Shown here: one piece after another, positions 1 to 64,000 of the stretch
Position numbering within the stretch: position 1 is the first letter of the stretch
How the letters are laid out: each line of letters starts with the position of its first letter
Source of the DNA: Candidatus Parvarchaeota archaeon
GTDB taxonomy: Archaea; Nanobdellota; Nanobdellia; CSSed11-243R1
Direction: 5' to 3'
Assembly (NCBI GenBank): GCA_015522785.1
Contig: WALP01000002.1
Span: 1-64,000, forward strand
Length of the DNA: 64,000 nucleotides
Program-made: the position numbers and the translations under genes
Notes under the pieces: generated by a model
What the model was told of the DNA's origin: nothing
Seen by the model: the letters and a program-made list of their open reading frames with translations, nothing else
Databases searched by the model: none

Positions 1-1123
1 CATTAACATAAAATCTCTCAAGAGCTTTTATTTGTTTTTCAAAAGAAGAATCAGCTTCATTTGGATTATACATGATTCTTACTAAACTACCCAAATCCTC
101 ATTTAGAGATTTACCCAAATTTTTAATCAAATATGGTTCATGCGAAGAATACTTCACAAGACTCCAATCAACATCATATCCTTCTTTATTTAGTAAACTT
201 GTAAGTATGCTCCCAACAGTCGCGCCGCTCCACAATATACTAGCAACTTTATCAAATATTGGATGAGGATCAGAAGAATCTAATTGTTTTACCACATTAA
301 CAGAATGCATGTAATTCTCAAGCGGGTTATCACCTTCCCTAATCCTATACTTTGGATATGTTTTCAAAATCCCCTCTAAGTCAATGTTGTTAAGGTTATC
401 TGATAAAGAAGATGTATTATAACCCTCTCCACGAACAATTGAAACAAAAATATCAGATGCTTCTTCACCAAACTTTATTGCATTCGTTAAATCTCCTTCG
501 AATTTAACAGATTCATTATCAATGATATTCTCATTTTCAGTAAATACTTTTAAAGAAGGATCTGTAATACCTCTCTCTTTTTTGTGCCTTGAAAATGCCA
601 TTGCATTCAGTGTTATATAGGGCAACCAAACACCTAAATTCAGGATATGGTCCGCTATTGACAATTCGACTTTCTTTTTGAGTTTATTACTGCTAAATTC
701 CATTTTTTTAACATCATCCAATAAGCTAGACAAGTAAAATATGTCGTATTCGAAATCTTGCGCGTTATATGCAATCTCTCCCTTTTCATTTTTAGGATAA
801 TCCAAAAAGTAGTAAATCTTCCCTCTTGAGAATATATCAAAATTTTCAGGTTTTTTATCTAATTTATTAAGATTGGTGTAATCCTCCAAAAGAGAGGGTT
901 CTTTGTTATAAACAACTCTTCCATATATTTTCATAAAAGCTTGTATTTGATCGGGTAATTCTTTAAATTCCTCCCAGCTAAATTTAACAGAACCATATTG
1001 AGAAATGTCTTCATCTTTGAGTATGTTTATAACAGATGGATCTAAATAACCCTCATAATTTTCAAAATTTTCCTCTGTAAAATATGGGAGTGTAGAGTAA
1101 ATGCTATTTAATCCTTCGAACAT
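1..1123 (-). CDS. Hypothetical protein, C-terminus outside the window
   Basis: An uninterrupted minus-strand reading frame of about 374 codons starts at ATG 1123-1121 and runs off the left edge without a stop. I recognise no domain. The product is acidic and soluble-looking, with no clear signal peptide or membrane segment. A TATA-like TTTAAATA lies roughly 25 bases before the ATG, which suggests a leaderless transcript. The downstream neighbour and operon partners are outside the window. It is called on frame length and an archaeal-type start only. Confidence 0.75.
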   Translation of the reverse strand, partial: MFEGLNSIYSTLPYFTEENFENYEGYLDPSVINILKDEDISQYGSVKFSWEEFKELPDQIQAFMKIYGRVVYNKEPSLLEDYTNLNKLDKKPENFDIFSRGKIYYFLDYPKNEKGEIAYNAQDFEYDIFYLSSLLDDVKKMEFSSNKLKKKVELSIADHILNLGVWLPYITLNAMAFSRHKKERGITDPSLKVFTENENIIDNESVKFEGDLTNAIKFGEEASDIFVSIVRGEGYNTSSLSDNLNNIDLEGILKTYPKYRIREGDNPLENYMHSVNVVKQLDSSDPHPIFDKVASILWSGATVGSILTSLLNKEGYDVDWSLVKYSSHEPYLIKNLGKSLNEDLGSLVRIMYNPNEADSSFEKQIKALERFYVN

Positions 1124-1159
1124 AATATAACTACTAAATAGTGGTATTTAAATCTATCG

Positions 1160-2131
1160 CTAGTCTAAATCCTGAATTTCGCCGAAGCCGACAAATCTCA
1201 TCTTCTTGTTTGGATTAACAACAAAAACAGTCATCCCTTCCATAAATGCAACTGGCTTCTCAAAATCACAGACAATCCACTTTTCCTCTGCAGGATGAAC
1301 ATCCCCAACTTCAACCTTAAAAGTCACATAATTCATGCCAACAACAACCGAAAGGATTTGTCCCTCTTTTACTGACTCCTTCAAGAACTTGCTCGCATTC
1401 AGCTTGATTCGCGCCTTTTTAGCTTTTCGTCCAAAATTGCTTAGCAAAGCGCCACGCGGGACATCATCAATTCTTAAATCTTTGAGATTTAATCCGACTC
1501 TATCTCCCGGAAACGCTTCCTTGTAGTTTTCGTCATGCTTTTGAATTGACTTAATTGTTGTTTCCTTCTCCACTGGAAGAACTAAAAGTTTGTCATAAAC
1601 TTTTATGCTGCCGCCTTTTAATATGCTTAGAACAACTGTCCCCACACCTTTGACAACAAAGGAATGGTCCACAAACATGTATGGCTTGCCTTCGTCTTTC
1701 CTTTCAATACTCATTTCAAAAATTTTAAGCCTAAGCTCATTAATGGAAGTATCATCAACATAATTGAATTTTTCATAATTTTCCAATGAAGTTCCTTTAA
1801 TTAATTCATTCAGCTGCTCAATCACATAATCTTTTGCGAAAATGAATCCTTTCTCAAACTTCGCAGCATCAAGGGAAAGCAAAACCTCACCAAGTTCATT
1901 ATTGATTTCATCCACAACCAAAACAGGAAAGTCACAAAGATAAATTGTGTAAAAGAGAGTTTGAATTTTTTCAGGATATGAATGGGGAAGAATTGCAGTT
2001 GTCACCAATTCTCCGCTTTTAGTGTTATAAAGAGTTATGTCGCTTTTTGTGCCTTCTTTTCCAAATGCCTTCGCTACTTTCTGCATCAATTCCAAATTGT
2101 TCCCAAAAATACCAATATTCAATGATTTCAT
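1160..2131 (-). CDS. SelB/EF-Tu-like factor with degenerate GTPase domain (aSelBL-type)
   Basis: 323 residues with the overall plan of a translational GTPase. An N-terminal G-domain-like region (about 1-150) is followed by EF-Tu domain 2-like and domain 3-like beta-barrel sequence (about 150-320; note KGVGTVVLSILKGGSIKVYD and PGDRVGLNL). The P-loop expected near the N-terminus (GxxxxGKS/T) is replaced by GIFGNNLELMQK, and the usual DxxG and NKxD motifs are not seen, so GTP hydrolysis is unlikely. A disjunctly distributed archaeal SelB-like family with altered GTPase residues is known from the literature, and this protein fits it. Its role is unknown. It is transcribed divergently from the phosphoesterase gene. 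Confidence 0.75.
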   Translation of the reverse strand: MKSLNIGIFGNNLELMQKVAKAFGKEGTKSDITLYNTKSGELVTTAILPHSYPEKIQTLFYTIYLCDFPVLVVDEINNELGEVLLSLDAAKFEKGFIFAKDYVIEQLNELIKGTSLENYEKFNYVDDTSINELRLKIFEMSIERKDEGKPYMFVDHSFVVKGVGTVVLSILKGGSIKVYDKLLVLPVEKETTIKSIQKHDENYKEAFPGDRVGLNLKDLRIDDVPRGALLSNFGRKAKKARIKLNASKFLKESVKEGQILSVVVGMNYVTFKVEVGDVHPAEEKWIVCDFEKPVAFMEGMTVFVVNPNKKMRFVGFGEIQDLD

Positions 2132-2203
2132 AATTTTTCCATAAAAGCAACATTTATAAATATAAATTAACTACTTATTAGTGATTATATTTGAGGTGGT
2201 ATA
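2132..2203. promoter_or_regulatory. Divergent promoter region of SelB-like and phosphoesterase genes
   Basis: This 72-base AT-rich spacer holds TTTATAAATATA (about 2153-2164), which can serve as a TATA element. GAGGTGG sits a few bases before ATG 2204, a good Shine-Dalgarno site for the rightward gene. The leftward gene has no obvious ribosome-binding site. Confidence 0.5.
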
Positions 2204-3022
2204 ATGAAGATTGGATTTATTGTGGACTCACACGGAAAATCGCTTGCGCCAGCAAAGGAGTTTTTTGGAGATGAGAGAGTCGATACAATTTTGGTAAATG
2301 GAGACTTCCAAAGTTATGACGCCAACTTAGAAAGCATTCTTGAACTCGGCGGAGAAATTCCTACATATGTTATTCCGGGAAGCCACGAAAATAAGAATAG
2401 CTACAACGCAATTATGGAAAAAGCAGAAAGAGAATATAGCAATATAGTGAATGCACATAAAAAGAAAACGATTCAATTAAGTGGTGAAGTTCTTCTTGTC
2501 CCATATGGAGGGGCGACATGGACACCAAAAGGGATAGATGCATATACTAACAACCCACCTTTGGATATATCTGAAATAACCGCAAGGGTTGAAACCCAAA
2601 AACCAAAGCCAAAAACGGTTATTCTTCAAATGCATGAGCCACCAAAAGGTTATGGTGATATAGCACAGTTTATTACAATGAAAAATGGAAGTGTAGCACC
2701 ACTGACAGCATTTAAGAATCATCCACAATACCAACAAATAAAAACGTATGCTCAAAAAGCTCATGTAGGTAATGAAAGCCTTGCATTTTTAGTTGAAGAA
2801 TTGATGTCAGAATACAACATTGCTGCAACATTTGGGCACATACACGAGAACTACCAACTTGGTCCTTCAGCCCAAGAGATACCAACTAAAAGAGAAGTTA
2901 AAGAAGGTGAAAAAGTAAATAAACTCGCAGTAAATGCGGGACCTTATCTCGACGGTTGTATCACAATGTTAGATATAAATGATGATGGAATAAGTTACAA
3001 AAGAGTGAAACTGGAGGTATAA
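2204..3022 (+). CDS. Calcineurin-like metallophosphoesterase
   Basis: 272 residues with the metal-ligand motifs of the superfamily in order: D8-x-H10, G33-D34, G-S-H-E at 59-62 (for GNHD/E), a histidine in the MHEPPKG segment, and GHIHEN near the C-terminus. Members hydrolyse phosphomonoesters or phosphodiesters using two metals; the substrate here cannot be deduced. GAGGTGG precedes the ATG. Three bases downstream begins the next small ORF, so the genes are probably co-transcribed. Confidence 0.88.
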   Translation: MKIGFIVDSHGKSLAPAKEFFGDERVDTILVNGDFQSYDANLESILELGGEIPTYVIPGSHENKNSYNAIMEKAEREYSNIVNAHKKKTIQLSGEVLLVPYGGATWTPKGIDAYTNNPPLDISEITARVETQKPKPKTVILQMHEPPKGYGDIAQFITMKNGSVAPLTAFKNHPQYQQIKTYAQKAHVGNESLAFLVEELMSEYNIAATFGHIHENYQLGPSAQEIPTKREVKEGEKVNKLAVNAGPYLDGCITMLDINDDGISYKRVKLEV

Positions 3023-3024
3023 CC

Positions 3025-3168
3025 ATGACATCTGTTGATTTAATCGCATATCGGGCGCATGCTGAATCACTACAAATTGTAGGAAGAGTAGTTGACTTCG
3101 GCGAAAATTATGTTACCATTGAAGCAATGAATAGAAAAGAGATTGGATATAACGAGCAACACTATTGA
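3025..3168 (+). CDS. Small ORF, probable N-terminal part of the following gene
   Basis: 47 codons from ATG 3025, just after the phosphoesterase stop. The sequence (ESLQIVGRVVDFGENYVTIE) looks like the first strands of an OB-fold. It overlaps the next ORF by 26 bases in another frame. Removing one A from the AAAA run near 3135-3138 would join the two in one frame, so this may be half of a frameshifted gene and not an independent peptide. Confidence 0.5.
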   Translation: MTSVDLIAYRAHAESLQIVGRVVDFGENYVTIEAMNRKEIGYNEQHY

Positions 3169-3556
3169 AAAAATGTTAAGAGAAACAGAAATTGCCAAAC
3201 CGAGCCACTTTTCATACGGTGGATATTTTAATGAAAAGGTTGGGAAGTGGGAAACTTTTGAACGAAGAGATTTTCCAATAGAAGAATTCAAAATGCACGC
3301 ATTCAAAAAGAGCGTAGATGAGGATTCTATTCTTTATCAAATCTTAGGTAACGAAGCAGTCATAGTCGGCGAAATAGGAGAAGTTTCACAAAACAAAATA
3401 GAAATTCTGCGCATATATGATCCAGAACCAATTGAGAAAATACTAAAGAAAAAATTCCCAGGCAAAGAAGTTAGAACAAAAGGATATGTGCGCTCATACG
3501 GCGAATACATACATCAGCTTGAGCTCGGCTCCAGGTACAGAGTGCTTTGGATTTAG
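3143..3556 (+). CDS. Hypothetical protein, possibly fused by frameshift to preceding ORF
   Basis: Open from 3131. Possible starts are TTG 3143 and an internal ATG at 3173, and neither has a convincing ribosome-binding site. The 137 residues are mixed alpha/beta; the C-terminal half (EAVIVGEIGEVSQNKIEILR and following) looks strand-rich. No family is recognised. It is either translated separately, or reached by a one-base frame change from the 3025 ORF. It converges with the methyltransferase gene, the stops overlapping by 4 bases. Confidence 0.6.
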   Translation: MDITSNTIEKMLRETEIAKPSHFSYGGYFNEKVGKWETFERRDFPIEEFKMHAFKKSVDEDSILYQILGNEAVIVGEIGEVSQNKIEILRIYDPEPIEKILKKKFPGKEVRTKGYVRSYGEYIHQLELGSRYRVLWI

Positions 3557-4080
3557 ATAGAAAACTCGTAAACAAAAATGTCCTCGAAGTTGAAGTGTTT
3601 CTTTTCGAGCATTTTTTCCTTGTACTTGAGTTTTTTTGCGATTTCCAAAACTTTCTTGGGATTTGTGAATGAGGAGAATACCATCAAAATTTTTCCATTT
3701 TTATTCAGGTGCTTTTTTGATTCCTTCAAAAATTTTTCAATAGTTTCCCATCCTTCCTTGCCACCAGTCGTGTCGATTTCCTTATCATACTTGGACTCTG
3801 GAAGATAAGGAGGGTTGAATATTATGAAATCAAATTTTTCAGGAACATTTGAAAACAAGTCGCTTACCCTAAATTCCAAATTTTTGAATATGTGAAACGC
3901 ATTTTTACAGTACTCCACAGCCTCGGGGTTTTTGTCCACGGCGATTACTTTTTTTGCCTTTGGCGCGGCGGCGAACGCCTGAATTCCCGTTCCCGTGCCC
4001 ATATCTAAAATGTCGCCTTTAACCAGCTTTTCAACCCACTTCTTGAGCATGTATGAGTCCTCGCGCGGCAAATAAACCAT
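3553..4080 (-). CDS. HemK/PrmC-related archaeal methyltransferase (Mtq2-like)
   Basis: Class I SAM-dependent methyltransferase: motif I DMGTGTGIQAFAA, motif II acidic residue in VIAVDKNPEAV, and the substrate-binding NPPYLPES motif typical of enzymes that methylate the glutamine of release-factor GGQ. The N-terminal VYLPREDSYMLKKW matches the archaeal HemK-related family start, so I use ATG 4080. A frame extension to TTG 4119 adds 13 residues and is less likely. Likely role: methylation of aRF1 or a related protein. Confidence 0.85.
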   Translation of the reverse strand: MVYLPREDSYMLKKWVEKLVKGDILDMGTGTGIQAFAAAPKAKKVIAVDKNPEAVEYCKNAFHIFKNLEFRVSDLFSNVPEKFDFIIFNPPYLPESKYDKEIDTTGGKEGWETIEKFLKESKKHLNKNGKILMVFSSFTNPKKVLEIAKKLKYKEKMLEKKHFNFEDIFVYEFSI

Positions 4081-4152
4081 ATTTTCAATTAGCCATCTAC
4101 AATTAAAAAGGTTATCCAAAAGCTTAAATGTGACAAGAATATATTATAGAAT

Positions 4153-4527
4153 ATGGTTATGCGTTTTCCAGATGAAGATAAGAGATATGAAGAATTTTTA
4201 GAGAAAAAGATGAGGAGTATAGCAAAAAAATTAGAAGGAATTCCAAAAGATGAGATACATTTACTACACGAATTGGAAAAATTATCAAATGATGCAAAAA
4301 AAATAAACGAACACTTGGAGGACGCAAGAAAGAGTAAAAACTCTGACAAAGTCATGGAATTGGAAAATGAACTGGCAAGCAATCAGCAAAAGAGAAGAAA
4401 TTTAATAAAGCGAATAGAAGAGGATTTAGAAATATTTCTATCTCATGTTGAAGAGATAAAAAAGATGAGCATTAATGAAGAAGAAAAAGAGAAAAGAATA
4501 AAGGCTCTCACAAGACGATATTGGTAA
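4153..4527 (+). CDS. Hypothetical coiled-coil protein
   Basis: 124 residues, very rich in Lys and Glu, predicted almost entirely helical with heptad-like spacing from about 25 to 115. There is no signal peptide or membrane segment and no recognised family. ATGs at 4153 and 4159 are both possible. A second small helical gene follows 50 bases later with its own TATA-like element. Confidence 0.65.
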   Translation: MVMRFPDEDKRYEEFLEKKMRSIAKKLEGIPKDEIHLLHELEKLSNDAKKINEHLEDARKSKNSDKVMELENELASNQQKRRNLIKRIEEDLEIFLSHVEEIKKMSINEEEKEKRIKALTRRYW

Positions 4528-4576
4528 TTTAGAAAGTTTTATATACCAAAGGTTACTATTTATAAGTGGTGAAGAT

Positions 4577-4906
4577 ATGAGTATAAAAAGATTATATCAA
4601 AATGCACTGAAAGAATTCATCGAATACTCAAGAGAATTAATAGATCAAGTAAAAAAAGAAGAACCATTTGAAGAAATGTCTTTAAGCAAACGAATAGATG
4701 TATACAATCGCATTCAGTACGCTCATACTCTTTTTGATAGAGTTGAATTTTTTAGAAACGAACACAAAACAAAATCTGAAATCACAGATGAGTATATAGC
4801 AAATTCTTTGGCACAGCTTGTAGTATTGAAAGATGAATCATTAAATTTAGCTATGGAAAAGTCACAATGCCTTTCTTTTGAAACCGAAAATAATTTATAT
4901 GCGTAG
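4577..4906 (+). CDS. Hypothetical helical protein
   Basis: 109 residues, helical and acidic, no recognised domain. The start is supported by GGTGAAG five bases before ATG 4577 and a TATA-like TTTTATATA about 40 bases upstream. It lies immediately before the putative structured RNA. Confidence 0.65.
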   Translation: MSIKRLYQNALKEFIEYSRELIDQVKKEEPFEEMSLSKRIDVYNRIQYAHTLFDRVEFFRNEHKTKSEITDEYIANSLAQLVVLKDESLNLAMEKSQCLSFETENNLYA

Positions 4907-4930
4907 ATGCTACTATATATTGGGGTATAT

Positions 4931-5131
4931 GGGCATTTCGATGGCTACACGCACGTCGTTCATTCAGCCAATTGTTCGCTGAAAAGGTCCACGTTTGTTA
5001 AGGAATTGGGTCTCAGAATTCCAAGCAAACGCTGCGGACTAAGTTGTGTGAGCACGTGAGGTGCAGATTGCTTGGCTTGGACCTGGCTTCGGTCAAAGTG
5101 CGTCAAGCAAAAAAACACCTCCATCGAGCCC
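4931..5131 (+). ncRNA. Candidate structured RNA, family not recognised
   Basis: About 200 bases of markedly higher GC than the AT-rich surroundings, without a coding frame. It is closed by a terminal helix: GGGC 4931-4934 with GCCC 5128-5131, and TCGATGG 4938-4944 with CCATCGA 5121-5127. Inside are CAGC/GCTG (4965/4978), a long hairpin GGTCC-CGTTTG-GGAATT with AATTCC-CAAACG-GGACT (4986-5040), GCAC/GTGC (5052/5061) and GCTTGGC/GTCAAGC (5070/5102). Two helices need G-U pairs only in the plus sense, so the RNA is probably plus-strand. A TATA-like element sits near 4914. The conserved cores of RNase P and SRP RNA are not visible to me. Confidence 0.5.
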
Positions 5132-5165
5132 AAAACAAATTCTTGCTAATGTTTATTAATATCAA

Positions 5166-5699
5166 ATGATGTTTAAGTACATGATAGACATATTGATACT
5201 TTCAATTGTGGTTTCTTTCTCGACAACTGCAGGTGGCATAATCTCACTATACACAAAAAGCGAAATAAAAATTTACAAGAAATGGATTAACCTATCTGAA
5301 AAAATTCTACTAATCATTTTATCATTATTCTTAATAACAATTTACAAATGGACAATCGCAGTTATCTTTCTTGGACTCGCAATACCACTACTTAAAATTA
5401 AAAAGATAAATTTAGTGAAATATACTACCATTGGAATTGCTATAGGAACAATGTTCGCACTAAATGCGCAGGCAAGTTATTTCCTTGGTGCGTTAATCAC
5501 AATCCCGATTATACTCAATTCCACACTACTTGGATATATATCAAAGAAAAGTAGCGTATTCAAAGAAATCGGAAAATATCAAGCTATATTTATTATTGCA
5601 TCCATATTTGCATTCTTAATATCCACCACGCCATTCGTAAAAGCGCTATTGCTTAACGCAGCCGCAGGAATTATAATCGTTTCAGCGCTCTCTTCATAA
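5166..5699 (+). CDS. Polytopic membrane protein, unknown
   Basis: 177 residues with about six hydrophobic segments (roughly 5-28, 45-62, 63-76, 85-102, 105-122 and 140-176) and short basic loops. No transporter signature is recognised. The AT-rich leader has a TATA-like element but no Shine-Dalgarno site, so it is probably leaderless. It converges on the ThrRS editing gene with a 6-base overlap. Confidence 0.7.
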   Translation: MMFKYMIDILILSIVVSFSTTAGGIISLYTKSEIKIYKKWINLSEKILLIILSLFLITIYKWTIAVIFLGLAIPLLKIKKINLVKYTTIGIAIGTMFALNAQASYFLGALITIPIILNSTLLGYISKKSSVFKEIGKYQAIFIIASIFAFLISTTPFVKALLLNAAAGIIIVSALSS

Positions 5700-6101
5700 T
5701 CTTTTTGATAATTCTGCTAATGGATGCCCCTTCACCTTCGTTTCAAATTCCTTGTAGTACCCAAACGGCGCCCTAAAAACTTCAACGTCTTTTTCCTTAG
5801 CAAAAGCCTCCATCTCTTTCAATATTGTTATTGCTATAGATGGTGTAGCCAAGTCATTTGAGAGATGAGCATAGGGGTAAATCAAAATTGAGTCTGCCTT
5901 GACTTCATCCATTTGTTTTTTTATGGCAACAATTGCATTGCGGGCTGTCTCTGGGTCGTCGCCTTTTTCAACGGAAACCAAAGCGACAACAACATTTCGG
6001 AATTCCTTTTCCTCGCCGTCCCTGTTTTCAGGGAGGGTTTTCATCGCTGGTTTTGTTACCCTATACTTAAAATAATCGCAATGCCACTGAAGTAATTTCA
6101 T
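5694..6101 (-). CDS. Stand-alone archaeal ThrRS editing domain
   Basis: 135 residues matching the N-terminal editing domain of archaeal threonyl-tRNA synthetases, a D-aminoacyl-tRNA-deacylase-like fold that hydrolyses mischarged Ser-tRNA(Thr). Support: MKLLQWHCDYFKYRV at the N-terminus and the downstream LIYPYAHLSNDLATPSIAI and FRAPFGYYKEFETKVKGHPL segments. In most euryarchaea this domain is fused to the synthetase; here it is a separate gene two positions downstream of the catalytic gene. The first seven codons are duplicated upstream around a hairpin insert (see repeat). Confidence 0.88.
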   Translation of the reverse strand: MKLLQWHCDYFKYRVTKPAMKTLPENRDGEEKEFRNVVVALVSVEKGDDPETARNAIVAIKKQMDEVKADSILIYPYAHLSNDLATPSIAITILKEMEAFAKEKDVEVFRAPFGYYKEFETKVKGHPLAELSKRL

Positions 6102-6172
6102 AAAATACCCCCTTCTTTTCCCTTAAGGCTTTTCTTTTGAAGAAAAGGCTTATGCCACTGAAGTAATTTCAT
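6081..6172. repeat. 21-bp direct repeat flanking a hairpin insertion at a start codon
   Basis: Positions 6081-6101 and 6152-6172 are identical over 21 bases and encode the ATG plus six codons of the editing gene (MKLLQWH). The 50-base spacer 6102-6151 contains a near-perfect hairpin (AAGGCTTTTCTT/AAGAAAAGGCTT, one mismatch). The hairpin is related to those inside the tRNA introns of this window. It looks like an insertion with target duplication, or a local tandem duplication. Confidence 0.8.
6098..6172 (-). CDS. 24-codon leader ORF created by the duplication
   Basis: Starts at the upstream copy of the editing-gene ATG, which has the better ribosome-binding site (GGAGTG about 8 bases before). 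It reads through the hairpin insert and ends in an ATGA overlap with the real start at 6101. It could couple translation to the editing gene. It may equally be a by-product of the duplication with no function. Confidence 0.35.
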   Translation of the reverse strand: MKLLQWHKPFLQKKSLKGKEGGIL

Positions 6173-6178
6173 GATGTA

Positions 6179-6484
6179 TCACTCCTTATTATCCGATATC
6201 TCCATCTCAATAGATTTGATTTCTTTCTTCATCTTTTTGAACTTATTGGGGATATAATAAAAATTGATGAACGCTAGGATTGACGCGATTCCATTTAATA
6301 AGATAAACAATATTTCTCCTACTTGAACACTATAAATCGTAAATGAAATCACTCCCAGCAAAAAGAAAAGATTAACAAAAATATCGCCGTTGTTGCGCCC
6401 ATTTTTTATGACTATCAGCGTTAAAATTATCCACGCGATTAAAAAGAACACAACTGCTAATAATCCTGCAAACAACCTCATCAC
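6179..6484 (-). CDS. Small membrane protein between the two ThrRS genes
   Basis: 101 residues with about three to four hydrophobic segments (4-26, 35-54, 55-75) and a charged C-terminal tail. No family is recognised. Its ATG overlaps the stop of the ThrRS catalytic gene in an ATGA arrangement, so it is translated from the same operon. Nothing in the sequence ties it to aminoacylation. Confidence 0.7.
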   Translation of the reverse strand: MMRLFAGLLAVVFFLIAWIILTLIVIKNGRNNGDIFVNLFFLLGVISFTIYSVQVGEILFILLNGIASILAFINFYYIPNKFKKMKKEIKSIEMEISDNKE

Positions 6485-7983
6485 TTCCTCGCATAAAATA
6501 TGGGCTGTTTAGAAATATATTTAGGAACTGGAAGCGGCCATATAGGCATCCCTTTTATATCCTCAAGTATTATCTCTATCAACTCATCAATTGTTAAGTT
6601 ATCTATCGTATCCTTTTTGACTTCACTTTTCTCCCGAACTACAACAGGAAGTTTGTTTGATTCCATTTCCTTGTCGCCTATAACAATAATGTATGGCGTC
6701 CACGCCTGCTTAGCTTGGAATACTTTCTTGGAAACGCTAAGACTTCTGTCATCAACAGATACCCTAATTCCTTTATCCTCAAGTTGTTTTGCTATTTTCT
6801 CAACAAATTCCAAATGCCTATCTGCAATAGGAAGCAGCCTTACTTGCTCAGGCGACAGCCACACGGGAAGCATACCTGCTTTACCTTGTTGCTCGTCAAG
6901 CCACGCCTTCTCAAGAAGAGAGTACATCACTCTTTCGATTGCACCGCTTGGAGAAAGGTGGAGTATAAGCGGATGCTTCTTCTTATTGTCGCTATCAATA
7001 TATGTTATTTCATATCTTTCTGCGTTCTCCACATCAAACTGGTCTGTAACCAACGCCGTCGCTTTGTCCATTGAATCTATATAATTCCATTCGTATTTCA
7101 TGGAAAAATAGAAGAACCTTTTGTCCCACATCTCAATAAGCGCGGGCTTGCCCCATCTGTTGACGAGCTCCTTTGCGAAGTCCTTGTGTTCCTCGTAAAA
7201 ATCTCTAACAAACCTTATCCCAAGTTCGAAGTCATTAGGAAGATTAAAACCTATACCGCTCATTATTTTTTTGGACAACTCAAATCTTTTCAGCATTTCT
7301 TCTTTTCCTTGTATATAATCTTTAACAAAAGCGTGGCAGTCGGGCATTGTAAATGCGCGAAGCCTTTTCAATCCGACCAATTCGCCAGACTGTTCAAGCC
7401 GAAAGCTGTATCTCGTCATTTCATATAATCGCAATGGGAGGTGCTTGTATGAAATATTCATGTCACGCGCCATTAAAAACTGCCCGAAGCATGCAGCGAA
7501 CCTCAAAAAAAATGTTCTCTTTCCGCTCGATTCAACGACATACTGCCTTGCAGGAAATCTATTCAAATATTTTTTGAGAGCAGGATGATTGTAATCATAC
7601 ATAATTGGTGTTTCAACTTCCATAGCGTATTCACTTAGTTTTTTTGAAACAAATGTTTCCAGCATTCTCTTAACAAAACGGCCTCTTGGATAGTACTTCA
7701 AATTACCCAAGTCACTTCCTTTCTCATAGTCAACCATCTCAAGCTTCTTCATCAATTCAACATGAGGAGGCTCTTTGTCATATACCCTTCTTTTAGCAAT
7801 TTCATATGTTGCGAACTTAAGCAAATTGGGGTATTTTGAGAAATCAAATCCATCTATCTTTTTTCCGTCAAATTTTATTTCATGCAGCTGCCCGTCCAAA
7901 TCCAAAACATACCATTTAGATTTAATTTTTTCCTCCGCTTTGAGGGCTTCAGAAACTTCCTGTTTATTGTTTTTTTTATCCAT
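6481..7983 (-). CDS. thrS: Threonyl-tRNA synthetase, catalytic subunit lacking editing domain
   Basis: 500 residues from ATG 7983, preceded by GGTGAT; a frame extension to 8013 adds ten residues without a better site. Class II motifs are present: motif 2 YEMTRYSFRLEQSGELVGLKR and motif 3 HLSPSGAIERVMYSL, followed by a C-terminal anticodon-binding domain (PVWLSPEQVRLLPIADRHLEF to the end). The archaeal editing domain is missing from the N-terminus and is encoded separately at 5694-6101. Split catalytic and editing genes are known in some Crenarchaeota. The order here (catalytic, membrane ORF, editing) implies co-expression. Confidence 0.92.
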   Translation of the reverse strand: MDKKNNKQEVSEALKAEEKIKSKWYVLDLDGQLHEIKFDGKKIDGFDFSKYPNLLKFATYEIAKRRVYDKEPPHVELMKKLEMVDYEKGSDLGNLKYYPRGRFVKRMLETFVSKKLSEYAMEVETPIMYDYNHPALKKYLNRFPARQYVVESSGKRTFFLRFAACFGQFLMARDMNISYKHLPLRLYEMTRYSFRLEQSGELVGLKRLRAFTMPDCHAFVKDYIQGKEEMLKRFELSKKIMSGIGFNLPNDFELGIRFVRDFYEEHKDFAKELVNRWGKPALIEMWDKRFFYFSMKYEWNYIDSMDKATALVTDQFDVENAERYEITYIDSDNKKKHPLILHLSPSGAIERVMYSLLEKAWLDEQQGKAGMLPVWLSPEQVRLLPIADRHLEFVEKIAKQLEDKGIRVSVDDRSLSVSKKVFQAKQAWTPYIIVIGDKEMESNKLPVVVREKSEVKKDTIDNLTIDELIEIILEDIKGMPIWPLPVPKYISKQPIFYARK

Positions 7984-8108
7984 GAAAATCACCAACAATA
8001 TTCTAAATTCCACCCATTTTTTAATGGTTTTGATTTTTGTAGTACAACATATTGTTATGACAGAAAACTAGCTATATTCTTATAAATATGTTTTTGATTT
8101 AATTTGGT

Positions 8109-8759
8109 ATGCAAAGACAGATACAACTTCAAAAAGAAGCAACAAATTCAAAGTTAAGCTACATAAATGTACTTCTTCAAAAACAAATCCAAAAGTTAAG
8201 TCTAAAAGAAGTAACACTCGTTGTTTCCTTTATTTCGTTGGCGACAATTGGCAGGGTTGCTCTCCAGTGGCTACCAAGCGTGGAGTTAATGACAATACTC
8301 GCAATAATCTCCGGAGCATTATTTGGAAAGGAAGAAGGATTCCTGGTTGGTTCGTCAAGCTTAATTGTTTCGAACTTTTTTATCTATGGTGGACAGGGAC
8401 CATGGACAATATTTCAAGCCGTCGGATTTGGAGCGGCAGGATATTTAGGTGGGTACTTAAATGAAAACAGCAGGAGGATTTCATTTGTTGGGGTCTCAAT
8501 TTTAGCAACAGTAATTTATGAAACAATTATGAATATACAATCAGTTACAATGTTTGGATTTATTGGAATTACAAATATGTTACTGCTTGCTGCACCATTC
8601 ACAGCAGTCCATATAATCTCAAATGCGACATTCGCATCCTTTGCTCCGGAAATAACCAAAAAAATAAATGAGGTGGAGTTTTTTGAACACAAAAAAATTG
8701 CTAAGTATCTTCGCAATTATATTAATTCTAAGCTTGGCAGTATACCTAAGCCAAAATAG
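8109..8759 (+). CDS. ECF-type transporter substrate-binding (S) component
   Basis: 216 residues: a basic N-terminus of about 35 residues, then five to six membrane segments with the glycine-rich pattern of ECF S-components (AIISGALFGKEEGFLVGSSS and GPWTIFQAVGFGAAGYLGG). S-components bind a vitamin or metal and work with a shared energising module, which is not encoded here. The overlapping DUF4430-like protein hints at a cobalamin-like substrate, but this is inference. Confidence 0.75.
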   Translation: MQRQIQLQKEATNSKLSYINVLLQKQIQKLSLKEVTLVVSFISLATIGRVALQWLPSVELMTILAIISGALFGKEEGFLVGSSSLIVSNFFIYGGQGPWTIFQAVGFGAAGYLGGYLNENSRRISFVGVSILATVIYETIMNIQSVTMFGFIGITNMLLLAAPFTAVHIISNATFASFAPEITKKINEVEFFEHKKIAKYLRNYINSKLGSIPKPK

Positions 8760-9015
8760 AAACAAAGTCTCGACGGAAATCACATATACAGGCCCTGGCA
8801 ATGTCCTAAAACTACTTGAAGAAAATCATGATGTTATTACAAAAGACACACAGTGGGGACCATATGTTAAATGTATAGACAATCTATGTGCGAATACCAC
8901 GCATTTTTGGTTGTATTATGTTAATGGAAAACTTTCCCCCATTGGAGCGCATTTGTACAACGCTACAGAAAATGACACAATTGTCTGGGAATACACAAGC
9001 AATAATCCATTTTAA
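8683..9015 (+). CDS. Membrane-anchored DUF4430-like protein
   Basis: Start taken as TTG 8683 because GAGGTGG (8670-8676) is correctly spaced for it; ATG 8668 lies upstream in frame inside that site. About 110 residues: one N-terminal membrane anchor (LLSIFAIILILSLAVYL), then a domain ending WLYYVNGKLSPIGAHLYNAT with IVWEYTS. This resembles the DUF4430 fold related to the transcobalamin C-terminal domain. It overlaps the S-component gene by about 77 bases, indicating translational coupling. Confidence 0.7.
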   Translation: MNTKKLLSIFAIILILSLAVYLSQNRNKVSTEITYTGPGNVLKLLEENHDVITKDTQWGPYVKCIDNLCANTTHFWLYYVNGKLSPIGAHLYNATENDTIVWEYTSNNPF

Positions 9016-9713
9016 AATACCTTTAATCCTTCTATTAATGTCTTATTTATTGTATTTGCAGATTCTACAAAAGCAGCTACCGGTCTTTTATAGTCAAATA
9101 GAATATCTTCGATTTTATCTTCTCCATTTTCCTTTGAAATTATACTACTCGCAACAAACTTTTCATCACTGTCAAAATCTGAAATGACTAAAAGGTATAA
9201 GTCATTATCGTTAATTCTTTTCAAAGTTGCTATCATTATCGATGTGTTTTCCGCAAATGGAATCATAACTTCATCATCAACCAAGCTAAGGTCCTTCATA
9301 CTATTACCAAAAAAAGCAAGATAATTCTTCGCAGAAAGGTTATCCATATACTCTCTTAATTCATTGGAGCGGGAAGTTAATTTTTTACCAAATACATATG
9401 GGTGTTCAGCAGTTGTTCCAACAAGCCTATATTCTCTATTCCTTAATTTTCTAAGCCAGTAACTTTCACAATCAGAACAAATTGCATTAATTTGCACATC
9501 CTTTGAGTCTGTAAGGCATGTGTCATTCAACTCATATATGAACCCGTTTTCGTCTTTAACCAGCATTACACCCGCTCTTGAAATCCTATATCCTATCTCG
9601 CTTATCCCATCTACCTCTATAGGCACGCCACCCAACTTTTTGCCAAGAGTAGTGCAAAGAGAGCTATAAATATTCTTAGTTCCAAATATAGTATTTGCTA
9701 CGCTTTTCTTCAT
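9012..9713 (-). CDS. Hypothetical protein with CxxC
   Basis: 233 residues from ATG 9713 (GGGGTT precedes it). A frame extension to 9779 would run into the promoter area of the divergent gene. It has a single CSDCESYW cysteine pair and alternating strand and helix segments. No recognised family, no signal peptide. Its 3' end meets the DUF4430-like gene with a 4-base overlap. Confidence 0.65.
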   Translation of the reverse strand: MKKSVANTIFGTKNIYSSLCTTLGKKLGGVPIEVDGISEIGYRISRAGVMLVKDENGFIYELNDTCLTDSKDVQINAICSDCESYWLRKLRNREYRLVGTTAEHPYVFGKKLTSRSNELREYMDNLSAKNYLAFFGNSMKDLSLVDDEVMIPFAENTSIMIATLKRINDNDLYLLVISDFDSDEKFVASSIISKENGEDKIEDILFDYKRPVAAFVESANTINKTLIEGLKVF

Positions 9714-9757
9714 GTTAACCCCATTAATATATAAACTATATTTATTAATAAATATTT

Positions 9758-10846
9758 GTGAAAATATACTTTGAAACATATGGATGCGCAGCGAATCAGG
9801 CAGATGAATTGGTTATGCGCAGCATTCTAAAAGATGAATTTGAATTTTCAAATAAAATTGAAAATGCAAATTTAGTTATAATGCTAACTTGCGGAGTCAA
9901 AGGAAGCACAGAAAACAAGATTCTTTCAAGAATAGAGTTAATACAGAAGAATTTTCCAGAAAAGAAAGTTATTCTCGCTGGATGCCTAACAAAGATAATT
10001 CCAAAAAAACTTCAAAAAATGTTTCCGAATTACTCAATGATTGGACCTGATGAAGTCAGAGATATTTTGGATATTGTCAGAAGAACACTCAACGGAGAAA
10101 AGGTTGTTGAATTAAAATCAAAAAGGATTATGAGATGCATAATCCCTACCGTAGTAAAAGATGTTCAGCCGATTGTCATTTCAAGTGGATGCCTCAATGC
10201 GTGCGCCTACTGCGCTACAAAAAACGCCAAAGGAAATGTAAAGTCATACCCTATTGAATGTGTTGCCAAGGCGGTGGAGTACGCTGTAAAACACGGCGCC
10301 AAAAAAATCCTGCTTACCGCAACAGACACAAGCGTGTACGGCTTTGATATTAGAACAAATCTTGCGGAGCTGCTAAAAGAAGTTGTGAAAATTCCAGGGG
10401 ATTTCAAGATAAGAGTTGGTATGATGAACCCCCAGCACATAAAACCTTTTCTTAATGAATTGATTAAAGTTTACAAAAATCCGAAAATAATAAAGTTTGT
10501 TCACATACCGGTGCAGGCGGGAAGCAACAAAGTATTGAAAGATATGCGGCGCGGATACACAGTTGAAGAATTCAAAGATATTGTGAAAAAATTCAGAAAA
10601 GAAATTCCGGGTATTACTATCTCCACTGACATAATCTGTGGTTTTCCGACAGAAACTGAAAAGGATTTTGAAGAGACTATAAAGCTTGTCAAAGAAATAA
10701 AGCCAGAAGTTATGAATATATCCAAGTTTTATCCGCGTCCGAACACCGAAGCCAAAAAAATGAAACAACTCCCGACGGATGTTATAAAAGAGCGCTCAAG
10801 AAAGCTCTCAAGAATTTATAAGGAAATAAAGAAAGAAATTCCATGA
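9758..10846 (+). CDS. tRNA threonylcarbamoyladenosine methylthiotransferase (archaeal MtaB/CDKAL1 type) without TRAM
   Basis: GTG start at 9758. 362 residues: N-terminal UPF0004 domain with three cysteines (YGCAAN, LTCGVKG, AGCLTK), then a radical SAM domain with the CLNACAYC cluster motif (about residue 144). The family makes ms2t6A at position 37 of ANN-decoding tRNAs. Family members are usually about 420 residues and end with a TRAM RNA-binding domain. Here the protein stops after the radical SAM domain (SRIYKEIKKEIP), so the TRAM is missing. TATA-like sequence lies just upstream. Confidence 0.9.
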   Translation: MKIYFETYGCAANQADELVMRSILKDEFEFSNKIENANLVIMLTCGVKGSTENKILSRIELIQKNFPEKKVILAGCLTKIIPKKLQKMFPNYSMIGPDEVRDILDIVRRTLNGEKVVELKSKRIMRCIIPTVVKDVQPIVISSGCLNACAYCATKNAKGNVKSYPIECVAKAVEYAVKHGAKKILLTATDTSVYGFDIRTNLAELLKEVVKIPGDFKIRVGMMNPQHIKPFLNELIKVYKNPKIIKFVHIPVQAGSNKVLKDMRRGYTVEEFKDIVKKFRKEIPGITISTDIICGFPTETEKDFEETIKLVKEIKPEVMNISKFYPRPNTEAKKMKQLPTDVIKERSRKLSRIYKEIKKEIP

Positions 10847-10878
10847 AATATATGCTCAACACAATCGTGGGCTTCGGC

Positions 10879-11385
10879 TCAAAAAAGATTATCTACTAAT
10901 CTTTCTAAACCACCTTTTTTAGATTTCTTAGAATTATCTTCTACTTCTTTTTCGTTGCCACTATTCATGTGATAAAAAAATACATCTCTTTTAGTTGCGC
11001 TAATTTGTATAGCTTGTCCATAGGAAGTCTTAACTATTTTTTTCTTAACAACAGTACCATCCGGTAAGATCTTAGTTCCCACTTCAAAATCTATTTCCAG
11101 TATTTCACTGAAATATTTCAATAATTCATTATCATCAATTGTTCCTATTTTACTTTCAAATCTCTTTGTTGAATCGTATTGGGCTCTTTTTACAGGGTCA
11201 GAAAGAACTTCAAAAGCCTCAGAAACAGCAATAAATTCACGTGTTGCTTCCTCTCTGTTATTCGGGTTTTTATCTGGATGGTATTTAAGAGCCATTCGTT
11301 TGTATGCATTTTTAATTTCTTCTTCAGAGGCGCCACTATTTATACCTAATCTTGTATACAAATCTTTTGTCTCTGATGGTCTCAT
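10879..11385 (-). CDS. J-domain protein
   Basis: 168 residues. The N-terminal J-domain (about 5-72) has the diagnostic HPD in KYHPDKNP and the terminal [10 protein letters not shown]. The Gly/Phe, zinc-finger and C-terminal substrate domains of DnaJ are absent. Instead there is a 95-residue charged tail of unknown role. It probably recruits Hsp70 to a specific client. Monocistronic. Confidence 0.85.
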
Positions 11386-11691
11386 AGTTATTATAAATAA
11401 AGAGGATATATTTTAATCTTTTGGTTATACCTACTCGTAAGGTACATCATAATAGGTAATTGTAATTTAACATTTTATAATCTTTTTATTTTTTGCTACT
11501 ATTGAAAAACAGCATAAAATGGCGACCTTCACGACCCAAAACCTAGCTTTTACTGGAGACATAACACACATTTTACGGAAAAATTCTCGGCTCGGATTTT
11601 TCCCCGATTTTCCTCGCTACGCCCGGAACGCCTAACAGCCGTAAGAACATTTGTGGAAAGATTTAATAACATCCTCCAATTAAGTAATTGC
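11386..11691. other. Intergenic region with GC-richer hairpin segment
   Basis: 306 bases without a convincing gene. The first 120 are AT-rich; 11520-11650 is GC-richer and contains a hairpin GGAAAAATTC/GGATTTTTCC (about 11578-11604) and further GC-rich inverted matches. There is no T-loop, C/D-box or known RNA core. It may be a small RNA or the long leader of the following ATPase gene. Confidence 0.3.
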
Positions 11692-11934
11692 ATGGCAAAC
11701 AAATCAAATGGCAATCCTTTTCTGGAGATAATGCACAGAGGGGATGAAAAGGTAGTGATTGACAAAAAAATACTTCTTAAAATAAAAAACACGTCAAAAG
11801 AAATCGCAAAAAATCACGGAATTTTATTTTTGGTTGGAGAACACGGCTCTGGAAAGTCGCTTGTCGAAAAAGAAATAGAAAAAAACATACCCCGTTCGTT
11901 CAAAAAAAGAAGGCTTATTTTTCTACAGATTTGA
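11692..11934 (+). CDS. AAA+ ATPase, N-terminal part (frame interrupted)
   Basis: 80 codons from ATG 11692, containing a P-loop LVGEHGSGKSLVEKEI, then ending shortly after a run of seven A (11902-11908). A minus-one shift on that run (C AAA AAA AG) continues into the next ORF with a sensible sequence (AYFSTDLINELEKIQ). The pair therefore represents one ATPase that is either disrupted, expressed through slippage, or affected by a sequencing indel. Confidence 0.7.
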   Translation: MANKSNGNPFLEIMHRGDEKVVIDKKILLKIKNTSKEIAKNHGILFLVGEHGSGKSLVEKEIEKNIPRSFKKRRLIFLQI

Positions 11935-12368
11935 TTAATGAACTGGAAAAAATTCAAGTAGATAAACCATCGAAAAGCAAAAAAATTGTTTCAATAGACA
12001 AATTTGAGCTTTCTGACGTGCTGAGTGATACTAAATTAATCAAACTTATTAATATCCTACTCGCAAAATCTAAATCAGGTGTAGGGTTTATCATATCCTG
12101 TACACCACAAACAATCGTTAGGTTGTTTAGTTTGTCAGATAAACTAAGGCAGTATTCAAAAGTATTCAATGTCCCAAAACTGACATTCAATCAAGCAAAG
12201 CAACTGATAATTATACGGTTAAATAACATTAGAAAGCAAAAATCTAATTCTTTGTCTCCATTTAATGAACATCAAATAAAAGATATATGGAAAACGTCTA
12301 ACGGAAACCCAAGAATGATTTTACTTCTCTGCGCAAGCCTCTATGAAATCCTAAAGAAAAGAGGATAA
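11931..12368 (+). CDS. AAA+ ATPase, C-terminal part (frame interrupted)
   Basis: 145 codons as an isolated ORF from TTG 11931, but the frame is open back to before the A-run. It carries a Walker B-like IVSIDKFELSDVL, a sensor-1-like GFIISCT, and a GNPRMILLLCASLYEIL sensor-2 or winged-helix-like end. Together with the upstream part this gives a compact ORC/STAND-like ATPase of about 225 residues. The following presenilin gene starts 2 bases after its stop. Confidence 0.7.
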   Translation: MINELEKIQVDKPSKSKKIVSIDKFELSDVLSDTKLIKLINILLAKSKSGVGFIISCTPQTIVRLFSLSDKLRQYSKVFNVPKLTFNQAKQLIIIRLNNIRKQKSNSLSPFNEHQIKDIWKTSNGNPRMILLLCASLYEILKKRG

Positions 12369-12369
12369 A

Positions 12370-13149
12370 ATGAAATATTCATTAGCAACCGCGTCGATTA
12401 TCCTAACTCTATTTTTAATTACCGAATTTGTTGGATTGGAAGTAAACAATGAGTACATGAATAAAGAGCCCCCATATGGTATGGAACTCCCACAAACAAA
12501 CCAAAACAACTCTCCATTTTACCTCATAGGCATGATCATAATCGCATCCGGAATATTTCTCGTATTAAGCAAGTTAAATGTTGATATATTTTTAAAGGGA
12601 TGGTTCTTCATAGCCGTAACCGCATGTATAGCAGTAACATTAAGTTTAGTTATACAACCGTTAGTGGCATTATTAATTTCTGCTATAATTGTTTTCATCA
12701 AATATAAAAAGAGAAACATTTACATACATAACATAGGAGAAATTTTAACATATGGTGGGTTAATCGCGATGTTCGCGCCGATGCTTAATACAGTTGCAAC
12801 AATAATTCTGTTAATCCTAATGTCAATTTATGATTATATATCTGTATTTGTAACAAAACATATGATAAAACTTGCAAAATTACAAAGCAAGTTAGGTATA
12901 CTTTCAGGACTTATCGTAACAAACAAAAACGAATTAGCAATCCTCGGCGGAGGAGATATAGCATTCACGCTGTTGTTCTCGGCAGTCGTGTTGAGAGAAT
13001 TTGGCATGATGAGTGCTATATTCTCAATAATCGGTGCGACCGCACTAATTGCTATTTTGATGGTAATCGGCAAAAAGAAGAAATATTATCCAGCAATGCC
13101 ATTTGTCACAGTAGGTTCATTGCTTGGATTTTTACTGAGTTTTATCTAG
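12370..13149 (+). CDS. Presenilin/SPP-type intramembrane aspartyl protease
   Basis: 259 residues, about nine membrane segments. The catalytic aspartates appear in the expected contexts: YDYISVF (TM6-like) and GGGDIAF (GxGD, TM7-like), followed by PAMPFVTVG for the conserved PAL element near the C-terminus. Archaeal homologues cleave transmembrane peptides, including signal-peptide remnants. It is coupled to the upstream ATPase gene by a 1-base gap; whether they work together is unknown. Confidence 0.88.
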   Translation: MKYSLATASIILTLFLITEFVGLEVNNEYMNKEPPYGMELPQTNQNNSPFYLIGMIIIASGIFLVLSKLNVDIFLKGWFFIAVTACIAVTLSLVIQPLVALLISAIIVFIKYKKRNIYIHNIGEILTYGGLIAMFAPMLNTVATIILLILMSIYDYISVFVTKHMIKLAKLQSKLGILSGLIVTNKNELAILGGGDIAFTLLFSAVVLREFGMMSAIFSIIGATALIAILMVIGKKKKYYPAMPFVTVGSLLGFLLSFI

Positions 13150-13338
13150 TCACTTCCTTTTTTTCCTTTTAGTCGATTTCGCGACTTCTTTTTCGGTCTT
13201 TAATTCGATTCGTTCTACCTTCTCAAGAAGCCTCTCAATTTTTTTATCCATAACTAGGACATATTTTAATCCAAACACCATACCCAAAAGAATACCTAAC
13301 ATAAGTCCAATTGTTGCATTGATTATCCAATCCTGCAT
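13150..13338 (-). CDS. Small single-pass membrane protein
   Basis: 62 residues: one N-terminal membrane segment (about 6-31), then a charged coiled-coil-like tail ending in a Lys/Arg cluster. GAGGTGA lies 6-7 bases before the ATG, a strong ribosome-binding site. Function unknown. It abuts the presenilin gene stop to stop. Confidence 0.65.
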   Translation of the reverse strand: MQDWIINATIGLMLGILLGMVFGLKYVLVMDKKIERLLEKVERIELKTEKEVAKSTKRKKRK

Positions 13339-13371
13339 TCAAATCACCTCAGATAAATTATAACTTTAGTA

Positions 13372-13896
13372 CTATTTAACTTTTCTGATAACAGCGCTTT
13401 GCCCAGTAGAATCATTAAAAATGATTGTCAACTTAACCTTTCCTTCCTTAGCACTGTTAAGTTTTTCAATTTGCTTTTTTAGCTCTTTTTCTTTATCATG
13501 CTTAATTTTTGAGATTCGCTTCAAAGAATCAATTACCCTATCAAGAACACCTTCAACATTAGAGATGTAGGATTCAGATTCCGGACCAGGAGTTATCTTC
13601 AAACCTATCTCCGGGATTTCAATGGAACAATACTTGCTTTTCACAACCCGTAGTCCAAGATTATCTTTTGAAACCTCAATTTCCTGTTTTTTAGGATTTT
13701 TATTCTCTCCAAGAGGAAGAATGTCATGCGCTTTATAACCGCAAGACTTGCAGTGCGCAAAAGTTTCCAGAACTTCCCCGAAATAAGGAATTTCATCTAA
13801 AACCTGCTCGACAGAAAAATTTTTTTCCCCGCAAACAGGACAATTAATAAGAAAAGAATTAAGAATGTGTTTACTCTTCCTCAGCGTCTTCACCAT
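13372..13896 (-). CDS. ZPR1-type zinc-finger protein
   Basis: 174 residues with the archaeal single-module ZPR1 layout: a C4 zinc finger (CPVCGEKNF and CKSCGYKAHD) with the IPYFGEVLETFAHC linker, and a beta domain with TPGPESESYISNVEGVLDRV. Eukaryotic ZPR1 assists EF-1A folding, so a similar role with archaeal EF-1A is plausible. Its start overlaps the sepF end by 26 bases. Confidence 0.88.
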   Translation of the reverse strand: MVKTLRKSKHILNSFLINCPVCGEKNFSVEQVLDEIPYFGEVLETFAHCKSCGYKAHDILPLGENKNPKKQEIEVSKDNLGLRVVKSKYCSIEIPEIGLKITPGPESESYISNVEGVLDRVIDSLKRISKIKHDKEKELKKQIEKLNSAKEGKVKLTIIFNDSTGQSAVIRKVK

Positions 13897-14260
13897 TTTC
13901 TCCTTTGTAAACTTCTATGAAGTTTGGAACAGCTACTATCCAATCCTCATCAATTCCTACTATTTCTCCGTCAATTGCTTCGCATGTTCTTTTGACTTTG
14001 CTTATTGCTCTCTTAAGCTCGTTCATGTCTTTGTCTTTCAACGGCTTTATTTTAATCAATGCAATCGTGTATCCTTCCCTTAATGAATCAATTACTGGTT
14101 TGATATCAGCAAAGTCCGTCAAAATGAAATATTTAACAAACACTTTAGCTGTTTTGTTTCGCATTTGATCCGGCTCGAGTTCAATAAACTCTTCCTCGTT
14201 TTCCTTTTTGATTACAGTTTTTCCTGTCAACTTATTCAAAAAATCTTTAAACTTATCCAT
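13871..14260 (-). CDS. sepF: SepF-like archaeal cell-division protein
   Basis: 129 residues with the SepF core (KTAKVFVKYFILTDFADIKP to IVGIDEDWIVAVPNF), an amphipathic N-terminal segment MDKFKDFLNKLTG that could bind membrane, and an acidic tail. Archaeal SepF anchors FtsZ to the membrane. The AT-rich leader precedes a CATGG-type start, and the ZPR1 gene follows in an overlapping arrangement. Confidence 0.85.
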   Translation of the reverse strand: MDKFKDFLNKLTGKTVIKKENEEEFIELEPDQMRNKTAKVFVKYFILTDFADIKPVIDSLREGYTIALIKIKPLKDKDMNELKRAISKVKRTCEAIDGEIVGIDEDWIVAVPNFIEVYKGENGEDAEEE

Positions 14261-14319
14261 GGCTCACCACCAACTTCTTATATTAATATCTTTGATTTGT
14301 ATTTTTATATACTTTTTTA

Positions 14320-14565
14320 TTAGCTCAAAATAGATTCCAACGCCGAAACAACGCTCCAAATTTGAGTCCGTGTATATGCAGGTAAATTTGGGTCGTCAGA
14401 AACTTCATCTAATATTTGAATTGCTCTATCCACTCTGACGGTTAAATCTTCTTTAGAATCAAGTATATCTTTCGATTTTTTTGCGTTCTCTCTTATGTTC
14501 TTCGGAACCGTTCTGTCTTCGCTTATTTGTATTAATAATGCCTTCGCTTGTTCTAATCTTTCCAT
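14320..14565 (-). CDS. UPF0147 family protein
   Basis: 81 residues, all-helical, matching the archaeal UPF0147 family from end to end (QISEDRTVPKNIRENAK and VSDDPNLPAYTRTQIWS). Function unknown. It is the last gene of the eL43-Rpo12-prefoldin run and starts 6 bases after the prefoldin stop. Confidence 0.88.
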   Translation of the reverse strand: MERLEQAKALLIQISEDRTVPKNIRENAKKSKDILDSKEDLTVRVDRAIQILDEVSDDPNLPAYTRTQIWSVVSALESILS

Positions 14566-14571
14566 TTTTAA

Positions 14572-14907
14572 TCACTTTATCTGTTTGGCTAATTTTCCCT
14601 GAAGCTCAGAAGCTTCTTTTGTAAGCCTGTCTTGCTGTTTGTCAATAGTGGACAACCTTAATTCAATCAGTTCCTTTTTGCTTGCCAATGACTTTTTCAA
14701 GTCAGCTTTGTCTTTTTTAATCATAATATTACCAACAACTTCATACGCGTTTTCATCCTTCAATTTTTCAAGCTCTTTTATAGCATTCTCAACTTCTGCC
14801 TTCTGCGCCTGCAAGTCCTGCTTCTGCATCATAACCATCTGAAGCTGCTGCTGAATTTGTTGAAACTTTAAAATATCCTCTTTTGCACTATCCGACAATT
14901 CTGCCAA
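14572..14907 (-). CDS. pfdB: Prefoldin subunit beta
   Basis: About 111 residues: N- and C-terminal coiled coils joined by a beta hairpin (ENAYEVVGNIMIKKDKADL), as in hexameric archaeal prefoldin, which hands unfolded proteins to the thermosome. I place the start at TTG 14907 because AGGTGA is correctly spaced before it; the GTG at 14916 lies inside that site. The ribosome-binding site overlaps the rpo12 stop. Confidence 0.9.
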   Translation of the reverse strand: MAELSDSAKEDILKFQQIQQQLQMVMMQKQDLQAQKAEVENAIKELEKLKDENAYEVVGNIMIKKDKADLKKSLASKKELIELRLSTIDKQQDRLTKEASELQGKLAKQIK

Positions 14908-14912
14908 AAAAA

Positions 14913-15050
14913 TCACCTAGCTTTAACCTTCTTCACAACTTCAGGTCTTTTTTTGAAAAGTATTTTTCCACCGCAGTAAGGACATCTAACTCTTTTTATA
15001 ATATCTTCTTCAGTAACAGTATTTCCGCAAGCATAACATACATATTCCAT
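14913..15050 (-). CDS. rpoP: RNA polymerase subunit Rpo12 (RpoP)
   Basis: 45 codons, ATG 15050 to TGA 14913. A single C4 zinc ribbon (YVCYACGNTV and VRCPYCGGKILFKKRP) is characteristic of Rpo12/RPB12. It lies between eL43 and prefoldin beta, the usual archaeal order. Its stop codon forms part of the ribosome-binding site of the prefoldin gene. Confidence 0.92.
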   Translation of the reverse strand: MEYVCYACGNTVTEEDIIKRVRCPYCGGKILFKKRPEVVKKVKAR

Positions 15051-15055
15051 TTTAA

Positions 15056-15283
15056 TCACGAAGATTTCTCCTCATACTTTATAGTATATGCACCACCCGT
15101 AAACCTGGCGCCACATTTCTTGCATTCCCATATCCCTGCAGCGACTCTCTTTAACTGCTTCTTTCCACAATATGGGCACACTCTATCTTTTTTTGATTCC
15201 ACTTTTAGAATTTTCCTTCTAATCTTCAGCCCATACCTAGAGCCATATTTCCCTGTTGAGCCAACCTTCTTAGTTCTTCCCAT
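15056..15283 (-). CDS. rpl37ae: Ribosomal protein eL43 (L37Ae)
   Basis: 75 residues from ATG 15283. Basic N-terminus ([20 protein letters not shown]) and a C4 zinc finger (CPYCGKKQL and [15 protein letters not shown]) typical of eL43. GTGATTTTT precedes the start. First gene of the eL43-Rpo12-prefoldin-UPF0147 operon. Confidence 0.95.
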
Positions 15284-15329
15284 AAAAATCACTCTGTTTA
15301 AATGATAGAACTTAGCTTTTTAAACTTTA

Positions 15330-15977
15330 CTACTCATCTGGCCTAAAGTAATTCCACTTACCACCAATGCTTTCTTCAAGGCTTCCCTTAAAACCAAGAG
15401 CAGAGTCTAAAATAAAAACCTGCCCTGCAGAATTTGTATATCTGCACCATGCATGCCCATATTTTTTTCCACCAATATAATCACTATTTCTATTCACATT
15501 CGGATGACCCTTAATGACTCCATAATTTTTTAGTATTTCAAGAATAGCTGCTGAAGTTAAGGTATGTTGTGTACACACACCAACGCCATTCTCCAAAAAG
15601 ACATCAAGGGAAATTAATCCATCCCCCATGACATCGTAATAGTCATAAATACTTTCCACCTTCTTAATATCTTTTTCAGGAAGGACTTTTTTGACAATAT
15701 CGTATGTTGAACTCAATATCTTTCCCTTGTTTATTTTTCCATCTTCCATTGACATATCAATTACTTTTTCCGCCAAATCATGAAGGTAAGGTGAATTTGG
15801 GTCAACATATATTGCACCTCTTGGATGTTCTCCCAAAGAAACTCTACCAAGAACTGTAGAATTCCTATTGATAACAGGTATTCCATTATAGTAAGGATTA
15901 TTAAAATCCCATCCAATTGAATTTTTCAATCTTGAAAGTGCAACTTTAGTTTTATTCCATTCTGTATAACTACTCAT
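15330..15977 (-). CDS. Putative transglutaminase-like cysteine hydrolase
   Basis: 215 residues from ATG 15977. A possible Cys-His-Asp triad of the transglutaminase/papain-like fold is visible in order: Cys in GVCTQHTLTSAAILE, His in YGHAWCRYTN, Asp in VFILDSALGF. No signal peptide. No close family is recognised, so peptidase, amidase or transglutaminase activity cannot be distinguished. An AT-rich promoter sits directly upstream. Confidence 0.65.
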   Translation of the reverse strand: MSSYTEWNKTKVALSRLKNSIGWDFNNPYYNGIPVINRNSTVLGRVSLGEHPRGAIYVDPNSPYLHDLAEKVIDMSMEDGKINKGKILSSTYDIVKKVLPEKDIKKVESIYDYYDVMGDGLISLDVFLENGVGVCTQHTLTSAAILEILKNYGVIKGHPNVNRNSDYIGGKKYGHAWCRYTNSAGQVFILDSALGFKGSLEESIGGKWNYFRPDE

Positions 15978-16023
15978 AAGTAACAACATTAAATACTAAT
16001 TTATAAAGTTTTTCATTTAATTT

Positions 16024-16635
16024 ATGGAAAAAGAAGTTATTGAAGGAATAAAAAATTTTCTTAAAAAATATGACTTAAAATGGTACAAAGAGCGCTACAT
16101 GTTTCAGGCGCCGGAAAGCAGATATGAGATGGTAAAACTTTTCCGTGAGAGTTATAAGAAAAACAATGAGGCACTCGACAAGAACATAATCAAACGAACT
16201 CTGAGGTGGGCATTCTTCAACGACAGGCGCTATCTTGGAATTTTTCTAAAGAATGTTGACAAAGAAAGCGAAAGCAAAATAAAGGAAATCACAAGAGAAG
16301 GACTGCAGTTAGCAAAGGAAGGAAAGATAAAAGAAGCAGTAAGAAAACTAATTGAGATAAAAGGAGTTGGCAATGTGACCGCTTCAAAGCTCTTGATGTT
16401 CACCTTCCCAAACCTTTTTGGTATGTATGACCAGTTTAACGGAAAGGCGATTTACAACCTAAAAGTCGGCGGGAAACCTTATTTCAAGGCAAGCAATCCG
16501 AACAAGCTGACGAAAAAGCAGTTCGCGGAAGAATTTGAGAAATACACTTATGTGCTTCGCGAAATCGCAAAAATTCTTAAAATGAAACCCATGGAAGTTG
16601 ACATGGCACTTTTTAGAATGGGGCGCGGTTATTGA
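16024..16635 (+). CDS. Helix-hairpin-helix protein, possible DNA glycosylase-like
   Basis: 203 residues, helical and basic. A helix-hairpin-helix motif is visible at about residues 107-128 (IEIKGVGNVTASKLLMFTFP) followed by NLFGMYDQ, where a conserved aspartate of HhH glycosylases would sit. No iron-sulfur cysteines are present. The family is not recognised and catalytic activity is inferred. It overlaps the next gene by 4 bases (ATGA-type coupling). Confidence 0.6.
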   Translation: MEKEVIEGIKNFLKKYDLKWYKERYMFQAPESRYEMVKLFRESYKKNNEALDKNIIKRTLRWAFFNDRRYLGIFLKNVDKESESKIKEITREGLQLAKEGKIKEAVRKLIEIKGVGNVTASKLLMFTFPNLFGMYDQFNGKAIYNLKVGGKPYFKASNPNKLTKKQFAEEFEKYTYVLREIAKILKMKPMEVDMALFRMGRGY

Positions 16636-17078
16636 TGATAACAAAAAAAGATGTTGAAAGGTGGAAGGATGAGTCATTAAGGGTTGCCATGGAAATGAAC
16701 ATTTTCAACAAGAACATTTTACTTCGACTTAAAAAAGTCCCAATAATACTCTCCAAAAAAAGGATGGAGTCAGATATTTATTATGGAATATTCGACGTTA
16801 AAAAAGGCAAGCCCGTGATTTACATATGGGTAAAAACACCTTTAAGATTTTTGCCATTCAGAGAAATTTTACTTCAAAACGCGATGGACCACGAACTTCT
16901 TGGACATTGTGGAAACTGGATGGCAGAGAGAGATTCAAGCGAAGTCGGAGCTTGTGTGACACAATACAAAGTTGCAAAGTATAGAGGAAAAAAATCTCTC
17001 ATTTGGAGGTTACTCGCAAGTATTCTTCCATATATACAACAAATTCATAGAGATGTGCCACTTAAAGAATATCGCTAA
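16632..17078 (+). CDS. Small zincin-like protein with HExxH motif
   Basis: 148 residues. AMDHELLGHCGNW contains HELLGH, a clear HExxH zinc-binding motif; a glutamate about 17-20 residues later (SSEVGAC) could be the third ligand. A hydrophobic-basic C-terminal segment follows. No family is recognised. It is translationally coupled to the HhH gene, so the two products may act on the same process. Confidence 0.65.
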   Translation: MMITKKDVERWKDESLRVAMEMNIFNKNILLRLKKVPIILSKKRMESDIYYGIFDVKKGKPVIYIWVKTPLRFLPFREILLQNAMDHELLGHCGNWMAERDSSEVGACVTQYKVAKYRGKKSLIWRLLASILPYIQQIHRDVPLKEYR

Positions 17079-17081
17079 AAG

Positions 17082-17205
17082 TGGGGAATCCCGGATTTGA
17101 ACCGGGGTCACAAGGTATCTTGTGTCCTTTCTTTCGCTGGCGTTTCTTTCGGAAAGAAAGGCCATCCCAAACCTCGCATACTAGACCAAGCTATACTAAT
17201 TCCCC
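17082..17205 (-). tRNA. tRNA-Pro(UGG) with one canonical intron
   Basis: Acceptor GGGGAAT (17205-17199) pairs with ATTCCCC; discriminator A at 17082; CCA not encoded. Anticodon UGG at 17169-17167, T-loop TTCAAAT. A 49-nt intron (17117-17165) lies between positions 37 and 38. The junction is a textbook BHB: exon helix CGAGG/CCUUG, central helix UUUG/CAAG, three-base bulges GGA and AUA. The intron core is a CTTTCTTTC/GAAAGAAAG stem. Mature length 75 nt. Confidence 0.93.
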
Positions 17206-17260
17206 TCGCAAAATAAATCAGATAGAATTCATTTATAAAGTTTAACATATTTTAGTTATT

Positions 17261-17566
17261 ATGGAAATCTCAAAAGCCCAAGAAATTGTTAAAAACCACC
17301 TTGAAAAAATTGGATACACAAAAATAGAAACAGAACCAATGCATGCTTTCTTGCACTTGATTGAAGAGGTTGGAGAAACAGCACGAAGTTTATTATACAA
17401 AGAAACCCCACGCGGTAAGATAAAAAACACTACCAAACCTGAAAACTTGGAAGAAGAAGTTGCTGATATATTCTGGCAGACGCTAAAACTCGCAAGCTAC
17501 CTTAACATCGACTTAGAAAAGGCATTCTTAAAAAAATATGAAAAGAACTTGAAGAAAAGTCATTAA
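17261..17566 (+). CDS. MazG-like nucleotide pyrophosphohydrolase
   Basis: 101 residues, all-helical, with the MazG metal-binding pattern: LIEEVGETARSLL (EExxE) and EEEVADIFWQTLKLA (ExxD). Such enzymes hydrolyse non-canonical or excess NTPs to NMPs. The exact substrate is unknown. AT-rich promoter upstream; the stop overlaps the convergent SGNH gene by 4 bases. Confidence 0.8.
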   Translation: MEISKAQEIVKNHLEKIGYTKIETEPMHAFLHLIEEVGETARSLLYKETPRGKIKNTTKPENLEEEVADIFWQTLKLASYLNIDLEKAFLKKYEKNLKKSH

Positions 17567-18186
17567 TTGACTAACTTATTCTTAATTAAGAAATCCCTAA
17601 CTACCTCGAAGATTTTTTGGTGTCCCTTTGAAGTCGGATGAACTCCATCTTCAAGCAATTCATTAGGTACTTTCCCAAAAAGTTTTATGTATCCGACTTT
17701 TTCTTCCTTGCAAATTTCCTCCAACAAAGTATCATATTTTTTTATATACTCATTTTTGTATGACTTATCTGTATCCCAAGGAATCGGATCAACCCTTGGC
17801 TCATCAACTCCAAGCATTCCAACAAAAACTATCTTCGAAGAAAACTTCCTGGCAAGAGAAATTAATTTTCTGATGTTTTGCTCGTATTCATTGGGTGGAA
17901 CCCAAAAGTTATTCTTGCTATGAACCCACGCAGAGTCGTTCGTTCCAACACCAAATATGAAAATTAGCTCTTCCCTTAACCTAAATTTTGTTTCAATCTC
18001 AAATCTCCTAAACAAATCGCTGGAGGTATCCCCAGAGACCCCGATGTTATAAACAGAATAATCAAACATGGACTCAGTGAGATTATTATTATCAAAAAAC
18101 AATCTCAAACGATTAACCCAACCGCCTTTCTCTAAATCCCAAGCCCCCCAAATAATACTACCTCCGAAAACTAAAATTCGTGGCAT
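17563..18186 (-). CDS. SGNH/GDSL-family hydrolase
   Basis: 207 residues with all four SGNH blocks: nucleophile serine in FGGSIIWGAW (GDS becomes GGS), glycine in IGVSGDTSSD, asparagine in GVGTNDSAW, and the DxxH pair in DGVHPTSKGH. It is a lysophospholipase L1-like esterase. No signal peptide, so it is probably cytoplasmic. The substrate is unknown. Confidence 0.88.
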   Translation of the reverse strand: MPRILVFGGSIIWGAWDLEKGGWVNRLRLFFDNNNLTESMFDYSVYNIGVSGDTSSDLFRRFEIETKFRLREELIFIFGVGTNDSAWVHSKNNFWVPPNEYEQNIRKLISLARKFSSKIVFVGMLGVDEPRVDPIPWDTDKSYKNEYIKKYDTLLEEICKEEKVGYIKLFGKVPNELLEDGVHPTSKGHQKIFEVVRDFLIKNKLVN

Positions 18187-18281
18187 ATTATTATAGAGGA
18201 CTATTTAGTTTTTATAATTTGTTAAAATCTAAGTACAAAAAAATTGAAAAGCATTTAAACAATAAATATTACTACTTAATT

Positions 18282-18410
18282 ATGATTGCTACAATAAGAA
18301 CTGCTATAGATGTAGATGACAAAGACATTGAGATATACTTAACCGATGAAGAAATAAAAAGATTAAGCAGCGAACCATTAAAGGTGAAATATTCGAATAT
18401 CGCGACATAA
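18282..18410 (+). CDS. Small hypothetical protein
   Basis: 42 residues from ATG 18282, preceded by a TATA-like TTTAAACAATAAATATT at leaderless distance. The frame is open upstream to 18180, but that part is promoter-like. Acidic, no known domain. The next ORF starts 5 bases after its stop, so the two form a small operon. Confidence 0.5.
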   Translation: MIATIRTAIDVDDKDIEIYLTDEEIKRLSSEPLKVKYSNIAT

Positions 18411-18415
18411 GGAGA

Positions 18416-18742
18416 ATGTACCCATTGGAAATTGTTCTAGATAAAGAATTTGACGCAAGCGGTTCTAAATCACGAAATGGAATCCATACCAACATATCCC
18501 CTGAAGGGAATTATACAATATACTTAGCCGCAAATAAAGCGTCAAATTGTTATAAAGAATTAGTCAAAAGAGGATTGGTAGGAGCTAGAGATGGAGGATA
18601 TATGAAAATAGGTATTATGTCAGAAGAATTTTCCGAAAGAAATGAAGAATTTAATAGGAATTACAAACTTGCCAAGTCATTATATGAACACAAAGAATTA
18701 GTAATTAAAAAATTAAATGAAAGAGAAAATCAACAATATTAA
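18416..18742 (+). CDS. Hypothetical protein
   Basis: 108 residues, charged, with an N-terminal strand-rich part and a helical C-terminal half. No motif is recognised. AAGGAGAATG immediately precedes, giving the GGAG ribosome-binding site. Second gene of the two-gene unit; it converges with rpo10. Confidence 0.6.
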   Translation: MYPLEIVLDKEFDASGSKSRNGIHTNISPEGNYTIYLAANKASNCYKELVKRGLVGARDGGYMKIGIMSEEFSERNEEFNRNYKLAKSLYEHKELVIKKLNERENQQY

Positions 18743-18745
18743 AAT

Positions 18746-18943
18746 TTAAAACTTCTTGTATTTGGCGACGGTGTCAATCAAATCGACATGCCCCAAGAAA
18801 ACCTGCCTGCAGCAATATCTTTTTAAGCCGAGCTCATCGAGAACTTTTTTAGGGTCTTCACCTGACTCAACTCTCTTTTTGTACTCTTCCCAAAGGTGTC
18901 CAATCGGCTTGCCGCACGAAAAACATCTTACTGGTATCATCAT
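18746..18943 (-). CDS. rpoN: RNA polymerase subunit Rpo10 (RpoN)
   Basis: 65 residues with the Rpo10/RPB10 signature: [20 protein letters not shown] at the N-terminus and the [16 protein letters not shown] zinc site. It follows uS9 in the usual archaeal order and is the last gene of the cluster running from uS13. Confidence 0.95.
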
Positions 18944-18948
18944 TTTAA

Positions 18949-19353
18949 CTACCTCTTACTTGTCTGTTTACCCCTTCTTGCCGCTGAACGACATGGCTTT
19001 TGAGGCTCTGTTCTCCTTACATCTGAAACAAGCAAGTGCCTATCATATTCGATAAACTCTTTCTTCAGCTCCTTGCTTCCTGTGAACTCAACAAGCGCTT
19101 TGGCAATGGCATTCCTTGCGGCTTCCGCCTGAGACATTACACCTCCGCCTTTTACGCTAACTGAAATATTTACTTTCTTTGCCTTATCTCCCGCAAGCAA
19201 TAAAGGTTCTTTTATCTTTTCCCTTGCCATTTCTGGAGATATAACATCAATCAATTTTTTATTTATCCTAACAACGCCGTTGCCTTTTTTAATTGTGGCT
19301 CTTGCTATTGACATTTTTCTTTTTCCTGAAACATTAATAATTTTTTCTGCCAT
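18949..19353 (-). CDS. rps9: Ribosomal protein uS9
   Basis: 134 residues: [22 protein letters not shown] at the start and the decoding-site tail in the basic C-terminus ([14 protein letters not shown]). The ATG overlaps the uL13 stop by one base. Confidence 0.95.
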
Positions 19354-19802
19354 TATATTCCACCAACTTCTTTTATCAATTCGCCAACGGTCAAAAATTT
19401 AACCTCGTCTGGATGTAATTTCGCATTTGGAACATCTACAAATTTCACTTCTCCAAATTCTTTTGGTATACCATTATATGTGTTTATTCTTTTAAATGCT
19501 TCTGCTCCTCTTGCTTTTTTATACGGAAGCATTCTTTTTATTGCTCGCCTGACGAACATATCTGACCTTTTCGGCCAAAATGGCCCCTTGTGTCTTCCCC
19601 TAATTGATTTTATTCTATTCTTATACGCCGAAACTATGTAAGATTTTTTACCTGTCAAAACAACTTTGTCAGCATTGAGTATATTCACATTTTTACCTTC
19701 AAGCGCTTCTTTCGCTACAAAAGTCGCAAGCCTGCCTAATACATTTCTATCTCCATCAATGTAAATTACATCTTTTTTTGTATTGTTTTTTATTTCAGCC
19801 AA
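19353..19802 (-). CDS. rpl13: Ribosomal protein uL13
   Basis: 149 residues with the archaeal uL13 landmarks YIDGDRNVLGRLATFVAKEA and RRAIKRMLPYKKARGAEAF. The start overlaps the eL18 end by 8 bases, and uS9 follows directly, so the three are translationally coupled. Confidence 0.95.
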   Translation of the reverse strand: MAEIKNNTKKDVIYIDGDRNVLGRLATFVAKEALEGKNVNILNADKVVLTGKKSYIVSAYKNRIKSIRGRHKGPFWPKRSDMFVRRAIKRMLPYKKARGAEAFKRINTYNGIPKEFGEVKFVDVPNAKLHPDEVKFLTVGELIKEVGGI

Positions 19803-20148
19803 GGATACGCACCCCTTTGCCTTCTGGATTGTTTTTCAACAATTCACTTATAGACATAAACGAGCTGCCGTTGCCAGTTATTTTTTCTTTGGCAGATTGA
19901 GAGAATTGAAAAGCAGCTATCTTAACTTTCTTCTCCAATATTCCATCGCCAAGAACCTTACCTGGCACTACAACAGTCTCCCCCTCTTTTGAATATCTGT
20001 TTATTCTTGAAAGATTCACGGAGCGCCTTATTCTTCGTGGCTTTTCCAAATCTTCCGCAATCCTCTTCCAAATAGGTTTTTTGCTTTTACGCAAATCAGA
20101 AATTAACTTCCTTAATTGAATATTTGTTGAACCTTTTCTCACGGCCAT
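19795..20148 (-). CDS. rpl18e: Ribosomal protein eL18
   Basis: 117 residues: KSKKPIWKRIAEDLEKPRRIRR and VVVPGKVLGDGILEKKVKIA identify eL18. It is the first gene of the eL18-uL13-uS9-Rpo10 part of the cluster. A non-ribosomal gene and tRNA-Leu separate it from Rpo3, so it probably has its own promoter. Confidence 0.94.
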   Translation of the reverse strand: MAVRKGSTNIQLRKLISDLRKSKKPIWKRIAEDLEKPRRIRRSVNLSRINRYSKEGETVVVPGKVLGDGILEKKVKIAAFQFSQSAKEKITGNGSSFMSISELLKNNPEGKGVRILG

Positions 20149-20195
20149 CGCCTCGCAACGAGTTTAACTCGCACTTTTTATGTGTTTTTCATGAA

Positions 20196-20807
20196 TTAAC
20201 GCTTTTTAAAGTTTTTGATATCAAAATCAACTATCATATCTAAATTTGAAGTTGCATTTCTTTCGACAAGTATATCATAAACTTCACTTTGTATACGAGA
20301 AGATTTTTCGATTATATCATCATTGTTGAAAACACTAAATATTTTATTGCTTTTTTCGAGTATCCTATAGGATACCGCGAAGTATATATCCCCACTCCCA
20401 CCCATCTTTTCGGTGGCTTTACCAATAAACCTGTAATCCTGTCCCAAATCCAATAACATCTTTGCAGTATTATACCTTGAAGGATGATTTAACAACTTTT
20501 TTTCTATGAAAGAAATTTTATTTTCTCTGTATTTTATAGAATCTCCATATTCTTCAACACTATATAACCCATTGGAAAGGTTCTTATTTATCAAAGGATA
20601 AATGTAGTTAAGAGAATGATATGTTTTTCTATCCGACGGCTTGGAAAGCAAATTAAATGCATCATCAACCATATTTATAGTAACATCAAAGTTAATCATT
20701 TTCGGGTCAATGATCTCCAACATATGAGAAATGTTGTATAATATATTCAATGCATCATACTGTGATTTCATGGGCACGCCACTTGGCGTGTCAAAGTAGG
20801 TAATCAT
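20196..20807 (-). CDS. Hypothetical helical protein
   Basis: 203 residues, helical, possibly TPR-like repeats (AKMLLDLGQDYRFIGKATEK and IYFAVSYRILEKSNKIF). No recognised family. A second possible start is Met13. It sits between rubrerythrin and eL18 inside the ribosomal cluster and has no visible link to translation. Confidence 0.65.
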   Translation of the reverse strand: MITYFDTPSGVPMKSQYDALNILYNISHMLEIIDPKMINFDVTINMVDDAFNLLSKPSDRKTYHSLNYIYPLINKNLSNGLYSVEEYGDSIKYRENKISFIEKKLLNHPSRYNTAKMLLDLGQDYRFIGKATEKMGGSGDIYFAVSYRILEKSNKIFSVFNNDDIIEKSSRIQSEVYDILVERNATSNLDMIVDFDIKNFKKR

Positions 20808-20843
20808 ACATCAAATTTGGTATGTGTGTCTTTAAAAGTTTTA

Positions 20844-21344
20844 CTACTCAATTCCAATGAAATTATCGTTACCGCAAACAGGGCATTTGTCAAGGACTTT
20901 TCCCTTTGATGGATATCCACACTTGCTGCACACATAGAAATATTCAACACCGTTGAAGTCTTCACCTTTTTCCACTTGCTTTAATGCCTCTTTGAACATC
21001 TTGTCGTGTATCTTCTCAACTTCCATCGCCCACTTGAAACTCTGAGCCGCCTTAGTGTTGCCTTCCTCTTCTGCTTTTTTTATGAAGTGAGGGTACATAA
21101 CTTCGAATTCATATTCTTCCCCCTCGGTTGACTTTTTGAGATTTTCTTTAGTAGATTTAACAAAATCAATAGAATCAAGATGATTGAAAGCGTGAATCGT
21201 TTCCGCCGCTGCGGCTGCCCTGAATAATTTCGCAACACCATGAAGGTTTTCTTTATCTGCTTTTTTAGCAAAAGCTAAATATTTTCTGTTCGCCTTGGAT
21301 TCTCCTGCAAAAGCATCCATAACATTTTTTTCAGTTTCACTCAT
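20844..21344 (-). CDS. Rubrerythrin
   Basis: 166 residues from ATG 21344; an in-frame extension upstream runs into tRNA-Leu and is rejected. The ferritin-like diiron domain has ExxH pairs (AGESKANRKYLAFA, AAAAETIHAFNHL, AMEVEKIHDKMF). A C-terminal rubredoxin-like iron site follows (YVCSKCGYPSKG and CPVCGNDNF). It acts as a peroxidase in oxidative-stress defence of anaerobes. TATA-like sequence lies between it and the tRNA. Confidence 0.92.
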   Translation of the reverse strand: MSETEKNVMDAFAGESKANRKYLAFAKKADKENLHGVAKLFRAAAAAETIHAFNHLDSIDFVKSTKENLKKSTEGEEYEFEVMYPHFIKKAEEEGNTKAAQSFKWAMEVEKIHDKMFKEALKQVEKGEDFNGVEYFYVCSKCGYPSKGKVLDKCPVCGNDNFIGIE

Positions 21345-21399
21345 ATTATCACCAAAATTAAGAAGTAGATTGAAACTTAAATAATTAATTAAAAATGAT

Positions 21400-21639
21400 G
21401 CAGGGGAGGAGATTCGAACTCCCGTAGGGATTGGCCACCAAGTGCCTAATGGCACGTCGGTTCTAACCCACACGGTATCCACGACACCACGGAAGTTTCT
21501 TTCCGTACACGCTTTCTTTTTGAAAGAAAGGGTGTCGCCTTAGCCGTGCCCGTTTGACCGTTCCGCCGCCCCTTTCTCTTTCTTGGCAACCTGCCTTCTT
21601 TTCTAAAGAAGGCGGAAAGGGCGTCTCCGGCACCCCTGC
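21400..21639 (-). tRNA. tRNA-Leu with three introns (apparent anticodon AAG)
   Basis: Acceptor GCAGGGG (21639-21633) pairs with CCCCTGC; discriminator A 21400; T-arm GGGAG-TTCGAAT-CTCCT. Intron 2 (about 21477-21537, 61 nt) is at 37/38 with exon helix CACGG/CCGUG and bulges GGC and AUA. Intron 3 (21431-21462, 32 nt) is in the variable arm with central helix GGUU/GGCC and bulges AGA and AAU; splicing restores a GGG/CCC variable stem. Intron 1 (about 21563-21626) is in the D-loop, exact ends uncertain. Mature length about 83 nt. The anticodon reads AAG; A34 is unusual for an archaeon. No encoded CCA. Confidence 0.85.
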
Positions 21640-21704
21640 ATTACTAACTAAACTAAACTTGGAGATTTTAAAAAGTTTCTATTGGTAAAATACAAATAAA
21701 AGAA

Positions 21705-22427
21705 TTACTTCAACGCCTTGTCAAATGCCTTGAGGCGCTTGCTCAACTCTGAAACTGCTCTAAGCAAAATTGTCTTGTGGTCCAACTGTCCCCACGACTC
21801 GAATTCCACTACGAACTTGTCCTCGACAGGTTCTGTTTTAATCTCTTCTTTGTGCTCAAGCTCCCTGACTTTGTCCAAATACGCTGCGATTTCCTTGACG
21901 TCCTTCGGCTCCTTCAAATCCTTCTTTCCAGAAATAACTTTTGGGAAGTATTTGTATGTCATCAAACCTGTCGACCATTTCGTGTGCTCTCTTCCAAAGC
22001 CGAGAATTGCTATGGCATTGAATTTTAATTCCTGTCCTTCCAAAAGCTTCACGATTGGAATATTATCATAAACCGGCTTTACTTTCGGGTCGCTTGACTT
22101 CATGTCGCCCGAATAAACTACCTTTGGACCTTTCGCCGAAAGCTTAAATTTTACCTGGCAAAGCGCACATCCTTTTCCGCCGCATTTACATTCACTTCGC
22201 AAGTTGTAACTCTTCAAATCAGTTGTTAAAGGAATTAATCCTAGTCTCAATGCGATTATTTCGTCGTAAAGCGCCGATGAATTCTTTGTGAACTCAACAT
22301 CTTCGATTGCCATTGTCGGCACGCCAACCATAGATGTTCTCCTAAGAGAATTCATAAGACTTTCGTTTATGCCTTCAACTATAAACTTAAGAATTTTATT
22401 TTCATTACTTAAAATAGTTATTTTCAT
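21705..22427 (-). CDS. rpoD: RNA polymerase subunit Rpo3 (RpoD)
   Basis: 240 residues from ATG 22427. Rpo3/RPB3 landmarks: NSLRRTSMVGVPTMAIEDVE and ALYDEIIALRLGLIPL for the dimerisation domain. A cysteine cluster (ECKCGGKGCALCQ), as in 3Fe-4S/4Fe-4S-containing archaeal Rpo3, is also present. The gene follows uS11 as usual. Confidence 0.94.
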   Translation of the reverse strand: MKITILSNENKILKFIVEGINESLMNSLRRTSMVGVPTMAIEDVEFTKNSSALYDEIIALRLGLIPLTTDLKSYNLRSECKCGGKGCALCQVKFKLSAKGPKVVYSGDMKSSDPKVKPVYDNIPIVKLLEGQELKFNAIAILGFGREHTKWSTGLMTYKYFPKVISGKKDLKEPKDVKEIAAYLDKVRELEHKEEIKTEPVEDKFVVEFESWGQLDHKTILLRAVSELSKRLKAFDKALK

Positions 22428-22436
22428 AATTACCAC

Positions 22437-22841
22437 TTACATCCTTCGGCCGCGTCTTCCGCCTTTCTTCTTGCAGCCGTTGTGTGGGACAGGTGTGACA
22501 TCTTCAATGACACCTATCTTCAAGCCTGCCCTTGCCAAAGCTCTAATCGCGGCTTGTGCTCCAGGTCCTGGATTCTTTTGTTTTATTCCACCAGGTGCTC
22601 TTACTCTAACATGAACACCTGTAATACCCTTGTTCATTGTCTCCTCTGCTGCCTTTCTAGCAGCTATCATTGCCGCGTTTGGCGAAGAGCCTAACCTATC
22701 TGCTTTGACTTGCGCCCCGCCAGTGTACTTTGCAATTGTTTCGGAGCCCGTCAAGTCGGTTATGTGGATAAAAGTATTATTGTAGCTAGCAAAAATATGT
22801 GCTACACCCCACTTCATCTTTCTTTCTGCCAAATTATTCAC
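22437..22841 (-). CDS. rps11: Ribosomal protein uS11
   Basis: 134 residues: [40 protein letters not shown], and C-terminal [20 protein letters not shown]. The start overlaps the uS4 end by 8 bases. Confidence 0.95.
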
Positions 22842-23454
22842 CTATTTCCTCAGCGATTTTAACAATTTCTTTTTCTTCTTTTTCTTCTTCCTTTTCTTCG
22901 GCTGGCGTTTCTTCCTTTTTAACACCTTTCAATTCTTTTTCCCTAACAGCAATTCTTTCAGGATGTTCCTCGCTTGCCAAAGTGGAATTTTCTGAAAAAC
23001 CTATTCCATTTTCTTCAGATACTTTTACCATGTATGCTGGAGAAGTTATTTTTTTACCATTTATTGTAATATGTCCATGTGTTATGAACTGCCTCGCCTG
23101 CTTAACAGAGTTGGCAAGTTTTTTCCTGAATACAAGAGTTTGGAGCCTTCTCTCAAGCAAGTCTCTAACTGTAAGCGCAAGCACATCTTCAATTTGTGCA
23201 TTTTCATTTACTAATCCAAGAGACGCTAATTTTGAGAGTAACTGTCTTTTTTCAAGCTGGGCTTGTTCATCAGTTAACGGAATAAGGCGTCTTGCCTGAG
23301 CACGAAAACTTCTAAGAATAGACTGAACCTTCCAAACTTCAGTCTTGTTTTTGTATCCATATTCCCTCCTTAGCTGAGATTCTTCCTTAATTCTCTCCAT
23401 TTGCCATAAGTGGCCAGGACGTGAATATTTTTTACGAAGTTTTGCTTTTACCAT
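22834..23454 (-). CDS. rps4: Ribosomal protein uS4
   Basis: 206 residues. Archaeal uS4 core with the S4 RNA-binding domain ([21 protein letters not shown]). The C-terminus is extended by about 35 Glu/Lys-rich residues ([10 protein letters not shown] type). Lies between uS13 and uS11. Confidence 0.94.
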
Positions 23455-23465
23455 AATTTACCACA

Positions 23466-23975
23466 CTACTTTTTAAGTTTCTTCCTAACAACACCAACAG
23501 TTGCCCCTGTCCTTCCGCGGACATTCGCACCTCTTGAGCGCGTCCTCTGACCTCTAACTTTATGATTATAGAAATGCCTAACACCACGATAGCACCTTAT
23601 TGTCTTAAGTCGCCTGACATCCATTCTATTGGCTAATATCAAATCATTTGACAACAAATGCATATCTTTACCAATTGAAATATCCTTCTGTCTGTTGTAA
23701 ATCCAAGATGGAATACCAAATTCTTGCGGCTTGGCAATCGCATTCTTCAGTTTTTCAACGTCATCTTGCGACAACTCCGAAAGTTTAACATTATCTAAAT
23801 TTAAAGATTTTCTAATTGCATGCGCAAACGCCCAGCTGATACCTTTTATTGATATCAAAGCGTGCTCCAATTTTTTATTGCCATCCAAATCCGCTTCCGC
23901 TATGCGAATTATCTGTTTAAACTCAGGTTTCTTCGATCTGATAGATGGTTTGGACGTAATTTTTTTATTAGACAT
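23466..23975 (-). CDS. rps13: Ribosomal protein uS13
   Basis: 169 residues: IRIAEADLDGNKKLEHALISIKGI helix-two-turn-helix region and the basic C-terminus RGQRTRSRGANVRGRTGATVG. First gene of the uS13-uS4-uS11-Rpo3 unit; TATA-like sequence lies upstream near 24000. Confidence 0.95.
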   Translation of the reverse strand: MSNKKITSKPSIRSKKPEFKQIIRIAEADLDGNKKLEHALISIKGISWAFAHAIRKSLNLDNVKLSELSQDDVEKLKNAIAKPQEFGIPSWIYNRQKDISIGKDMHLLSNDLILANRMDVRRLKTIRCYRGVRHFYNHKVRGQRTRSRGANVRGRTGATVGVVRKKLKK

Positions 23976-24079
23976 GAATATCCCACTGAATTTATCCTTT
24001 ATAAATATAACTGATGAAATTTTTGGTATTTTTAAACTTTATCTTAACCTATTTAAATTATTGTTTCCTCTTAGTTTTA

Positions 24080-24334
24080 ATGGAAATTAAGGAACATTTT
24101 ATTTACTTTGGCACGATAGGTAAACAGCTCAGTTTTTCTATAATATTGTTGACACTCTGCAGTATAGGCTATTTTATAATCGATATTTTTGAGAAGGCAG
24201 GATACCTAAATTTATTGCTGGCAGTTCTAAAAGGCGTATTTGCGGCATCTGGAATTTATTTGCTTTTTTACTCTGTAGTGTTAAGCAAGGAGCTGACAGA
24301 AAAATATTATAAAAATTATAAAATTAAAAAATAA
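24080..24334 (+). CDS. Small membrane protein
   Basis: 84 residues from ATG 24080, chosen because a TATA-like TATTTAAATTATT lies just upstream; the frame is open to 24014. Two hydrophobic segments (about 16-36 and 43-62) and a basic tail. No family is recognised. It converges on the giant surface-protein gene. Confidence 0.6.
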   Translation: MEIKEHFIYFGTIGKQLSFSIILLTLCSIGYFIIDIFEKAGYLNLLLAVLKGVFAASGIYLLFYSVVLSKELTEKYYKNYKIKK

Positions 24335-24339
24335 AAAAA

Positions 24340-27300
24340 TTACCAAATTAATGTGTATATCTTTGGTTCATCATCGCCAGAATCATCTGTTGGTGAAACA
24401 GTTTCTTCTTTTTGTGCTTCAGCTGGAGGCGTTGGAGGCTTCTTGAAAAAGCCTAATATCTTTCCTCTCATCAAGAACAATGCAATTGCTATAGCTGAAA
24501 CAACCAATATCCACACTAGATTACTCATTGTGAACTTACCGGCTGCAATGAAGAAACCTGTAACACCACTAGGTGTTGTTGGTGTAGTTGGTGTTGTCGG
24601 TACTGACGGGTTAAATGAAAGTATTCCCTCACATGTTTTTATGGCCCCGTCAAAGTCCCCAGCATTTATCTGACTCATAGCAGTGTCGTAGTTATTCTTC
24701 AAATTTGCTGTGTCTGTTCCATTTGACATCAATTTTTCTATAAACTTGCTCGCGTCATCACATACTGAAGTCGCATTAATTTGTTTTAAGTTCGTAAATT
24801 TCAGTGTAAATGTATCTGAGTCTCCTGAAAAGTCATTTGCTGCCTTTACAGTTATTTTATAATCTCCGCTTAGCAAATTAACAGGTGCAATCTTAAGCTG
24901 GACTATCTTTGAGTCACCGACATCCAAATCGAAATTACCATCACTGAATTTATAATTACCGCTCGGAATTCCCCTGAGGAACATCTCCAAACCGGCAGCG
25001 TATTGTCCACCTTCATTTGTTACATTAACATTGACAATTGCCATATCATCTGATGTCATAACTACTTCTTTCTTATCAACAGTCACTGTAATCTTTGTGC
25101 TTGTAGGCAATGGACCTCCACCGCCTCCACCTCCTGTGTATGGAGTATAAACTGAGAATGTTACGCTATCATTGCCAACATTTCCAAATGTATCATATGC
25201 CTTTAAATTGACTGTGTGTGATCCATCAGCAAACGATTCCGTATAAGATGTGGCCGTTCCAGTATATACCAAAACACCATCTACCTCAAGCTCGTAATGG
25301 TCAATTCCATTCGCGTCGTTACCATTCCATGTGATTTTAATTGAATGTTCTGATGTTGACGCACCGTTTGATGGGTTTGTTATTGCTACATTCGGAGCCG
25401 TCGCATCAACAGTCCATGTGACATTAACCTCGGCTGAATGCCCGTAACTATCTGTGCAATTCACATAGTAGGTATGATTTCCATCTGCAAGTCCTGTAAG
25501 ATATTCTGAATGATTTGTACTTCCTGTAATAGACATATTAGTTGTTGGATTTGATGTTGTACCGAACCTACATGTTGCGTTTTCATTAGTTGTCGCGTTT
25601 AAAAACACTGAAGGCCCCGTTAGGGAGCCTCCAGCAGGTGAGGTGAGTGTTATAATTGGTGGCTGAGTGTCAACAACTGTCAAAGTGTGTGAAACATTCG
25701 CACTGTCATAATTATTTGTTCCCGGTAGAACTGCTTTGATTATATACGTTCCAACAGGGAATGTTTGAGTTGTTGTTAATGGTATGGTTCCATTTGCGAT
25801 TAATGTACCATTTGAGTAAACCTCAGCATAGCCATCAAGTGTTGAAGTTAAATTAATCTCAACATTGCTGTAAGACTCCGCGGTTGTGTCTCCATCAGTG
25901 CCATTAATTGTAAGATTCAAAACAGGCTGCGCCTTGTTGAGTGTAATTGTCCTTGTTATCTCCGCATCTGCATAATTCTTTGAATTGTTGAAAACCAACT
26001 TATACTCATAAGTGCCAACATCTAATGTTTTTATATCTGGATTATTTACGGGTGCCCCATCAAGGAACAAATACAAATCTCCGTCAGGTATTGACGTGTC
26101 TTTCCATCCTGTTGCGTTGGTTTGAGTTCCATATATTCCTGTGAAATTTGACTCATTGCCATTTATTGACAAGTGTATTAATGAAGTATTAGGGTTATTC
26201 GGATCGTAAGGTGATTTTTTAATTATTTCATATTGTAAGTTACCTGTTGAATTTGAATTTCCAACTCCATCAGTTGCGACCCAGTTATATGTATAGTTTC
26301 CGACATCCAATGCGTTGAATACAATTGAATACTCATTTCCATTTTGAGTTATGTCTCCGTTTGACAAAGTGTATTTAGTTCCATTCAAAGTAAACACAAC
26401 TTCACTTATTCCGCTTTCGTCAGTCCAATTTATATAAAATACATAGCTCGCACTTGCATCATATTCAACTCCACTTATAGGAGTCACATATTCATTTGAG
26501 TAGAAAGGTCCATCCACATCTAATACAAATGTTGCATTCCCCGAACTTGTTACTGTATCTCCTGAATTTTCATCGGTGCCATTTGCAACAACACAAAGCG
26601 TGTAATTTCCTGTAGGTGCACTATTGCTCCAAATGTCAAAGCTAATGGTTTTGTCTGTTCCAGCAGGTATATCAACTGGTTGGTTTATTGCGGAAAAGCT
26701 AAACAAGTTTGTAACATCATTGCCGTTACAGTCGTTTTCCCTTATTTCAAGAGTTGACAATTTAACATCAAGCGCATCTGCCTCACCGGGGTTTGCAATA
26801 GAAACATTAACAGTCGCGTGCTGATTTTGCACAATTGTGTTTGGAACTATTGATATTCTCAATGCCAAACTTGCAGGGGATTCCAAATTAACCGTGACGG
26901 AATCGCTACCTGAATTTCCATTCTTTTGAGCATTTACTGTGATTGTCCAAGCACCGCTAGGATTCGCGTTTGAAGTGTGATAAACTGCAGAATAAACACC
27001 AGGTGTCGCTGTTTCAATCAAATTAAAAGTGTTTCCTGCCGAAGGCCCGTTTGCGATTACTGTCGCTCCGGAAATCATGTTGCCGTCGGTGTCTTTTACC
27101 TCTGCGGTAACTGTGATATTCTGCCCTTTGGTGTAGTTAGTTCCATCAATTGGACTTGTTATAGTTACATTATACTGATTTAGTACTGTTGTAGTCCTTG
27201 ATGCGCTTCCAGTGTTGCCATTTCCGTCATCTGCATTAACAGTTACCGTCCAGCTACCTGCATTATCTGTATCCTTAATTGTGTAACTTCCTATCCACTT

Positions 27301-28740
27301 TCCGCCGGAGTAGGACATTGAGACTGTGGAACCATCTCTTCCATTGAAGTGAACATTTCCGCTTGTTACAGAAGTTCCATCCGGATATTTAACCGTCGCA
27401 CTAACAGTAACTGTATCCCCTCTGTAATAATGAGCATTAAGAGAATTCATAGAAACACTAAGGGATACTGCGCTTAAAGGAATGTTCTTTGATGCAGAAC
27501 CGCTATTCCCATCCTTTGACGCACTTACAGTAAGAGCCCAAGTGTTCGGCGCATTATAACCTATATTAATTGTCTTTTGATATGTTCCACCTGTAGTATG
27601 GACTAAACTTGTTGTTGTTCCATCCGGCAATGTTGCTGTCACTGTCGCACCGCTCACACCGTTGCCGTGGACATCGGTAACAGTCGCACGTATTGTCGTG
27701 GAACTTCCTTTAGTGGCTGAAGTTGGAGCATTTATATAAACAGTATAATCATCTGTTATATCTATCCCTTTTGAATTACCCTCATCATTAGCTAAATGTT
27801 TAGAATCATTATCAATTCCACGGACATCAATGTTAATTCTACAATTTGAATTTGGACTATTTGCAACCAAATTCCAACTTACACTATGCCCTGTTCCGCC
27901 ATTAATCGTACCTATTGATTTTGTACTTGTTTCCCCAGATGCCAATCTAGCACAATTTGTGGGGCTAAAACTAATAGATGCATTTGTATCTACAGCTGGA
28001 GCCATAAGTGTATTTGTATTCCTTATTGAAGCAGTGACTGAAAAAGATTCTTCCAAATTCGCACTAGTTTTGCTAAGTATCTCAGAATCCACTTTTAAGC
28101 TTGCGTGTCGTGTAATTGTAATTGTTTCAGTATGCACTTCCTCATCTACATTCCAATTGGCAGAAACTGTTTTGTTGTTGTACTGCCCAAGGCTATCTGG
28201 TGTAAATGTGATTGAAGCAGGAGTTGAACTAACATCAAAATACGCAACTCCATTAGTTGTCCTTTTTGTTGTACTTCCTACAGTCACACTACCAACATCG
28301 CCAAGGGCATTTCCATCTTTGTCCACCAAAATAACTTTCAAGTTAGGATTTATAGGTACATCTCTATCAACTGTACCGCTATTTGTTCGAGATACATTTA
28401 CAATACCATCATAAGTTTTTCCATTGTATGAAGAATGAATGTTTACATAACACCACCCATTGTGGATTACTTCCAAAGCTGGCATTGAATATTGTCCACT
28501 AGAGTTTGTGGTTGCAGTCATGCTTGATTCGACAGGTCCAACCACTACACACGCGTTCGGGTCTGTATTCGGGTCTCCATAAGTTATCCAAACTGACGCT
28601 CCGGATATAGGTCCACTTGCGTCCTGCACGACACCATTGATGTTTACAACTACATCATATGCAGCAGAAGCTACACCAAACATCAAAAGAGAAAGTACAA
28701 ACACCAAAAAAAGTTTAAATTGATTATTCATTTTACGCAC
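24340..28740 (-). CDS. Giant Ig-repeat surface protein with C-terminal membrane anchor
   Basis: 1466 residues. Signal peptide (FKLFLVFVLSLLMFGVASA), then a carboxypeptidase-regulatory-like module (about 30-115). Many Ig/fibronectin-like repeats follow, with recurrent patterns such as TVTVNADDGNGNTGSASR and NVTWTVDATAPNVAI and many NxS/T sites. Next come a Gly-rich linker (PYTGGGGGGGPLP, about 1200), an alpha-helical segment (about 1335-1390), a Pro/Thr stalk, one membrane helix (LVWILVVSAIAIALFLM) and a cytosolic acidic tail. It is probably an S-layer or adhesin-type cell-envelope protein. A second possible start is Met4. Confidence 0.9.
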   Translation of the reverse strand: MRKMNNQFKLFLVFVLSLLMFGVASAAYDVVVNINGVVQDASGPISGASVWITYGDPNTDPNACVVVGPVESSMTATTNSSGQYSMPALEVIHNGWCYVNIHSSYNGKTYDGIVNVSRTNSGTVDRDVPINPNLKVILVDKDGNALGDVGSVTVGSTTKRTTNGVAYFDVSSTPASITFTPDSLGQYNNKTVSANWNVDEEVHTETITITRHASLKVDSEILSKTSANLEESFSVTASIRNTNTLMAPAVDTNASISFSPTNCARLASGETSTKSIGTINGGTGHSVSWNLVANSPNSNCRINIDVRGIDNDSKHLANDEGNSKGIDITDDYTVYINAPTSATKGSSTTIRATVTDVHGNGVSGATVTATLPDGTTTSLVHTTGGTYQKTINIGYNAPNTWALTVSASKDGNSGSASKNIPLSAVSLSVSMNSLNAHYYRGDTVTVSATVKYPDGTSVTSGNVHFNGRDGSTVSMSYSGGKWIGSYTIKDTDNAGSWTVTVNADDGNGNTGSASRTTTVLNQYNVTITSPIDGTNYTKGQNITVTAEVKDTDGNMISGATVIANGPSAGNTFNLIETATPGVYSAVYHTSNANPSGAWTITVNAQKNGNSGSDSVTVNLESPASLALRISIVPNTIVQNQHATVNVSIANPGEADALDVKLSTLEIRENDCNGNDVTNLFSFSAINQPVDIPAGTDKTISFDIWSNSAPTGNYTLCVVANGTDENSGDTVTSSGNATFVLDVDGPFYSNEYVTPISGVEYDASASYVFYINWTDESGISEVVFTLNGTKYTLSNGDITQNGNEYSIVFNALDVGNYTYNWVATDGVGNSNSTGNLQYEIIKKSPYDPNNPNTSLIHLSINGNESNFTGIYGTQTNATGWKDTSIPDGDLYLFLDGAPVNNPDIKTLDVGTYEYKLVFNNSKNYADAEITRTITLNKAQPVLNLTINGTDGDTTAESYSNVEINLTSTLDGYAEVYSNGTLIANGTIPLTTTQTFPVGTYIIKAVLPGTNNYDSANVSHTLTVVDTQPPIITLTSPAGGSLTGPSVFLNATTNENATCRFGTTSNPTTNMSITGSTNHSEYLTGLADGNHTYYVNCTDSYGHSAEVNVTWTVDATAPNVAITNPSNGASTSEHSIKITWNGNDANGIDHYELEVDGVLVYTGTATSYTESFADGSHTVNLKAYDTFGNVGNDSVTFSVYTPYTGGGGGGGPLPTSTKITVTVDKKEVVMTSDDMAIVNVNVTNEGGQYAAGLEMFLRGIPSGNYKFSDGNFDLDVGDSKIVQLKIAPVNLLSGDYKITVKAANDFSGDSDTFTLKFTNLKQINATSVCDDASKFIEKLMSNGTDTANLKNNYDTAMSQINAGDFDGAIKTCEGILSFNPSVPTTPTTPTTPSGVTGFFIAAGKFTMSNLVWILVVSAIAIALFLMRGKILGFFKKPPTPPAEAQKEETVSPTDDSGDDEPKIYTLIW

Positions 28741-28766
28741 CCCACCACGTTTATTTAAATGAAAGA

Positions 28767-29822
28767 TTAATCACCAAGTGATTCTACATCTATCCCTGAA
28801 TTATCGGTTGATTCTTCACGCTTGTAAAAATCAGAAAGATTGTCAATCACATTTGAGATGTATGTTAATGGTGATTTATTCTTCTCATAGCTTCCGCCTC
28901 TAAGGGCAGTTATCAAACCTACACCCACTTCAGCTATCCATGCCGGTAATCTTTTTACATAATTTATGGTACCATTGAATGTAGATCCATCAGTAGTTCC
29001 GTTAAACGTTCCATTATATGGAGAGTCATAGTTAACAAAGTGGATATTTCCACTTTCAGTTCCATTGACAGATGTTGGAGGAATAACTCCCGCAACATGT
29101 TGGACAACAGGTTCTTTATATGTTAGCAAACTATCCAAAACACCTTTTGCACTTGAAGCATCAAATGTTCCGTTATATGCATTAGCTGCTCCAACAAGCA
29201 ATGAAACCAAACCTGCGGCAACCATTGCTGCCTTGCCATTGCTGAACCTATGTGCGTCCCACTTCAAAATATAAGTATTATCAACTTTTTCCAAATCTGC
29301 TCCTGTTTTTTCAACAAAATCATCCAATTTTTCCTTGTCAATTGTGTACTCGCCATCAAATTCTTTCAATGCAATTCCTATGTAATCAGATTTAATCAAA
29401 TGGAATTTTTCTCTATCATCTTCACTTATTTTACTATGAACCTTTTTAGGCACATAAACCGCAGCTACGGTATCTGGATAAGTGTCCACATTTCTAGGAG
29501 TTGAAAGAATTTTTTCTAGCTTTGAAGAATCACTTTTAGGATTATATATTTTCTTGCCAAACAAAAAATCATTTATTTTTTCATGTATTGTTTTCTTCGG
29601 ATTATAATCTAATTCTTCTGAAGAATTATAATCTGTTTTATCATTTTCATTAGTTTGATTTGCAGATTGTATTGGATTAGCATCCATTTTATAACCCATT
29701 TCATTATCTTCATCTTCAAACACAGCCCCACATTCTGGACAGACTTTTGCATCTACAGGTATTATTGCCCCGCACACAGGACACTCAGCTACATTTTCAA
29801 CATTATCTTGTTCATCAACCAT
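28767..29822 (-). CDS. Zinc-ribbon membrane protein
   Basis: 351 residues. N-terminal zinc ribbon CPVCGAIIPVDAKVCPECG, acidic linker, an alpha/beta region (about 130-190), a hydrophobic segment (AAMVAAGLVSLLVGAANAY), then a stretch with repeated YNGTF/FNGT units that are potential N-glycosylation sites. A second weak hydrophobic segment lies near 300. The topology suggests a cytosolic zinc ribbon and an exposed glycosylated loop. It lies 26 bases upstream of the giant surface-protein gene on the same strand, so they may be co-expressed. Family not recognised. Confidence 0.75.
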   Translation of the reverse strand: MVDEQDNVENVAECPVCGAIIPVDAKVCPECGAVFEDEDNEMGYKMDANPIQSANQTNENDKTDYNSSEELDYNPKKTIHEKINDFLFGKKIYNPKSDSSKLEKILSTPRNVDTYPDTVAAVYVPKKVHSKISEDDREKFHLIKSDYIGIALKEFDGEYTIDKEKLDDFVEKTGADLEKVDNTYILKWDAHRFSNGKAAMVAAGLVSLLVGAANAYNGTFDASSAKGVLDSLLTYKEPVVQHVAGVIPPTSVNGTESGNIHFVNYDSPYNGTFNGTTDGSTFNGTINYVKRLPAWIAEVGVGLITALRGGSYEKNKSPLTYISNVIDNLSDFYKREESTDNSGIDVESLGD

Positions 29823-29911
29823 GATAAACTCACCCCTTTTTACTACATTTTAGTTGTTACAGAATAGTGTATACTTATTTATAAACATTTCGTTTTTGCT
29901 CAGTGACAACA

Positions 29912-29930
29912 AAAAAAGCGCCAGGGGCAG
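29912..29930. repeat. 19-bp direct copy of the tRNA-Ser 3' end (att-like)
   Basis: AAAAAAGCGCCAGGGGCAG is identical to 42699-42717, which spans the last 12 bases of tRNA-Ser and 7 bases beyond. A GC-rich exact match of this kind in AT-rich DNA is unlikely by chance. It marks the probable far boundary of an inserted 12.8-kb segment. No other part of a tRNA is present here. Confidence 0.6.
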
Positions 29931-29941
29931 AACCTAGAATC

Positions 29942-29997
29942 TGAGTACACCGCCATGTCCAAAATTTTGACGTTCTTCAATATGTACGCAGTACTCA
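29942..29997. other. Inverted repeat beside the att-like copy
   Basis: TGAGTAC (29942-29948) and GTACTCA (29991-29997) form a 7-bp inverted repeat, with AAAATTTT between them. It sits 12 bases inside the att-like sequence and could be a recombinase arm site or part of a decayed RNA. No gene lies in 29823-30053. Confidence 0.35.
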
Positions 29998-30053
29998 AAT
30001 ATAAATTCTATTGTAGTGGAGGATACAAATTTTAATCAATAAAATAGAAAAAA

Positions 30054-30167
30054 TTAATGCTTAGCAAGCTCTTTAAGTAGCCATTCATCTTCCTCTATAA
30101 TTTTATCAGCAATTTTCATTAGCGCTGCAATAATTCTCTCCTCATCTAAAGAAATATATTTATTCAT
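30054..30167 (-). CDS. 37-residue ORF downstream of DUF2283 gene
   Basis: ATG 30167 to TAA 30054, preceded by AAGGAAA as ribosome-binding site and starting 2 bases after the DUF2283 stop. The peptide is helical and acidic (LDEERIIAALMKIADKIIEE). It may be the partner of the DUF2283 protein in a toxin-antitoxin-like pair, but nothing proves this. Confidence 0.5.
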   Translation of the reverse strand: MNKYISLDEERIIAALMKIADKIIEEDEWLLKELAKH

Positions 30168-30169
30168 TT

Positions 30170-30505
30170 TTATTTCCTTCTTGCGCTAACTGCAACTGCC
30201 TGAGGAATAGTCACTGTATGGGCCGGCACTTTTATATTTGGCTCCATTAATGCCAAGTGAACAAAAATAACAAGTGGGTTGCCCATCCTTGTAGTTAGAG
30301 AAGCTCTTTTGATTTTTTTAAGCATATACTTTGGGATACCGAATAATTTTGACACGTGAAAGATTTCTATCCCTGAAACGTTCCCATCAAAATCTATGTC
30401 AATTGTATAATCATCTCCAATCTCTATAGAATACCTTACGTTAGAATCTTTCTTGTGAATAAATAACGAATCTCCAGAAAAATCATAATTAAATTCATAC
30501 TTCAT
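30170..30505 (-). CDS. DUF2283-like protein with C-terminal extension
   Basis: 111 residues from ATG 30505, which overlaps the stop of the decayed upstream frame (ATGA). The N-terminal half matches the short DUF2283 fold (YDFSGDSLFIHKKD to IDFDGNVSGIEIFHVSKLFG). DUF2283 proteins are often antitoxin-like or found beside mobile elements. The basic C-terminal 45 residues are not recognised. Confidence 0.65.
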   Translation of the reverse strand: MKYEFNYDFSGDSLFIHKKDSNVRYSIEIGDDYTIDIDFDGNVSGIEIFHVSKLFGIPKYMLKKIKRASLTTRMGNPLVIFVHLALMEPNIKVPAHTVTIPQAVAVSARRK

Positions 30506-30942
30506 TTTTTCCACCTTTTATCACCCAATTTTCTTTGCAGTTTCTTATTAATTATATATGTCGTCTTAACTATAAATTTTTCTTTTCCCTTTATAACCTT
30601 TGGCATCAAAGCCACGAAAAGAGAACGAACGTTGCTCAATTTAAAATATAAATCAACAGTATTGTTATATTTCCTACTTTTAGAAACTTTTTCTAGGTCA
30701 GCAGGATGAGTCAGGTTATATTTTATAGTTTCAGCACCAATATTCCTTTCCTACCTACTGCTCTTGCCCAAGCGTGAGAGCGAAAACTCTGCAGTCCAAT
30801 TATATCCCTTTCCTCTATCTTCCTCAATTTCTTCTTCCAATATGAGATATTGTATTCCATTTGAACAAATAAGCCATCGAATATATTTAATATTTTGGCA
30901 AATGGCGAGCCTAAATGTTCTATTAGTTGTGTTTTCTAATTT
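30502..30942 (-). pseudogene. Decayed ORF with one in-frame TAG
   Basis: One minus-strand frame is open for 147 codons except for a single TAG at 30753-30751. There is no ATG or GTG near its upstream end. The 3' part encodes a basic C-terminus (IVKTTYIINKKLQRKLGD) and ends in an ATGA overlap with the DUF2283 start, as an intact operon partner would. It is best read as a gene that lost its start and gained a stop. No pyrrolysine genes are seen, so recoding is unsupported. Confidence 0.5.
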
Positions 30943-31002
30943 TTAACTCATAATTTTAATTCATAAAGAAAAATTTTTAACTAAAATGCGATAGGTTATA
31001 TT

Positions 31003-32484
31003 ATGGATTTAAAGAGAATTGTAATATTTACATTAGTAATTTTATTTGCTCTATCCTTAACCACCAACGTGGCACATGGTGTTGTAGTCATCCGCCCATG
31101 TAACACTAGCGATGACTGCATGAAAGAACTTAAAATGTGCCCCGAAACACCACCCCCACACTGCAACTGTAAAATACCCTGCACGAATGGGAGATGTGGT
31201 GTGATGGGAACATTTTCTTCGAATTTAAGCGATGACTATTTCATCGAAAAAGCAAATGAGTATATTATATCAAAAGTTGGTGAGGATTTTTACAAAGAGC
31301 ACTATCAATTCTACAAAATCCAAAGAGGCATTTACTATGACACAAATGTCAAGGTACTTTACACTTTATCCATTGAAGGATATAACTTACCTGCAAGAGG
31401 TATTATATTCAGCTGCAGCGGGAAGATTACTCTTGTTAAATTATATGTGAATAACTCTTCGAATGTTATAAATAAATCAAAAGCCGTAGAGATCGCTAAT
31501 TCTTTTCTCATTCAAAATAATATAACCCCTCCAAAAAAGTATGATATATATTTTGAATATGTATATGGCAAGCCGGAACTCAACTGGCGTATCCACTATT
31601 TACATCCAAGCTATTGGATTTCAATAGATTATAATACAGGTAAAATCGTAAGTGAAACAGTTACTTCATCGAGACCATCTAAGGGCACAATCATGGGAAC
31701 ATCAGTTACATTTTCTATATTTATTGGTGGAATATTAATAACTTATTTTATTGCCCTCAGGAAATTAAATAAGCGGGACAAAATAATCGGCCTTTCGATG
31801 GTTGCATCTGTTTTATGGTATATGTTCTCCTACACATTTATTGCCCCGTTTGTATTCAAAATAATTTCTAATGACCCAAATGTCGTGCTTTCAGTGCCAC
31901 AGCCATTTATAATGGTGTTACTAACTGTTTATCTACCGGTAGGTGTTTTCATTGCAACATTATTGGCACTAGTGTATTATCACAAAGATGACATAAAACG
32001 AGGTGAGTCACCAAGTGTGTTGTGGTATCTCGTCCCAATTACTGTTGCACTTGCCTTATTAGCAGATAGTAACAACATATGGCAAGGTATGCCTTCTCTA
32101 ATTAATTATTTATCTAACGTGTTGATACATTACGAAGGTGGATGCTGGTCAATGTTTGAAAGCATTTTCGAATCAACCCTAATAACATGGATAGTAATAC
32201 CAATCTCAATAAATATTGCATACACGTTTAGAGAAAATTATAAATTTGCAAGGAATATTATTCTAGCAGGTGTAATTTTAGCAGTCATAACATGCATACC
32301 TAGTATATATGCAATAAGGATTAACGCAGTTATAATCTTATTATCAATAATTGTTGCAATGTATAACAAGTGGTTCTTTAAAGGGAGAAAGATAATCATA
32401 ACTATTGCCATCTTCATAGCAGCTGCGGTCATTACTAAATTTCTATGGGGGCTCATGCAACCACTTTGCATTTATATTCCCTGA
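31003..32484 (+). CDS. Exported-domain membrane protein, PepSY-like region plus polytopic C-terminus
   Basis: 493 residues. Signal peptide or anchor (about 5-26), then a cysteine-rich segment (PCNTSDDCMKELKMC to CNCKIPCTNGRCG) likely stabilised by disulfides or metal. A PepSY-like stretch follows (EIANSFLIQNN to YWISIDYNTGKIVSE, about 165-225). The last 260 residues carry about seven membrane helices. No transport or enzyme motif is recognised. TATA-like sequence lies before ATG 31003. It lies in the putative island. Confidence 0.75.
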   Translation: MDLKRIVIFTLVILFALSLTTNVAHGVVVIRPCNTSDDCMKELKMCPETPPPHCNCKIPCTNGRCGVMGTFSSNLSDDYFIEKANEYIISKVGEDFYKEHYQFYKIQRGIYYDTNVKVLYTLSIEGYNLPARGIIFSCSGKITLVKLYVNNSSNVINKSKAVEIANSFLIQNNITPPKKYDIYFEYVYGKPELNWRIHYLHPSYWISIDYNTGKIVSETVTSSRPSKGTIMGTSVTFSIFIGGILITYFIALRKLNKRDKIIGLSMVASVLWYMFSYTFIAPFVFKIISNDPNVVLSVPQPFIMVLLTVYLPVGVFIATLLALVYYHKDDIKRGESPSVLWYLVPITVALALLADSNNIWQGMPSLINYLSNVLIHYEGGCWSMFESIFESTLITWIVIPISINIAYTFRENYKFARNIILAGVILAVITCIPSIYAIRINAVIILLSIIVAMYNKWFFKGRKIIITIAIFIAAAVITKFLWGLMQPLCIYIP

Positions 32485-32494
32485 ATTGAATTGG

Positions 32495-32713
32495 CTATTT
32501 CTTGCGAAGTTCATTCTGAGCACCATTGCCATCTTCCTCGCTTTGAATTTCCTCCTTTAGAACTTTCCACCAAGCCGGCAACCTTTCTTGAATTTCAAAC
32601 GCCATAGCCAACACCAAAAGAATTAGAGAGGAAGGGTTTATTAGGAATAAATTGTTCAACGCGACTGGACAGCAAAAGTTGCCAAGAAAAGGTTTTCTCT
32701 TGTTTGTTTCCAA
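32495..32713 (-). CDS. Small hypothetical protein
   Basis: 72 residues with a hydrophobic centre (LFLINPSSLILLVLAMAF) and a charged C-terminus. No recognised family and no strong ribosome-binding site. It lies downstream of the four-gene accessory operon. It could be real or a chance frame. Confidence 0.4.
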   Translation of the reverse strand: METNKRKPFLGNFCCPVALNNLFLINPSSLILLVLAMAFEIQERLPAWWKVLKEEIQSEEDGNGAQNELRKK

Positions 32714-32769
32714 TGTTGTTAGACGGGGGTATATAATAATATATTTATTTGTTGTTTAGTTAAGTTGGA

Positions 32770-33651
32770 TTATTTGCCGACTGCCTTCTTAATCTGCCAT
32801 TTCAATCTCCTAAGAGACTCCAAATCCAAAGCCCTCTGCCCGCTTAACATTGATGTGAAAAGTATTGGGATCTTGCCATTTGACAATTCTACTCTATGAA
32901 ATCCCTCTTTTTCAAAATTACTATCATCAATTTTAATTTTCTTATTAGCTGCATCATAATACATTATTATCTTGGAAGAGAGAGCATTAGCAACGACGAT
33001 TACCTTAGGCTCAATCATATCTATCAATCCCAATGATATCTCTAACTGATCCTTTCCAAACTCATTTAAAGAGACACTTTGGATTTTACTCTTGCTCATT
33101 TTCTCCTTATAATTTATACATTTCTTTAAATCATCTTGAGACGTTGTTCTGTAGAAAAATAAATCAATATGTTCCCATTTGTTTTCATCCCCAAAGACAT
33201 ATTTTGAAATCTCTTTTAACTTTTTAAAATACTTATTATACCTACTTTTTGCTACCTTTTCAAAGTCGATCAACTCATTACACATCTTGATAAATTCCTC
33301 TGTATATTGCCGCTTACCATTGGACTTCTTGACTTTTCTTTCTCGTTTTTCTTCCGGCCACCATTCAAAACTTTCTACATCTTTTATGAACCTAAATTCT
33401 TTAGGCACTGGAAGTTTTTTAGCTTCTTCGAGAATCTTCTTAACACCATCATCTGAAAGAGAAGGATTTAACCCAATAAATAAAATACCACCTTTATTAA
33501 ACTCAGAAATCAATAATGGAAAACATTTATTTGGTATCTTTTTCTTACTCTTCTTGTTTTTCTTCTCCGGGCACTTTATCTTATCTGGATTTTCCTCCCA
33601 CAGCCTTATAATTTGTTCGTTTATCTCCTTATTTTCCACTTCCATCACCAT
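32770..33651 (-). CDS. Uracil-DNA-glycosylase-fold-like protein
   Basis: 293 residues. The order of motifs resembles the UDG superfamily: ILFIGLNPSLSDDG (motif A-like), HIDLFFYRTT, IEPKVIVVANALSS (central strand) and PILFTSMLSGQRALDLESLRR (motif B-like, but without the usual HPSP). A charged insertion (about 85-120) follows motif A. Substrate and activity cannot be deduced. It is the last gene of the 36532-32770 operon and overlaps the gene before it by 23 bases. Confidence 0.6.
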   Translation of the reverse strand: MVMEVENKEINEQIIRLWEENPDKIKCPEKKNKKSKKKIPNKCFPLLISEFNKGGILFIGLNPSLSDDGVKKILEEAKKLPVPKEFRFIKDVESFEWWPEEKRERKVKKSNGKRQYTEEFIKMCNELIDFEKVAKSRYNKYFKKLKEISKYVFGDENKWEHIDLFFYRTTSQDDLKKCINYKEKMSKSKIQSVSLNEFGKDQLEISLGLIDMIEPKVIVVANALSSKIIMYYDAANKKIKIDDSNFEKEGFHRVELSNGKIPILFTSMLSGQRALDLESLRRLKWQIKKAVGK

Positions 33652-34435
33652 TTGGTTTACTATTTCTCACATATCCAATTATCGCATTATCCACTAACTT
33701 AGGGATAGAGGTATTCCATTTATTGTTACCCAAATCTTTTCTACTTAGTTTAAGTTCGCTTGATATTAATTGGAATTGTCTTAATACCTTAAAATATAAA
33801 TTACCCTCTTCATTTTTGTTGACATTTGGAATAGATTTTTGCCACTTCTCACTTTTCTTACTTTTACTTTTCTTCCACCTACTGTATAGAAAAAATAATA
33901 CATTCCCCCTATCTATTGGTGGGACAGTATCGGGAAGTAAAAAGTGCATTATTTTTGAATTTGCAACCAATTTCGGAGGGGTTTCATTATTCTCCCTCTT
34001 AGCCATAACGATTAAGCCATTAAAAATCAATAAAAGTATATCTTTTATTTCATCAAGATTAATCTCCTGAAATTTTTTTCCCCTTACTATTTCAAGCAAC
34101 TTCACAAAGTTCTTTTTATTACTAACAATTGACCTTTTAAAATCCTCAAACTCTGCCATTCTCGTATATTTATCCATTCTATGCATACCCCATGATGCAA
34201 GAGTGGCATATAGACATTCCATAAAGTATTCATTAGAAAACAACGAAATGTATTTTTCAGTGTCGTACTCTGTTTTTTTTACTGTATCAACAACCTTAAA
34301 GTAAAAATAAGCAGATGGCCCACCAAAGGTTTCCACACCCTTTTTAACATACTCGAGAAATTTCTTCTTATTCTTTATTAGCTCACTAATATTCTCTTTG
34401 TTCAACTTTCTTTCCCAACTAATCTTTTTACCCAA
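33629..34435 (-). CDS. Conserved-looking hypothetical protein of accessory operon
   Basis: 268 residues, helical, with ATLASWGMHRMDKYTRMAEFEDF and SKIMHFLLPDTVPPIDRGNV. Similar LLPD-VPPIDR strings occur in uncharacterised proteins I associate with restriction or defence neighbourhoods; this association is from memory and unverified. No catalytic motif is evident. Tightly coupled to the UDG-like gene (23-base overlap) and 16 bases after the Cdc48-N-like gene. Confidence 0.6.
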   Translation of the reverse strand: MGKKISWERKLNKENISELIKNKKKFLEYVKKGVETFGGPSAYFYFKVVDTVKKTEYDTEKYISLFSNEYFMECLYATLASWGMHRMDKYTRMAEFEDFKRSIVSNKKNFVKLLEIVRGKKFQEINLDEIKDILLLIFNGLIVMAKRENNETPPKLVANSKIMHFLLPDTVPPIDRGNVLFFLYSRWKKSKSKKSEKWQKSIPNVNKNEEGNLYFKVLRQFQLISSELKLSRKDLGNNKWNTSIPKLVDNAIIGYVRNSKPNGDGSGK

Positions 34436-34451
34436 AATCTCATCTCCTTTT

Positions 34452-35849
34452 TTACAGTATCATTATTCCACCATCATTATTGAATTTATCGTTGGTTATT
34501 TCTTCGCCCTTGAAGTTCTCTTTGTCTATTTCCTCCTGATGAATTGCAAAATCTTTATACCTCAATGTCAATCCCTTCGTGAAAAAGTCAGCCATGCAGT
34601 CGTCTATCTTTCCCGGCTCTGGAAAGAATTTACAACATTCTCTGAGAGTATCATAAACTTCCTTAAATGCATCATTCTTGAACTCGCTTACCTCTACCCC
34701 ACATATTTGCCTCAAAGATAACATGACAAGGTCGTCGTATTTCATAACTGGATTATACATAGAATCATACCATAGAGTAAAATATGTTCTTAACAGCTCA
34801 AAAAATATTTTGTCCTTGCTAATTTTTTCAAGTCTTTTTCTTAATTCCCTCGTCTTTTCCTCAAATTCTTTCTCTGCAACGGAAAATGGATCCTCTTTAA
34901 CCACATCATGTGACCCTTCATCCTTCACCTCTCCGCACTCGGGTAAATTCTCAAAAAACTTAACTGCCGCTCTATCGATATATGATGACTCGCATAAAGA
35001 CAGTATAACCTTAATTGTTTCCTCAGAAAGCTTTCTCCAGTTAGACTCATCAACAGAGTAAACCCTTTTGCCATTTACATGTTTCATAGATAATACTCCA
35101 TTGGCATGTAATGTTTTTAACACATCAATAACTCTAAAATCTCCAGACGTGGGAGAAGTAGATACATAATCCTTAAAAAGAAATGGATACACACCCTCTG
35201 TCAAGGCTCTTGCGATTAGTGAACCACTTGAATCTAAAAGATACCAATCTATATCAGATTCTGCTCCCGCCGTTGCATCGTATTTGAAAGTAACTTTGGT
35301 ATCCTTCGTGACTCTCCCTATTCCATTTGGTTCCACTTTCACTACAAAAAAATCTACGTCGTAAATTCTTGGCATTTCCTCATCAAGCATCTTGGTATTA
35401 CTACGAATTATATCAGAGAATAATGAAGGAATATCCTTAGAAACCGGAAAATTGACCTTTATTTTTTCATTCACTTGAACGATCCTATCTCTTAACATTT
35501 TGTTTGCTAGCTCCTGTGGAATGCTTAGTTCCAAATCATCAACATCATACGCAAGCACTACTTCTCTTGCCTCTGCAGATATATCTCTTCTTTCAATACT
35601 AACCTTTTCATTTATCCCAACATTCAATTCTCGCCTCAACAACCAATCAATGTATACTCTTCGCCCATTTTCTCCTGATGATTTAACTACTACAAACTTT
35701 GAGATAGATCCATCTTGATTACTAATACTCACTACATCACTATCTTTGAGCATAAGTTGCTTCATGATATACTCATCCAGCAAAACTATGTTAGGATTAC
35801 CATCTTGCAAAGGCCTCACAATACCCGAAACAACTTTTATTTCTTCCAT
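34452..35849 (-). CDS. Cdc48-N-domain-like protein without AAA module
   Basis: 465 residues. Residues about 1-180 resemble the two-lobed N domain of Cdc48/VAT: a double-psi barrel (VLLDEYIMKQLMLKDSDVVSI to KVSIERR) and a second lobe reaching FFVVKVEPNGIGRVTKDTKVTF. A winged-helix-like segment follows (FRVIDVLKTLHANGVLSM, about 245-285), then a helical C-terminus with several cysteines. No Walker motifs are present, so it is not an ATPase. It could be an adaptor linking a partner to DNA or to p97-type machinery. It starts 11 bases after the regulator gene. Confidence 0.6.
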   Translation of the reverse strand: MEEIKVVSGIVRPLQDGNPNIVLLDEYIMKQLMLKDSDVVSISNQDGSISKFVVVKSSGENGRRVYIDWLLRRELNVGINEKVSIERRDISAEAREVVLAYDVDDLELSIPQELANKMLRDRIVQVNEKIKVNFPVSKDIPSLFSDIIRSNTKMLDEEMPRIYDVDFFVVKVEPNGIGRVTKDTKVTFKYDATAGAESDIDWYLLDSSGSLIARALTEGVYPFLFKDYVSTSPTSGDFRVIDVLKTLHANGVLSMKHVNGKRVYSVDESNWRKLSEETIKVILSLCESSYIDRAAVKFFENLPECGEVKDEGSHDVVKEDPFSVAEKEFEEKTRELRKRLEKISKDKIFFELLRTYFTLWYDSMYNPVMKYDDLVMLSLRQICGVEVSEFKNDAFKEVYDTLRECCKFFPEPGKIDDCMADFFTKGLTLRYKDFAIHQEEIDKENFKGEEITNDKFNNDGGIMIL

Positions 35850-35860
35850 TATATCACCTC

Positions 35861-36532
35861 TTATTTTTTGTAATTAGAAACAAATTCATTGAATATGTTT
35901 GCATAAGCGGCATTTCTAACAAGATACTTTTGTATTGGTCTGATTAATCTGTAAATCTTCTTAGCTTCCTCTGGAGCATCGCGCGAAGGTGATTTCAAAA
36001 CTGCTAGCCCATCTATTATATTGTCGAGTATAGATGAAAGAGACATGTCCACATAAAAACTCACCTTAAGTAAGTTACATAAGAAGTTTAAAACCATCAT
36101 TTGCAAGAGATTACTCTCAGACAATTTTTGTATCCTTCTACGAACATCATTAAGAGTAGTTTTTACTTTCTTTTCACTTATTTTTCCCATCTCCAACATA
36201 TCATAGAGATTATATTCAACTCTAAGCGACATCTTTTCCATAAGATATTCCATAAATTTAGAAATATCAAAATACAGGTGCCTTTCTCTACCAACTTTTT
36301 TACTCTCTAAAAGTTCAAGAGAAACAACTGGCGAATTCTTAACAAGTTTTTCCAAATGTTCTTGTATTGTTGAATGTTTCAAAGTTACATTACCTCTTTT
36401 TAATCTTTTTTCTAAATCGACAATCCTTGTTGGCCTACCTTCATAAGTATTAGATGCACAAATCAACACAATTTCCCCTAACCTAAATGAATAAAAAAGC
36501 CTGCCAAATTTATCTTCAATTGAGAATTTCAT
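35861..36532 (-). CDS. Winged-helix transcriptional regulator-like protein
   Basis: 223 residues. The N-terminal 100 residues look like a winged HTH (IVDLEKRLKRGNVTLKHSTIQEHLEKL, then a hairpin KKVGRERHLYFDI). The rest is helical and could be a sensor or dimerisation domain. As the promoter-proximal gene of the four-gene operon it is the likely autoregulator. A TATA-like CTTTATATA is at about 36556-36564. Confidence 0.65.
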   Translation of the reverse strand: MKFSIEDKFGRLFYSFRLGEIVLICASNTYEGRPTRIVDLEKRLKRGNVTLKHSTIQEHLEKLVKNSPVVSLELLESKKVGRERHLYFDISKFMEYLMEKMSLRVEYNLYDMLEMGKISEKKVKTTLNDVRRRIQKLSESNLLQMMVLNFLCNLLKVSFYVDMSLSSILDNIIDGLAVLKSPSRDAPEEAKKIYRLIRPIQKYLVRNAAYANIFNEFVSNYKK

Positions 36533-36689
36533 ATAAACATATAAGCAATTCTTGTATATAAAGGGCGACCCTGCGAATTAAAGTTTGAGTATTTTGCGAG
36601 CATCCTAGAGAAACGAGTATTAATAGATTAAAGAGTGGGGAAACCTGCGAATTCATTTATAAATGATCACCGACATCCTCTCGCTAAGA
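36533..36689. promoter_or_regulatory. Promoter region of accessory operon with short repeat
   Basis: 157 bases between TFB and the regulator. On the minus strand CTTTATATA lies about 25 bases upstream of the regulator ATG. CCTGCGAATT occurs twice (about 36571 and 36648), a possible operator half-site pair. No gene is seen. Confidence 0.45.
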
Positions 36690-37529
36690 TTAATCCCCGC
36701 TAATCCTCTCAGCAAACTTTTTCAGCTCGACAACATCAATTTTGTCGATTAGTTTTTGGAAATTTTCGCGGAGGGCTGGCTCAGAAACGTGGGCATATCT
36801 GGCAATATCCCTTTGGTTCATAGGTATCTTCAAAATCGCGGCAGCCACATAAATTGAAGCCGCAGCGAGCATCATCGGGTTGTCAGTTGTCTTTGCCTTT
36901 GCTGCTTTCATAGCAACAGTCGCAAGCTGTCCGTTGTAACCCATGTCGGAGCTTATTCTTAGGATGTAAGAATCAACATTCCCAACAGGCTTCATAGGTA
37001 TCTTTAGCTCCCTGCAGATTTTCCTGTAGGCGCGAAGAACTTTCACCCGGCTGACTCCGTAAGTTTCCTCAAAATCGTCAAAAAAGACAGGTATGCCCTG
37101 CCGCTTTGAGACAATGTAAGTTGCAGCTGCGAGTATCTCAAGCTTTGAGGCGCGCTTCGTGAGTTTCCTTTCAACGCATTCCCTGCATATTTTTATGACT
37201 CCAGCTTCGACTTGCTTTTTTAGATCCATCTTTTTTATTTCGGCGTAGAATGGAGCCATAGCTTTTTCCACATTTGTCTTAAGAATTCCGTTGAGTATGA
37301 CTGCCATCTTTTTCTTTTTTGGATTGACAAGAACTTTCACGGCTTTGCTTCCGTGCATAGCCTCTATAATTGGGACTTCCTCGCTAATCACAAAGCCGCA
37401 GTTTCGGCAGACCAGCTCGGATCTTTTGTCGTCAAAATAAAGTTTTGTCGAGCCGCATTCAGGACATTTGTCTATAAATTCAACTTGATTCCGAGGGGCA
37501 GAGAAGATAGTTTTTCTCAAAGGCACCAC
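36690..37529 (-). CDS. tfb: Transcription factor B paralogue
   Basis: 279 residues. N-terminal zinc ribbon CPECGSTKLYFDDKRSELVCRNCG, then two cyclin folds (about 100-185 and 195-275; AAATYIVSKRQGIPV and AAASIYVAAAILKIP). The B-reader/linker between ribbon and first fold is atypical (EVPIIEAMHGSKAVKVLV) and lacks the usual DRGPEWR-like string. It may be the only TFB of the genome or a specialised copy. It sits within the putative island. Confidence 0.9.
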   Translation of the reverse strand: MVPLRKTIFSAPRNQVEFIDKCPECGSTKLYFDDKRSELVCRNCGFVISEEVPIIEAMHGSKAVKVLVNPKKKKMAVILNGILKTNVEKAMAPFYAEIKKMDLKKQVEAGVIKICRECVERKLTKRASKLEILAAATYIVSKRQGIPVFFDDFEETYGVSRVKVLRAYRKICRELKIPMKPVGNVDSYILRISSDMGYNGQLATVAMKAAKAKTTDNPMMLAAASIYVAAAILKIPMNQRDIARYAHVSEPALRENFQKLIDKIDVVELKKFAERISGD

Positions 37530-37634
37530 CTACTTTATAAATACAGAAAACTTTATAAGGAGTTCGGGTGGTTTATAAAGATTTTTAATAATCCACCAAA
37601 ATGTTTATATCTATAAGCCGAAATTACACTACTT

Positions 37635-38132
37635 ATGCCGAAGCTGATAAAGGATGTAGAAGAGATATCCGAAATTGAGAAATGGATGAATGAATCTGAA
37701 AAAGAAGCAAAAAGGTCTAAATGCATAAAATCGCAAGTTGGTGTTGTTATAGTTAAAGATGGTAAGATTATATCAAAAGGTTATAATAAAATAATGACCG
37801 AAGACCCAAATCTTGTAAAAGATGGTTATTGTAACCCATGCATTCGAGAAGAAATCCATGATAATTCTCTAGTCGAAAGGTGTTATGCCATCCATGCTGA
37901 ACAAATGGCACTAATACATGCAAAAGAAGATTTAGAAAGTGCGATAATGTATCATGTTAAGTTAAAACATGGAAAGCGAGTCCCAATAGAATCTCCGACA
38001 TGTACAGTATGCAACAGAATGATAAAAGAAGCAGGTGTTTATTTTGTGTGTCTCCAGGAGGAGGGATATGTTATTTATTCACCCAATGAAATTGTCGAAA
38101 TATCATTTAAAAAACTTTTAGGTCACATATAA
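37635..38132 (+). CDS. Cytidine/deoxycytidylate deaminase family protein
   Basis: 165 residues with the deaminase zinc motifs HAEQMAL (HxE) and PTCTVCNRM (PCxxC-like), spaced as in dCMP deaminases. A two-cysteine insert before the HAE (GYCNPCIREE) is as in dCMP deaminase relatives. Substrate (dCMP, free base or nucleic acid) unknown. It is divergent from TFB and converges on an ASCH gene with a 10-base overlap. Confidence 0.85.
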   Translation: MPKLIKDVEEISEIEKWMNESEKEAKRSKCIKSQVGVVIVKDGKIISKGYNKIMTEDPNLVKDGYCNPCIREEIHDNSLVERCYAIHAEQMALIHAKEDLESAIMYHVKLKHGKRVPIESPTCTVCNRMIKEAGVYFVCLQEEGYVIYSPNEIVEISFKKLLGHI

Positions 38133-38554
38133 TTGTCAAGGTTATTATATTTACCAAACTTATCTAATTTAACGATATCTTCGGGCACGTTAAAAAATCC
38201 AAGTCTACCGAGATATTTTACGGGATCAATCTGATGAACGTCCCCTAAGACAAAGCCATACACAGGATATCTATTTGGGGTCGATAAAGAGAGGTGATTT
38301 TCTCTATCCTCCAAGAACATACTTCTATTCCTATACACCTTAACATCAGTTAAGTCAGCATACCCCACGATGTATCCTCTTGTAAGATCCTCCAAATCAA
38401 AATTATAAAAGCTAATAGCCCCTCTATCTACCCCCTTTGAAGCGTGAATCAAAAAGTAACCTCTAAACTTTGTATTCCATGTACGTATTTCTACTGTTTT
38501 TTTCCCTCGGAGGATTAGTTCTACCCATGGTTGTTTAATGGACAAACATTTCAT
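38123..38554 (-). CDS. ASCH-domain protein 1
   Basis: 143 residues. The ASCH start LSIKQPWVELILRGKKTVEIRTW and strand RGYFLIHASKG are clear. ASCH domains are PUA-related beta barrels that bind or process RNA or modified nucleosides. Its ATG overlaps the stop of the second ASCH gene by 4 bases, so the pair is translationally coupled. Confidence 0.85.
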   Translation of the reverse strand: MKCLSIKQPWVELILRGKKTVEIRTWNTKFRGYFLIHASKGVDRGAISFYNFDLEDLTRGYIVGYADLTDVKVYRNRSMFLEDRENHLSLSTPNRYPVYGFVLGDVHQIDPVKYLGRLGFFNVPEDIVKLDKFGKYNNLDNYM

Positions 38555-38895
38555 TCTATCACCTTAAAAAAGATTGCCAACACACCGTTTTCATTTTCCT
38601 TTTCTTCTGGATAGTATTTACGCATTCTCTCAATTTGCTCGTCTAATGTAAGAGATTCATGAGCAAGATAATTTTTCGGGATAAAGGAAAATAGATCTTT
38701 AAAACTAGAAAACCTAGCTAGTCCTTTAACATATACTCTAATTTCACCATCACTACTTAATCTCTTGAATATTATTTCATCACCTAAATTTATCTTTCTT
38801 CTTTTTTCATCGAAAAGCCGAACTTCCACTATTTTTTTACCGGACTTTATCCATTGAAATGGTTCATCGGCAAGATGCATTTCGTGTATTACCAT
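38551..38895 (-). CDS. ASCH-domain protein 2
   Basis: 114 residues with a second, divergent ASCH fold (DEPFQWIKSGKKIVEVRLFDEKR and NLGDEIIFKRL). Similar small proteins include acetylcytidine amidohydrolases of the YqfB type, but the catalytic set cannot be confirmed here. One base separates it from the class I aaRS-like gene, so the three genes form one operon. Confidence 0.82.
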   Translation of the reverse strand: MVIHEMHLADEPFQWIKSGKKIVEVRLFDEKRRKINLGDEIIFKRLSSDGEIRVYVKGLARFSSFKDLFSFIPKNYLAHESLTLDEQIERMRKYYPEEKENENGVLAIFFKVIE

Positions 38896-38896
38896 T

Positions 38897-40000
38897 TTAA
38901 TTACTCAATTTCTCACTGAATAACGCTTTGAAATATTCAACAGTATAATTCCTAAAAAGCTTTTTTGGATCCCTCGCCCACTCACGAGTTTCATCAAGTA
39001 ATATCGTCAGTCCATCTTCCCCATATTTATTTACAAGTTCGGGGTAGGTCATTAAATATGGTGGAATGTAATCATAAACCCCTTCTTTTACATAAACACT
39101 TTTAGAAAATTTGGCCCCCGACCAATCTTCAATTAATGGAGTATATATCCTCGTTGGAAGGTCTTCTATTCCATATCCCCATAATCCTAAAACATGATTC
39201 ATTAATTCACCCATCCCAACCCAATCAGCACCATCCACCATTAGATTTAACGCATTTGCTTTCTTCGCCTCCTCAACAAAGTATCTTTCCTTTATTGCAT
39301 TTCTTATAGGTGTATTAAAATCAACAAACTCTTTATTGTCGGGTGTTATCTCTATCTCATATGTGCCATGGGTAAAACATTTCATACTTAACCGCGCGTA
39401 ATTGTCCCTAAGTTCTTCTATCTTCAGCGTCTCACAATCTTCATCCATATACCTACACTCATTACATGGAAATCGTATCTTAAGCTTACCCTCTTTTGGA
39501 TTCAAAATAGGGATAAACTCTTCTGCACGGTTCATAATTTCTAATAAAGATGATCTAACAAAAGGTTTTTCCTGAAAATCTTTATAAGACATTATTGTAT
39601 ATTCTATACCTGTCTCCCCGCTTAGCCAGCTCATAAGATCAACGAAGGAATCCATATAACTATCTAATTTGTTTGTATCCCTCATAGGTGTATCAAGAAG
39701 CATCAATTGATATGTAATTCCGCCTCGTTCTATTTTATATCCCGGAGCGTTCTCTAACTGTTCAAAAAGAATCCGCGAGGGTAGATCAAAATGTTCCTTA
39801 ATAAATTCACCTATTGCAAAAGCTGTCATCAATCCAGTCATCGTTCCTAAATGTGGATAACCATTTGGTTGTGAAGAGTAATGTATTTGAACTTCCTTCT
39901 TGTTTTTCACCCTCCACCGAAAATAGTTCTCCATTGTTCCATTTATATGTGCTATTACTACCGGTGGATACAATACATCAGATACGTTCCTATTAACCAT
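38897..40000 (-). CDS. Class I aminoacyl-tRNA synthetase-like protein (LysRS-I-like), short
   Basis: 367 residues from ATG 40000; a TATA-like TTATAAAAAA 20-30 bases upstream favours this start over an in-frame Met at 40045. The HIGH-type motif is PNGYPHLGTM and the KMSKS-type motif is GAKFSKSVY. A zinc-knuckle-like CNECRYMDEDC lies between them. It ends soon after KFSKS, so the long helical anticodon-binding region of LysRS-I is missing. It may therefore charge something other than full tRNA, or act as a paralogue. It is the promoter-proximal gene of an operon with two ASCH genes. Confidence 0.7.
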   Translation of the reverse strand: MVNRNVSDVLYPPVVIAHINGTMENYFRWRVKNKKEVQIHYSSQPNGYPHLGTMTGLMTAFAIGEFIKEHFDLPSRILFEQLENAPGYKIERGGITYQLMLLDTPMRDTNKLDSYMDSFVDLMSWLSGETGIEYTIMSYKDFQEKPFVRSSLLEIMNRAEEFIPILNPKEGKLKIRFPCNECRYMDEDCETLKIEELRDNYARLSMKCFTHGTYEIEITPDNKEFVDFNTPIRNAIKERYFVEEAKKANALNLMVDGADWVGMGELMNHVLGLWGYGIEDLPTRIYTPLIEDWSGAKFSKSVYVKEGVYDYIPPYLMTYPELVNKYGEDGLTILLDETREWARDPKKLFRNYTVEYFKALFSEKLSN

Positions 40001-40056
40001 GAATATTTCTATAAATCTATTTTTTATAAGGTTATCACTAAGCAATTATAAGAAGC

Positions 40057-40245
40057 TCACTCTCTCAAATCCCTAATCATCTTCTTAAATGGGTTGTCTT
40101 CCTCTTCTTTGTCTCGCGAATTGCTTTGTTTTTGGTATTGCGTCCACCTCTCAAGAAAAATCTTCCAGGCGTATTTCTCAGGGATTGCCCAGCGGAATTT
40201 GTTTCCGTTTTGGAATTCCAGCTGAATGAATGCCTTGAAGTCCAT
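40057..40245 (-). CDS. Small hypothetical protein
   Basis: 62 residues from ATG 40245, preceded by GAGGTGGT. The sequence (DFKAFIQLEFQNGNKFRWAI) suggests a small beta-alpha fold followed by a charged tail. No family is recognised. Confidence 0.6.
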   Translation of the reverse strand: MDFKAFIQLEFQNGNKFRWAIPEKYAWKIFLERWTQYQKQSNSRDKEEEDNPFKKMIRDLRE

Positions 40246-40290
40246 TTTACCACCTCGAATTTTTTTCAATATTGAAAATAAATAACAACC

Positions 40291-40515
40291 TCACTTGTAA
40301 AGCGCGAGATACTTTTCCTTCTTCGCCTTCCCAGTAATAATATCCATTAAGTATTTCTTCCTCAACTCCTTCAATCTCTTTATCCTCTCCTTGTTATGCG
40401 GGTTACTCATCCAGATTTTGTTGTGAAGCCCGCTCATTACAAAATACCACTTTTCAAGATATTTGAGCTCCTCAAGTTCTCTTTTCCGGATTTCCTTTAA
40501 GCTGTACCTAACCAT
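40291..40515 (-). CDS. Small basic helical protein
   Basis: 74 residues from ATG 40515, preceded by GGTGGTG. Rich in Lys, Arg and Glu (LKEIRKRELEELKYLEKWYF), helical. No family is recognised. It is divergent from the YdjM-like membrane gene. Confidence 0.6.
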   Translation of the reverse strand: MVRYSLKEIRKRELEELKYLEKWYFVMSGLHNKIWMSNPHNKERIKRLKELRKKYLMDIITGKAKKEKYLALYK

Positions 40516-40575
40516 TTGCACCACCGACTTAGAAAGCAAAAGAGTCCTTATTAGGAATGCAAGAAAAAGTAAGGT

Positions 40576-41016
40576 ATGCTTGGAGTTACTCACGCCTTGA
40601 TCTCGCTTGCCCTGGCTAAGTCGCTTGGCTTGGTTTCGGTGAAAGATTATTTGAAAATCTTCGTGCTGGTTTTCTACGCCATGCTCCCCGATATTGACAT
40701 GCCTTACTCGGGGCTTGGGAAAATCGCCAAACCTTTTTCAGAACATCTATACTCAAAGTTCGGACACAGGAATGTGACCCACTCTTTGCTTTTCATGCTT
40801 TTGGTTACTTCGCCTCTTGCTATAAATCAAGGTTTGTATTTCCTTGCCTTGCTCGGCTATGGCTCACACTTAATAGAAGACATGCTAACGTATACAGGTG
40901 TCCCTCTTTTTTATCCTTCAAAGAAAAATTTTGTAATCCTCGGCGGACCGCTAATTACCGGCGGGTGGATTGAGTTACTCTTTTCGCTTGCGAGCTTGGC
41001 GGTTTTCATAGTTTAG
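40576..41016 (+). CDS. Membrane-bound metal-dependent hydrolase (YdjM/DUF457-like)
   Basis: 146 residues with four to five membrane helices and the family's polar motifs in order: THALISLAL, MLPDIDMP, HRNVTHSLL and YGSHLIEDMLT. These His/Asp residues would bind metal at the membrane face. The biochemical role of the family is poorly defined. Confidence 0.82.
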   Translation: MLGVTHALISLALAKSLGLVSVKDYLKIFVLVFYAMLPDIDMPYSGLGKIAKPFSEHLYSKFGHRNVTHSLLFMLLVTSPLAINQGLYFLALLGYGSHLIEDMLTYTGVPLFYPSKKNFVILGGPLITGGWIELLFSLASLAVFIV

Positions 41017-41055
41017 TAAGTAAAGTTTTTAAATGGCTTAATTGTAGATATATGT

Positions 41056-41655
41056 ATGTATGTATATTTTCCAAACAAATTAAATTCCATAGAGTTAGTT
41101 ATACCACCAAAATACATTTCCGAAGACATACTCGGGACACCCAATAATAACTTGGAGTTAAATAAACTATTCGATAAAACAATGAACCTAGCAAACGCAC
41201 TAGCCAATAAAGAAAAGCCAATAACCCCTGAAGAATATGTAAGGAAAATAGCAGGGATAATATGGAAATGGTATTTAGTGCAAAAAATTAAAGGTATCTG
41301 GAACAAAGACAGTAGAGATGCAATCCAAATACTAACCTTAATTGGTAAAAACAGCGATGAAACAATAAAAGAACAGATTACAAAACTCACAAGTTACAGA
41401 GATAGCTTAAAATTCAACAAAGATATACCCCCAGAAGTAAATAAACTTACTCTCAAAAAAAGAGAGGTAGTCACAACAATTGTAGAAACTATGAAAAACA
41501 TTAATTTAAAAGAGTTCACCCCAAGAAAAAAATTACTTCTCATGGCCGCATTGTCTATACTACTAATAAGATTGTTCGGATTAAGCCACTACAATAAAAA
41601 AATAGCTACCTCTGTAAATAAAGAGATAGACAATTTTTTAGAGTTAGCTATATAG
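41056..41655 (+). CDS. Hypothetical helical protein paired with a PIN-like gene
   Basis: 199 residues, helical throughout, with a late hydrophobic helix (LLLMAALSILLIRLFG) that may be a membrane segment. No recognised family. The next gene begins 5 bases after its stop. The position suggests an antitoxin-like or regulatory partner, without sequence proof. Confidence 0.55.
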   Translation: MYVYFPNKLNSIELVIPPKYISEDILGTPNNNLELNKLFDKTMNLANALANKEKPITPEEYVRKIAGIIWKWYLVQKIKGIWNKDSRDAIQILTLIGKNSDETIKEQITKLTSYRDSLKFNKDIPPEVNKLTLKKREVVTTIVETMKNINLKEFTPRKKLLLMAALSILLIRLFGLSHYNKKIATSVNKEIDNFLELAI

Positions 41656-41660
41656 AGGTA

Positions 41661-42293
41661 ATGTATGTGGGAAACGAAGTTTTTTCTTTCGACACTAATA
41701 TAATTTTAAATAGCGTATTAAGTCACACAAACTCCCATAAACTACTCGAAATTATTATCAAATCTGATAACAATGAGAATTTCACGATCACCTCAACAGT
41801 AAATTCAGAAGCTAAGAATATAATATCAACCTTAGAAGAATTAATAGATAAGTATGTAAATGTTAGGGGAGAAGTAAAACTTGAAGACCTTGCCGAAACA
41901 ACTGAGGAAAAGAAACACTTATCTCTTCTGAAACATATAATTGATGATAGAGGAATAGACGAGATAATTGACATAAAAGCGAAAATGAGAAGATATGTTA
42001 ATGTATGGAAAGCAAATACAATTTTAATCGACTATGGAATGGATGATAAAGTAATAAGGAATAAAGTTCTGGATATACTCACTAACGTTCTGTTTGATGT
42101 AAAAGACAAAAGACATATTGCCTTATTTTTAGGGTTCATAAAAGAATATCAAGAGGGTATATTCGTAACTTACGACAAATTTAGAGGAACAAAAATCCCA
42201 CTTAGAGAAGTAATAACTAATATAGAAAAGGCAGTAAAAAGAAAACTCAAAATTATGGATGCTAAATCTTGTGTCCATAAGTTACAAAAATGA
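41661..42293 (+). CDS. PIN-domain-like protein
   Basis: 210 residues. A PIN-type acidic set can be read in order: Asp in FSFDTNIILNSV, Glu in VNSEAKNI, Asp in DVKDKRHIALFLGF and Asp in FVTYDKFRG. Such domains are Mg-dependent ribonucleases, often toxins. The central helical insert is long for a VapC (usually about 130 residues). A frame-disrupted small membrane ORF begins at its stop codon. Confidence 0.65.
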   Translation: MYVGNEVFSFDTNIILNSVLSHTNSHKLLEIIIKSDNNENFTITSTVNSEAKNIISTLEELIDKYVNVRGEVKLEDLAETTEEKKHLSLLKHIIDDRGIDEIIDIKAKMRRYVNVWKANTILIDYGMDDKVIRNKVLDILTNVLFDVKDKRHIALFLGFIKEYQEGIFVTYDKFRGTKIPLREVITNIEKAVKRKLKIMDAKSCVHKLQK

Positions 42294-42557
42294 AAAAGAA
42301 GAGTTAATATCAAAAATTGGAACACCGATGGAGTAATTATACTTTTAATAATACTCATTTTATCAACAGCGCTTTACAATGAATTTAATAAGAGTAATGA
42401 CCCAACGGTTAAAGAAGTAAACGATAACACTTTTGGTGTTATACCTTTATTAATACAGTTTGTTACATCGCCACCCGATATCGCTGCTATTGTGACTATC
42501 ATTTTGGCAATTTATTGGTTCTTCCCACGTAACAATTATGGTGGTGGACTAGCTTAG
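42290..42557 (+). pseudogene. Small membrane-protein ORF disrupted by a one-base indel
   Basis: ATG 42290 overlaps the PIN-gene stop (ATGA) but meets a stop after five codons. If the AAAAA run at 42293-42297 were one base shorter, a single frame would run to TAG 42557. It would encode two membrane helices (VIILLIILILSTAL and IAAIVTIILAIYWFF). The frame from 42294 onward is open without any ATG. It is a recent frameshift or a homopolymer sequencing error. Confidence 0.55.
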
Positions 42558-42595
42558 CTCCCATTCCTTATTAATCCTCTTTTTCTTCGCAGAGT

Positions 42596-42705
42596 ATGAT
42601 TGGGCGGGAAGATGAGCTGGAAAAAATTCAGGAGCACATAAAACACAGGCAAAGTGTTTTAATTCTCGGCAGGAAAGGCATCGGCAAAATTGGATTAGAA
42701 AAAAG
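42596..42705 (+). pseudogene. Truncated AAA+/archaeal ATPase N-terminus
   Basis: MIGREDELEKIQEHIKHRQ followed by SVLILGRKGIGK is the standard start of an archaeal STAND/AAA ATPase. The Walker A is intact up to the lysine (the next residue is Ile, not Thr/Ser). Coding similarity ends within ten codons, exactly where the att-like repeat and tRNA-Ser begin (42699). The rest of the gene is missing, as expected for a gene cut by an integration event. Confidence 0.6.
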
Positions 42706-42717
42706 CGCCAGGGGCAG
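42699..42717. repeat. att-like site at the tRNA-Ser 3' end
   Basis: The 19 bases identical to 29912-29930. They cover the T-stem 3' strand, acceptor 3' strand and discriminator of tRNA-Ser plus the 7 bases after it. tRNA 3' ends are the classic integration targets of archaeal elements, and the segment lying 3' of this tRNA is the putative island. Confidence 0.6.
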
Positions 42718-42953
42718 GAATTTCGTACGCTTTCTTTCCGCAACTTGCGCTTTCTTTCTGGAAAGAAAGGGCAGTTCGAACCTGCATGCCCTTGCGGGCA
42801 CCCGCTCACCCAAGTTTCTCTTTCGCAAGCGTTTCTCTTTTCGAAAGAGAAAGGCTTCTCGAGGCGAGCGCGTTGATTCCCCAATCCATCTTCCCTTATT
42901 TTGGTAAAGCTTTTCTTCGGGAAGAAAAGATTTCCGGGTTCCGCCACCCTGGC
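42706..42953 (-). tRNA. tRNA-Ser(CGA) with three introns, one in the T-loop
   Basis: Acceptor GCCAGGG (42953-42947) with CCCTGGC, discriminator G 42706, variable stem GCCC/GGGC. Anticodon CGA is 42861-42859. All three introns have BHB geometry. D-loop: 42878-42932, central helix CCCG/UGGG, restoring GG18-19. Anticodon loop 37/38: 42807-42857, exon helix CUCGC/GCGGG, central helix CUCG/UGGG. T-loop 59/60: 42720-42774, exon helix GCAGG/CCUGC, central helix UUCG/CGAA, bulges AAC and AUU. Mature length is 87 nt, without encoded CCA. Introns are filled by pyrimidine/purine hairpins. Confidence 0.9.
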
Positions 42954-42993
42954 ACCAATAAGTATTATAAACAAAAGGGGTTTTTAAAAATAT

Positions 42994-44313
42994 ATGCCAG
43001 AGATAATAATCGGGCGAAGCGAGTCGGATTTTAAAAAATATGGAACTGAAGGTGCTGTCTTCATAGGCAAGCAATATGTGCGAATGGGAGATACCATGTC
43101 TCTAGCAAATAAAGTTTTGCTTGATGTAATACGTCCTCATGTCATACTTGTTACCGGCAAGCGTGGTGAGGGTAAGTCATACACTATGGCACAAATCGCC
43201 GAAAGCGTAATCTCTTTTTTACCTAAAGAAGTTTCCCAAAACATTGCCATGCTTTTCCTTGATACTATGGGGATATTTTGGACAATGAAATATCCAAACT
43301 ACAGAGATGAAGCGTTACTCCACAAATGGGGACTTGAACCAAAGGGACTTGACAATGTCAAGCTTTTTGTTCCAGGTGGAAAGTTCGAGGAGCTCGAAGA
43401 AAAAGGAATTCCTGTCGATGAAAAATTTTATTTAACCACATCAGAAATAGGCCCGCTAGAATGGTGTTTAACTCTTGGCGTCAAACCAACAGACGAAGAC
43501 GGAGTGCTCATAAGTCGAGTTATTACAAATCTGAAAAAAACTGGAGCCAAATATGATATCAACGAAATAATTAACGCTGTTGAAAAGGATGATGAGGCAA
43601 CTCAAAAAACAAAGTCATCGGTTATGTCAAGATTTGAGGCTATAAAAGGGTGGGGACTCTTCGCGAAAGAGGGAACGCCATTGGATAATATTATCCAAGG
43701 TGGAATTGCATCCGTTCTTGACATTTCTGTTTACACCCACGTTTACGGGGCGTTTTCAATCCGTTCCCTCGTAATCTCACTCTTCGCAAAAAAGATATTG
43801 GAAGAAAGAGAAATGGCAAGCCGCCTCGAAGAGAAAGAAGAAATAGAAAAGGGAATAGCATATTTCAGAAAGAGAGAAGTCAAAAAGAAAAAAGTCCCAA
43901 TGGTATGGTTCTTCATAGACGAAGTTCATGAATTCCTTCCGCAAACTGGGAAGACGTTGGCGACGGGTCCGCTGTTGCAGTTAATTCGTGAAGGAAGACA
44001 GCCGGGTATATCTCTTGTGGTTGCGACGCAGCAGCCCGGAAAGATGAATACAGATGTCTTGTCGCAGTGCGACATTGTCATAGCCCATAGGGTAACTTCA
44101 AAGATGGATATCCAAGCACTAAACACAATCATGCAGTCCTTTATGACCACAACTTTATCAGAATCGCTCAATCAACTTCCGAGAGTCAAAGGATGCGCGT
44201 TAATTCTCGACCAAAACCAAGAGCGCCTGTACTCCGTGCAGATGCGCCCGAGGTTCTCATGGCACGGCGGAGAAACACCAACCGCGATACCGCCGAAACC
44301 GAAGGAAATTTAG
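42994..44313 (+). CDS. HerA-like DNA translocase/ATPase
   Basis: 439 residues. Walker A VTGKRGEGKSYTMAQ, Walker B VPMVWFFIDEVHEFLP, a sensor/arginine region LVVATQQPGKMNTDVLSQCD, and an N-terminal barrel-like part as in HerA. HerA with NurA resects DNA ends in archaeal recombination, but no NurA gene is adjacent, so this may be a HerA paralogue. A TATA-like AAAATATATG precedes the start directly after tRNA-Ser. Confidence 0.87.
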   Translation: MPEIIIGRSESDFKKYGTEGAVFIGKQYVRMGDTMSLANKVLLDVIRPHVILVTGKRGEGKSYTMAQIAESVISFLPKEVSQNIAMLFLDTMGIFWTMKYPNYRDEALLHKWGLEPKGLDNVKLFVPGGKFEELEEKGIPVDEKFYLTTSEIGPLEWCLTLGVKPTDEDGVLISRVITNLKKTGAKYDINEIINAVEKDDEATQKTKSSVMSRFEAIKGWGLFAKEGTPLDNIIQGGIASVLDISVYTHVYGAFSIRSLVISLFAKKILEEREMASRLEEKEEIEKGIAYFRKREVKKKKVPMVWFFIDEVHEFLPQTGKTLATGPLLQLIREGRQPGISLVVATQQPGKMNTDVLSQCDIVIAHRVTSKMDIQALNTIMQSFMTTTLSESLNQLPRVKGCALILDQNQERLYSVQMRPRFSWHGGETPTAIPPKPKEI

Positions 44314-44324
44314 GGGTGATAAAG

Positions 44325-44543
44325 ATGGTAAATCCAATTAGGTCTGACTATGTGACATTAGGTGAAGGAAAAGGAATAAAAGTCACTGTATGGCCCAAAA
44401 GCATAAGGCTCGAAAGGGTTGAAAAGAAAGAAGGCAAATGGGAAACGACAGAACAAATCACACTCGCCATAAAAGTTCTTGAATGGCTTGGAGTCAGATT
44501 GCCGGCATTCATCGCTATGATGGAAGCACAAAAGTCGGATTAA
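44325..44543 (+). CDS. Small hypothetical protein
   Basis: 72 residues from ATG 44325, preceded by GGGGTGAT; an in-frame extension to 44193 overlaps the HerA gene and is rejected. The N-terminus is strand-rich, then a helix-hairpin (ITLAIKVLEWLGVRLPAFIAM). No family is recognised. It lies between HerA and an HAD gene in one operon. Confidence 0.6.
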   Translation: MVNPIRSDYVTLGEGKGIKVTVWPKSIRLERVEKKEGKWETTEQITLAIKVLEWLGVRLPAFIAMMEAQKSD

Positions 44544-44544
44544 A

Positions 44545-45237
44545 ATGATAAAAGCAGTTTTGTTTGATTTGGACAACACGTTGATAGATTTAAGGAAGCT
44601 AAAGCAAATGTCAATAGAAGCATCCGTGGCGGCGATGATAGATGCTGGGCTAAACGTCCCGCGAAGCAAAATAATGAAAACAATCGATAGAATTTACAGG
44701 GAAAAGGGAGTTGAGTATCAAAAAATTTTCAATGATGCCCTAAAGGAGCTAATTGGAAAAGTTGATTACAAAATTCTCGCGGCGGGCATAAGTGCCTACA
44801 GGAAGATAAAAAGCGCCCACCTTGACCCTTACCCTGAAGTGTTCCCAACATTAATTAAGTTGATAAAAAGAGGATATAAATTAGGAATAATAAGCGACGC
44901 GCCGAGGATACAGATATGGACACGCCTCTGCGACACAAAGTTGCAGCACTTTTTTGACATAGTCATCTCCGCGGAAGACACTGAAAAAAAGCCGAGCAAA
45001 CTCCCGTTCAAGGTGGCGCTCAAAAAGCTCAAATTAAACCCAAACGAAGTGCTTATGGTTGGAGACTCCATTGAAAAGGATATCATAGGCGCCAAGAAGT
45101 TGGGAATAGTGTCGGCGCTGGCGAAATACGGCGAGCCGAAAGAGTATGCGATTGGATTTGAAAGAAAACATCCAAAGCCTAGAATAAAACCAGATTATAT
45201 TCTAAAACGATTTTCAGATTTGCTCAAAATTCTCTAA
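44545..45237 (+). CDS. HAD-superfamily hydrolase
   Basis: 230 residues with all HAD motifs: FDLDNTLID (motif I), GIISDAPR (motif II), KKPSKLPFKVALKK lysine (motif III) and GDSIEKDIIGAKKLG (motif IV), plus a helical C1-type cap. Probably a small-molecule phosphatase; substrate unknown. It begins one base after the preceding stop. Confidence 0.9.
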   Translation: MIKAVLFDLDNTLIDLRKLKQMSIEASVAAMIDAGLNVPRSKIMKTIDRIYREKGVEYQKIFNDALKELIGKVDYKILAAGISAYRKIKSAHLDPYPEVFPTLIKLIKRGYKLGIISDAPRIQIWTRLCDTKLQHFFDIVISAEDTEKKPSKLPFKVALKKLKLNPNEVLMVGDSIEKDIIGAKKLGIVSALAKYGEPKEYAIGFERKHPKPRIKPDYILKRFSDLLKIL

Positions 45238-45295
45238 AAGAAAAGCTTATAAAACAGAGTATCTAACTAATATGAATTACATTTGGGTGGTTTAA

Positions 45296-45481
45296 ATGCC
45301 AGTATGCGAACTTTGTGGCAAGAAAGTGAAGGTTGTTTACAAATGCAAAGCCTGCGGCGCGCGATTCTGTGAGAACTGCGGTGACAAAAACAGGTTGCTC
45401 TGCGACGACTGTATAGAATATGAAGAAGGCGCACAAGGGAAATATAGACTAGAGCAGGATATAGAGACTGACAATGACTAA
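45296..45481 (+). CDS. Small zinc-finger protein
   Basis: 61 residues with eight cysteines in four CxxC pairs (CELCGKK, CKACGARFCENCG, CDDC), enough for two interleaved zinc sites as in a B-box/RING-like cross-brace. The tail is acidic. GGTGG precedes the ATG. Function unknown. Confidence 0.75.
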   Translation: MPVCELCGKKVKVVYKCKACGARFCENCGDKNRLLCDDCIEYEEGAQGKYRLEQDIETDND

Positions 45482-45494
45482 TAATTCTTTATTT

Positions 45495-48044
45495 TTATTC
45501 TAACTGCGGTTCGAGCCGCATCTTTGTTTCCTTATAAATTTCATCAAAAACATTATCATACGCTTTGGTTATATACTTCATATCATCCACCAAACTTGAA
45601 ACTGCGCCATTGCCCGCGGTTTTGACAAACTCCGCCGTCTCATTCAGCAACTTCAAATAATCAGCCATAATCTTGTTCTGCCACAGGTAATCTGCCTCAT
45701 GATTGCCAAACGCGACCATTATGTTGTGCCATTTTTGGTATTCCTCTACTGCCTCGTCGAAACGCCCGGTCTTCCAGGCGGCGTATGCGACAAACGGCGC
45801 GTTGACAAAAGCGGCGTTCAAGTCATTTAAATTTGTATATCTTTCGGCTTCCTTTAGCAGCTGGTACGCTGTTTCCGGGTCATCTTTTACTTCAATGTTG
45901 TAATAAGCCACCAGGCGAAGCATGGATGCCCTTATCTCATTATCTCCAACTTTGTCCACAAACTTTCTAAGTCTATCCGTGAATTCATTAACTTCATTTT
46001 CATAAGCCTCAAAGCTTCCAAATAGCTCCGCAACTTTTTCCTTTCCGAGCTTGCCAATCCAAGAGTACGCGGACATACCTCCGCTAAACAACTCAGCCAA
46101 AATTTCCACTTTTTCTCCAGAGGTGTATGTTTCTTCCCTCTCGCTTATCCTTCCTTTAACTTTGTCCACAAGTTTCTTAAGAGAGTTTATGTCTTTGTTT
46201 TCTTTTGCTATTTCTTTTTCCACACCTATCTTCGTGTTTTCTAGACGCTCGTACATTATCTCGGAAACTCCCATCTCATCCCATTTCTTTGAAAATTCCT
46301 CAATTAATGAAAGGGACTCTTTGAACTTCTTTTTCTTATATTTGACGCGTATATATTTATATCCAGCACGGGCGAAAATGTCTCCGAAGCCGAGGCGCTC
46401 CGCAAAGTCCATTACCTCCAAAAATATCTTATCCTGCTCGTCAAGATTTCCCATGTTCGGCAGGGCAAACAATGACTCGTCGATTATCTTTAGAAGCTCT
46501 GACGAATCTTTCATCCCCGGAAATTCGAGAAGTTCCTCGATAATAGGAAACGGATTTTCTGTCGGGATTTTGTCATTTTGCATGTTACTTATCCAACTTG
46601 AGAGCTTTTTCATTACAACATTAATCTGGGACTTGTCTTTTGTTTTCTTCAAGTATGACATCCGAAGTGAGAGGGACTGGTTGTATTTTTTGTCCTTTTC
46701 AAGATTTTCAGCGGCGATTAAGTATTTGTCAACATCTGCCTTGCTGCGAAGAGCGTCCGCCATATGAGAATAAGCAAAAGATATTTCCTCATCTACTGAC
46801 AAATAACCTTTCTCCTTAAGTGAAGATAATGTGCCAAGTTGTGACTTGTCAACATACTTAGTTGGTATTCCGAACTCGCCGAGCAAAGACAAATAGGAAA
46901 GGAACTCTTTTTCTTCATCGCTTAACTTTGAAATTTTGTATTCCACAAGCGACTCAAAATCCTCAATCAATTCGGGGAGTTCTTTGTAGTTCCAAAAATC
47001 AAATTTATCATCAAGGAGCTTGTCAAGGTTCTCTGATATAATCAGAGGATTGCCATTTGTCTTTTCGTAAAGATAATTGACAAACTCTTCAGGTGGCTTC
47101 TTAAGCGCAAACCTTGAATTAATCAAGCTTTTCGTTTCTTCAAGATTGAAACTTCCAAGCTTGAATGAAGTATAATTCTTCAAATCAACGGGCGACTGCG
47201 AGGAAACGACAATCGCAAGATTCTTGTCGCTATATATTCTTGACAGCAAATCTAAAAGGTTTCTTGATAGATAATCCGCTTTGTCAAAATCGTCAGCCAA
47301 AATTGCGATTTTTGAGTTGCCTTCAATAACTTCCGAAAATTTCCGCAGGAACCTATTAATGAACATATATTCTTTTTCTACAAAACCAACATCCTTCTTT
47401 CTCTCCGAAAGCTCCTCAACAGGCTTGAATAACTCGGGTATTTTTCTAACTTCATCTGTTTCAAATCCTCTCCATTTTTCGACAACATCTCCAAAGTCAG
47501 TTTTTATTTTATCGACAACTCTTTTCATATATACAATCATATTATCCGGCATCTTTCCGCGAAGCAATACCGCAAAAGTTCCAAAATTTTTGACAGAATG
47601 AACCGCAATGATATTGTCCTCAAAACTCAATATATTATAGGACTCGTTAGGTGATGAGTCAATGTCGCCGCCGAATGTGTCTTTAAGAAAATTTTGGACA
47701 GCATCAAGCATCGACGCGGCGATGTCGCTGTCAACGTCCATTGAAAGATTCTTGTTAGCCATTAGAACACCATTATGATGTATAAACATCATATCCATTA
47801 TCTCAAAATCAGACCTGACAATCTCCTCAAGCGAGCCCATAAACGCCTTCTTGATTGTTCCCCCTTCTTCCACTGAAGGGGTTGTGTTTAATACAACATA
47901 GCCCTCGCTGCGAAGATAATCGCCAATAACGTCGAGAGTGAAGGTTTTTCCGGCTCCTTCCTCGCCGTTTACTTGAAGGAATAGAGAATTGTCCCTTTTT
48001 TCAAGTATGTCAGTAAGTTCCCCAAATTCCTTTCTCTCAATCAT
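45495..48044 (-). CDS. STAND-like AAA ATPase with inserted sensor domain and helical repeats
   Basis: 849 residues. Walker A VNGEEGAGKTFTLDV at about 25-38. An inserted alpha/beta domain (about 75-190) has the look of a roadblock/GAF-like sensor (FIHHNGVLMANK and GTFAVLLRGKMP). Walker B AILADDFDKAD is near 250 and sensor 1 LAIVVSSQSP near 280, followed by a GNPLIISENL winged-helix segment. The C-terminal about 400 residues are TPR-like helices (MSAYSWIGKLG, ETAYQLLKEAERYT). The architecture is that of a signal-integrating switch ATPase; the signal is unknown. Monocistronic. Confidence 0.8.
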   Translation of the reverse strand: MIERKEFGELTDILEKRDNSLFLQVNGEEGAGKTFTLDVIGDYLRSEGYVVLNTTPSVEEGGTIKKAFMGSLEEIVRSDFEIMDMMFIHHNGVLMANKNLSMDVDSDIAASMLDAVQNFLKDTFGGDIDSSPNESYNILSFEDNIIAVHSVKNFGTFAVLLRGKMPDNMIVYMKRVVDKIKTDFGDVVEKWRGFETDEVRKIPELFKPVEELSERKKDVGFVEKEYMFINRFLRKFSEVIEGNSKIAILADDFDKADYLSRNLLDLLSRIYSDKNLAIVVSSQSPVDLKNYTSFKLGSFNLEETKSLINSRFALKKPPEEFVNYLYEKTNGNPLIISENLDKLLDDKFDFWNYKELPELIEDFESLVEYKISKLSDEEKEFLSYLSLLGEFGIPTKYVDKSQLGTLSSLKEKGYLSVDEEISFAYSHMADALRSKADVDKYLIAAENLEKDKKYNQSLSLRMSYLKKTKDKSQINVVMKKLSSWISNMQNDKIPTENPFPIIEELLEFPGMKDSSELLKIIDESLFALPNMGNLDEQDKIFLEVMDFAERLGFGDIFARAGYKYIRVKYKKKKFKESLSLIEEFSKKWDEMGVSEIMYERLENTKIGVEKEIAKENKDINSLKKLVDKVKGRISEREETYTSGEKVEILAELFSGGMSAYSWIGKLGKEKVAELFGSFEAYENEVNEFTDRLRKFVDKVGDNEIRASMLRLVAYYNIEVKDDPETAYQLLKEAERYTNLNDLNAAFVNAPFVAYAAWKTGRFDEAVEEYQKWHNIMVAFGNHEADYLWQNKIMADYLKLLNETAEFVKTAGNGAVSSLVDDMKYITKAYDNVFDEIYKETKMRLEPQLE

Positions 48045-48107
48045 GAGAAATAGTTATTCCTGAGCAGTTATAAAATTTTCTAAAAAAAGAAAAAAAAGGA
48101 AGGCGAA

Positions 48108-48584
48108 TTACCTCGTTGTTGTATCTGTATCTACACCCATTGCTTGTGCTGCGTTTACTGCTTGAAATGCACTAAATGATCCACCTGTACCAATAACAAG
48201 AATGTCCTCATTTGGTGCGTTTATTCCAAGTATAGTTGTTAATCCTTCTGTTGCATCTGTGTTGTAGCTTCCGTCTGCGTTAAGGACGATTCCGCCAATC
48301 ATTGCTTTGTTACCATATATGAATTTTACCCAAGCAATTTGTATGTCATCTCCGTATTGCTGCTTCAATTCTCTCTCAGTTTGCATTTGGGTTATCAAAA
48401 GCTCGTGCTCTAATTTGTAGCTTTGGCTCCAAGACTGTCCACCTGTATATGCTGGTACCTCACCACTTATTGATGAAATAGAGTACCCTGTCATCTTTAC
48501 CAGTCCGAATACTGCGACAATTGCGACGATTGCTATAACAGTCATAGAAATCATCCAAATGTTGCTATCATTTGTTTTTGCCAT
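48108..48584 (-). CDS. Membrane-anchored exported protein
   Basis: 158 residues: N-terminal anchor (WMISMTVIAIVAIVAVFGLV), then an extracytoplasmic domain with a helical part and a strand-rich C-terminus. No family is recognised. GGAGGTAAA precedes the ATG, one of the strongest ribosome-binding sites in the window, so it may be highly expressed. Confidence 0.7.
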   Translation of the reverse strand: MAKTNDSNIWMISMTVIAIVAIVAVFGLVKMTGYSISSISGEVPAYTGGQSWSQSYKLEHELLITQMQTERELKQQYGDDIQIAWVKFIYGNKAMIGGIVLNADGSYNTDATEGLTTILGINAPNEDILVIGTGGSFSAFQAVNAAQAMGVDTDTTTR

Positions 48585-48674
48585 TTAGTTTACCTCCTTT
48601 TAGTTGTTAATTATTCTAAATGGGGATTGTTTATATATTTTTTCAGAAAAAGGAAATCAAGAATAATAAAAAAA

Positions 48675-48941
48675 TTAAATGATGTCTTCTTCGGCTACGA
48701 CAACATAGTCACCGACCGCAACGACAGATGAGAATGGAATTTTTATATTTCCCCTTTCATCCCTTTCCAAATCGAAGCTCATTGCATATGGTGTTGGATT
48801 TTTGAGAACTACATATATCAACTCGCCCGTTTTTGATTCAAATATTAAATCTCCTACTTCTCCAAATTTCTTTCCTGCCTTGCTAACAACAGTCCTGCCT
48901 AGTATATCTTTAGATTGAACTCTTTCGCCTTTCGTGACCAT
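48675..48941 (-). CDS. PRC-barrel domain protein
   Basis: 88 residues that form a single PRC barrel (SKDILGRTVVSKAGKKFGEV, then FESKTGELIYVVLK and IPFSSVVAVGDYVVV). Archaeal stand-alone PRC-barrel proteins include CdpB-type cell-division factors that bind SepF, so a division role is possible. GGAGGTAGGAAA precedes the start. Confidence 0.85.
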   Translation of the reverse strand: MVTKGERVQSKDILGRTVVSKAGKKFGEVGDLIFESKTGELIYVVLKNPTPYAMSFDLERDERGNIKIPFSSVVAVGDYVVVAEEDII

Positions 48942-48997
48942 TTTCCTACCTCCGTATAACTTTTTAACTAACTTTTTCTATTTAAATGTTTTTGTAG

Positions 48998-49762
48998 CTA
49001 AAAAATATGCTCTATCTTTGGGTGCTTCCATGGCGAAATTAACCATGTTATTAAGAATATCAACGCACCCACCAGCAAGGCAAGCAGTATCGAAAATAAG
49101 ATTCCGATTATTGGTGGAAGGAAATATAATATCAACGCAGTTGTAAAAGTACCACCCCAAATTATCCTACTCCATGAAAATATTTTTACACCATCCAATG
49201 GTGGGAATGGTATCAAGTTGAACAAAGCAATTATCAAGTTAATTTGTGTGAATGTGTAAAATATCGTTGGATTCAATGGAATAAACAAAAATCCCAAAAG
49301 CGCCAGCCCAATGTTTGTAAGTGGACCCGCTATTGAAATTTTTCCTGTCTCTTCGCTGGATAACCCAACATATCTATATCCCAATCTAATTGAATATGAA
49401 GGGTCTATCATAACCGCACCCAGCGCAGCGAATATGAACCTCCCTCCAGTCAAAAGGGTGAGTAATAGAGATGTTACTGCCCCAGTTGGCCAAAGAACAT
49501 ACGCCGCTTTGCAGTCATACTTCTGAGCCATAAACTTGTGAGCAAGCTCGTGTAATACTAACGTAGGTGCAACAATCGCGAGCGCAATTAAAAAATTGAT
49601 TAAAGCATCAATAGGATGAGAATATCTAAACACGCCAAGGGCTATTGAAAAGAGGAATCCCAGTAACAATGATGAGATTGTCAAATCCCTAATTTCAACT
49701 AAAGTAAATGTATACTTGCCGTAGCCAAATTCTTTATACCAATCAACCATCTTATCTCCCAA
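48998..49762 (-). CDS. Site-2 protease family M50 metalloprotease
   Basis: 254 residues, six or more membrane helices. Zinc motif HELAHKFMA (HExxH) and the second ligand motif NLIPFPPLDGVKIF (NPxPPLDG-type). Such proteases cut membrane-anchored proteins within the bilayer. Its start overlaps the end of the exported-protein gene by 11 bases. Confidence 0.9.
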   Translation of the reverse strand: MGDKMVDWYKEFGYGKYTFTLVEIRDLTISSLLLGFLFSIALGVFRYSHPIDALINFLIALAIVAPTLVLHELAHKFMAQKYDCKAAYVLWPTGAVTSLLLTLLTGGRFIFAALGAVMIDPSYSIRLGYRYVGLSSEETGKISIAGPLTNIGLALLGFLFIPLNPTIFYTFTQINLIIALFNLIPFPPLDGVKIFSWSRIIWGGTFTTALILYFLPPIIGILFSILLALLVGALIFLITWLISPWKHPKIEHIF

Positions 49763-50840
49763 GCGTTCTATTTAGTTTTTTTAAATCTATTTTCTCGTTT
49801 GAAAATCTTTTCTTTCTGAGTTTAAGCAAAATATATACTATTAATACAATCAAAACTAACCCACCAAGGTAGTACAATGCTCTTTTATTTGGTATAAAGT
49901 TTAATGATGAAACCAATCCAAAATTCTTGACAATTGATTTTTCTTTTCCGTCGCTGCCAATATATTTTATTTCCAAACTTTTTACGCTTTCATTCAATGG
50001 AAATGTATTATTTAATTCAAAACTTTTATTCGGACTTAATTTTAATTTTGCCTGCTTGTCCCCGGAAGAAAGATGGAATACTAAAGTTAAATCACGAGGG
50101 ACATTTCCATTATTGAAAATTGTCCCTTTAACAATTTGTGATTCATTTGTCTTTTCAATAGTTAAGTTCTTTGCAGTTATATTAACATGCGGATTATACA
50201 CTTCCATTGGAATTTCAACCGTGTGGGACATATTCTCCCAACTTATATCAAACGTAAGAGTGGCATTGTAGTTATTCTCTGGCTTTTCTATTGATAACAA
50301 CACGCTTGAAGAATGGTTAACACTTAAATTCATGGTTAAAGGCACAATTGATGCCTCTGACTTCAAACCTCTAGGAGATATTGAAACAAAAATAGGGACA
50401 TTTCCTGTGTTGTCAATTTTTATTGAATTTGTAGCACTTTTTCCATAAACAAACACATCTAAAGCCGTTTCACTTATGTTGAAGTCCATGTAAGGCAATA
50501 TGTTAAATTTGCTTGACGGCCAGTATGTGGAAGGAGATATAAATACATATGCTTCATATTCGCCTGCTGGATAGTTTTTAGTATTCCAAGTGATTTGTCC
50601 TGATTCGCTATCACTTGTTACATTTCTATCCAAAAGGACAACGTCGACATTGTTACCTTTTACACCAACCTTGTAGCTAAATGACTGAACTTCATCGAAC
50701 TGAATATTGTAACTTATTGTTATCTCAGAATTTGCCGAAACTTCATTTTTATCAATTGAAATGTCAAGGGAACGGGCTTCAGCTAAAGAAAACACAATTA
50801 AACACATAAATAAAAAGAGGAATGTCTTTTTCATAATCAA
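49752..50840 (-). CDS. Exported beta-rich protein with C-terminal membrane anchor
   Basis: 362 residues: signal peptide (KTFLFLFMCLIVFSLAEA), three Ig-like beta domains with many NxS/T sequons (ending NGNVPRDLTLVFHLSS), and a C-terminal helix (ALYYLGGLVLIVLIVYILL) with a basic cytosolic tail. A NEW3-like, envelope-associated role is likely. It sits between stomatin and S2P genes with 4- and 11-base overlaps, so the three are one unit and it is a candidate S2P substrate. Confidence 0.82.
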   Translation of the reverse strand: MIMKKTFLFLFMCLIVFSLAEARSLDISIDKNEVSANSEITISYNIQFDEVQSFSYKVGVKGNNVDVVLLDRNVTSDSESGQITWNTKNYPAGEYEAYVFISPSTYWPSSKFNILPYMDFNISETALDVFVYGKSATNSIKIDNTGNVPIFVSISPRGLKSEASIVPLTMNLSVNHSSSVLLSIEKPENNYNATLTFDISWENMSHTVEIPMEVYNPHVNITAKNLTIEKTNESQIVKGTIFNNGNVPRDLTLVFHLSSGDKQAKLKLSPNKSFELNNTFPLNESVKSLEIKYIGSDGKEKSIVKNFGLVSSLNFIPNKRALYYLGGLVLIVLIVYILLKLRKKRFSNEKIDLKKLNRTLGR

Positions 50841-51733
50841 CCCGAAGTTATTTTTTGTTTTATTGCCTCAACAGCATTGTTCATATCTATACCCGCAGCG
50901 CTTAATCCGCTTCCGACACCAAATCCTTTTTTCATTACATTCATGAATTGTGCGGGGAATATCAGCTTTGTCCCTGAACCCTTGCTTATATCTTCTATTG
51001 CTTTTATATACAAGTACATTATCGCTCTATCATCTAAATTCTTAGCTGCATCTCCAATCGCATTTATAACAACCTTACGGGCTTCAGCTCTAAACTTCTG
51101 AGCCTGCATAAACTGTGACGCAATTTCTTTTTGTTGCATAGCAACCGCAATCTCCTCAGGTGGCATTACACCTTTAAGCTGTACCATCGGAACGTCGATG
51201 CCCCATTTCCAAGTCGCATGCCTTATTGCATCAGCTAGTATATTATTCAACTTAGGGAGGCTACCGAATACCTCTCTCATACTCATTGACGCAATAATAT
51301 TCCTTATTTGAGAAGTTATCAAATCCATTAATCCCTGCATATAATTGTCAATTTTCAAAATTGCCTTGTTAGGATCAACAATTTTGTAGTATACAACACC
51401 GCTTAGTTTTAATCGTAAGTCATCTTTTGTAAATGCAACGGGAACATCAATGTTGATCATTTTTGTACGAACATCAACCTTCGCAAATTCTTTTTCGAAA
51501 AATGGTATTACTAACGCCCATCCAGGACCTGCTATACGATTAAACTTGCCCATTCTAAAAATTATTGCCCTCTCATTTTGGTTGTATTTTTTAATGAAAA
51601 ATTTGAAGAATGTTCCAATTATAATTAGCAATAATAACAAATAAATTCCTACCCTAAACAAAGGAAAGTGTATATATGCTACAACAAATGTTAGAATTAA
51701 CGCCACACCCAATATTATTTCACCATAAACCAT
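50837..51733 (-). CDS. SPFH/stomatin-family membrane protein
   Basis: 298 residues: two N-terminal hydrophobic segments, then an SPFH domain (NERAIIFRMGKFNRIAGPGW to VPMVQLKGVMPPEEIAVAMQ) and a coiled-coil tail. Archaeal stomatins are often paired with a NfeD/STOPP protease; here the partner is an exported protein plus an S2P. First gene of the three-gene membrane operon. Confidence 0.88.
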   Translation of the reverse strand: MVYGEIILGVALILTFVVAYIHFPLFRVGIYLLLLLIIIGTFFKFFIKKYNQNERAIIFRMGKFNRIAGPGWALVIPFFEKEFAKVDVRTKMINIDVPVAFTKDDLRLKLSGVVYYKIVDPNKAILKIDNYMQGLMDLITSQIRNIIASMSMREVFGSLPKLNNILADAIRHATWKWGIDVPMVQLKGVMPPEEIAVAMQQKEIASQFMQAQKFRAEARKVVINAIGDAAKNLDDRAIMYLYIKAIEDISKGSGTKLIFPAQFMNVMKKGFGVGSGLSAAGIDMNNAVEAIKQKITSG

Positions 51734-51820
51734 GATAAATTTTAGCAGTTTATGATTTAATAATCTTACTCTGAGGTACTAAGAAAAGATTTAAAAAGGG
51801 CAAAAGTTAAGGAAAATACA

Positions 51821-52024
51821 ATGGGAAGAATTAGAACCACGTTTATAAAAAGGAAATCAGGAGAATTGTTCGAAGAACACTCGGATAAACTTTCTTCTGA
51901 TTTTGAGAAAAATAAGAAAATTTTAGATAGTGTAGTAGACATTCCATCAAAACAGTTGAGAAACAAAATTGCTGGGGCTATCGTTCATTTAGTAAAACAA
52001 AGCAAGGAAACGGAGGTGCGTTAG
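51821..52024 (+). CDS. rps17e: Ribosomal protein eS17
   Basis: 67 residues, complete match to archaeal eS17 ([20 protein letters not shown] and [20 protein letters not shown]). TATA-like TTTAAAAAG lies about 28 bases upstream. Alba begins one base after the stop. Confidence 0.95.
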
Positions 52025-52025
52025 A

Positions 52026-52304
52026 ATGGCTGAAGAAAGTAGCAGTGTTGTTTTTGTTGGTAAAAAACCCTTTATGAACTATGTAACTGGAGTTGTGATG
52101 CAATTTAACTCCGGTGTAAAAGAAGTAACAATTAAAGCACGAGGAAAGTATATAAGCAGAGCAGTAGACATAGCAGAAGTTGTAAGGAACAGGTTCGTCC
52201 AAGACGTGAACTTGAAAGACATAAGGATAAATTCAGAAGAGTTCACAGGCGAAGACGGAAAAAAAGTAAGAATCTCTACGATTGAAATCGTTCTAGGGAA
52301 ATAG
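52026..52304 (+). CDS. albA: Alba DNA/RNA-binding chromatin protein
   Basis: 92 residues with Alba signatures: [38 protein letters not shown] and the C-terminal [10 protein letters not shown] strand. Alba packages archaeal DNA and also binds RNA. GGAGGTGCG within the end of eS17 acts as the ribosome-binding site. Confidence 0.94.
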
Positions 52305-52339
52305 TAAGATTTTTCTCTTTTCTTTTATTTTAAGTCATC

Positions 52340-53164
52340 ATGGATTTAATTGACAAAATAGCAACTGATGTCAAAAAGAAGAAGGAGCTTTCAGCAATTA
52401 GCTGTGAATTTATCAAAAAAACAATTAAATCACACCTCTCGTCAGACTCAAAATTAAAAAAATTCTTCGAAAATCATGAATCTAAAACATTAAATCGCTC
52501 TTCAAGATATAAAGAATTTATCAAAAGGATAAGGGCTGAGCTGCGGAAAGTTTATGGAGTGTATGCAAAAGAAAATTTTGAGAAACGTGAAGAACTTTTA
52601 AACAAAGGAGATTATGATTCTATCCTGAAAAGTCACTTATCTACGAAAGAAAGAATAAATATCTACCCTAAATTATACAAAGAGATATGGAAAATCACTG
52701 GCAAGCCAAAGTCAATCTTGGATTTGGCATGCGGCATGAACCCATTCTCTTTCAAGTATATGGGACTCAAAAAAATTAAATACTTAGCAGTTGATATCTC
52801 AAAGGAAGACGCTAAACTAATTAACAAATTTTTCAAAAAAGAGGGTATAGATGGGCAAGCAAAAATAATGGATTTACTGGAAATAAAAAAGAGGGATTTA
52901 TTTGAAAATTTCCCGAATTTTGACGTCGTGTTTCTATTCAAGTTTCTCGATACTTCCATTATAAAAAGCAAGAAAGTTGGGGAACAATTGATAAAAAATG
53001 TTCCGTCCAAACGGGTTGTTGTAAGTTTTTCGAAAAAAACGATAGGACAAAAAGAGATGAAAAAGGCGAACAGAGAATGGGTTTTAAAAATGTGCGAAAG
53101 ACTTGGCTATGAAGTAAAAACTTTAAATTTTCAAAATGAGATATTTTACGTGATTAAAAAATGA
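52340..53164 (+). CDS. ArmA/FmrO-family 16S rRNA (guanine-N7) methyltransferase-like protein
   Basis: 274 residues with the full layout of the aminoglycoside-resistance 16S m7G1405 methyltransferases. A helical N-terminal domain ends in SHLSTKERINIY (HxSTxER in ArmA). SAM motif ILDLACGMNPFSFKYM, acidic YLAVDIS, catalytic-strand segment NFDVVFLFKFLD, and C-terminal VVVSFSKKTIGQKEMKKANR (ISFPxKSLxGKxxGM in ArmA). The methylation target is inferred. It is a chromosomal gene between Alba and TatD, and its stop overlaps the TatD start by 4 bases, so a housekeeping rRNA role is more likely than acquired resistance. Confidence 0.8.
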   Translation: MDLIDKIATDVKKKKELSAISCEFIKKTIKSHLSSDSKLKKFFENHESKTLNRSSRYKEFIKRIRAELRKVYGVYAKENFEKREELLNKGDYDSILKSHLSTKERINIYPKLYKEIWKITGKPKSILDLACGMNPFSFKYMGLKKIKYLAVDISKEDAKLINKFFKKEGIDGQAKIMDLLEIKKRDLFENFPNFDVVFLFKFLDTSIIKSKKVGEQLIKNVPSKRVVVSFSKKTIGQKEMKKANREWVLKMCERLGYEVKTLNFQNEIFYVIKK

Positions 53165-53925
53165 AAATCAAGTATATAGATGTGCATTCCCACATGAGCG
53201 AAAAAATATTTGACAAGGATAGAGATAAAATTCTAAAAGAATGCGAGAAAATGGGCATCTTTGTCATAAATTGTGGTGGAACAAAGGAATCAAACAAGGA
53301 TTCGTTAAAATTACTCAAATATAAAAATGTGAATATCAACCTTGGGGTATACCCAATTCAAACCACGGAAATGAGCGACAAGGAATTCTTTGACGAGCTT
53401 AAATTCATCGAAAACAACAAGGACAAAATTGTTGGAATTGGCGAAGTTGGACTTGATTTTTATTGGATACAGGATGATGTGAAAAGACAGCTTGAAATCG
53501 AAAGGTTCAAAGAAATAATATGGCTCGCTAATAAGTTAAGGCTCCCACTAAATGTTCACACAAGAGCCGCGGAAGCTGAAACAATAGCAATCTTATCCAA
53601 AATGGTGCATACCCCAACAATATTACACTCATTTGGCGGTAAAACAAAACTCGGGAAACTTGCCGCCGCGGAAGGATTTTACATTTCAATACCTCCAAAC
53701 ATTATCATAAACAAAGCCCGCCAAAAACTTGCTAAAGAAATTCCAATAGAATATTTATTAACTGAAACAGACGCACCATATATGGGTCCTACAAGAGATA
53801 GAAATGACCCACGAAATATTCCTCTCGTAATTGAAAAAATCGCGGAAATAAAGAAAATGGACGTTGAAGAAGTGAGAAAACAAATCCTAAAAAACGCCGG
53901 AGATATTTTTAATTTAAAAATTTAA
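53161..53925 (+). CDS. TatD-family metal-dependent nuclease
   Basis: 254 residues. TIM-barrel amidohydrolase ligands: DVHSHMS (HxH), GEVGLDFYW (E), PLNVHTRAAEAE (H), ILHSFGGK (H) and LTETDAPYMGP (D). TatD enzymes are 3'-5' exonucleases or deoxyribonucleases. Translationally coupled to the rRNA methyltransferase-like gene (ATGA overlap). Confidence 0.92.
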   Translation: MKIKYIDVHSHMSEKIFDKDRDKILKECEKMGIFVINCGGTKESNKDSLKLLKYKNVNINLGVYPIQTTEMSDKEFFDELKFIENNKDKIVGIGEVGLDFYWIQDDVKRQLEIERFKEIIWLANKLRLPLNVHTRAAEAETIAILSKMVHTPTILHSFGGKTKLGKLAAAEGFYISIPPNIIINKARQKLAKEIPIEYLLTETDAPYMGPTRDRNDPRNIPLVIEKIAEIKKMDVEEVRKQILKNAGDIFNLKI

Positions 53926-54035
53926 TCAATTTCTCAACAAGTACCCTTGGACTTTCTAATTACCTATTTACCCATTAGTGTGGCCAAAATGTAGACAAAG
54001 TAAATTAAATAAAGGATTCGCAAATATAAGTGGGT

Positions 54036-55307
54036 ATGTTCAAACTATTTTCAAACTTATTCAAAAAAGAGAAAAAAGTCGAAAAAAAAGAAATAACCCT
54101 CGATAGTATAAACAAATTAATCGACGAATTAGAGAACAAATCCTTCAATGAATATTCTAAAGAATCAACCAAACTAACCAATCAACTAAAGGATACACTC
54201 TCTGATTTAAAAGAAACCGCTCAAGAATTAAAAAAAGAAAAAATTGAATCTGAAATGGATATAAACATAAAAAGAAAAGTGCTAAGCGCAAGGGATTACA
54301 CATCTGACAAACTTGATTATTTATTTAGGCACACAGAGATTGGTACAGTAAACAATTGGAATGAATTCGCGGCTCTCAAAGAAAAAGCACAAAAATTGCT
54401 TAGTGAATTGAAAGATGTTATCTTAAAAAAAGGAGAATTAATCAAAATAGGATTCAAAAAAGAAAGGGGCTGGCTTGAAAATGCCGCAATTTCCTTGTCT
54501 AATATCATACAAAAATTAGATTTAATATTCAATGAAAATGCTGATAAAATAAATTCCATAAATGAACTAAAAGAGTCCAGCGAGAAAATAAAAGAACTCA
54601 TGGCCCAAATTAAGAAATCAAAGGAAAAATTATTAGAAAAAGAAAAGGAACTTAAAGATTTAAAGGAAAATCAAGTCAAAATCAAAGAAAAAATTAAAAG
54701 AATAGAGGCTACTGAATCTTTCAAGAGAAAAAACGAATTAAAAAAAGAAATTAAAAAGATGAATGATGAAGAGAACAACATAAATCTAACATTACAGGGA
54801 AAACTAAATTTTATTATAAAAGCTCTAAAGAAGTATTTGCATTTTTATGGTGGTTTCATTGAGAAAGAAAAATTGAATTATATAAAAAGATTGATAGAAT
54901 ACCCAATTGACACATTAAAAGATGAAAACAGGCTTGGTGAATTTCTTCCAGATATTAAAAAATTGTTAGAAGAAGACAAAATAAAATTTGATGAAAAAAC
55001 AAAACTAAGAATCATTAATAACTTAACAAATATCCCTAAAGAATTATCCAGTTGGGAAGAAGTGATTAGCAATTTGGAAGATGAAAAAGAGAAATTAATT
55101 CATGATTATGAAAATATCAACTTAAATGAATATGAAAATTTGATTGAAACACTTAAGGTTTCAAATCATTGGATTAAAAAATTGGAAAATGAAATCCCAG
55201 AAATTAATAATAGATTAGAACAAAAAGAAGAGGAGCTTGAGGATTTAAAATACAATATAACCCACTTGATAAAAGAACATTTTAACATAGATGTAAAAAT
55301 TGAATAA
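54036..55307 (+). CDS. Long coiled-coil protein
   Basis: 423 residues from ATG 54036 (GTG 54030 is also in frame). Extremely Lys/Glu/Asn-rich and helical. Heptad-like coiled coils dominate 40-90, 180-260 and 380-420, with no head domain or ATPase motif. The N-terminal MFKLFSNLFKK is amphipathic and could touch membrane. Function unknown; a structural or scaffold role is a guess. Confidence 0.7.
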   Translation: MFKLFSNLFKKEKKVEKKEITLDSINKLIDELENKSFNEYSKESTKLTNQLKDTLSDLKETAQELKKEKIESEMDINIKRKVLSARDYTSDKLDYLFRHTEIGTVNNWNEFAALKEKAQKLLSELKDVILKKGELIKIGFKKERGWLENAAISLSNIIQKLDLIFNENADKINSINELKESSEKIKELMAQIKKSKEKLLEKEKELKDLKENQVKIKEKIKRIEATESFKRKNELKKEIKKMNDEENNINLTLQGKLNFIIKALKKYLHFYGGFIEKEKLNYIKRLIEYPIDTLKDENRLGEFLPDIKKLLEEDKIKFDEKTKLRIINNLTNIPKELSSWEEVISNLEDEKEKLIHDYENINLNEYENLIETLKVSNHWIKKLENEIPEINNRLEQKEEELEDLKYNITHLIKEHFNIDVKIE

Positions 55308-55318
55308 AAAAATAAAAA

Positions 55319-56203
55319 TTAGTTTATCAAGTCATGTGGGTGTTCATGTGGTGGTAAGCTGACATTTTGGTTCGTTTGATTCATATATCCTTGACTCACA
55401 TTATTTGATACATTTTGTGCTTCATGCATTGTTTGATTCATTGTTTGATTCATTGTTTGATTCATTGTTTGGTTAATGTGTTGCTGTAGCTTTTCTCTCA
55501 TATTTTCTCTTACCCCACTCATTTCTTCTCTGATAGATTGAATTTTGTCCATTTGTGCAACCACTTTGTCATGTCCCTTACGTGAAACTTCAATAGCATG
55601 CTGTATTGCAGGCTTAGCTTGCTCCGGAACTTTTTGCAAAACCTCTTCAAGCACAAATATATGTTTGCTTGTCGCGTTTGCCACCTTTTCTGTCAAATTA
55701 GCCCACTTTCCACATCTAACTTCCGCATATGTGTTGCACACATTTGACAAATTAGCACATTTTTCTTCTGACAACCCAATCGAACTACATCTATCCGCAA
55801 TATTTGTTTGATTACATTTTTGCATCTGAAGCGAAACGCAAGATGTGTATTTATTCCTCACATTCTGCGCGGTTTGATTAATCTCATTCGCATACTCATT
55901 CAAAAGCTTTGACGCATAATCCGTCTTGTTCTTTTCAGCCATCAACTTGGCTTCTGCCAACCTCATTTCTGCATAATGCAACCTCAAATTGTCTTTGGAT
56001 GCATCATCAAATGTAATCCAAAGTCTCAGGTTTTCCATAAATCTCTCCAAACCATACATGGGTGTATCAGGAGCATACGTTACTGTTGGCAATGAAACAT
56101 TCTGAGATGGCACTGGCAATATTGTTGGCTGTGGCTCTGTTGCTGCGAATGACACACTCACTATCAAAACTGCCAACACACCTAGTAATATTAATCTCTT
56201 CAT
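55319..56203 (-). CDS. Exported DUF5667-like protein with NQTM repeats
   Basis: 294 residues: signal peptide (LILLGVLAVLIVSVSFA), then a helical domain beginning PDTPMYGLERFMENLRLW as in DUF5667. Four cysteines follow in a CVSLQMQKC to CAN segment, then paired helices, a run of NQTM units and a His/Asn-rich tail (PPHEHPHDL). Extracytoplasmic; the tail could bind metal. Many NxT/S sequons suggest glycosylation. Confidence 0.8.
   Translation of the reverse strand: MKRLILLGVLAVLIVSVSFAATEPQPTILPVPSQNVSLPTVTYAPDTPMYGLERFMENLRLWITFDDASKDNLRLHYAEMRLAEAKLMAEKNKTDYASKLLNEYANEINQTAQNVRNKYTSCVSLQMQKCNQTNIADRCSSIGLSEEKCANLSNVCNTYAEVRCGKWANLTEKVANATSKHIFVLEEVLQKVPEQAKPAIQHAIEVSRKGHDKVVAQMDKIQSIREEMSGVRENMREKLQQHINQTMNQTMNQTMNQTMHEAQNVSNNVSQGYMNQTNQNVSLPPHEHPHDLIN
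55428..55475. repeat. Four tandem 12-bp units inside the DUF5667-like gene
   Basis: ATTGTTTGATTC is repeated exactly three times and a fourth time with one end changed. In frame it encodes NQTM repeats, so copy-number changes keep the reading frame and would alter the number of glycosylation sequons. Confidence 0.85.
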
Positions 56204-56263
56204 TATATCACCTCTGAATAACTAACTAAAAACTTAAATATAAACCATTCGTTTAGTTTATAT

Positions 56264-57127
56264 ATGAAATTAATTAAAGTTATAGCAAGAAGTGCAAAAG
56301 AGAAGAAACTTGTTCTTGATATACTCAAAAAAAAGAAAATTGTTTCCTATGACTTTGTTTCAACCGGCAAAAAAATGTACAAATTTGAGATTATATCCAC
56401 TGACCAAGAAACAGGACCTCTTCTTGGAGAGCTTGAAGATTCTGGTTTTGGAAAATCTTTCGAAAACGCAATTACAATTGTCGATGTCAAGGCATCCGTG
56501 CCGTCTCGAAGAAAAAAGGAACTGGCACCTACAATTTCAGATGAGGAAATAGAGGCGGACATAAAAAAAGGTTCTTCGCTAAATTGGGTGTATGTATCTT
56601 TTATCTCTCTATCAGCAATTATAATCGCGCTTGGTTTGATTGGAAACAACATTATTGTTGTGATTGGAGGAATGCTTATAGCACCAATATTATACCCTAT
56701 AATAGGAAGCAGTTATTATATGCTTAACAGCAATTTCAGAAAAGTCTCTAAAACTATTTCATCAGAAATTTGGGGCATTTTATTAGCTATATTTTGGGGA
56801 ATGATAATTGCCGAAGTAGTGAATGTAATGAAATTAAACCCTCTTTTAGTTGGAAGGAGTATAATTTCATTCTTTGACGTAGGTATAGCTATATTCTCCG
56901 GAGCGGCAGGTGCATTGAGTGTGGCAACAAGAAACCTTGGAGAGTTCAGCGGAGTCGCAATTGCCGTCGCATTAATCCCACCCGCCGTAACGATAGGGAT
57001 TGGAATTGGAATCTCAAACCCAGTGCTTTTATCAGGCGCGATAGGATTAACATTAATCAACTTAATAGGTGTGCATTTATCCTCTATTCTAACATTTACA
57101 ATTTTAGGGTATGGTTCAAAAGCTTAG
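56264..57127 (+). CDS. DUF389 family membrane protein
   Basis: 287 residues: N-terminal ferredoxin-like cytosolic domain (about 1-80, ending ITIVDVKASVPSR), then six or so membrane helices with the family's glycine-rich motifs (VVIGGMLIAPILYPIIGSSY and GVAIAVALIPPAVTIGIGI). Function of the family is unknown. TATA-like sequence lies at leaderless distance. Confidence 0.88.
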   Translation: MKLIKVIARSAKEKKLVLDILKKKKIVSYDFVSTGKKMYKFEIISTDQETGPLLGELEDSGFGKSFENAITIVDVKASVPSRRKKELAPTISDEEIEADIKKGSSLNWVYVSFISLSAIIIALGLIGNNIIVVIGGMLIAPILYPIIGSSYYMLNSNFRKVSKTISSEIWGILLAIFWGMIIAEVVNVMKLNPLLVGRSIISFFDVGIAIFSGAAGALSVATRNLGEFSGVAIAVALIPPAVTIGIGIGISNPVLLSGAIGLTLINLIGVHLSSILTFTILGYGSKA

Positions 57128-57384
57128 TTATTGTTTTTTAGGTAATAACCCCTAATTTCTTTCTGCTTCATCAAATTCCATGCAAATCTCTTTGCAGCAG
57201 ACATAGTTTTGAACTCTTTTGAGAAAAGGCGCCTTTTATAATTTGCCAATTTTCTAAATGGCTCTACAACAAAATGTTTCGGCTTCCTGTATTTCCATAT
57301 GTTTATTACATAATTCTTCTTTGAATATGAAAGCACGTTGTCTTTCTCTGCAGTTTTTTTCCATCCTTTTGGTAGTCTTCCCAC
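57124..57384 (-). CDS. Small basic hypothetical protein
   Basis: 86 residues, very basic (Lys/Arg about 28 percent), with WKKTAEKDNVLSYSKKNYVI and SAAKRFAWNLMKQKEIRGYY. It could bind nucleic acid. No family is recognised. It converges on the DUF389 gene with a 4-base overlap. Confidence 0.6.
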   Translation of the reverse strand: MGRLPKGWKKTAEKDNVLSYSKKNYVINIWKYRKPKHFVVEPFRKLANYKRRLFSKEFKTMSAAKRFAWNLMKQKEIRGYYLKNNN

Positions 57385-57417
57385 GCCTATTTTTAATAAT
57401 TTTATTCTATTTATATT

Positions 57418-57687
57418 TTAAGTATTCACTATTTGATTGTAATATGCATTTGCCCTTAGAAAAAGTTTTGACGCATCATTAAGTGTTTTCATATCCAGCC
57501 TATTTTGATTATATATATTTAAAATCGCCAAAAGATACTTTGAACTAGTTAATACCAAAGGAGAATATCTCAACTTAATATAATCATCCAGCCACTTCTT
57601 TGCTAATGGATAAAAATTAGTAGAATTATCATTAAATGAGCCCAGCAAATTTTTAGAATCTTCCAAAAGTAAACTCAATTCCCCCAT
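57418..57687 (-). CDS. Small hypothetical helical protein
   Basis: 89 residues, helical, no recognised motif. An AT-rich leader with TATA-like ATATATGATTATA upstream supports a leaderless start. Confidence 0.55.
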   Translation of the reverse strand: MGELSLLLEDSKNLLGSFNDNSTNFYPLAKKWLDDYIKLRYSPLVLTSSKYLLAILNIYNQNRLDMKTLNDASKLFLRANAYYNQIVNT

Positions 57688-57746
57688 AAAGTATTATAAT
57701 CATATATTATATATAAGAATTACCTTAGTGTAATAAACAGCAATAA

Positions 57747-58055
57747 TTACTCTATAATCTCAATTTCGACGTTGACGTCCCTTGGCATAGGAATTCTCAT
57801 TATGAGCCTAAGTGCTCTCTCGTCGACATCCAAATCCATAATTCTCTTGTGAATCCTCATTTCCCAAGTTTCATAAAGCTCCCTTCCTCTCCCATCTGGA
57901 GATGTCCTGGTTGGAACCTTCAATCTCTTTGTTGGGAAAGGTATAGGTCCATGGTACTTTACCTTGGTTTTCTCCGCAATATCCTTTATCTGACTAAGGA
58001 TATTGTTTAATTGCTGCGGATTCATCGAGCTTAATCTTATTCTTGCTGTTGGCAT
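57747..58055 (-). CDS. rps10: Ribosomal protein uS10
   Basis: 102 residues, complete archaeal uS10 (ARIRLSSMNPQQLNNIL, GPIPFPTKRLKVPTRTSPDG and KRIMDLDVDERALRLIM). In many archaea it follows EF-1A; here three unrelated genes lie between them. Confidence 0.95.
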   Translation of the reverse strand: MPTARIRLSSMNPQQLNNILSQIKDIAEKTKVKYHGPIPFPTKRLKVPTRTSPDGRGRELYETWEMRIHKRIMDLDVDERALRLIMRIPMPRDVNVEIEIIE

Positions 58056-58111
58056 ACAATTTTCACATCAAAAGGGGTTTATAAATGTTGCTACACTAAA
58101 AAAAGAAAAAA

Positions 58112-58507
58112 TCAACAATTATACTCTGTTTCAATCTTTATTCCGCTTTTAGAGTACTCATCAAAGAATCTGTCAAGCTCATCAGGAGTTACACCATCTG
58201 CTAACTTAACGGATTTGACCAAGAAAGGCGTGCCGTCCCCCTCCCTAAAGCCTTTTGTTCCAAATTCAACAAGATGACTTTCTCGCAACCCGTACCAACT
58301 TGGGTTTTCAAAAATATCAAGTGTTATATAAAATTCATTTTCTTTAAGCCCTGCTTTGATTGGTATGTTAACAACCAAATCCCCCTCCGGGTGTTCTTTG
58401 AAGTAATCAATCAAATGGCGCAAAGATTCTTTGTCATCCAGAAAACCCCTTGTGATTATATTTCTATATTTATCCATATTCTTCAAAATATTATTTATAT
58501 CATCCAT
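58112..58507 (-). CDS. Hypothetical protein
   Basis: 131 residues: helical N-terminus (MDDINNILKNMDKYRNIITR) and a strand-rich core (EGDLVVNIPIKAGLKENEFY). No family is recognised. GGTGAT lies 6-7 bases before the ATG. Confidence 0.6.
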   Translation of the reverse strand: MDDINNILKNMDKYRNIITRGFLDDKESLRHLIDYFKEHPEGDLVVNIPIKAGLKENEFYITLDIFENPSWYGLRESHLVEFGTKGFREGDGTPFLVKSVKLADGVTPDELDRFFDEYSKSGIKIETEYNC

Positions 58508-58568
58508 AATATCACCTAAAAACTAAAAGAAATGATTATTAATATAATTTTTCTAAAAAAAGAAAAAA

Positions 58569-58910
58569 TCAAAGATGTATATGTGTGGACTTAATTGATG
58601 GATAAATCATTTCTTTATATGCGCTTTTTAACAAAGAAATTTCTTCTTTGTCGCCTACTAATGTTATTAATTCATCCTCACTTCTTTCAATCACGGGTTT
58701 AGATTCAATCTCATAAAACCCGGGATTCTCCAAAAATTCCAACGCTTCCTCCAAGTTTATTCTGTCTAGCCTTGTAACACTTAATAATTCACCAATGTAT
58801 GCTTTTTTATAAATAGTCAGATAGCCAAGCACTTTAGATAAATTATTCGGTGACAAAGGAGCTACAGTTTCATACTTTTTTTCATCAACATTTACAGACA
58901 TAGCAATCAC
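58569..58910 (-). CDS. Winged-helix-like small protein
   Basis: 113 residues. SNVLGYLTIYKKAYIGELLS-type helices followed by NLEEALEFLENPGFYEI match the layout of the N-terminal domain of the neighbouring CoaD-like protein (LNELAATTSDERGIYAAIEL, then LLNNPEKYGI). It may be a separate copy of that domain. Function unknown; a regulator or partner of the CoaD-like enzyme is possible. Confidence 0.55.
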   Translation of the reverse strand: MIAMSVNVDEKKYETVAPLSPNNLSKVLGYLTIYKKAYIGELLSVTRLDRINLEEALEFLENPGFYEIESKPVIERSEDELITLVGDKEEISLLKSAYKEMIYPSIKSTHIHL

Positions 58911-58975
58911 CCCAATTATGTAACATACTTGTGATTAATATATCTTTTTAATCAAAAGAGAATAACATCTAAAAA

Positions 58976-59734
58976 TCACTCTTTGATTATTCTACCAGAT
59001 GCATCTATCTCACCGCGCCTTATCCTAGTGGAAGATATTCTGCCGCCATCTTCAGCAGTAACATACTCAACAAACTCTACTTTAAGCTTGGGCAGTCCGT
59101 TTGATTCCCTAATTTTATTTATTTTCTGTACGGTCTCGACGGTATCTTCAGTAGCAATTATTGCTTCAAGGCTTCTCGAAGTAGATGCTATATCATACGG
59201 GCTGTCAATAACACTAATGAAGAAATTACCATCAAATTTAGACAAATATTTCTTCAAATTTTGCTTTCTTTCAAAAAGAGGGCGGATATTAGGTGATTTT
59301 TTCTTAGCGAGATTGTCAGATAAAATTCCGATGTAAACTGTCTCTGCCACATTCATTGCATAACTAATGATATACTTATGCCCATTGTGAAGCAAATCAA
59401 AAGTGCCGCCATACCCAATTGAGTCATACTTCCTAAATATACCTTTGTATACGTGAATATAATTGTCAAAAATTTCTTCTATCGAATCTGATTTTGAGAT
59501 ACCATACTTTTCCGGATTGTTTAACAACTCTATTGCCGCATAGATTCCCCGTTCATCCGATGTAGTTGCAGCTAATTCGTTTAGTGAACAAGACTCCTGA
59601 GACACGCATTTAACAACTTTGTAGAGAACATGCCTCGCACTTAATATGTTAATAATCTTCCTAATTGACTCCTCATTATAAGGCATTTTAGATTCATAAT
59701 CTTTTATTGATTTAAGCGCATTATCAACATTCAC
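58976..59734 (-). CDS. coaD: Archaeal phosphopantetheine adenylyltransferase (CoaD type) with extra N-terminal domain
   Basis: 252 residues. From about residue 103 it is a complete cytidylyltransferase-type domain (YGGTFDLLHNGHKYIISYA with HxGH as HNGH; C-terminal SSTRIRRGEID), as in archaeal PPAT, which makes dephospho-CoA. The usual enzyme is about 150 residues, so the first 100 are an addition, helical and winged-helix-like. Regulation of CoA synthesis through it is inference. Confidence 0.82.
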   Translation of the reverse strand: MNVDNALKSIKDYESKMPYNEESIRKIINILSARHVLYKVVKCVSQESCSLNELAATTSDERGIYAAIELLNNPEKYGISKSDSIEEIFDNYIHVYKGIFRKYDSIGYGGTFDLLHNGHKYIISYAMNVAETVYIGILSDNLAKKKSPNIRPLFERKQNLKKYLSKFDGNFFISVIDSPYDIASTSRSLEAIIATEDTVETVQKINKIRESNGLPKLKVEFVEYVTAEDGGRISSTRIRRGEIDASGRIIKE

Positions 59735-59851
59735 AATATCCCCTAACGAGTATAATTGTCAAGTGATTAAAAATTTTTCTAAAGTATATAATATACTCAG
59801 GAATATCATTGAAGATGATTAAAATGATAATAAAACAAAGAAACAAAAAAA

Positions 59852-59921
59852 ATTTCTTTCTTTAGCGCAGGTTTCTTAACACCCTTCTTTAGAAAAGAAG
59901 CGCGTCCGGAAGAAAAGAAAT
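59852..59921 (-). terminator. Nested hairpin downstream of EF-1A
   Basis: The outer stem ATTTCTTT 59852-59859 with AAAGAAAT 59914-59921 encloses a perfect hairpin CTTCTTT-AGA-AAAGAAG (59884-59900). The latter 17 bases also occur inside the D-loop intron of tRNA-Leu. On the minus strand it follows EF-1A and is succeeded by a run of eight T, consistent with termination or 3'-end stabilisation. The rest of 59735-59969 holds nothing recognisable. Confidence 0.55.
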
Positions 59922-59969
59922 GAAGTATAATTAAAATAAAACACAAAGAAAAAAGAAAGAAAAGTGCAA

Positions 59970-61235
59970 TTAGCGCTTCACAATGTCAATTGCGAAGCCT
60001 GCACCGACTGTTTCACCCATGTCTCTTACCGCGAAGCTTGAAAGTTTTGGAATCTCGCTTCTCTTTTCAATTACCAATGGCTTCTGCGGTTCAAGAACAA
60101 CAACTGCTGCGTCACCAGTCTTAAGCATATCTGGGTTTTCCTGTGCTACCTGTCCTGTTCTTGGGTCAAGCTTCTGCTTCAACTCCTTGAACTTGACTGG
60201 CACTTGTGTTGTATGTGCGTGCAATACAGGTGTGTAACCCTTGCTTATTGCTGTTGGGTGGTGCAAAATAACTATTTGCGCCGTGAACTCCTTTGCAACT
60301 GTCGGTGGTTTCTCAACCGGACCAAGCACATCCCCTCTTTTTATCTGTTCCTTCGTGACACCACGTACGTTGAAACCAATGTTGTCACCTGGCTTTGCTT
60401 CCTGCATCTGCTCATGGTGCATTTCAATTGACTTTACTTCTCCTGAAACATCTGCTGGTTCGAATATTACTTTCTGCCCGACTTTCATTACACCTGTCTC
60501 GACTCTGCCTACAGGTACTGTACCAATACCTGTGATTGAATAGACATCCTGAATTGGAAGTCTAAGTGGCAAGTCGACTGGCTTTTCTGGCTCTTTAAGC
60601 GAATTAAGAGCTTCCAATATTGTTGGTCCTGTCCACCATGACATCTTGTCGCTCTTCTTCGTTACATTGTCACCTTCAAGAGCACTTATCGGGATAAATG
60701 TAATTTCGCCTGTTTTAAAGCCGGCGGTCTTCAAGAATTTCTCAAGTTCTCCCTTCACCTTATTAAATGCATCTTCTTTGTAATCAACAGTGTCCATCTT
60801 GTTTATCGCAATTATAAACTGCTTTATACCAAGAACTTTTGCAAGAAATGCGTGTTCCTTTGTCTGTGGCTGGATTCCCTCCTTTGCTGCCACAACAAGA
60901 ATTGCTGCATCTGCCTGTGCCGCACCGGTAATCATGTTTTTAATAAAGTCCCTGTGCCCTGGCGCGTCAATTATAGTAAAGTAATATTTATCTGTCTCAA
61001 ACTTCATGTGGGACAAATCTATTGTGACACCCCTTGTTCTTTCTTCACGAGTCGCGTCAAGTACATATGCGAACTCGAATGTTGATTTACCCAAAGCTGC
61101 TGCTTCTTTCTTTAATCTATCAATATCCTGTTGTGTGATAGTACCTGTTTCGAAGAGCAACCTACCAACCAAGGTTGATTTACCATGGTCTACGTGGCCG
61201 ATTACGACCAAATTTATGTGTGGTTTTGCTGCCAT
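59970..61235 (-). CDS. tuf: Translation elongation factor EF-1A
   Basis: 421 residues. GTPase motifs [17 protein letters not shown] and NKMD, then two EF-Tu beta-barrel domains. It carries aminoacyl-tRNA to the ribosome. AGGAGG lies about 10 bases before the ATG, an unusually strong site that fits high expression. Note the separate degenerate EF-Tu/SelB-like protein at 1160-2131. Confidence 0.97.
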
Positions 61236-61401
61236 TTTACATAACCTCCTAATTTTCAGTTGAATATTCTTAGAGCAACTAAATAATAAGGTTTTAAAAA
61301 TATTGCGGTTATCTCAAAGCGCAAAACAATCATCAAAAGACAATTATTTTTTAATTATCTTCTTAGTAAGATTTATAAAGGGTTTTGAATTGAAAAATGG
61401 T
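61236..61401. promoter_or_regulatory. Divergent promoters of EF-1A and uS12
   Basis: Leftward: TATTTTTAAAACC (about 61291-61303 on the minus strand) and AGGAGG before EF-1A. Rightward: GATTTATAAAG at about 61370-61380, roughly 25 bases before ATG 61402, so uS12 is probably leaderless. Confidence 0.6.
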
Positions 61402-61842
61402 ATGGCTAATAAACCAAGAGGATTGAATGCAGGAAAAAAACTTAGACAAAGAAGGAAAAGTTTTCTGTTCGCAAAAAAAGACTTAAAGAACATGAAGACA
61501 AAAAAATACAAGAAAACAGACCCTCTTGAAGGCTCGCCTGCAGCGAGGGGAATCATACTTCAAAAAATGGAAATAGAGGTAAAGCAGCCACATTCAGGTT
61601 TAAGAAAGTGTGTCAAGGTTCAAGTTGCCAAAAATGGCAGAACCGTAACTGCATACGCAGGTTACGGACCCGGCGCAATAAAGTTCATAGATGAACACAA
61701 CGAAGTCGTAATTGAAAGAATGGGCGCGCCACAGAGAAGAGCCTTTGGCGACATGCCGGGTGTAAAATTTAGAGTCATAAAAGTTAATGGAGTTTCAATA
61801 AACGAGCTCGTAAAGGGAAGAAAAGAAAAGCCAATGCGTTAG
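61402..61842 (+). CDS. rps12: Ribosomal protein uS12
   Basis: 146 residues from ATG 61402; the upstream in-frame extension to 61303 covers the promoter. Archaeal uS12 signatures: ANKPRGLNAGKKLRQRRK, EVKQPHSGLRKCVKVQVAK and the decoding loop GRTVTAYAGYGPGAIK. Confidence 0.95.
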   Translation: MANKPRGLNAGKKLRQRRKSFLFAKKDLKNMKTKKYKKTDPLEGSPAARGIILQKMEIEVKQPHSGLRKCVKVQVAKNGRTVTAYAGYGPGAIKFIDEHNEVVIERMGAPQRRAFGDMPGVKFRVIKVNGVSINELVKGRKEKPMR

Positions 61843-61856
61843 TAGTGTGATATAAA

Positions 61857-62453
61857 ATGGTTGAAATAAAAATGTTTGAAAAGTATGATATGAACATCGA
61901 AGTAATGGACCCTGGATTGAAAAGCTCCATAAACTTGAAACCTCTTTTTGTTCCTCAAACCTTTGGGAGACACGCAAGCCAAAGGTTCGCAAAAAGCAAC
62001 GTCAATATTGTCGAAAGATTCATGAACAAGCTCATGTCACCTGGACACAAAGGAAAGAAGCACTGGAGGACAAGCGAGTTCAATTCCGGAAAGTCGCAGA
62101 CTGTATATAATATTACCAAAAAAACATTTGAGATAATTGAAAAACAGACAGGCAAAAACCCTGTTGAAGTTCTTGTAAGGGCTGTCGAAAACTCGGCGCC
62201 AAGAGACGAAGTAACAGTAATTGAAATGGGTGGAATCAGAGTTCCAAAGCAGGTTGACACTTCCCCCCAAAGGAGAGTTGACTTGGCGTTAAGGTGGATA
62301 ACGCAGGGTGCGTTTCAGGCAGTGGCGGACAAAAAAGTCCCAATCGAGAAAGGATTAGCAAACGAAATAATCGCTGCAAGCAAGGAAGACCAGAAATCAT
62401 TCGCGTTGTCAAAGAAAGTCGAAGTCGAAAGGCAAGCGGCAGCTTCAAGGTAA
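61857..62453 (+). CDS. rps7: Ribosomal protein uS7
   Basis: 198 residues. Archaeal uS7 core (NPVEVLVRAVENSAPRDEVT and RVDLALRWITQGAFQAVAD). It starts 14 bases after uS12, as in the archaeal str cluster. A CTTTTTCTT/AAGAAAAAG hairpin begins right after its stop. Confidence 0.95.
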   Translation: MVEIKMFEKYDMNIEVMDPGLKSSINLKPLFVPQTFGRHASQRFAKSNVNIVERFMNKLMSPGHKGKKHWRTSEFNSGKSQTVYNITKKTFEIIEKQTGKNPVEVLVRAVENSAPRDEVTVIEMGGIRVPKQVDTSPQRRVDLALRWITQGAFQAVADKKVPIEKGLANEIIAASKEDQKSFALSKKVEVERQAAASR

Positions 62454-62587
62454 TCTTTTTCTTAAGAAGAAAAAGCTTAACCAAAAAGAAATTTTTCTCT
62501 TAGTTAGCCCGTGTCCAACGAGGCTTTGTTCGGCACAAGCAACAAAGTCACTCTGTTTTTTCTAAAGAAAAAGTGGGTAGGCAATTA
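62454..62587 (+). other. Spacer with three hairpins after uS7
   Basis: CTTTTTCTT-AAG-AAGAAAAAG (62455-62475), CTTTGTT-(10)-AACAAAG (62524-62547) and a TTTTTTCT/AGAAAAA stem (about 62556-62573). The first is a probable terminator or stabiliser of the uS12-uS7 transcript. The GC-richer 62505-62550 could be a small RNA, without further support. Confidence 0.45.
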
Positions 62588-63181
62588 TTATTTTTTAAAC
62601 ATTTCTCTCGTACGTTGAATATCTTCCTTGGTTATATTACTCAAAACATTGTCGTAATAACTAATTGCCTTATAATTACCATCTAATGTTGGGAAAGAAT
62701 AAATCAAAGGCAATATACCTTCATTATCCCATTCCTTCTTATTGAGCATATGTGTAACATATTCTAACGACTCAACACCAAGTTGATATACTCTTTTAAC
62801 ACCATCTCCTTCTAGGTCTATATTCATACCTCTTGTAACTCCGCTGACAAGTCTAATATATGATAACAAAAAAGGAAGTACATCATCCCTCTCTGTGTTA
62901 TAGAATATTTTTGCAAGTGAGGAATAAGATTCTCCACAAGTTAGTAAGGATATTAATTCAGTGGTTTCTGTTAGCAAACTTCTTCCATCATTAAGCATAA
63001 ATTCATAAGTTTTTATTTCATCAATTCTATATTTTTCAGCACCAGAATAGTCTTTTCTCCTTACTAATTGACTCGCGGTGCTGCCAATTCGATTAACTCT
63101 ACTAAAAAATTCTTTACCCCATAAAGGTATGTCTGAAAAAAGAGAGTCATCAAACTCAAACCCACTACTTTCACTACTCAT
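62588..63181 (-). CDS. Hypothetical helical protein
   Basis: 197 residues, helical, possible TPR-like packing (ESYSSLAKIFYNTERDD and GVESLEYVTHMLNKKEW). No recognised family. It starts one base after the CTP synthase stop, so it is co-transcribed with pyrG without an obvious functional link. Confidence 0.65.
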   Translation of the reverse strand: MSSESSGFEFDDSLFSDIPLWGKEFFSRVNRIGSTASQLVRRKDYSGAEKYRIDEIKTYEFMLNDGRSLLTETTELISLLTCGESYSSLAKIFYNTERDDVLPFLLSYIRLVSGVTRGMNIDLEGDGVKRVYQLGVESLEYVTHMLNKKEWDNEGILPLIYSFPTLDGNYKAISYYDNVLSNITKEDIQRTREMFKK

Positions 63182-64000
63182 CTACAGCACCTTTTGTTGG
63201 GGCATCTGCAAGCAAGATTTCACAAATCCCTTGAAAAGAGGCGACGGACTTTCAAAGCGCGAGTGGAATTCAGGGTGCGCCTGCGTCGCCACAAAGAATC
63301 TCTTGTCCGGCAGCTCAAGAAATTCCATCAACGTCTTGTCAGGAGAAGTTCCTGAGAAAATCAACCCACATTTTTCTAATTGTTCAATATACTCAGGATT
63401 AACCTCGTATCTGTGCCTGTGTCTTTCGGAAACAAATTCTTCACCGTAAAGCTCGCGGACTTTTGTTCCCTCTTTGAGAACTGCAGGATAAGCGCCAAGC
63501 CTCATGGTTGCGCCGTACTGTTTGAGCTTGATTAACTCCTTCTGCTCTGGCATGAAGTCTATAACTGGATATGGTGTGTTTGGGTCGTTCTCTGTCGTGT
63601 TTGCGCCGTCCATTCCGCATACGTCACGCGCGAACTCAATTACCGCCATCTGCATGCCATAACAGAGCCCTAGAAACGGAATGTTATTCTCACGGCAGAA
63701 TTTTATAGTTTTTATTATCCCTTCCGTTCCGCTCTTGCCGAACCCACCAGGAACAATTATCCCATCATATTTTCTTAAAATATCTATCCCTTCATCTTCT
63801 ATTTTTGTTGACTGTATCTGCTCAATAATAGGTTTTACCTTAAGATTTGCTGCTGCATGCTTGATTGCCTCAAGGACAGATATATAAACATCCTTATGTT
63901 CAGAGTTGCCGTATGAAACATATTTTCCAACAACCCCTATTTTCACAACCTTATCTGCACCTTTCATGTTATCAACTAAATCTTTCCATTTTTGCAAATC
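63182..64000 (-). CDS. pyrG: CTP synthase, C-terminal part (glutaminase domain)
   Basis: The frame is open to the right edge, so the N-terminal synthetase domain lies outside. Visible: linker WKDLVDNMKGADKVVKIGVV, GATase domain with oxyanion GGFGKSG, nucleophile in FLGLCYGMQMAVIEFARDV and the His-Glu pair AQAHPEFHSR. It aminates UTP to CTP using glutamine. Confidence 0.95.
   Translation of the reverse strand, partial: DLQKWKDLVDNMKGADKVVKIGVVGKYVSYGNSEHKDVYISVLEAIKHAAANLKVKPIIEQIQSTKIEDEGIDILRKYDGIIVPGGFGKSGTEGIIKTIKFCRENNIPFLGLCYGMQMAVIEFARDVCGMDGANTTENDPNTPYPVIDFMPEQKELIKLKQYGATMRLGAYPAVLKEGTKVRELYGEEFVSERHRHRYEVNPEYIEQLEKCGLIFSGTSPDKTLMEFLELPDKRFFVATQAHPEFHSRFESPSPLFKGFVKSCLQMPQQKVL

Follow-up and report, generated by a model that had tools for sequence, protein, structure and literature searches.

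Two minus-strand copies of a 19-bp direct repeat, CTGCCCCTGGCGCTTTTTT in tRNA sense, bound a 12.8-kb segment (29912-42717) of the window, by which we mean the whole 64,000-nucleotide stretch analysed. Each copy comprises the last 12 nt of tRNA-Ser(CGA) plus 7 flanking nt, in the orientation that fits insertion at the 3' end of that tRNA, just as an earlier note on this DNA had described. The tRNA-proximal copy (att, 42699-42717) overlaps the end of the tRNA gene (42706-42953, minus strand); the distal copy (29912-29930) reads as the displaced old tRNA 3' end, followed by native flank common to the related genomes G001, G002 and G004. In the host draft genome (G000; metagenome-type, 578,669 bases in 30 contigs, 68.8% complete as given), the 14-mer heart of the repeat, CTGCCCCTGGCGCT, sought with at most one mismatch, does not recur beyond these two copies. 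G002 (Nanoarchaeota AUK188), the sister genome, has two such matches and G001 has one; a reversed control pattern gave 0 matches.

The target tRNA was read from sequence and by comparison with G001, G002, G003 and G004, since neither ARAGORN (bacterial settings) nor Rfam (gathering scores) called it in the window. Three introns were read in the host gene by comparison with G001, G002 and G004, in the D arm, the anticodon loop and the T loop; the G002 gene has two. The T-loop intron (42721-42775, minus strand, limits within a base or two), with a predicted hairpin, leaves a last exon of 15 nt. Once the T-loop stretch was removed by script, ARAGORN recognised tRNA-Ser(CGA) in G001, G002 and G004; it still missed the host gene, in which the other introns were still in place.

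Genes and composition of the island

Reading from the distal repeat, the island carries a DUF2283 protein (30170-30514, minus; Pfam 6.6e-10), a 493-aa protein (31003-32484, plus), and a small gene with an EIQxRLPxWW motif (32495-32713, minus). The 493-aa protein is probably membrane-bound as judged by eye, belongs to no known family in database scans, and has no match among phage records. A four-gene operon follows (32770-36532, minus), encoding proteins of 293, 268, 465 and 223 aa, the third with a CDC48-N-like domain; matches to the 465-aa protein outside the host genome are longer frames, mostly 755-856 aa, resembling Cdc48 proper. The idea that the 293-aa protein is uracil-DNA-glycosylase-like, a guess from sequence motifs, gained no support and was dropped.

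The right half begins with a paralogue of TFB (36690-37529, minus; Pfam TFIIB 5.2e-13, TFIIB zinc ribbon 5.3e-10). These matches confirm the TFB paralogue of the earlier note. Its nearest relatives, in G001 and G003, are 46-47% identical to it and 55% to each other. Between TFB and a YdjM-family membrane protein (40576-41016, plus; Pfam 3.4e-26) lies further cargo (37635-40045): a dCMP-deaminase-like gene on the plus strand, and two ASCH genes and an aaRS-like gene on the minus strand. Two genes of 199 and 210 aa (41056-42293, plus) come next, the second being the PIN-like protein of the earlier note. Pfam and NCBIfam lend no support to the PIN-like label, nor to the aaRS-like one, a name that rests on motifs picked out by eye. 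Last is an AAA-type ATPase (42596 to about 42703, plus) that, as had been noticed, is cut exactly at the tRNA after its first 36 codons; longer homologues exist in G001, G002 and G003, and no further part of it was found in the host genome.

Content is patchy. The 268-aa operon protein, the aaRS-like protein and the 199-aa protein occur in 2, 1 and 1 of 57 genomes, respectively; TFB, YdjM and the ATPase have relatives within the family. None of four cargo proteins scanned singly against viral_contigs had a relative there, sequence searches of solved structures yielded nothing useful, and structure models of the aaRS-like and 293-aa proteins were unusable (mean pLDDT 36.6 and 34.8). For ten island proteins, the sole PADLOC match was a marginal JukA (E 0.0057) on the DUF2283 protein, and the PHROGs matches were limited to a deaminase, an ASCH-type protein and a hydrolase; identification as a known virus or defence island was rejected. 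The compositional comparison proposed earlier did find a shift, of moderate size only: mean tetranucleotide distance is 0.24 in the island versus 0.18 in the flanks, 3 of 44 flank windows reach the deviation of the average island window, and the difference in GC is small (0.348 versus 0.362 and 0.365). Composition is thus not decisive.

Empty, occupied and decayed sites in related genomes

Comparison with relatives places one integration site in three states within a single genome family: empty, occupied and decayed. The empty site that the earlier note proposed to look for was found in both G001 and G004, where the 3' end of tRNA-Ser(CGA) joins directly the sequence that lies left of 29912 in the window. 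Alignment of that flank with the window's left flank beats all 500 shuffles; no such signal comes from the island side of the tRNA. No relative examined keeps the 12.8-kb content; only TFB, YdjM and the ATPase co-occur at other places among these genomes.

The occupied state is seen in G002, in which the same tRNA is followed directly by an intact tyrosine recombinase (394 aa; Phage_integrase 2.1e-19) with a C-terminal zinc ribbon. The other junction, a second tRNA-end copy and then native flank, is on contig C4; inverted arms flank the core. This element is split over two contigs (C6 and C4), which we take to be parts of one element. The inner arm at its distal junction matches the distal arm of the window element (29931-30045, minus strand) at 102 of 115 positions, and this arm is absent at the empty site of G001. 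Homology between the two elements was detected only there and at about 32554-32772, in and near the small gene, where DNA is 71-76% identical to contig C4 of G002. Together, the shared distal arm and small gene mark the window element as a relative of the G002 element minus its integrase end.

That the island lacks a recognisable integrase, as first reported, agrees with further searching: Pfam gave no integrase match in the island ORFs scanned, and tblastn with the G002 integrase reached only E = 0.61, so an integrase hidden in the island was set aside. The only candidate in the host genome is a XerA-like gene (28%). The recombinase family itself is tRNA-bound in the order tRNA then integrase on the same strand; a recognised same-strand tRNA stands just upstream at 34 of 79 loci, and an opposite-strand tRNA at 0 of 79. 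One member, on contig C13 of G001, sits at a different, intron-bearing tRNA, where a 12-bp core is repeated 3.4 kb downstream; its integrase is about 51-55% identical and is cut off within the catalytic domain. It shares with the G002 element the integrase family and with both other elements the RLPxWW small gene. TFB and YdjM are not supported as regular partners of the integrase, each lying within 3 kb downstream at 1 of 83 loci; one more YdjM match is 5.7 kb away on the other side, and a G003 ATPase query found no match at the 83 loci.

Proposed history of the locus and competing accounts

We consider it very probable that 29912-42717 is a mobile element (genomic island) that integrated at the 3' end of tRNA-Ser(CGA) and later lost its integrase end. 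The empty and occupied sites show entry by site-specific recombination, for which the catalyst would have been a tyrosine recombinase of the kind kept in the G002 element. They show, too, that the element's own site carried about 15 bp of tRNA 3' end between inverted arms, and that insertion rebuilt the tRNA and shifted its old 3' end 12.8 kb away. A later deletion ending at the base after the tRNA, deduced from one junction, probably took the integrase gene together with the proximal arm and the greater part of the ATPase, so that the island would no longer move by itself. Its content suggests a mosaic, in which a TFB-YdjM-ATPase module was opened by other cargo and accompanied by the four-gene operon. 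If the island affects its host, it would do so through this cargo, for example by an extra TFB altering promoter choice.

The most serious competitor, which we regard as possible but clearly the less likely account, confines the old element to the left part (about 29931-32.8 kb). On this view the TFB-YdjM-ATPase part is chromosomal DNA of the host, which an inversion or an illegitimate recombination would have brought up to the tRNA, perhaps within an A run that the ATPase (GAAAAAA) has in common with the tRNA flank. These three genes are neighbours in G001 and G003 as well, away from this tRNA site, and the part that holds them may accordingly have been captured from a host chromosome; the YdjM protein is closest to that of G001 (58%), as vertical descent predicts; and the detected homology to the G002 element falls wholly within the left part. 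Set against this, TFB is the outlier among the three copies, and the ATPase start is identical to that of the sister genome at only 12 of 26 positions, despite 72% identity between G002 and G001 and 90% between the HerA proteins of the host and G002. An outlier TFB and a diverged ATPase start therefore point to a foreign copy, on little sequence.

It is unlikely that no deletion took place and that the element inserted as it is, with att inside the ATPase gene, mobilised by a recombinase encoded elsewhere. In favour of such an account are the exact cut of the ATPase at the repeat and the continuation of its frame into the repeat for a few codons. Against it, the frame joined across the repeat meets a stop no more than a few codons from the left end, and in G002 the corresponding end of the element carries an integrase and an inverted arm. 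Ancestry of the whole segment, with loss in G001 and G004, is very improbable: TFB, YdjM and the ATPase do have relatives in the family, yet a tRNA-end repeat, the occupation of this site in G002 by an element that is akin but not identical, cargo found in only one or two of 57 genomes and the flanks of the empty sites all disfavour it. A short repeat in a fragmented metagenome-type draft might invite suspicion of an assembly chimera or of chance, the latter rejected on the 14-mer counts, but this is scarcely credible given both junction types and a homologous arm in an independent assembly (G002) and empty sites in two other genomes.

An element that lost its integrase end remains the preferred reading, and the locus is a hot spot of integration in Nanoarchaeia. 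With an extra TFB and several proteins that are all but without relatives in the 57 genomes searched, the cargo illustrates what such elements can bring to a very small genome.

Core length, tRNA introns and known systems

The earlier note raised the possibility that the T-loop intron, which begins near the repeat, itself restricts the target. Cores of 12-13 bp (spanning -12 to +1, -14 to -1, -11 to +1 and -12 to 0 relative to the tRNA end) occur in four related elements that sit at tRNAs free of such an intron, and the empty sites carry the intron; for these reasons the intron probably does not set the target. The cores come from a scored search, which replaced an earlier exact-match search (3 candidates at 35 loci) and in which 4 of 33 loci scored at least 12, compared with 0 of 66 controls (best control 11). 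The sample is small, 29 of the 33 loci having no such repeat in the sequence at hand; three of 36 loci had been dropped for having fewer than 1,500 bases downstream. The distal arms of L124, L158 and L166 gave no clear inverted repeat, and the C13 element of G001 has a likely one by eye, which the script did not rank first.

Randau and Soell, as reported in PMC3293823, proposed that introns protect tRNA genes from integration. At this locus a tRNA with introns was hit in two genomes (the host and G002), downstream of its last intron. Tentatively, the very short target of this recombinase family (the last 12-15 tRNA nt) may let its elements enter even tRNA genes whose T-loop intron leaves a 15-nt last exon; the intron-rich tRNAs of these Nanoarchaeia could then be a natural test in which the proposed protection breaks down, at any rate where the intron lies upstream of the target.

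For the classical tyrosine integrases of archaea (pNOB8, SNJ2 and the XerA side) and their tRNA-integrated elements, Badel et al. 2021 (PMC8371274) cite core lengths of 8, 11 and 13 bp as well as elements that lost their integrase; the portion of that paper available to us contains no occurrence of Nanoarchaeota or DPANN and gives the SNJ2 family as restricted to Halobacteria. The G002 element resembles the classical ones in its intact integrase adjoining the rebuilt tRNA on the same strand (the pNOB8-type feature) and in its short core at the tRNA 3' end, and differs in the C-terminal zinc ribbon of its enzyme. The window element lacks the integrase and is therefore classed no further than as a decayed relative. 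The G002 element does not fit integration of the SSV type (suicidal), in which att lies inside the integrase gene and insertion splits that gene, as its integrase gene is whole and lies beside att.

Among phage records, the nearest integrases are those of GacPV1 (42.2% over 98%) and ThalV2 (40.5% over 95%), a likeness to the Geoglobus/Archaeoglobus pleomorphic viruses GacPV1, ThalV2 and AvPV1 (PMC10919331; BK065156 annotation). AvPV1 is described with 27-nt repeats and an integrase beside the att site that lies outside the tRNA (PMC10919331). No pleolipovirus structural proteins (VP4-like fusion, VP3-like) were recognised among the island proteins scanned. Another parallel is the tRNA-Thr insertion of Caldiarchaeum subterraneum (PMC3293823), where an element likewise occupies an archaeal tRNA gene with an intron and a piece of the tRNA is displaced. 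In that case an intron is considered to have arrived with the element, whereas the T-loop intron of the present locus also occurs at empty sites and lies upstream of the core. The mechanism, then, is ordinary; the member is new.

The tRNA-Ser target and its empty sites

The 12.8-kb island at 29912-42717 is best read as a decayed element integrated at tRNA-Ser in a Nanoarchaeia genome, and the mechanism is ordinary. The 19-bp direct repeat claimed by the earlier note is present at both ends (CTGCCCCTGGCGCTTTTTT in tRNA sense, at 29912-29930 and 42699-42717) and includes the 3' end of tRNA-Ser(CGA); because that gene is read from 42953 to 42706, on the minus strand, it has its 3' end directed into the island, the orientation required for insertion. 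Comparison with relatives places three introns in this tRNA, in the D arm, anticodon loop and T loop, the last exon being the 15 nt downstream of the T-loop intron. ARAGORN and Rfam make no call at the window tRNA; with the T-loop stretch removed by script, ARAGORN recognises tRNA-Ser(CGA) in three relatives (G001, G002 and G004) and still does not do so in the host draft genome, G000. Nor does the repeat recur many times: the 14-mer CTGCCCCTGGCGCT, allowing at most one mismatch, occurs at two places in G000, two in the sister genome G002 (Nanoarchaeota AUK188) and one in G001, with no match to its reversed control in any of these three.

The HerA-like ATPase of the right flank (42994-44313) was found in five of the six genomes searched, G000 included, the exception being G005. 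In G001 and G004, tRNA-Ser precedes HerA, and the sequence found left of 29912 in the window follows the 3' end of the tRNA directly; this is the empty site that the earlier note had proposed seeking. When this flank was aligned locally to G000, 86/109 (G001), 83/96 (G002) and 72/107 (G004) positions were identical and the scores exceeded 500 of 500 shuffles, whereas the island side of the window tRNA aligns to the same flanks no better than shuffles (49, 115 and 141 of 500 reach its score). In G003, from another genus, the genes that the window has at 22.4-28.7 kb in its left flank have homologues about 6 kb from HerA, and the sequence adjoining tRNA-Ser differs from that at the G001/G004 site.

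The neighborhood has further features. The native gene at 28767-29822, on the left side of the island, matches no protein in G001-G005, yet the region upstream of it is conserved; G001 carries an NGT-repeat protein at that position, and the gene may encode a rapidly changing surface protein. Two genes at 45495-48584 are present in G000, G001 and G002 and were apparently gained in this genus, since their flanking neighbors adjoin each other in G003 and G004. The G003 HerA carries, after the P-loop, an intein with a LAGLIDADG-like domain (L046:9816-12368, on contig G003:C1; Intein_splicing 4.4e-27, LAGLIDADG_3 1.3e-19).

The sister element and probable decay of the window island

In G002, whose HerA is 90% identical to that of G000, the gene next to the same tRNA end encodes a 394-aa tyrosine recombinase (Pfam Phage_integrase, 2.1e-19; matches to a SAM-like N-terminal domain and a zinc ribbon fall just under cut-offs). 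Beyond it come HsdM, RusA, HsdS and the contig end. A second copy of the tRNA end lies near the start of contig C4, with native flank after it; because the element is spread over two contigs, we infer its unity from the fact that the 14-mer occurs there as one pair only. On the island side of this second copy, the 115 window bases (distal arm, 29931-30045) are identical to G002 at 102/115 positions and the adjoining native flank at 79/95; nothing similar to the arm was found in G001. Two short stretches further in match between window and G002 at 76% and 71%, around a small gene with an EIQxRLPxWW motif. Three elements carry this motif: the window island, its G002 counterpart and a third one, located at an intron-bearing tRNA on G001 contig C13; one other, unrelated-looking match lies in locus L145. 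The G001 element is small (L096:8660-12100, reverse strand), with a truncated integrase, the RLPxWW gene and a 12-bp core that recurs 3.4 kb downstream; it is decayed, as its integrase ends within the catalytic domain. Beside the core, the G002 arms are inverted copies, AGAATCGTGGTGCACCGCC and AGAATCTGAGTACACCGCC, the pattern expected of recombinase-binding arms.

The window island retains the distal arm; the proximal arm, expected beside the tRNA, is absent, as is the integrase that the earlier reading had also failed to recognise. The first 36 codons of an ATPase adjoin the tRNA, reading towards it, and G001, G002 and G003 have longer homologues, in line with the proposed cut at that point; only the 36-codon piece was found in G000, and no homologue in G004 or G005. 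To judge from this one junction, the simplest course would be a deletion that started within the ATPase, took out the integrase end and stopped at the first base beyond the tRNA, a gene whose loss the host would not tolerate.

Cargo and composition

In G001 and G003 the genes for TFB, YdjM and an AAA-type ATPase are conserved neighbors; the window has them in the same order at 36690-42703, with cargo of lower GC in between (GC 0.443 for TFB and 0.416 for the YdjM segment; 0.348 and 0.304 for the inserts). G002 keeps the ATPase, but a TFB of this kind was not found there. TFB identities (G000-G001 46%, G000-G003 47%, G001-G003 55%) would speak for a foreign copy and YdjM identities (58, 43 and 44%) would not; the ATPase start (17/31 to G001, 12/26 to G002, 17/31 to G003) covers too few residues to settle the matter, though its identity to the sister G002 is lower than expected. 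The GC of the whole island is 0.348 versus 0.362 and 0.365 for the flanks. Its k-mer composition is moderately shifted (mean tetranucleotide distance 0.24 versus 0.18 in the flanks), although 3 of 44 flank windows reach the island mean.

Recognised within the island are DUF2283, the TFB already noted, a dCMP-deaminase-like protein, two ASCH proteins, YdjM and a CDC48-N-like domain. Among 57 genomes, the aaRS-like protein occurs only in its own, a 199-aa protein in one and a 268-aa protein of the four-gene operon (32770-36532) in two. PADLOC returned a marginal JukA match and nothing else; a putative defense or addiction role for the operon would fit its setting.

The recombinase family, short cores and tRNA introns

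A profile built from six relatives, one being the truncated G001 copy, found 193 relatives in genome contigs, from which 79 loci were retained; four family loci from viral contigs bring the total to 83. Hosts include DPANN archaea, Methanoperedens, other archaea and some drafts labelled bacteria. Among the 79 of 83 loci whose sequence extends 150 bases or more upstream of the match, 34 have a same-strand tRNA ending 0-250 bases upstream, a lower bound because the known intron-rich tRNA of G002 escaped ARAGORN. Across all 83 loci (67 tRNAs surveyed in 1.23 million bases; not all independent, some being near copies), 38 predicted same-strand tRNAs were placed no more than 300 bases upstream; the same interval on the opposite strand had none, nor did the surroundings of the integrase's downstream end. 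Ten amino-acid types are targeted, Ser, Thr and Leu most commonly. Within the family, close relatives of the integrase occur in G001, G002 and G003; G000, a draft given as 68.8% complete, yielded only a XerA-like gene at 28%. The nearest phage-record integrases belong to Geoglobus acetivorans pleomorphic virus 1 (42.2% over 98%) and pleomorphic virus ThalV2 (40.5%).

Both the empty sites (G001, G004) and the occupied ones (G000, G002) carry the T-loop intron, and the only intron in the tRNA-Ser of G003 is in the anticodon loop; hence the T-loop intron was not brought in by the element. Among related elements inserted at other tRNAs, 4 of 33 loci (versus 0 of 66 controls) gave a core of 12-13 bp that extends 11-14 nt into the tRNA, and ARAGORN or direct reading detected no T-loop intron in these four tRNAs. 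The short core therefore looks like a property of the recombinase, in a small sample, and the earlier suggestion that the T-loop intron limits the target is not supported. Separately, stretches of the tRNA-Ser region (42706-42953), mostly intronic, recur at 80-93% identity in G000 contigs C25, C26, C11, C10 and C3, and G002 has at least two more tRNA-like ends with a T-loop intron, which may mean that tRNA introns are spreading within this genus.

Among the top-listed papers, no title or abstract opening gave an account of this site or of tRNA-linked elements in the lineage, which does not prove that there is none. Core lengths of 8, 11 and 13 bp are given in a review of archaeal recombinases, which also reports the use of intron-bearing tRNAs (PMC8371274). 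Introns have been proposed to protect against integration, direct evidence being described as lacking (PMC3293823); the present site, a useful natural experiment on tRNA introns versus integration, suggests that a T-loop intron gives no protection against this recombinase family.

What the first reader, a model, noticed from the sequence alone, without database searches (positions are those of the whole stretch)
32770..36532. Unfamiliar four-gene operon: winged-helix regulator, Cdc48-N-like protein, conserved unknown, UDG-like protein
Gaps of 11 and 16 bases and a 23-base overlap make this a tight unit with its own TATA element. A Cdc48-type N domain without AAA module, followed by a winged helix, would be an unusual adaptor. 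Pairing it with a uracil-DNA-glycosylase-fold protein lacking the classical HPSP motif suggests nucleic-acid surveillance or defence against modified DNA. I know of no named system with this composition. Function is inference.
Basis: partly seen in the sequence, partly recalled or inferred. Interest (0 to 1): 0.72.

Follow-up and report, generated by a model that had tools for sequence, protein, structure and literature searches.

The report
Glycosylase-like gene pair in archaeal operon
A tiny uncultured archaeon carries an operon of four unannotated genes whose two end genes, a protein with the fold of the DNA-repair enzyme uracil-DNA glycosylase and an unstudied helical partner, also sit together in an unrelated archaeon beside phage-defence genes, so they may form an overlooked base-removal defence or repair pair.

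Summary
The four ORFs, gaps (11 and 16 nt) and 23-nt overlap are real. [quoted passage not shown] B has a Cdc48-type N domain without a Walker A motif or ATPase. C is all-helical, without a known fold match, with a conserved K-x6-P-x6-D motif. All four genes together were found nowhere else; A and B (beyond its N domain) have no relatives. The C-D pair does recur: in a Thermoplasmata contig a D gene overlaps a C-superfamily gene by 8 nt, in an element with a DNA-methylase/restriction-like gene and an integrase. Other C relatives adjoin a bona fide UDG gene and phage methylase/restriction genes, and one lies inside a BREX-5 operon. Best reading: an acquired base-excision or modified-base surveillance cassette, working like Brig1/Brig3, with C-D as core and A/B as regulatory or adaptor parts. 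Function is inferred; a repair role or chance adjacency remains possible.

The parts
35861..36532 (-). Gene A, 223 aa, probable winged-helix protein (HTH about aa 35-93), first gene of the unit; likely autoregulator
   Evidence: ORF; sub-threshold HTH hits; no homologue in 279 phylum genomes, viral contigs or PDB
34452..35849 (-). Gene B, 465 aa, Cdc48-type N domain (aa 18-193, window 35271-35798), no ATPase, then a possible winged helix and a helical C-terminus of no known family
   Evidence: TIGR01243 E 3.8e-12, PF02359 E 1.3e-6, no Walker A; a full-length Cdc48 candidate is encoded elsewhere at G000:C26:18665 in a 763-aa frame
33629..34435 (-). Gene C, 268 aa, all-helical protein of an unnamed family
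   Evidence: Homologues in 3 nanoarchaeal genomes and 4 viral contigs; AF2 pLDDT 84, pTM 0.84; no Foldseek match; no Pfam, PHROG or NCBIfam match
33911..33955 (-). K161-x6-P168-x6-D175 motif of C, invariant in the 8-member family and shared with the D-linked gene of L047 and the BREX-5 gene of Natrinema
   Evidence: Alignments A7 and A9/A10; profile search
32770..33651 (-). Gene D, 293 aa, divergent UDG-superfamily protein
   Evidence: 45 relatives; PF03167 hit in 3 of 38 members, best E 0.003; AF2 pTM 0.87; Foldseek top 50 all UDG superfamily, prob up to 1.00
33460..33474 (-). GLNPS motif of D (G60, N62, P63, S64 invariant), counterpart by motif of TDG/MUG GINPG
   Evidence: Alignment A6
32824..32853 (-). 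SMLSGQRALD segment of D, family consensus SSMLTGQRALDxGSxERLxWHI, at the place of UDG motif 3
   Evidence: Alignment A6
35853..35860 (-). Shine-Dalgarno GAGGTGAT before B, in the A-B gap
   Evidence: Sequence
34439..34449 (-). Shine-Dalgarno AAGGAGATGAG before C (TTG start)
   Evidence: Sequence
36555..36562 (-). TTTATATA, possible TATA box for a leaderless A transcript
   Evidence: Sequence; 15 such octamers in the window, so weak

Best explanation
The unit is an accessory four-gene cassette whose core is the C-D pair. D would flip out and remove (or at least bind) an unusual base in DNA, as UDG-superfamily enzymes do, leaving an abasic site. C would act on the same DNA: as a second base-handling enzyme, a helical glycosylase-like or base-modifying protein using the conserved Lys and Asp, or as the factor that makes D act on foreign or modified DNA. 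A is the local regulator. B, a Cdc48-N domain joined to a probable DNA-binding part, would bind DNA and either recruit the cell's Cdc48 unfoldase or copy its substrate-binding surface. The most likely purpose is defence against a virus or mobile element with modified bases, like Brig1 and Brig3. Shown: the gene layout, the UDG fold of D, the Cdc48-N domain of B, the recurrence of C-D linkage in a second archaeal phylum. Inferred: every catalytic and biological step.
For: D fold. C-D linkage: window overlap of 23 nt and L047, Thermoplasmata, D 5827-6651 with C-like 6644-7273 overlapping by 8 nt. Homology of the L047 partner to C: a profile of that protein plus its Natrinema relative, chosen without C, finds C-family members as its top hits apart from itself and one other window ORF (E 5e-6 for L080, 0.01 for window C); hhalign of the two families Prob 78, E 1.9e-5. 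Context: L047 also holds a 995-aa DNA-methylase/restriction-like gene and a tyrosine integrase (read); C next to a PF03167 UDG gene in L094 (E 9e-11), a BglII-like REase and MTase in L096, an N6 methylase in L095; the C relative in Natrinema lies in a complete BREX-5 operon before pglX; D on a Runella plasmid two genes from an MvaI-type R-M pair. Patchy distribution: D in 3 and C in 4 clear cases of 279 phylum genomes, absent from congeners, typical of acquired defence genes. Known precedent: Brig1 (PMC11078745) and the overlapping-gene operon brig3-bapA (PMC13160076).
Against: No assay. Most D genes stand without C and have mixed neighbours, many of them housekeeping. The window neighbourhood is ordinary (TFB, deaminase, ASCH, membrane protein). 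A and B have no relatives, so their membership rests only on spacing. C matches no known enzyme fold, so its catalytic role is a guess. The post-hoc choice of neighbours inflates the impression of linkage.
Confidence: 0.42

Rival explanations
1. A host DNA-repair operon: D is an ordinary base-excision enzyme for deaminated or oxidised bases and C an accessory repair protein, in a reduced genome, with a dCMP-deaminase-like gene close by.
For: UDG fold with a TDG/MUG-like Asn motif; deaminase-domain gene at 37635-38132 (PF00383 E 1e-13); many D genes in bacteria sit among housekeeping genes.
Against: D occurs in only 3 of 279 phylum genomes and not in the sampled congener, unlike a core repair enzyme. 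C occurs in viral contigs and beside R-M or BREX genes.
Confidence: 0.25
2. Two unrelated accessory insertions side by side: A-B form one module of unknown function and C-D another; the four-gene operon has no joint function.
For: Only C-D linkage recurs; A and B have no relatives; the region differs from the congener G001, where TFB lies near other genes and no A-D gene is seen.
Against: Gaps of 11 and 16 nt with a ribosome-binding site inside each make one transcript likely.
Confidence: 0.22
3. Remnant of a virus or plasmid: C and D are a mobile element's own base-modification or counter-defence genes, left in the chromosome.
For: C relatives in four viral contigs, three of them beside portal or capsid genes; L047 carries an integrase.
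Against: No capsid, integrase or replication gene near the unit in the gene list of the window; most D genes look chromosomal; D had no hit in 50,697 phage records.
Confidence: 0.1

Closest known systems
Brig1 (anti-phage alpha-glucosyl-hmC DNA glycosylase, Nature 2024, PMC11078745)
   Same: A divergent UDG-superfamily protein of similar size (261 aa against 293) whose best structural match is the Sulfolobus tokodaii family 4 UDG (4ZBY), which is also match 2 for D; part of an accessory locus.
Brig3-BapA operon (5hmC glycosylase plus de-glucosylating ASCH protein, PMC13160076)
   Same: UDG-superfamily gene overlapping a partner gene in an operon, as C and D do.
   Different: BapA is an ASCH/beta-barrel protein; C is all-helical. 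The window does have two ASCH-like ORFs 1.6-2.4 kb away, but not in this operon.
MUG/TDG and SMUG1 glycosylases
   Same: UDG fold; GxNP motif with Asn; no HPSP.
   Different: D lacks their motif 3 and has a 60-80 residue insertion after motif A; overall identity about 10%.
Cdc48/VAT N domain (CDC48_N + CDC48_2)
   Same: B aa 18-193 match TIGR01243 positions 15-164.
   Different: No D1/D2 ATPase; about 270 further residues without relatives. A second small standalone Cdc48-N protein exists in G117 (227 aa) in another context.
BREX-5 operon gene NATPE_RS20830 and L047 6644-7273 (unnamed helical family)
   Same: Share the K-x6-P-x6-D segment and 88 aligned columns with C.
   Different: Shorter; sit in BREX or beside D, without A or B. 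Not named in the 2026 BREX survey passages that I could search.

Membership tests
UDG superfamily (PF03167) | Fold: central four-stranded parallel sheet between helices | tested here: met
   AF2 model pTM 0.87; Foldseek top 50 all UDG superfamily, probability 0.99 for the best, E 6e-3, TM-scores low (0.3-0.55) because of insertions
UDG superfamily (PF03167) | Sequence-profile match | tested here: inconclusive
   Window D itself no hit; 3 of 38 family members hit PF03167, best E 0.003
UDG superfamily (PF03167) | Motif A (GEAPG / GQDPY / GINPG / GMNPG) | tested here: met
   GxNPS, invariant in 38 members, closest to the GINPG type
UDG superfamily (PF03167) | Motif 3 (HPSP or NPS) | tested here: not met
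   Replaced by SSMLTGQRALDxGS; also variable among known families
UDG superfamily (PF03167) | Base excision activity | not testable with these tools
   Needs protein
Brig-type anti-phage glycosylases | UDG-superfamily fold | tested here: met
Brig-type anti-phage glycosylases | Sequence kinship to Brig1/2/3 | not tested
   Their sequences are not held; the D profile found nothing in the PDB at E<=10
Brig-type anti-phage glycosylases | Excision of a phage-modified base and immunity | not testable with these tools
   Needs experiment
Cdc48/p97 AAA ATPase | N domain | tested here: met
   TIGR01243 E 3.8e-12 on aa 18-193
Cdc48/p97 AAA ATPase | AAA modules with Walker A | tested here: not met
   No GxxxxGK[ST] in B; the profile match stops at position 164 of 733
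HhH-GPD (OGG/Nth-like) DNA glycosylase, considered for C | Fold match | tested here: not met
   Foldseek of a pTM 0.84 model finds none in PDB or BFVD
HhH-GPD (OGG/Nth-like) DNA glycosylase, considered for C | GVG hairpin followed by Lys and Asp | tested here: not met
   C has Lys and Asp 14 apart but no GVG hairpin; a distant relative, window 16024-16635, has GVGNVTASK...D
Known anti-phage systems (PADLOC 2.0.0) | Model match for any of the four | tested here: not met
Conserved four-gene system | All four genes together at a second locus | tested here: not met

The most novel reading that the evidence does not exclude
C and D are the two enzymes of an undescribed archaeal base-excision defence in which a UDG-superfamily glycosylase works with a new helical base-handling enzyme family that is also an unrecognised component of some BREX-5 operons, and in this genome a Cdc48-N/winged-helix adaptor couples the attacked DNA to the Cdc48 unfoldase.
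Probability: 0.1. Interest if true: 0.82.

Novelty: new variant of a known kind. Interest (0 to 1): 0.5.

Why it matters
Base-removing defence proteins (Brig1, Brig3) were found only since 2024 and only in bacteria by functional screening. D defines a broad, unannotated UDG-superfamily family across bacteria and archaea, and C defines a helical family that recurs beside UDG, restriction, methylase and BREX genes. If the pair acts on modified DNA it would extend base-excision immunity to archaea and give function to two orphan families; even if it is a repair system it assigns a fold to a family that no database names.

Tried and rejected
Looked for a second four-gene locus with each protein: phylum or class samples of whole genomes, viral contigs, plasmids and phages, GTDB contigs for D: none. 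C as an OGG/HhH-GPD enzyme: suggested by the K...D motif but not supported by Foldseek; kept only as a lead. Conserved neighbours of D in bacteria: none recurrent; a few defence hits (HamB, type III REase, HmaC, type I specificity) among 116 neighbours but no control set was scanned, so no enrichment is claimed. C in G032 and D in G226 both lie between EF-2 and EF-1A: at first this looked like a link, but that interval is a general insertion hotspot with unrelated genes, so it is no evidence. Two weak motif hits of A in other genomes (E about 0.002) align only parts and were discarded. The single-sequence hhalign of C with its L047 partner alone is weak (P 0.014; with my own settings P 0.22, no better than random neighbours); the case rests on the two-sequence profile (P 0.0028 against a best of 0.12 in 100 column shuffles, and the hmmsearch ranking).
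Full report
What is there. On the minus strand the window holds four closely packed ORFs: A 36532-35861 (223 aa), B 35849-34452 (465 aa), C 34435-33629 (268 aa) and D 33651-32770 (293 aa). Reading the gaps shows a perfect Shine-Dalgarno sequence before B (GAGGTGAT) and before C (AAGGAGATGAG), which makes the TTG start of C credible and the genes real. The proposed TATA element (TTTATATA, 36562-36555) is well placed for a leaderless A transcript but is as frequent in this AT-rich window as composition predicts (15 copies).

The host. The window lies in a 579-kb, 69%-complete assembly. Neighbours are a TFB, a deaminase-domain protein, two ASCH-like ORFs (one with a Pfam ASCH hit), an aminoacyl-tRNA-synthetase-like protein and a membrane protein. 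The order around TFB differs in the congener G001, where no A-D gene is found, so the unit looks acquired.

D. Single-sequence library searches found nothing. A scan of GTDB contigs with a four-sequence alignment gave 45 loci, mostly Bacteroidota with some archaea, Acidobacteriota, Myxococcota and others. In the 38-member alignment L57, F58, G60, N62, P63, S64, D163 and P215 are invariant; three members hit PF03167, best E 0.003. AlphaFold2 gave pLDDT 84.8 and pTM 0.87. Foldseek against the PDB returned UdgX, family 4 UDG, TDG and MUG in all of its top 50 places, probability 0.99 for the best; TM-scores are low because of large insertions. D is therefore a divergent UDG-superfamily protein. 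Its GxNPS motif resembles GINPG/GMNPG of TDG/MUG/SMUG (established knowledge), in which the Asn is catalytic; equivalence of N62 is inferred.

C. Profile searches found relatives in three other nanoarchaeal genomes and four viral contigs, none named by any library. K161, H164, P168, D175 and D249 are invariant among eight. The model is confident and all-helical (pTM 0.84) but matches nothing solved or in the viral library. In L094 the C gene faces a PF03167 UDG gene (E 9e-11), in L096 it follows a BglII-type REase and methylase, in L095 an N6 methylase, in L093 it lies between portal and capsid genes.

The C-D link. In L047, a Thermoplasmata contig, D (5827-6651) overlaps by 8 nt a 209-aa gene that carries the same K-x6-P-x6-D spacing as C. 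Profile-profile comparison of C with the three-member group gave Prob 78, E 1.9e-5; that group includes the window ORF picked by motif, so I rely more on the two-member test, P 0.0028 against a best of 0.12 in 100 column shuffles. L047 also holds a 995-aa DNA-methylase/restriction-like gene and a tyrosine integrase (my reading). The Natrinema relative lies inside a complete BREX-5 operon, between a BrxC-sized gene and pglX. So C-superfamily genes keep company with UDG, restriction, methylation and BREX genes, and C-D overlap occurs in two archaeal phyla in opposite gene order. This is suggestive but rests on few loci.

A and B. B aa 18-193 match the Cdc48 N domain and there is no ATPase motif. 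The only other free-standing example seen is a 227-aa protein in G117. The remaining two thirds of B and all of A have no relatives. Their link to C-D rests on spacing alone.

Mechanism. I judge most likely that D attacks or senses an unusual base, C assists or acts on the same DNA, and A/B regulate or connect the pair to other machinery, as part of defence against modified foreign DNA. Brig1 (PMC11078745) and brig3-bapA (PMC13160076) show that UDG-superfamily proteins can work this way, alone or with an overlapping partner gene. DefensePredictor (PMC13092281) lists UDG and other base-modification domains among predicted but untested defence domains. Repair, unrelated neighbours and mobile-element origin remain open.

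Limits. No enrichment statistic is claimed.

Noticed in passing
window 16024-16635 (+): A 203-aa ORF with IKGVGNVTASKLLMFTFPNLFGMYD, an HhH-GPD-like hairpin followed by the K-x6-P-x6-D spacing of C; BLASTP E 1e-6 with the D-linked gene of L047. A second, perhaps more canonical member of the C superfamily in the same genome.
   Followed up: partly
L161 10752-11297 (Natrinema pellirubrum plasmid pNATPE02, NATPE_RS20830): A distant C relative annotated as hypothetical is embedded in a BREX-5 operon directly before pglX; it may be an unnamed BREX-5 component.
   Followed up: partly
window 38123-38554 and 38551-38895 (-): Two adjacent ASCH-like ORFs (the second hits PF04266; the first was not scanned and is ASCH-like by reading) about 1.6 kb from gene A. 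BapA, the partner of Brig3, is an ASCH protein; here TFB and a plus-strand deaminase gene lie between, so this may be coincidence.
   Followed up: no
L031, L029 and L141-L153: The EF-2 to EF-1A interval in one nanoarchaeal family is an insertion hotspot, judged from start-to-start distances of 2.2 to 13.7 kb, holding varied single genes, among them a C gene in G032 and a D gene in G226.
   Followed up: yes
L028 7324-8007 (+), G117: A free-standing 227-aa Cdc48-N protein without ATPase, on a short contig with a probable CARF-winged-helix (Csa3-like, by reading) protein.
   Followed up: no
L030 7211-7726 (-), G008: D homologue of a Parvarchaeota genome lacks the C-terminal third, perhaps frameshifted or degraded.
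   Followed up: no
window 36690-37529 (-): An additional TFB beside the one on contig C30; its orthologues in G001 and G003 are only 44-47% identical, and the G001 match contains stop codons.
   Followed up: partly

Follow-up and report, generated by a model that had tools for sequence, protein, structure and literature searches.

The window analysed here, a 64,000-nt stretch of contig WALP01000002.1 from a Candidatus Parvarchaeota archaeon, contains a tRNA-Ser(CGA) gene that is interrupted three times. The question it raises is what the three inserts are and how they came to lie in one gene. A preliminary description had read all of them as BHB introns, and had suspected from two such genes in the window a heavy intron load and a broad-specificity splicing endonuclease.

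The anatomy of an interrupted tRNA-Ser(CGA) gene

The tRNA-Ser(CGA) gene is real and lies where the preliminary description had placed it, on the minus strand, which had been left unstated (Table 1). Its acceptor stem GCCAGGG/CCCTGGC pairs at 7/7 positions and its T-stem GCAGG/CCTGC at 5/5; the spliced form has a 5/5 paired anticodon arm and a long variable arm, and the gene carries the anticodon CGA and G73 and does not encode CCA. As had been described, the tRNA measures 87 nt once inserts of 55, 51 and 55 nt are removed; it has this long arm. The three-intron 87-nt solution ranked first in a search over combinations of BHB candidates; looser scoring rules favoured another D-loop register, with a product of 89 nt. 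The predicted fold of the pre-tRNA reaches -100.7 kcal/mol (z = -4.47), a stability equalled by none of 200 shuffles.

Neither ARAGORN nor Rfam at the gathering score reported a tRNA in the window, and ARAGORN still missed tRNA-Ser(CGA) when anticodon-loop introns were allowed. Six window matches to Rfam 15 appeared at E<=10, none of them on the listed tRNA loci or elements, so that these loci and elements matched no known Rfam family, group I and group II introns included.

Table 1. Positions of the focal gene, its exons and introns, and other features of the window.
Feature	Position	Strand	Remarks
tRNA-Ser(CGA) gene	42706..42953	-	nt 1 at 42953, G73 at 42706
Exon 1	42934..42953	-	nt 1-19; the 20/20a register puts nt 20 at 42933
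D-loop intron, 55 nt	42878..42932 (42877-42933 if 19/20)	-	relaxed HBh' BHB; degenerate hairpin-element copy
Exon 2	42858..42877	-	D-arm 3' side to G37, anticodon CGA
37/38 intron, 51 nt	42807..42857	-	hairpin-element copy
Exon 3	42775..42806	-	A38, anticodon stem 3', variable arm, T-stem 5', T-loop to nt 59; stops at 42775
59/60 T-loop intron, 55 nt	42720..42774	-	strict BHB, hairpin-element copy
Exon 4	42706..42719	-	nt 60-73; begins at 42719
herA-like ATPase gene	42994..44313	+	PF01935, PF05872; divergent neighbour, synteny anchor
tRNA-Pro(TGG), one intron	17082..17205	-	37/38 intron 17117-17165 carries the element
Second multi-insert tRNA locus, probably tRNA-Leu	21399..21639	-	acceptor 7/7, T-arm intact; splice solutions low-scoring, conflicting; element copies at 21494-21536 and 21577-21615
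tRNA-Thr_ED ORF	5694-6101		PF08915
Element copy outside tRNA	6111..6153	-	flanked on both sides by a 21-bp sequence that is the start of the tRNA-Thr_ED ORF; upstream of that ORF
Element copy outside tRNA	59878..59916	+	32.2 bits
Element copy outside tRNA	62449..62491	+	24.7 bits

Splice motifs at the three sites

All three introns had been described as BHB motifs, each with an exon helix, a 4-bp helix and two 3-base bulges. This holds for the 59/60 site, where the motif scan gave a T-stem h of 5 bp, H of TTCG/CGAA and bulges AAC and ATT, and where the minimum-energy fold of the pre-tRNA recovers the BHB with both bulges. A BHB can also be formed at the 37/38 junction (42858|42806), with h of 7 bp and H of CTCG/TGGG including two G.U pairs; the minimum-energy fold there is instead an extended CGCUCGCC/GGUGAGCG stem. 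The junction yields A38 and a CTCGC/GCGGG stem and is backed by the orthologues described below.

The description does not hold for the D-loop site (42933|42877), which has H of CCCG/TGGG and h' and an exon-exon helix of just 1 bp, and is a relaxed HBh' motif rather than a strict BHB. Placing this junction at 20/20a gives the 87-nt product and placing it at 19/20 gives 85 nt, the length of the uninterrupted orthologues. Because those orthologues measure 85 nt, the comparison suggests 19/20 rather than 20/20a as the true junction of the focal gene, in a register that is uncertain. D-loop positions differed by a few nucleotides between our two scoring rounds and are given below as "D-loop" only.

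Syntenic orthologues as natural empty sites

The divergent herA-like ATPase gene next to the focal tRNA served as a synteny anchor, and its closest named relatives lie in four metagenome-assembled genomes: AUK188 (Nanoarchaeota; locus L079, protein identity 90%), Dive96_bin10.467 (labelled "archaeon"; L080, 81%), CSSed165cm_329 (Woesearchaeota; L081, 76%) and STA_6 (Nanoarchaeia; L082, 67%). In the first three, tRNA-Ser(CGA) lies beside the herA-like gene with its anticodon unchanged and is predicted to splice to 85 nt. The AUK188 gene has the 37/38 and 59/60 introns and no D-loop intron; the genes at L080 and L081 have the 59/60 intron alone, their D-loop and 37/38 sites being uninterrupted. 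The D-loop intron of the focal gene is missing in all three. The more distant genome G018 also has the 59/60 intron in its tRNA-Ser(CGA), and no orthologue without that intron was seen among L079, L080, L081 and G018. The simplest order of gain would run from 59/60 through 37/38 to the D-loop.

It is the Ser(GGA) gene of AUK188, and not its syntenic Ser(CGA) gene, whose corresponding stretch is 93% identical to the DNA around the focal 37/38 intron. By this comparison introns appear to pass between isoacceptors, via transposition or gene conversion.

A heavy load of tRNA introns

The source genome (G000; 578,669 bp) is 68.8% complete and, judged by its relatives, belongs to the Nanoarchaeia. 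We compared it with the congeners G001 and G002 (AUK188), 91% complete, and with three genomes of the same family, G003 (89%), G004 (78%) and G005 (71%). Plain ARAGORN found 2 tRNAs in G000, and 15 with anticodon-loop introns allowed. A search for T-arm plus acceptor stem, spliced or not, found 31 loci in G000; for G002 the candidate 3' ends numbered 34, and 33 were solved. Counts were restricted to loci with a tRNA score of at least 28, that is, 22 genes in G000 and 23 in G002; this set aside 9/31 and 9/33 loci that scored lower, one two-gene artefact in G002 and the one G002 candidate that had no solution. On reversed genomes the same search produced 1 and 3 candidates, with a best score of 25.8, against these 22 and 23 real loci.

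The suspected heavy load was borne out. The 22 resolved genes of G000 hold 36 introns, 8 in the D-loop, 15 at 37/38, 11 at 59/60 and 2 elsewhere; four genes have three introns, two have none, and 20/22 are interrupted. G002 has 34 introns in 23 genes, four of them with three introns and four with none. The ratios of 1.64 (G000) and 1.48 (G002) introns per resolved gene are of the same order as that of Pyrobaculum calidifontis (71 introns in 46 genes, 1.54), which the cited passages of PMC8450103 give as the highest among complete genomes scanned with tRNAscan-SE 2.0, the Thermoproteales averaging 0.84 per tRNA gene. We claim no more than the order of magnitude, since the resolved subset is selected and incomplete.

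The second affected gene suspected in the window was also borne out, as a multi-insert locus, probably tRNA-Leu, with two element copies (Table 1). A 28-nt intron-like insert lacking the core described below lies at position 8/9 of tRNA-Met, at C30:20226-20253 in G000 and C18:20292 in G002. Most tRNAs of G000 escape a standard scan, so that tRNA counts for genomes of this kind may run low.

Might the focal gene be a decaying pseudogene, its working counterpart lying in the missing 31% of the genome? The completeness of 68.8% leaves room for this. We nonetheless hold it to be extremely improbable: all stems are intact, the gene keeps its place and anticodon in three relatives, and nearly all resolved tRNAs of the genome are likewise interrupted. 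No second, uninterrupted tRNA-Ser(CGA) appeared among the 31 loci of this incomplete genome.

The introns share a covarying hairpin core

The introns have a core of about 40 nt in common, in which four variable nucleotides are followed by a C.C mismatch and a pyrimidine-purine stem-loop, then by the complement of those four and by a purine tract. This 3' purine tract matches the pyrimidine tract in run length. Core seeds numbered 211, against 32 in a reversed control, and the core is present in 30/36 resolved introns of G000 and 27/34 of G002. The introns thus appear, by their sequences, to be copies of one dispersed repeat family, a point that the preliminary description had missed. Among core-bearing introns of resolved genes, 56/57 occupy one of three loops (D, anticodon or T), the exception being an intron at 30/31; some core introns located in stems occur among unresolved genes and in other genomes (e.g. 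L161, L164).

We seeded a covariance model (CM) of the core, about 39 columns wide, from a hand-chosen ungapped set of six copies; MAFFT alignments of mixed element types were misaligned and were not used. The CM found 47 matches in G000 at E<0.01, six of which built the model or lie with its builders. With stricter filters (E<=0.001) there were 32 matches in G000 and 33 in G002. The focal 59/60 intron scored 26.6 bits (E 0.0023), and the other two focal introns lay near noise, the 37/38 intron at 16.7 bits (E 0.68) and the D-loop intron at 16.5 bits (E 0.76). Both of these align with the introns of Ser(GGA) in G002, whose D-loop copy scores 26.3 bits.

Covariation was assessed on 134 matches (127 distinct rows), drawn from most pieces of G000 and G002 and from 15 loci of other genomes. 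In this alignment, which had been fitted to the structure and whose figures are to be read with that caveat, 96.1% of pair cells are standard pairs. Ten of the 11 core pairs change on both sides, in 256 cells against 68.5 in shuffles (0/500), and all four pairs of the variable stem occur as GC, CG, AU and UA. When the 3' side is slid, pairing falls to 35-61%. Further pair types number 26, which is no excess over shuffles (24.5; 108/500), and the outermost stem pair is unpaired in 37/124 rows.

Why the core has a third, purine segment invites one further idea, namely that it forms a purine-motif triple helix with the hairpin. The segment is a parallel complement of the pyrimidine tract, with the A-run matched, in 120/329 hairpins; shuffling the tracts among cores gives 48.8 +/- 4.8. 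In 82/329 hairpins the purine arm of the hairpin itself recurs as a direct repeat, and 79 of these are within those 120 because symmetric tracts are common. The run-length match is accounted for by antiparallel CT(n)C:GA(n)G pairing, and the predicted folds of the focal 37/38 and 59/60 introns use it. Because such pairing suffices, we set the triplex aside as very improbable.

Shared introns and enrichment in tRNA genes

Identity among copies was compared in a selected set of 148 cores that also have the third segment. The 59/60 introns of Asp(GTC), Gly(TCC) and Glu(CTC) in G000 are 100% identical, and that of a fourth gene, at C28+40512, is 99% identical. DNA of G002 that aligns with the G000 loci carries Gly(TCC) and Glu(CTC) genes without a 59/60 intron. 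G002 has an identical pair of its own in the 59/60 introns of Gln(CTG) and Gln(TTG), with further introns 91-96% like this pair. For 15 anticodons the gene is resolved in G000 and in G002 alike, and 8 of these disagree in their 59/60 state, gain and loss being unpolarised for each gene. Of these eight, Val(CAC) is based on a 107-nt intron that lacks the core, and Met(CAT) stands in this comparison for two genes, one of which was compared. Judged by such orthologous empty sites, the introns would have spread recently.

The selected cores are concentrated in tRNA loci, with 36/65 in G000 and 35/83 in G002 against 0.60 and 0.65 expected by length, these loci making up 0.93% and 0.78% of the sequence. 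Of the 71 cores within them, 67 are in sense and 4 in antisense orientation. Part of the enrichment is built in, because the locus finder accepted weaker 59/60 helices only with a core present; the excess is far too large to stem from this bias alone. Cores outside the called loci include intergenic copies and copies in tRNAs that the census missed, e.g. G002 C19+12521 and G000 C26+3340. Partial copies of the tRNA-Thr 5' end lie upstream of tRNA-Thr genes, with an element between or beside them, at C30:17752-17793 and C11:9470-9534 of G000.

Ectopic gene conversion between tRNA genes, in which old resident introns are copied along with exons and no mobile element is needed, offers another account of the shared introns. 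It would fit the closest intron pairs, which are mostly at the same tRNA position (59/60 to 59/60); the T-stem CCGGG/CCCGG shared by the Asp, Gly and Glu genes; and the focal D-loop and 37/38 introns, whose better match is with the Ser(GGA) paralogue of G002 rather than with the syntenic Ser(CGA). It does not readily explain why one core occurs at D-, anticodon and T-loops, outside tRNAs, and in rRNA, RNase P RNA and an ORF, as described below. Nor does it fit a head-to-head composite of two elements that by eye is alike at different positions, the 59/60 site of Ala(GGC) in G000 (C30:24812-24901) and the T-arm region of tRNA-Asp in G001 (L161). Gene conversion could explain part of the sharing; as the whole explanation we think it rather unlikely, while giving it more weight than any other alternative considered here.

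Copies of the element outside tRNA genes

Three element copies in the window lie outside tRNA genes (Table 1). For the copy at 6111-6153, mRNA splicing was rejected, the downstream ORF being complete without it; a weak A-U BHB could be drawn by hand across this copy (window 6070-6200). Matches to the CM at E<=0.001 occur in 26/194 phylum-sampled genomes, G000 and G002 counted. At E<=1 the number per genome ranges from 0 to 89, and the consensus recurs in other families of the class.

Inspection of 40 loci picked from the hit lists of G165, G006, G018, G030 and G003 revealed copies within other genes. In G165, the 16S rRNA has a 41-nt insert where the Rfam consensus has 1 nt and the 23S rRNA a 44-nt insert where it has 2, both in hairpin loops and on the sense strand. 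The RNase P RNA of G165 has a sense-strand copy in an expanded, poorly aligned part, and a further copy lies directly upstream of the 23S start. Perhaps two copies are present in this RNase P RNA (rRNA and RNase P loci L248-L252). An SPP-family (signal-peptide-peptidase) ORF of the same genome contains an element that encodes 12 residues and corresponds to a gap in the G000 and G002 relatives (41 and 36% identity); a second gap, of 5 residues, lies further on in the alignment. This is the one clear in-frame insertion among 28 ORF/element combinations. A Dus ORF likewise reads through an element copy, and two G003 ORFs with relatives (L277, L280) had no clean gap at the element.

These copies bear on a further alternative, that the core is a conserved functional RNA, such as a hairpin for protein binding, processing or terminator-like action, favoured by selection at many places and not a selfish insertion. 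Two-sided covariation, the sense orientation in tRNA loci and the recurrence of the consensus in other families would all be expected of such an RNA. Set against them are the variable presence of the core, both between orthologous tRNAs and from genome to genome, and its copies inside rRNA, RNase P RNA and a protein ORF. We judge this reading improbable.

The flanks of copies outside tRNA genes were compared with random places. Flank matches of at least 8 nt were found at 5/28 copies in G000 and 5/46 in G002, against 1/65 and 4/83 random places (pooled, 10/74 against 5/148), and just one exceeded 10 nt, at 21. These figures do not support a general target-site duplication: the flanks in G000 and G002 lack long repeats with a single exception, although 8-10 nt matches occur somewhat more often than at random places. 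At 4/40 loci from other genomes the element is flanked by non-tandem repeats of 16-39 nt; two more loci have tandem repeats. At L264, L265, L271 and L273 (16-39 nt) and, by eye, at L274, the element lies between direct repeats, among them a duplicated 5S rRNA 3' end and a duplicated gene start, presumably that of ribosomal protein L44e to judge from the peptide. At five non-tRNA places compared between G000 and G002, the flanks were mostly too diverged for clean empty sites to be seen. Nearly unchanged between the two genomes are about 70 nt directly before two element copies (L037:2281-2380, G000 C25), possibly a small RNA.

Two carriers were considered and rejected. Mobilisation of the IS200/IS605 type was set aside because the 68.8%-complete G000 has no match to the Y1 transposase family PF01797. 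Viral carriage found no backing either, two exact patterns having 0 matches in viral_contigs, a result that says little about diverged copies.

The splicing machinery

The preliminary description had predicted a broad-specificity EndA, heteromeric or extended. No such enzyme was found: G001, G002 and G003 have one match each to PF01974, and the AUK188 EndA has no insertion like that of chains 2cv8 and 3p1z. G004 has no PF01974 match and G005 has two; RtcB is present in G001, G002 and G003. Neither EndA nor RtcB was found in the 68.8%-complete G000, which we put down to the incompleteness of the genome.

The EndA proteins of AUK188 and G001 are 176 aa long, and that of AUK188 aligns with M. jannaschii EndA over residues 9-176. 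That insertion, of 10-11 residues near residue 33 in chains 2cv8, which we take to be Sulfolobus EndA, and 3p1z, has no counterpart in it; we read this insertion as the crenarchaeal loop. 3P1Z is the EndA of Aeropyrum pernix (PMC6379350). A deeper profile search of G002 found no second EndA-like ORF below E 0.5. From its sequence the EndA of the congeners looks alpha4-like.

According to the cited passages of PMC6379350, relaxed motifs are cut efficiently only by (alpha beta)2 and epsilon2 EndA, and alpha4 enzymes are narrow. For the nine D-loop introns in resolved genes of G002, the motif scan gives exon helices of 0-2 bp. Either the alpha-type EndA has a wider range than related enzymes, or the assemblies lack a partner for it, or the D-loop junctions have been misjudged. 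The same source proposes as a rule that many relaxed, non-canonical introns go together with (alpha beta)2 or epsilon2 EndA with special loops, and the element family puts this rule to the test because two congeners seem to have a single alpha-type gene.

A proposed origin of the introns

We consider it likely that the three inserts are tRNA introns of the archaeal kind and that they stem from a dispersed, hairpin-forming Nanoarchaeia repeat. Behind this reading stand the anatomy of the gene, the empty sites of its orthologues, one family at D-, anticodon and T-loops, introns common to different tRNAs, the copies outside tRNAs and the covariation. A copy of the element would land in a tRNA loop with suitable flanks, and its ends would form a BHB or relaxed BHB with the exons. 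EndA would then excise the intron and RtcB would join the exons into tRNA-Ser(CGA). Both the splicing of these introns and the active mobility of the repeat are what we infer. Counting against this origin are the relaxed D-loop sites set beside a lone alpha4-like EndA in the congeners, a focal 37/38 BHB that is not the minimum-energy fold, and the weak CM scores of two of the three focal introns. Also on this side are the absence of EndA, RtcB and a Y1 transposase from the matches in the incomplete G000, the number of further pair types and the often unpaired outermost pair, flank duplications that are not general, and the part that gene conversion could have in the sharing.

A bolder version would make the element a selfish, class-wide Nanoarchaeia hairpin that spreads at the RNA level. 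The excised intron would be reinserted into exposed hairpin loops (the D-, anticodon and T-loops of tRNAs, 16S, 23S and RNase P RNA) by a reversed EndA/RtcB reaction and copied into DNA, and would be tolerated in frame in proteins. The location of the introns in loops and the two rRNA sites would fit insertion into folded RNA; they fit equally well survival only where loops tolerate inserts. We think this version unlikely, somewhat more so than gene conversion. If true, mobile introns would have an equivalent built on the BHB, with a narrow-type homomeric EndA serving it.

Comparison with known systems

Bacterial REP/MITE-type repeats are short hairpins with tens of copies per genome, some in head-to-head pairs, and the Nanoarchaeia element resembles them in all three respects. 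It differs from them in its enrichment in tRNA genes and its sense orientation there, and in that no Y1 transposase was found in G000.

The rickettsial palindromic unit is about 100-150 bp long. Compared with it, the Nanoarchaeia element is archaeal, measures about 40 nt, coincides with BHB introns in tRNAs and has one clear ORF insertion. Likeness lies in a small palindromic repeat being tolerated in frame in a protein gene and elsewhere, as in the cited account of Rickettsia palindromic elements inside protein genes (Ogata et al. 2000, cited in PMC6649704).

The cited passages on Nanoarchaeum equitans and ARMAN describe small archaea with disrupted tRNA genes (PMC4033280), a description that also suits the organism studied here. 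Their EndA enzymes are (alpha beta)2 and epsilon2 (PMC6379350), unlike the single alpha-type EndA gene of the congeners.

A further parallel is with the Thermoproteales, where near-alike BHB introns in different tRNA species have been attributed to transposition (Fujishima et al. 2010, cited in PMC4033280 and PMC4090602). As far as those passages go, the two systems have in common similar BHB introns across tRNA species, at canonical and non-canonical positions, up to three per gene and rapidly gained; the identical 59/60 introns of Asp, Gly and Glu are near-identical introns of this kind. The present case differs in its host, Nanoarchaeia (DPANN); in one covarying core found at D-, anticodon and T-loops; in copies that also lie outside tRNA genes and, in relatives, within rRNA, RNase P RNA and an ORF; and in the congeners' single EndA gene, which lacks the inserted loop.

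Transposing BHB introns and small palindromic coding repeats are thus each already known, from the passages cited (PMC4033280, PMC4090602, PMC6649704). Among the matches listed from the open-licence literature, none described for DPANN archaea a single covarying core that acts as an intron in three tRNA loops and recurs in rRNA, in RNase P RNA and in an ORF, and none on palindromic elements described an archaeal counterpart. The origin and mobility of archaeal BHB introns are an old open question, and a 2014 review states, in the passage cited, that the mechanism of their transposition is still unknown (PMC4090602). Insertion is here open to study by comparing close genomes, because orthologues differ in their introns, the core is recognisable and copies exist outside tRNAs.
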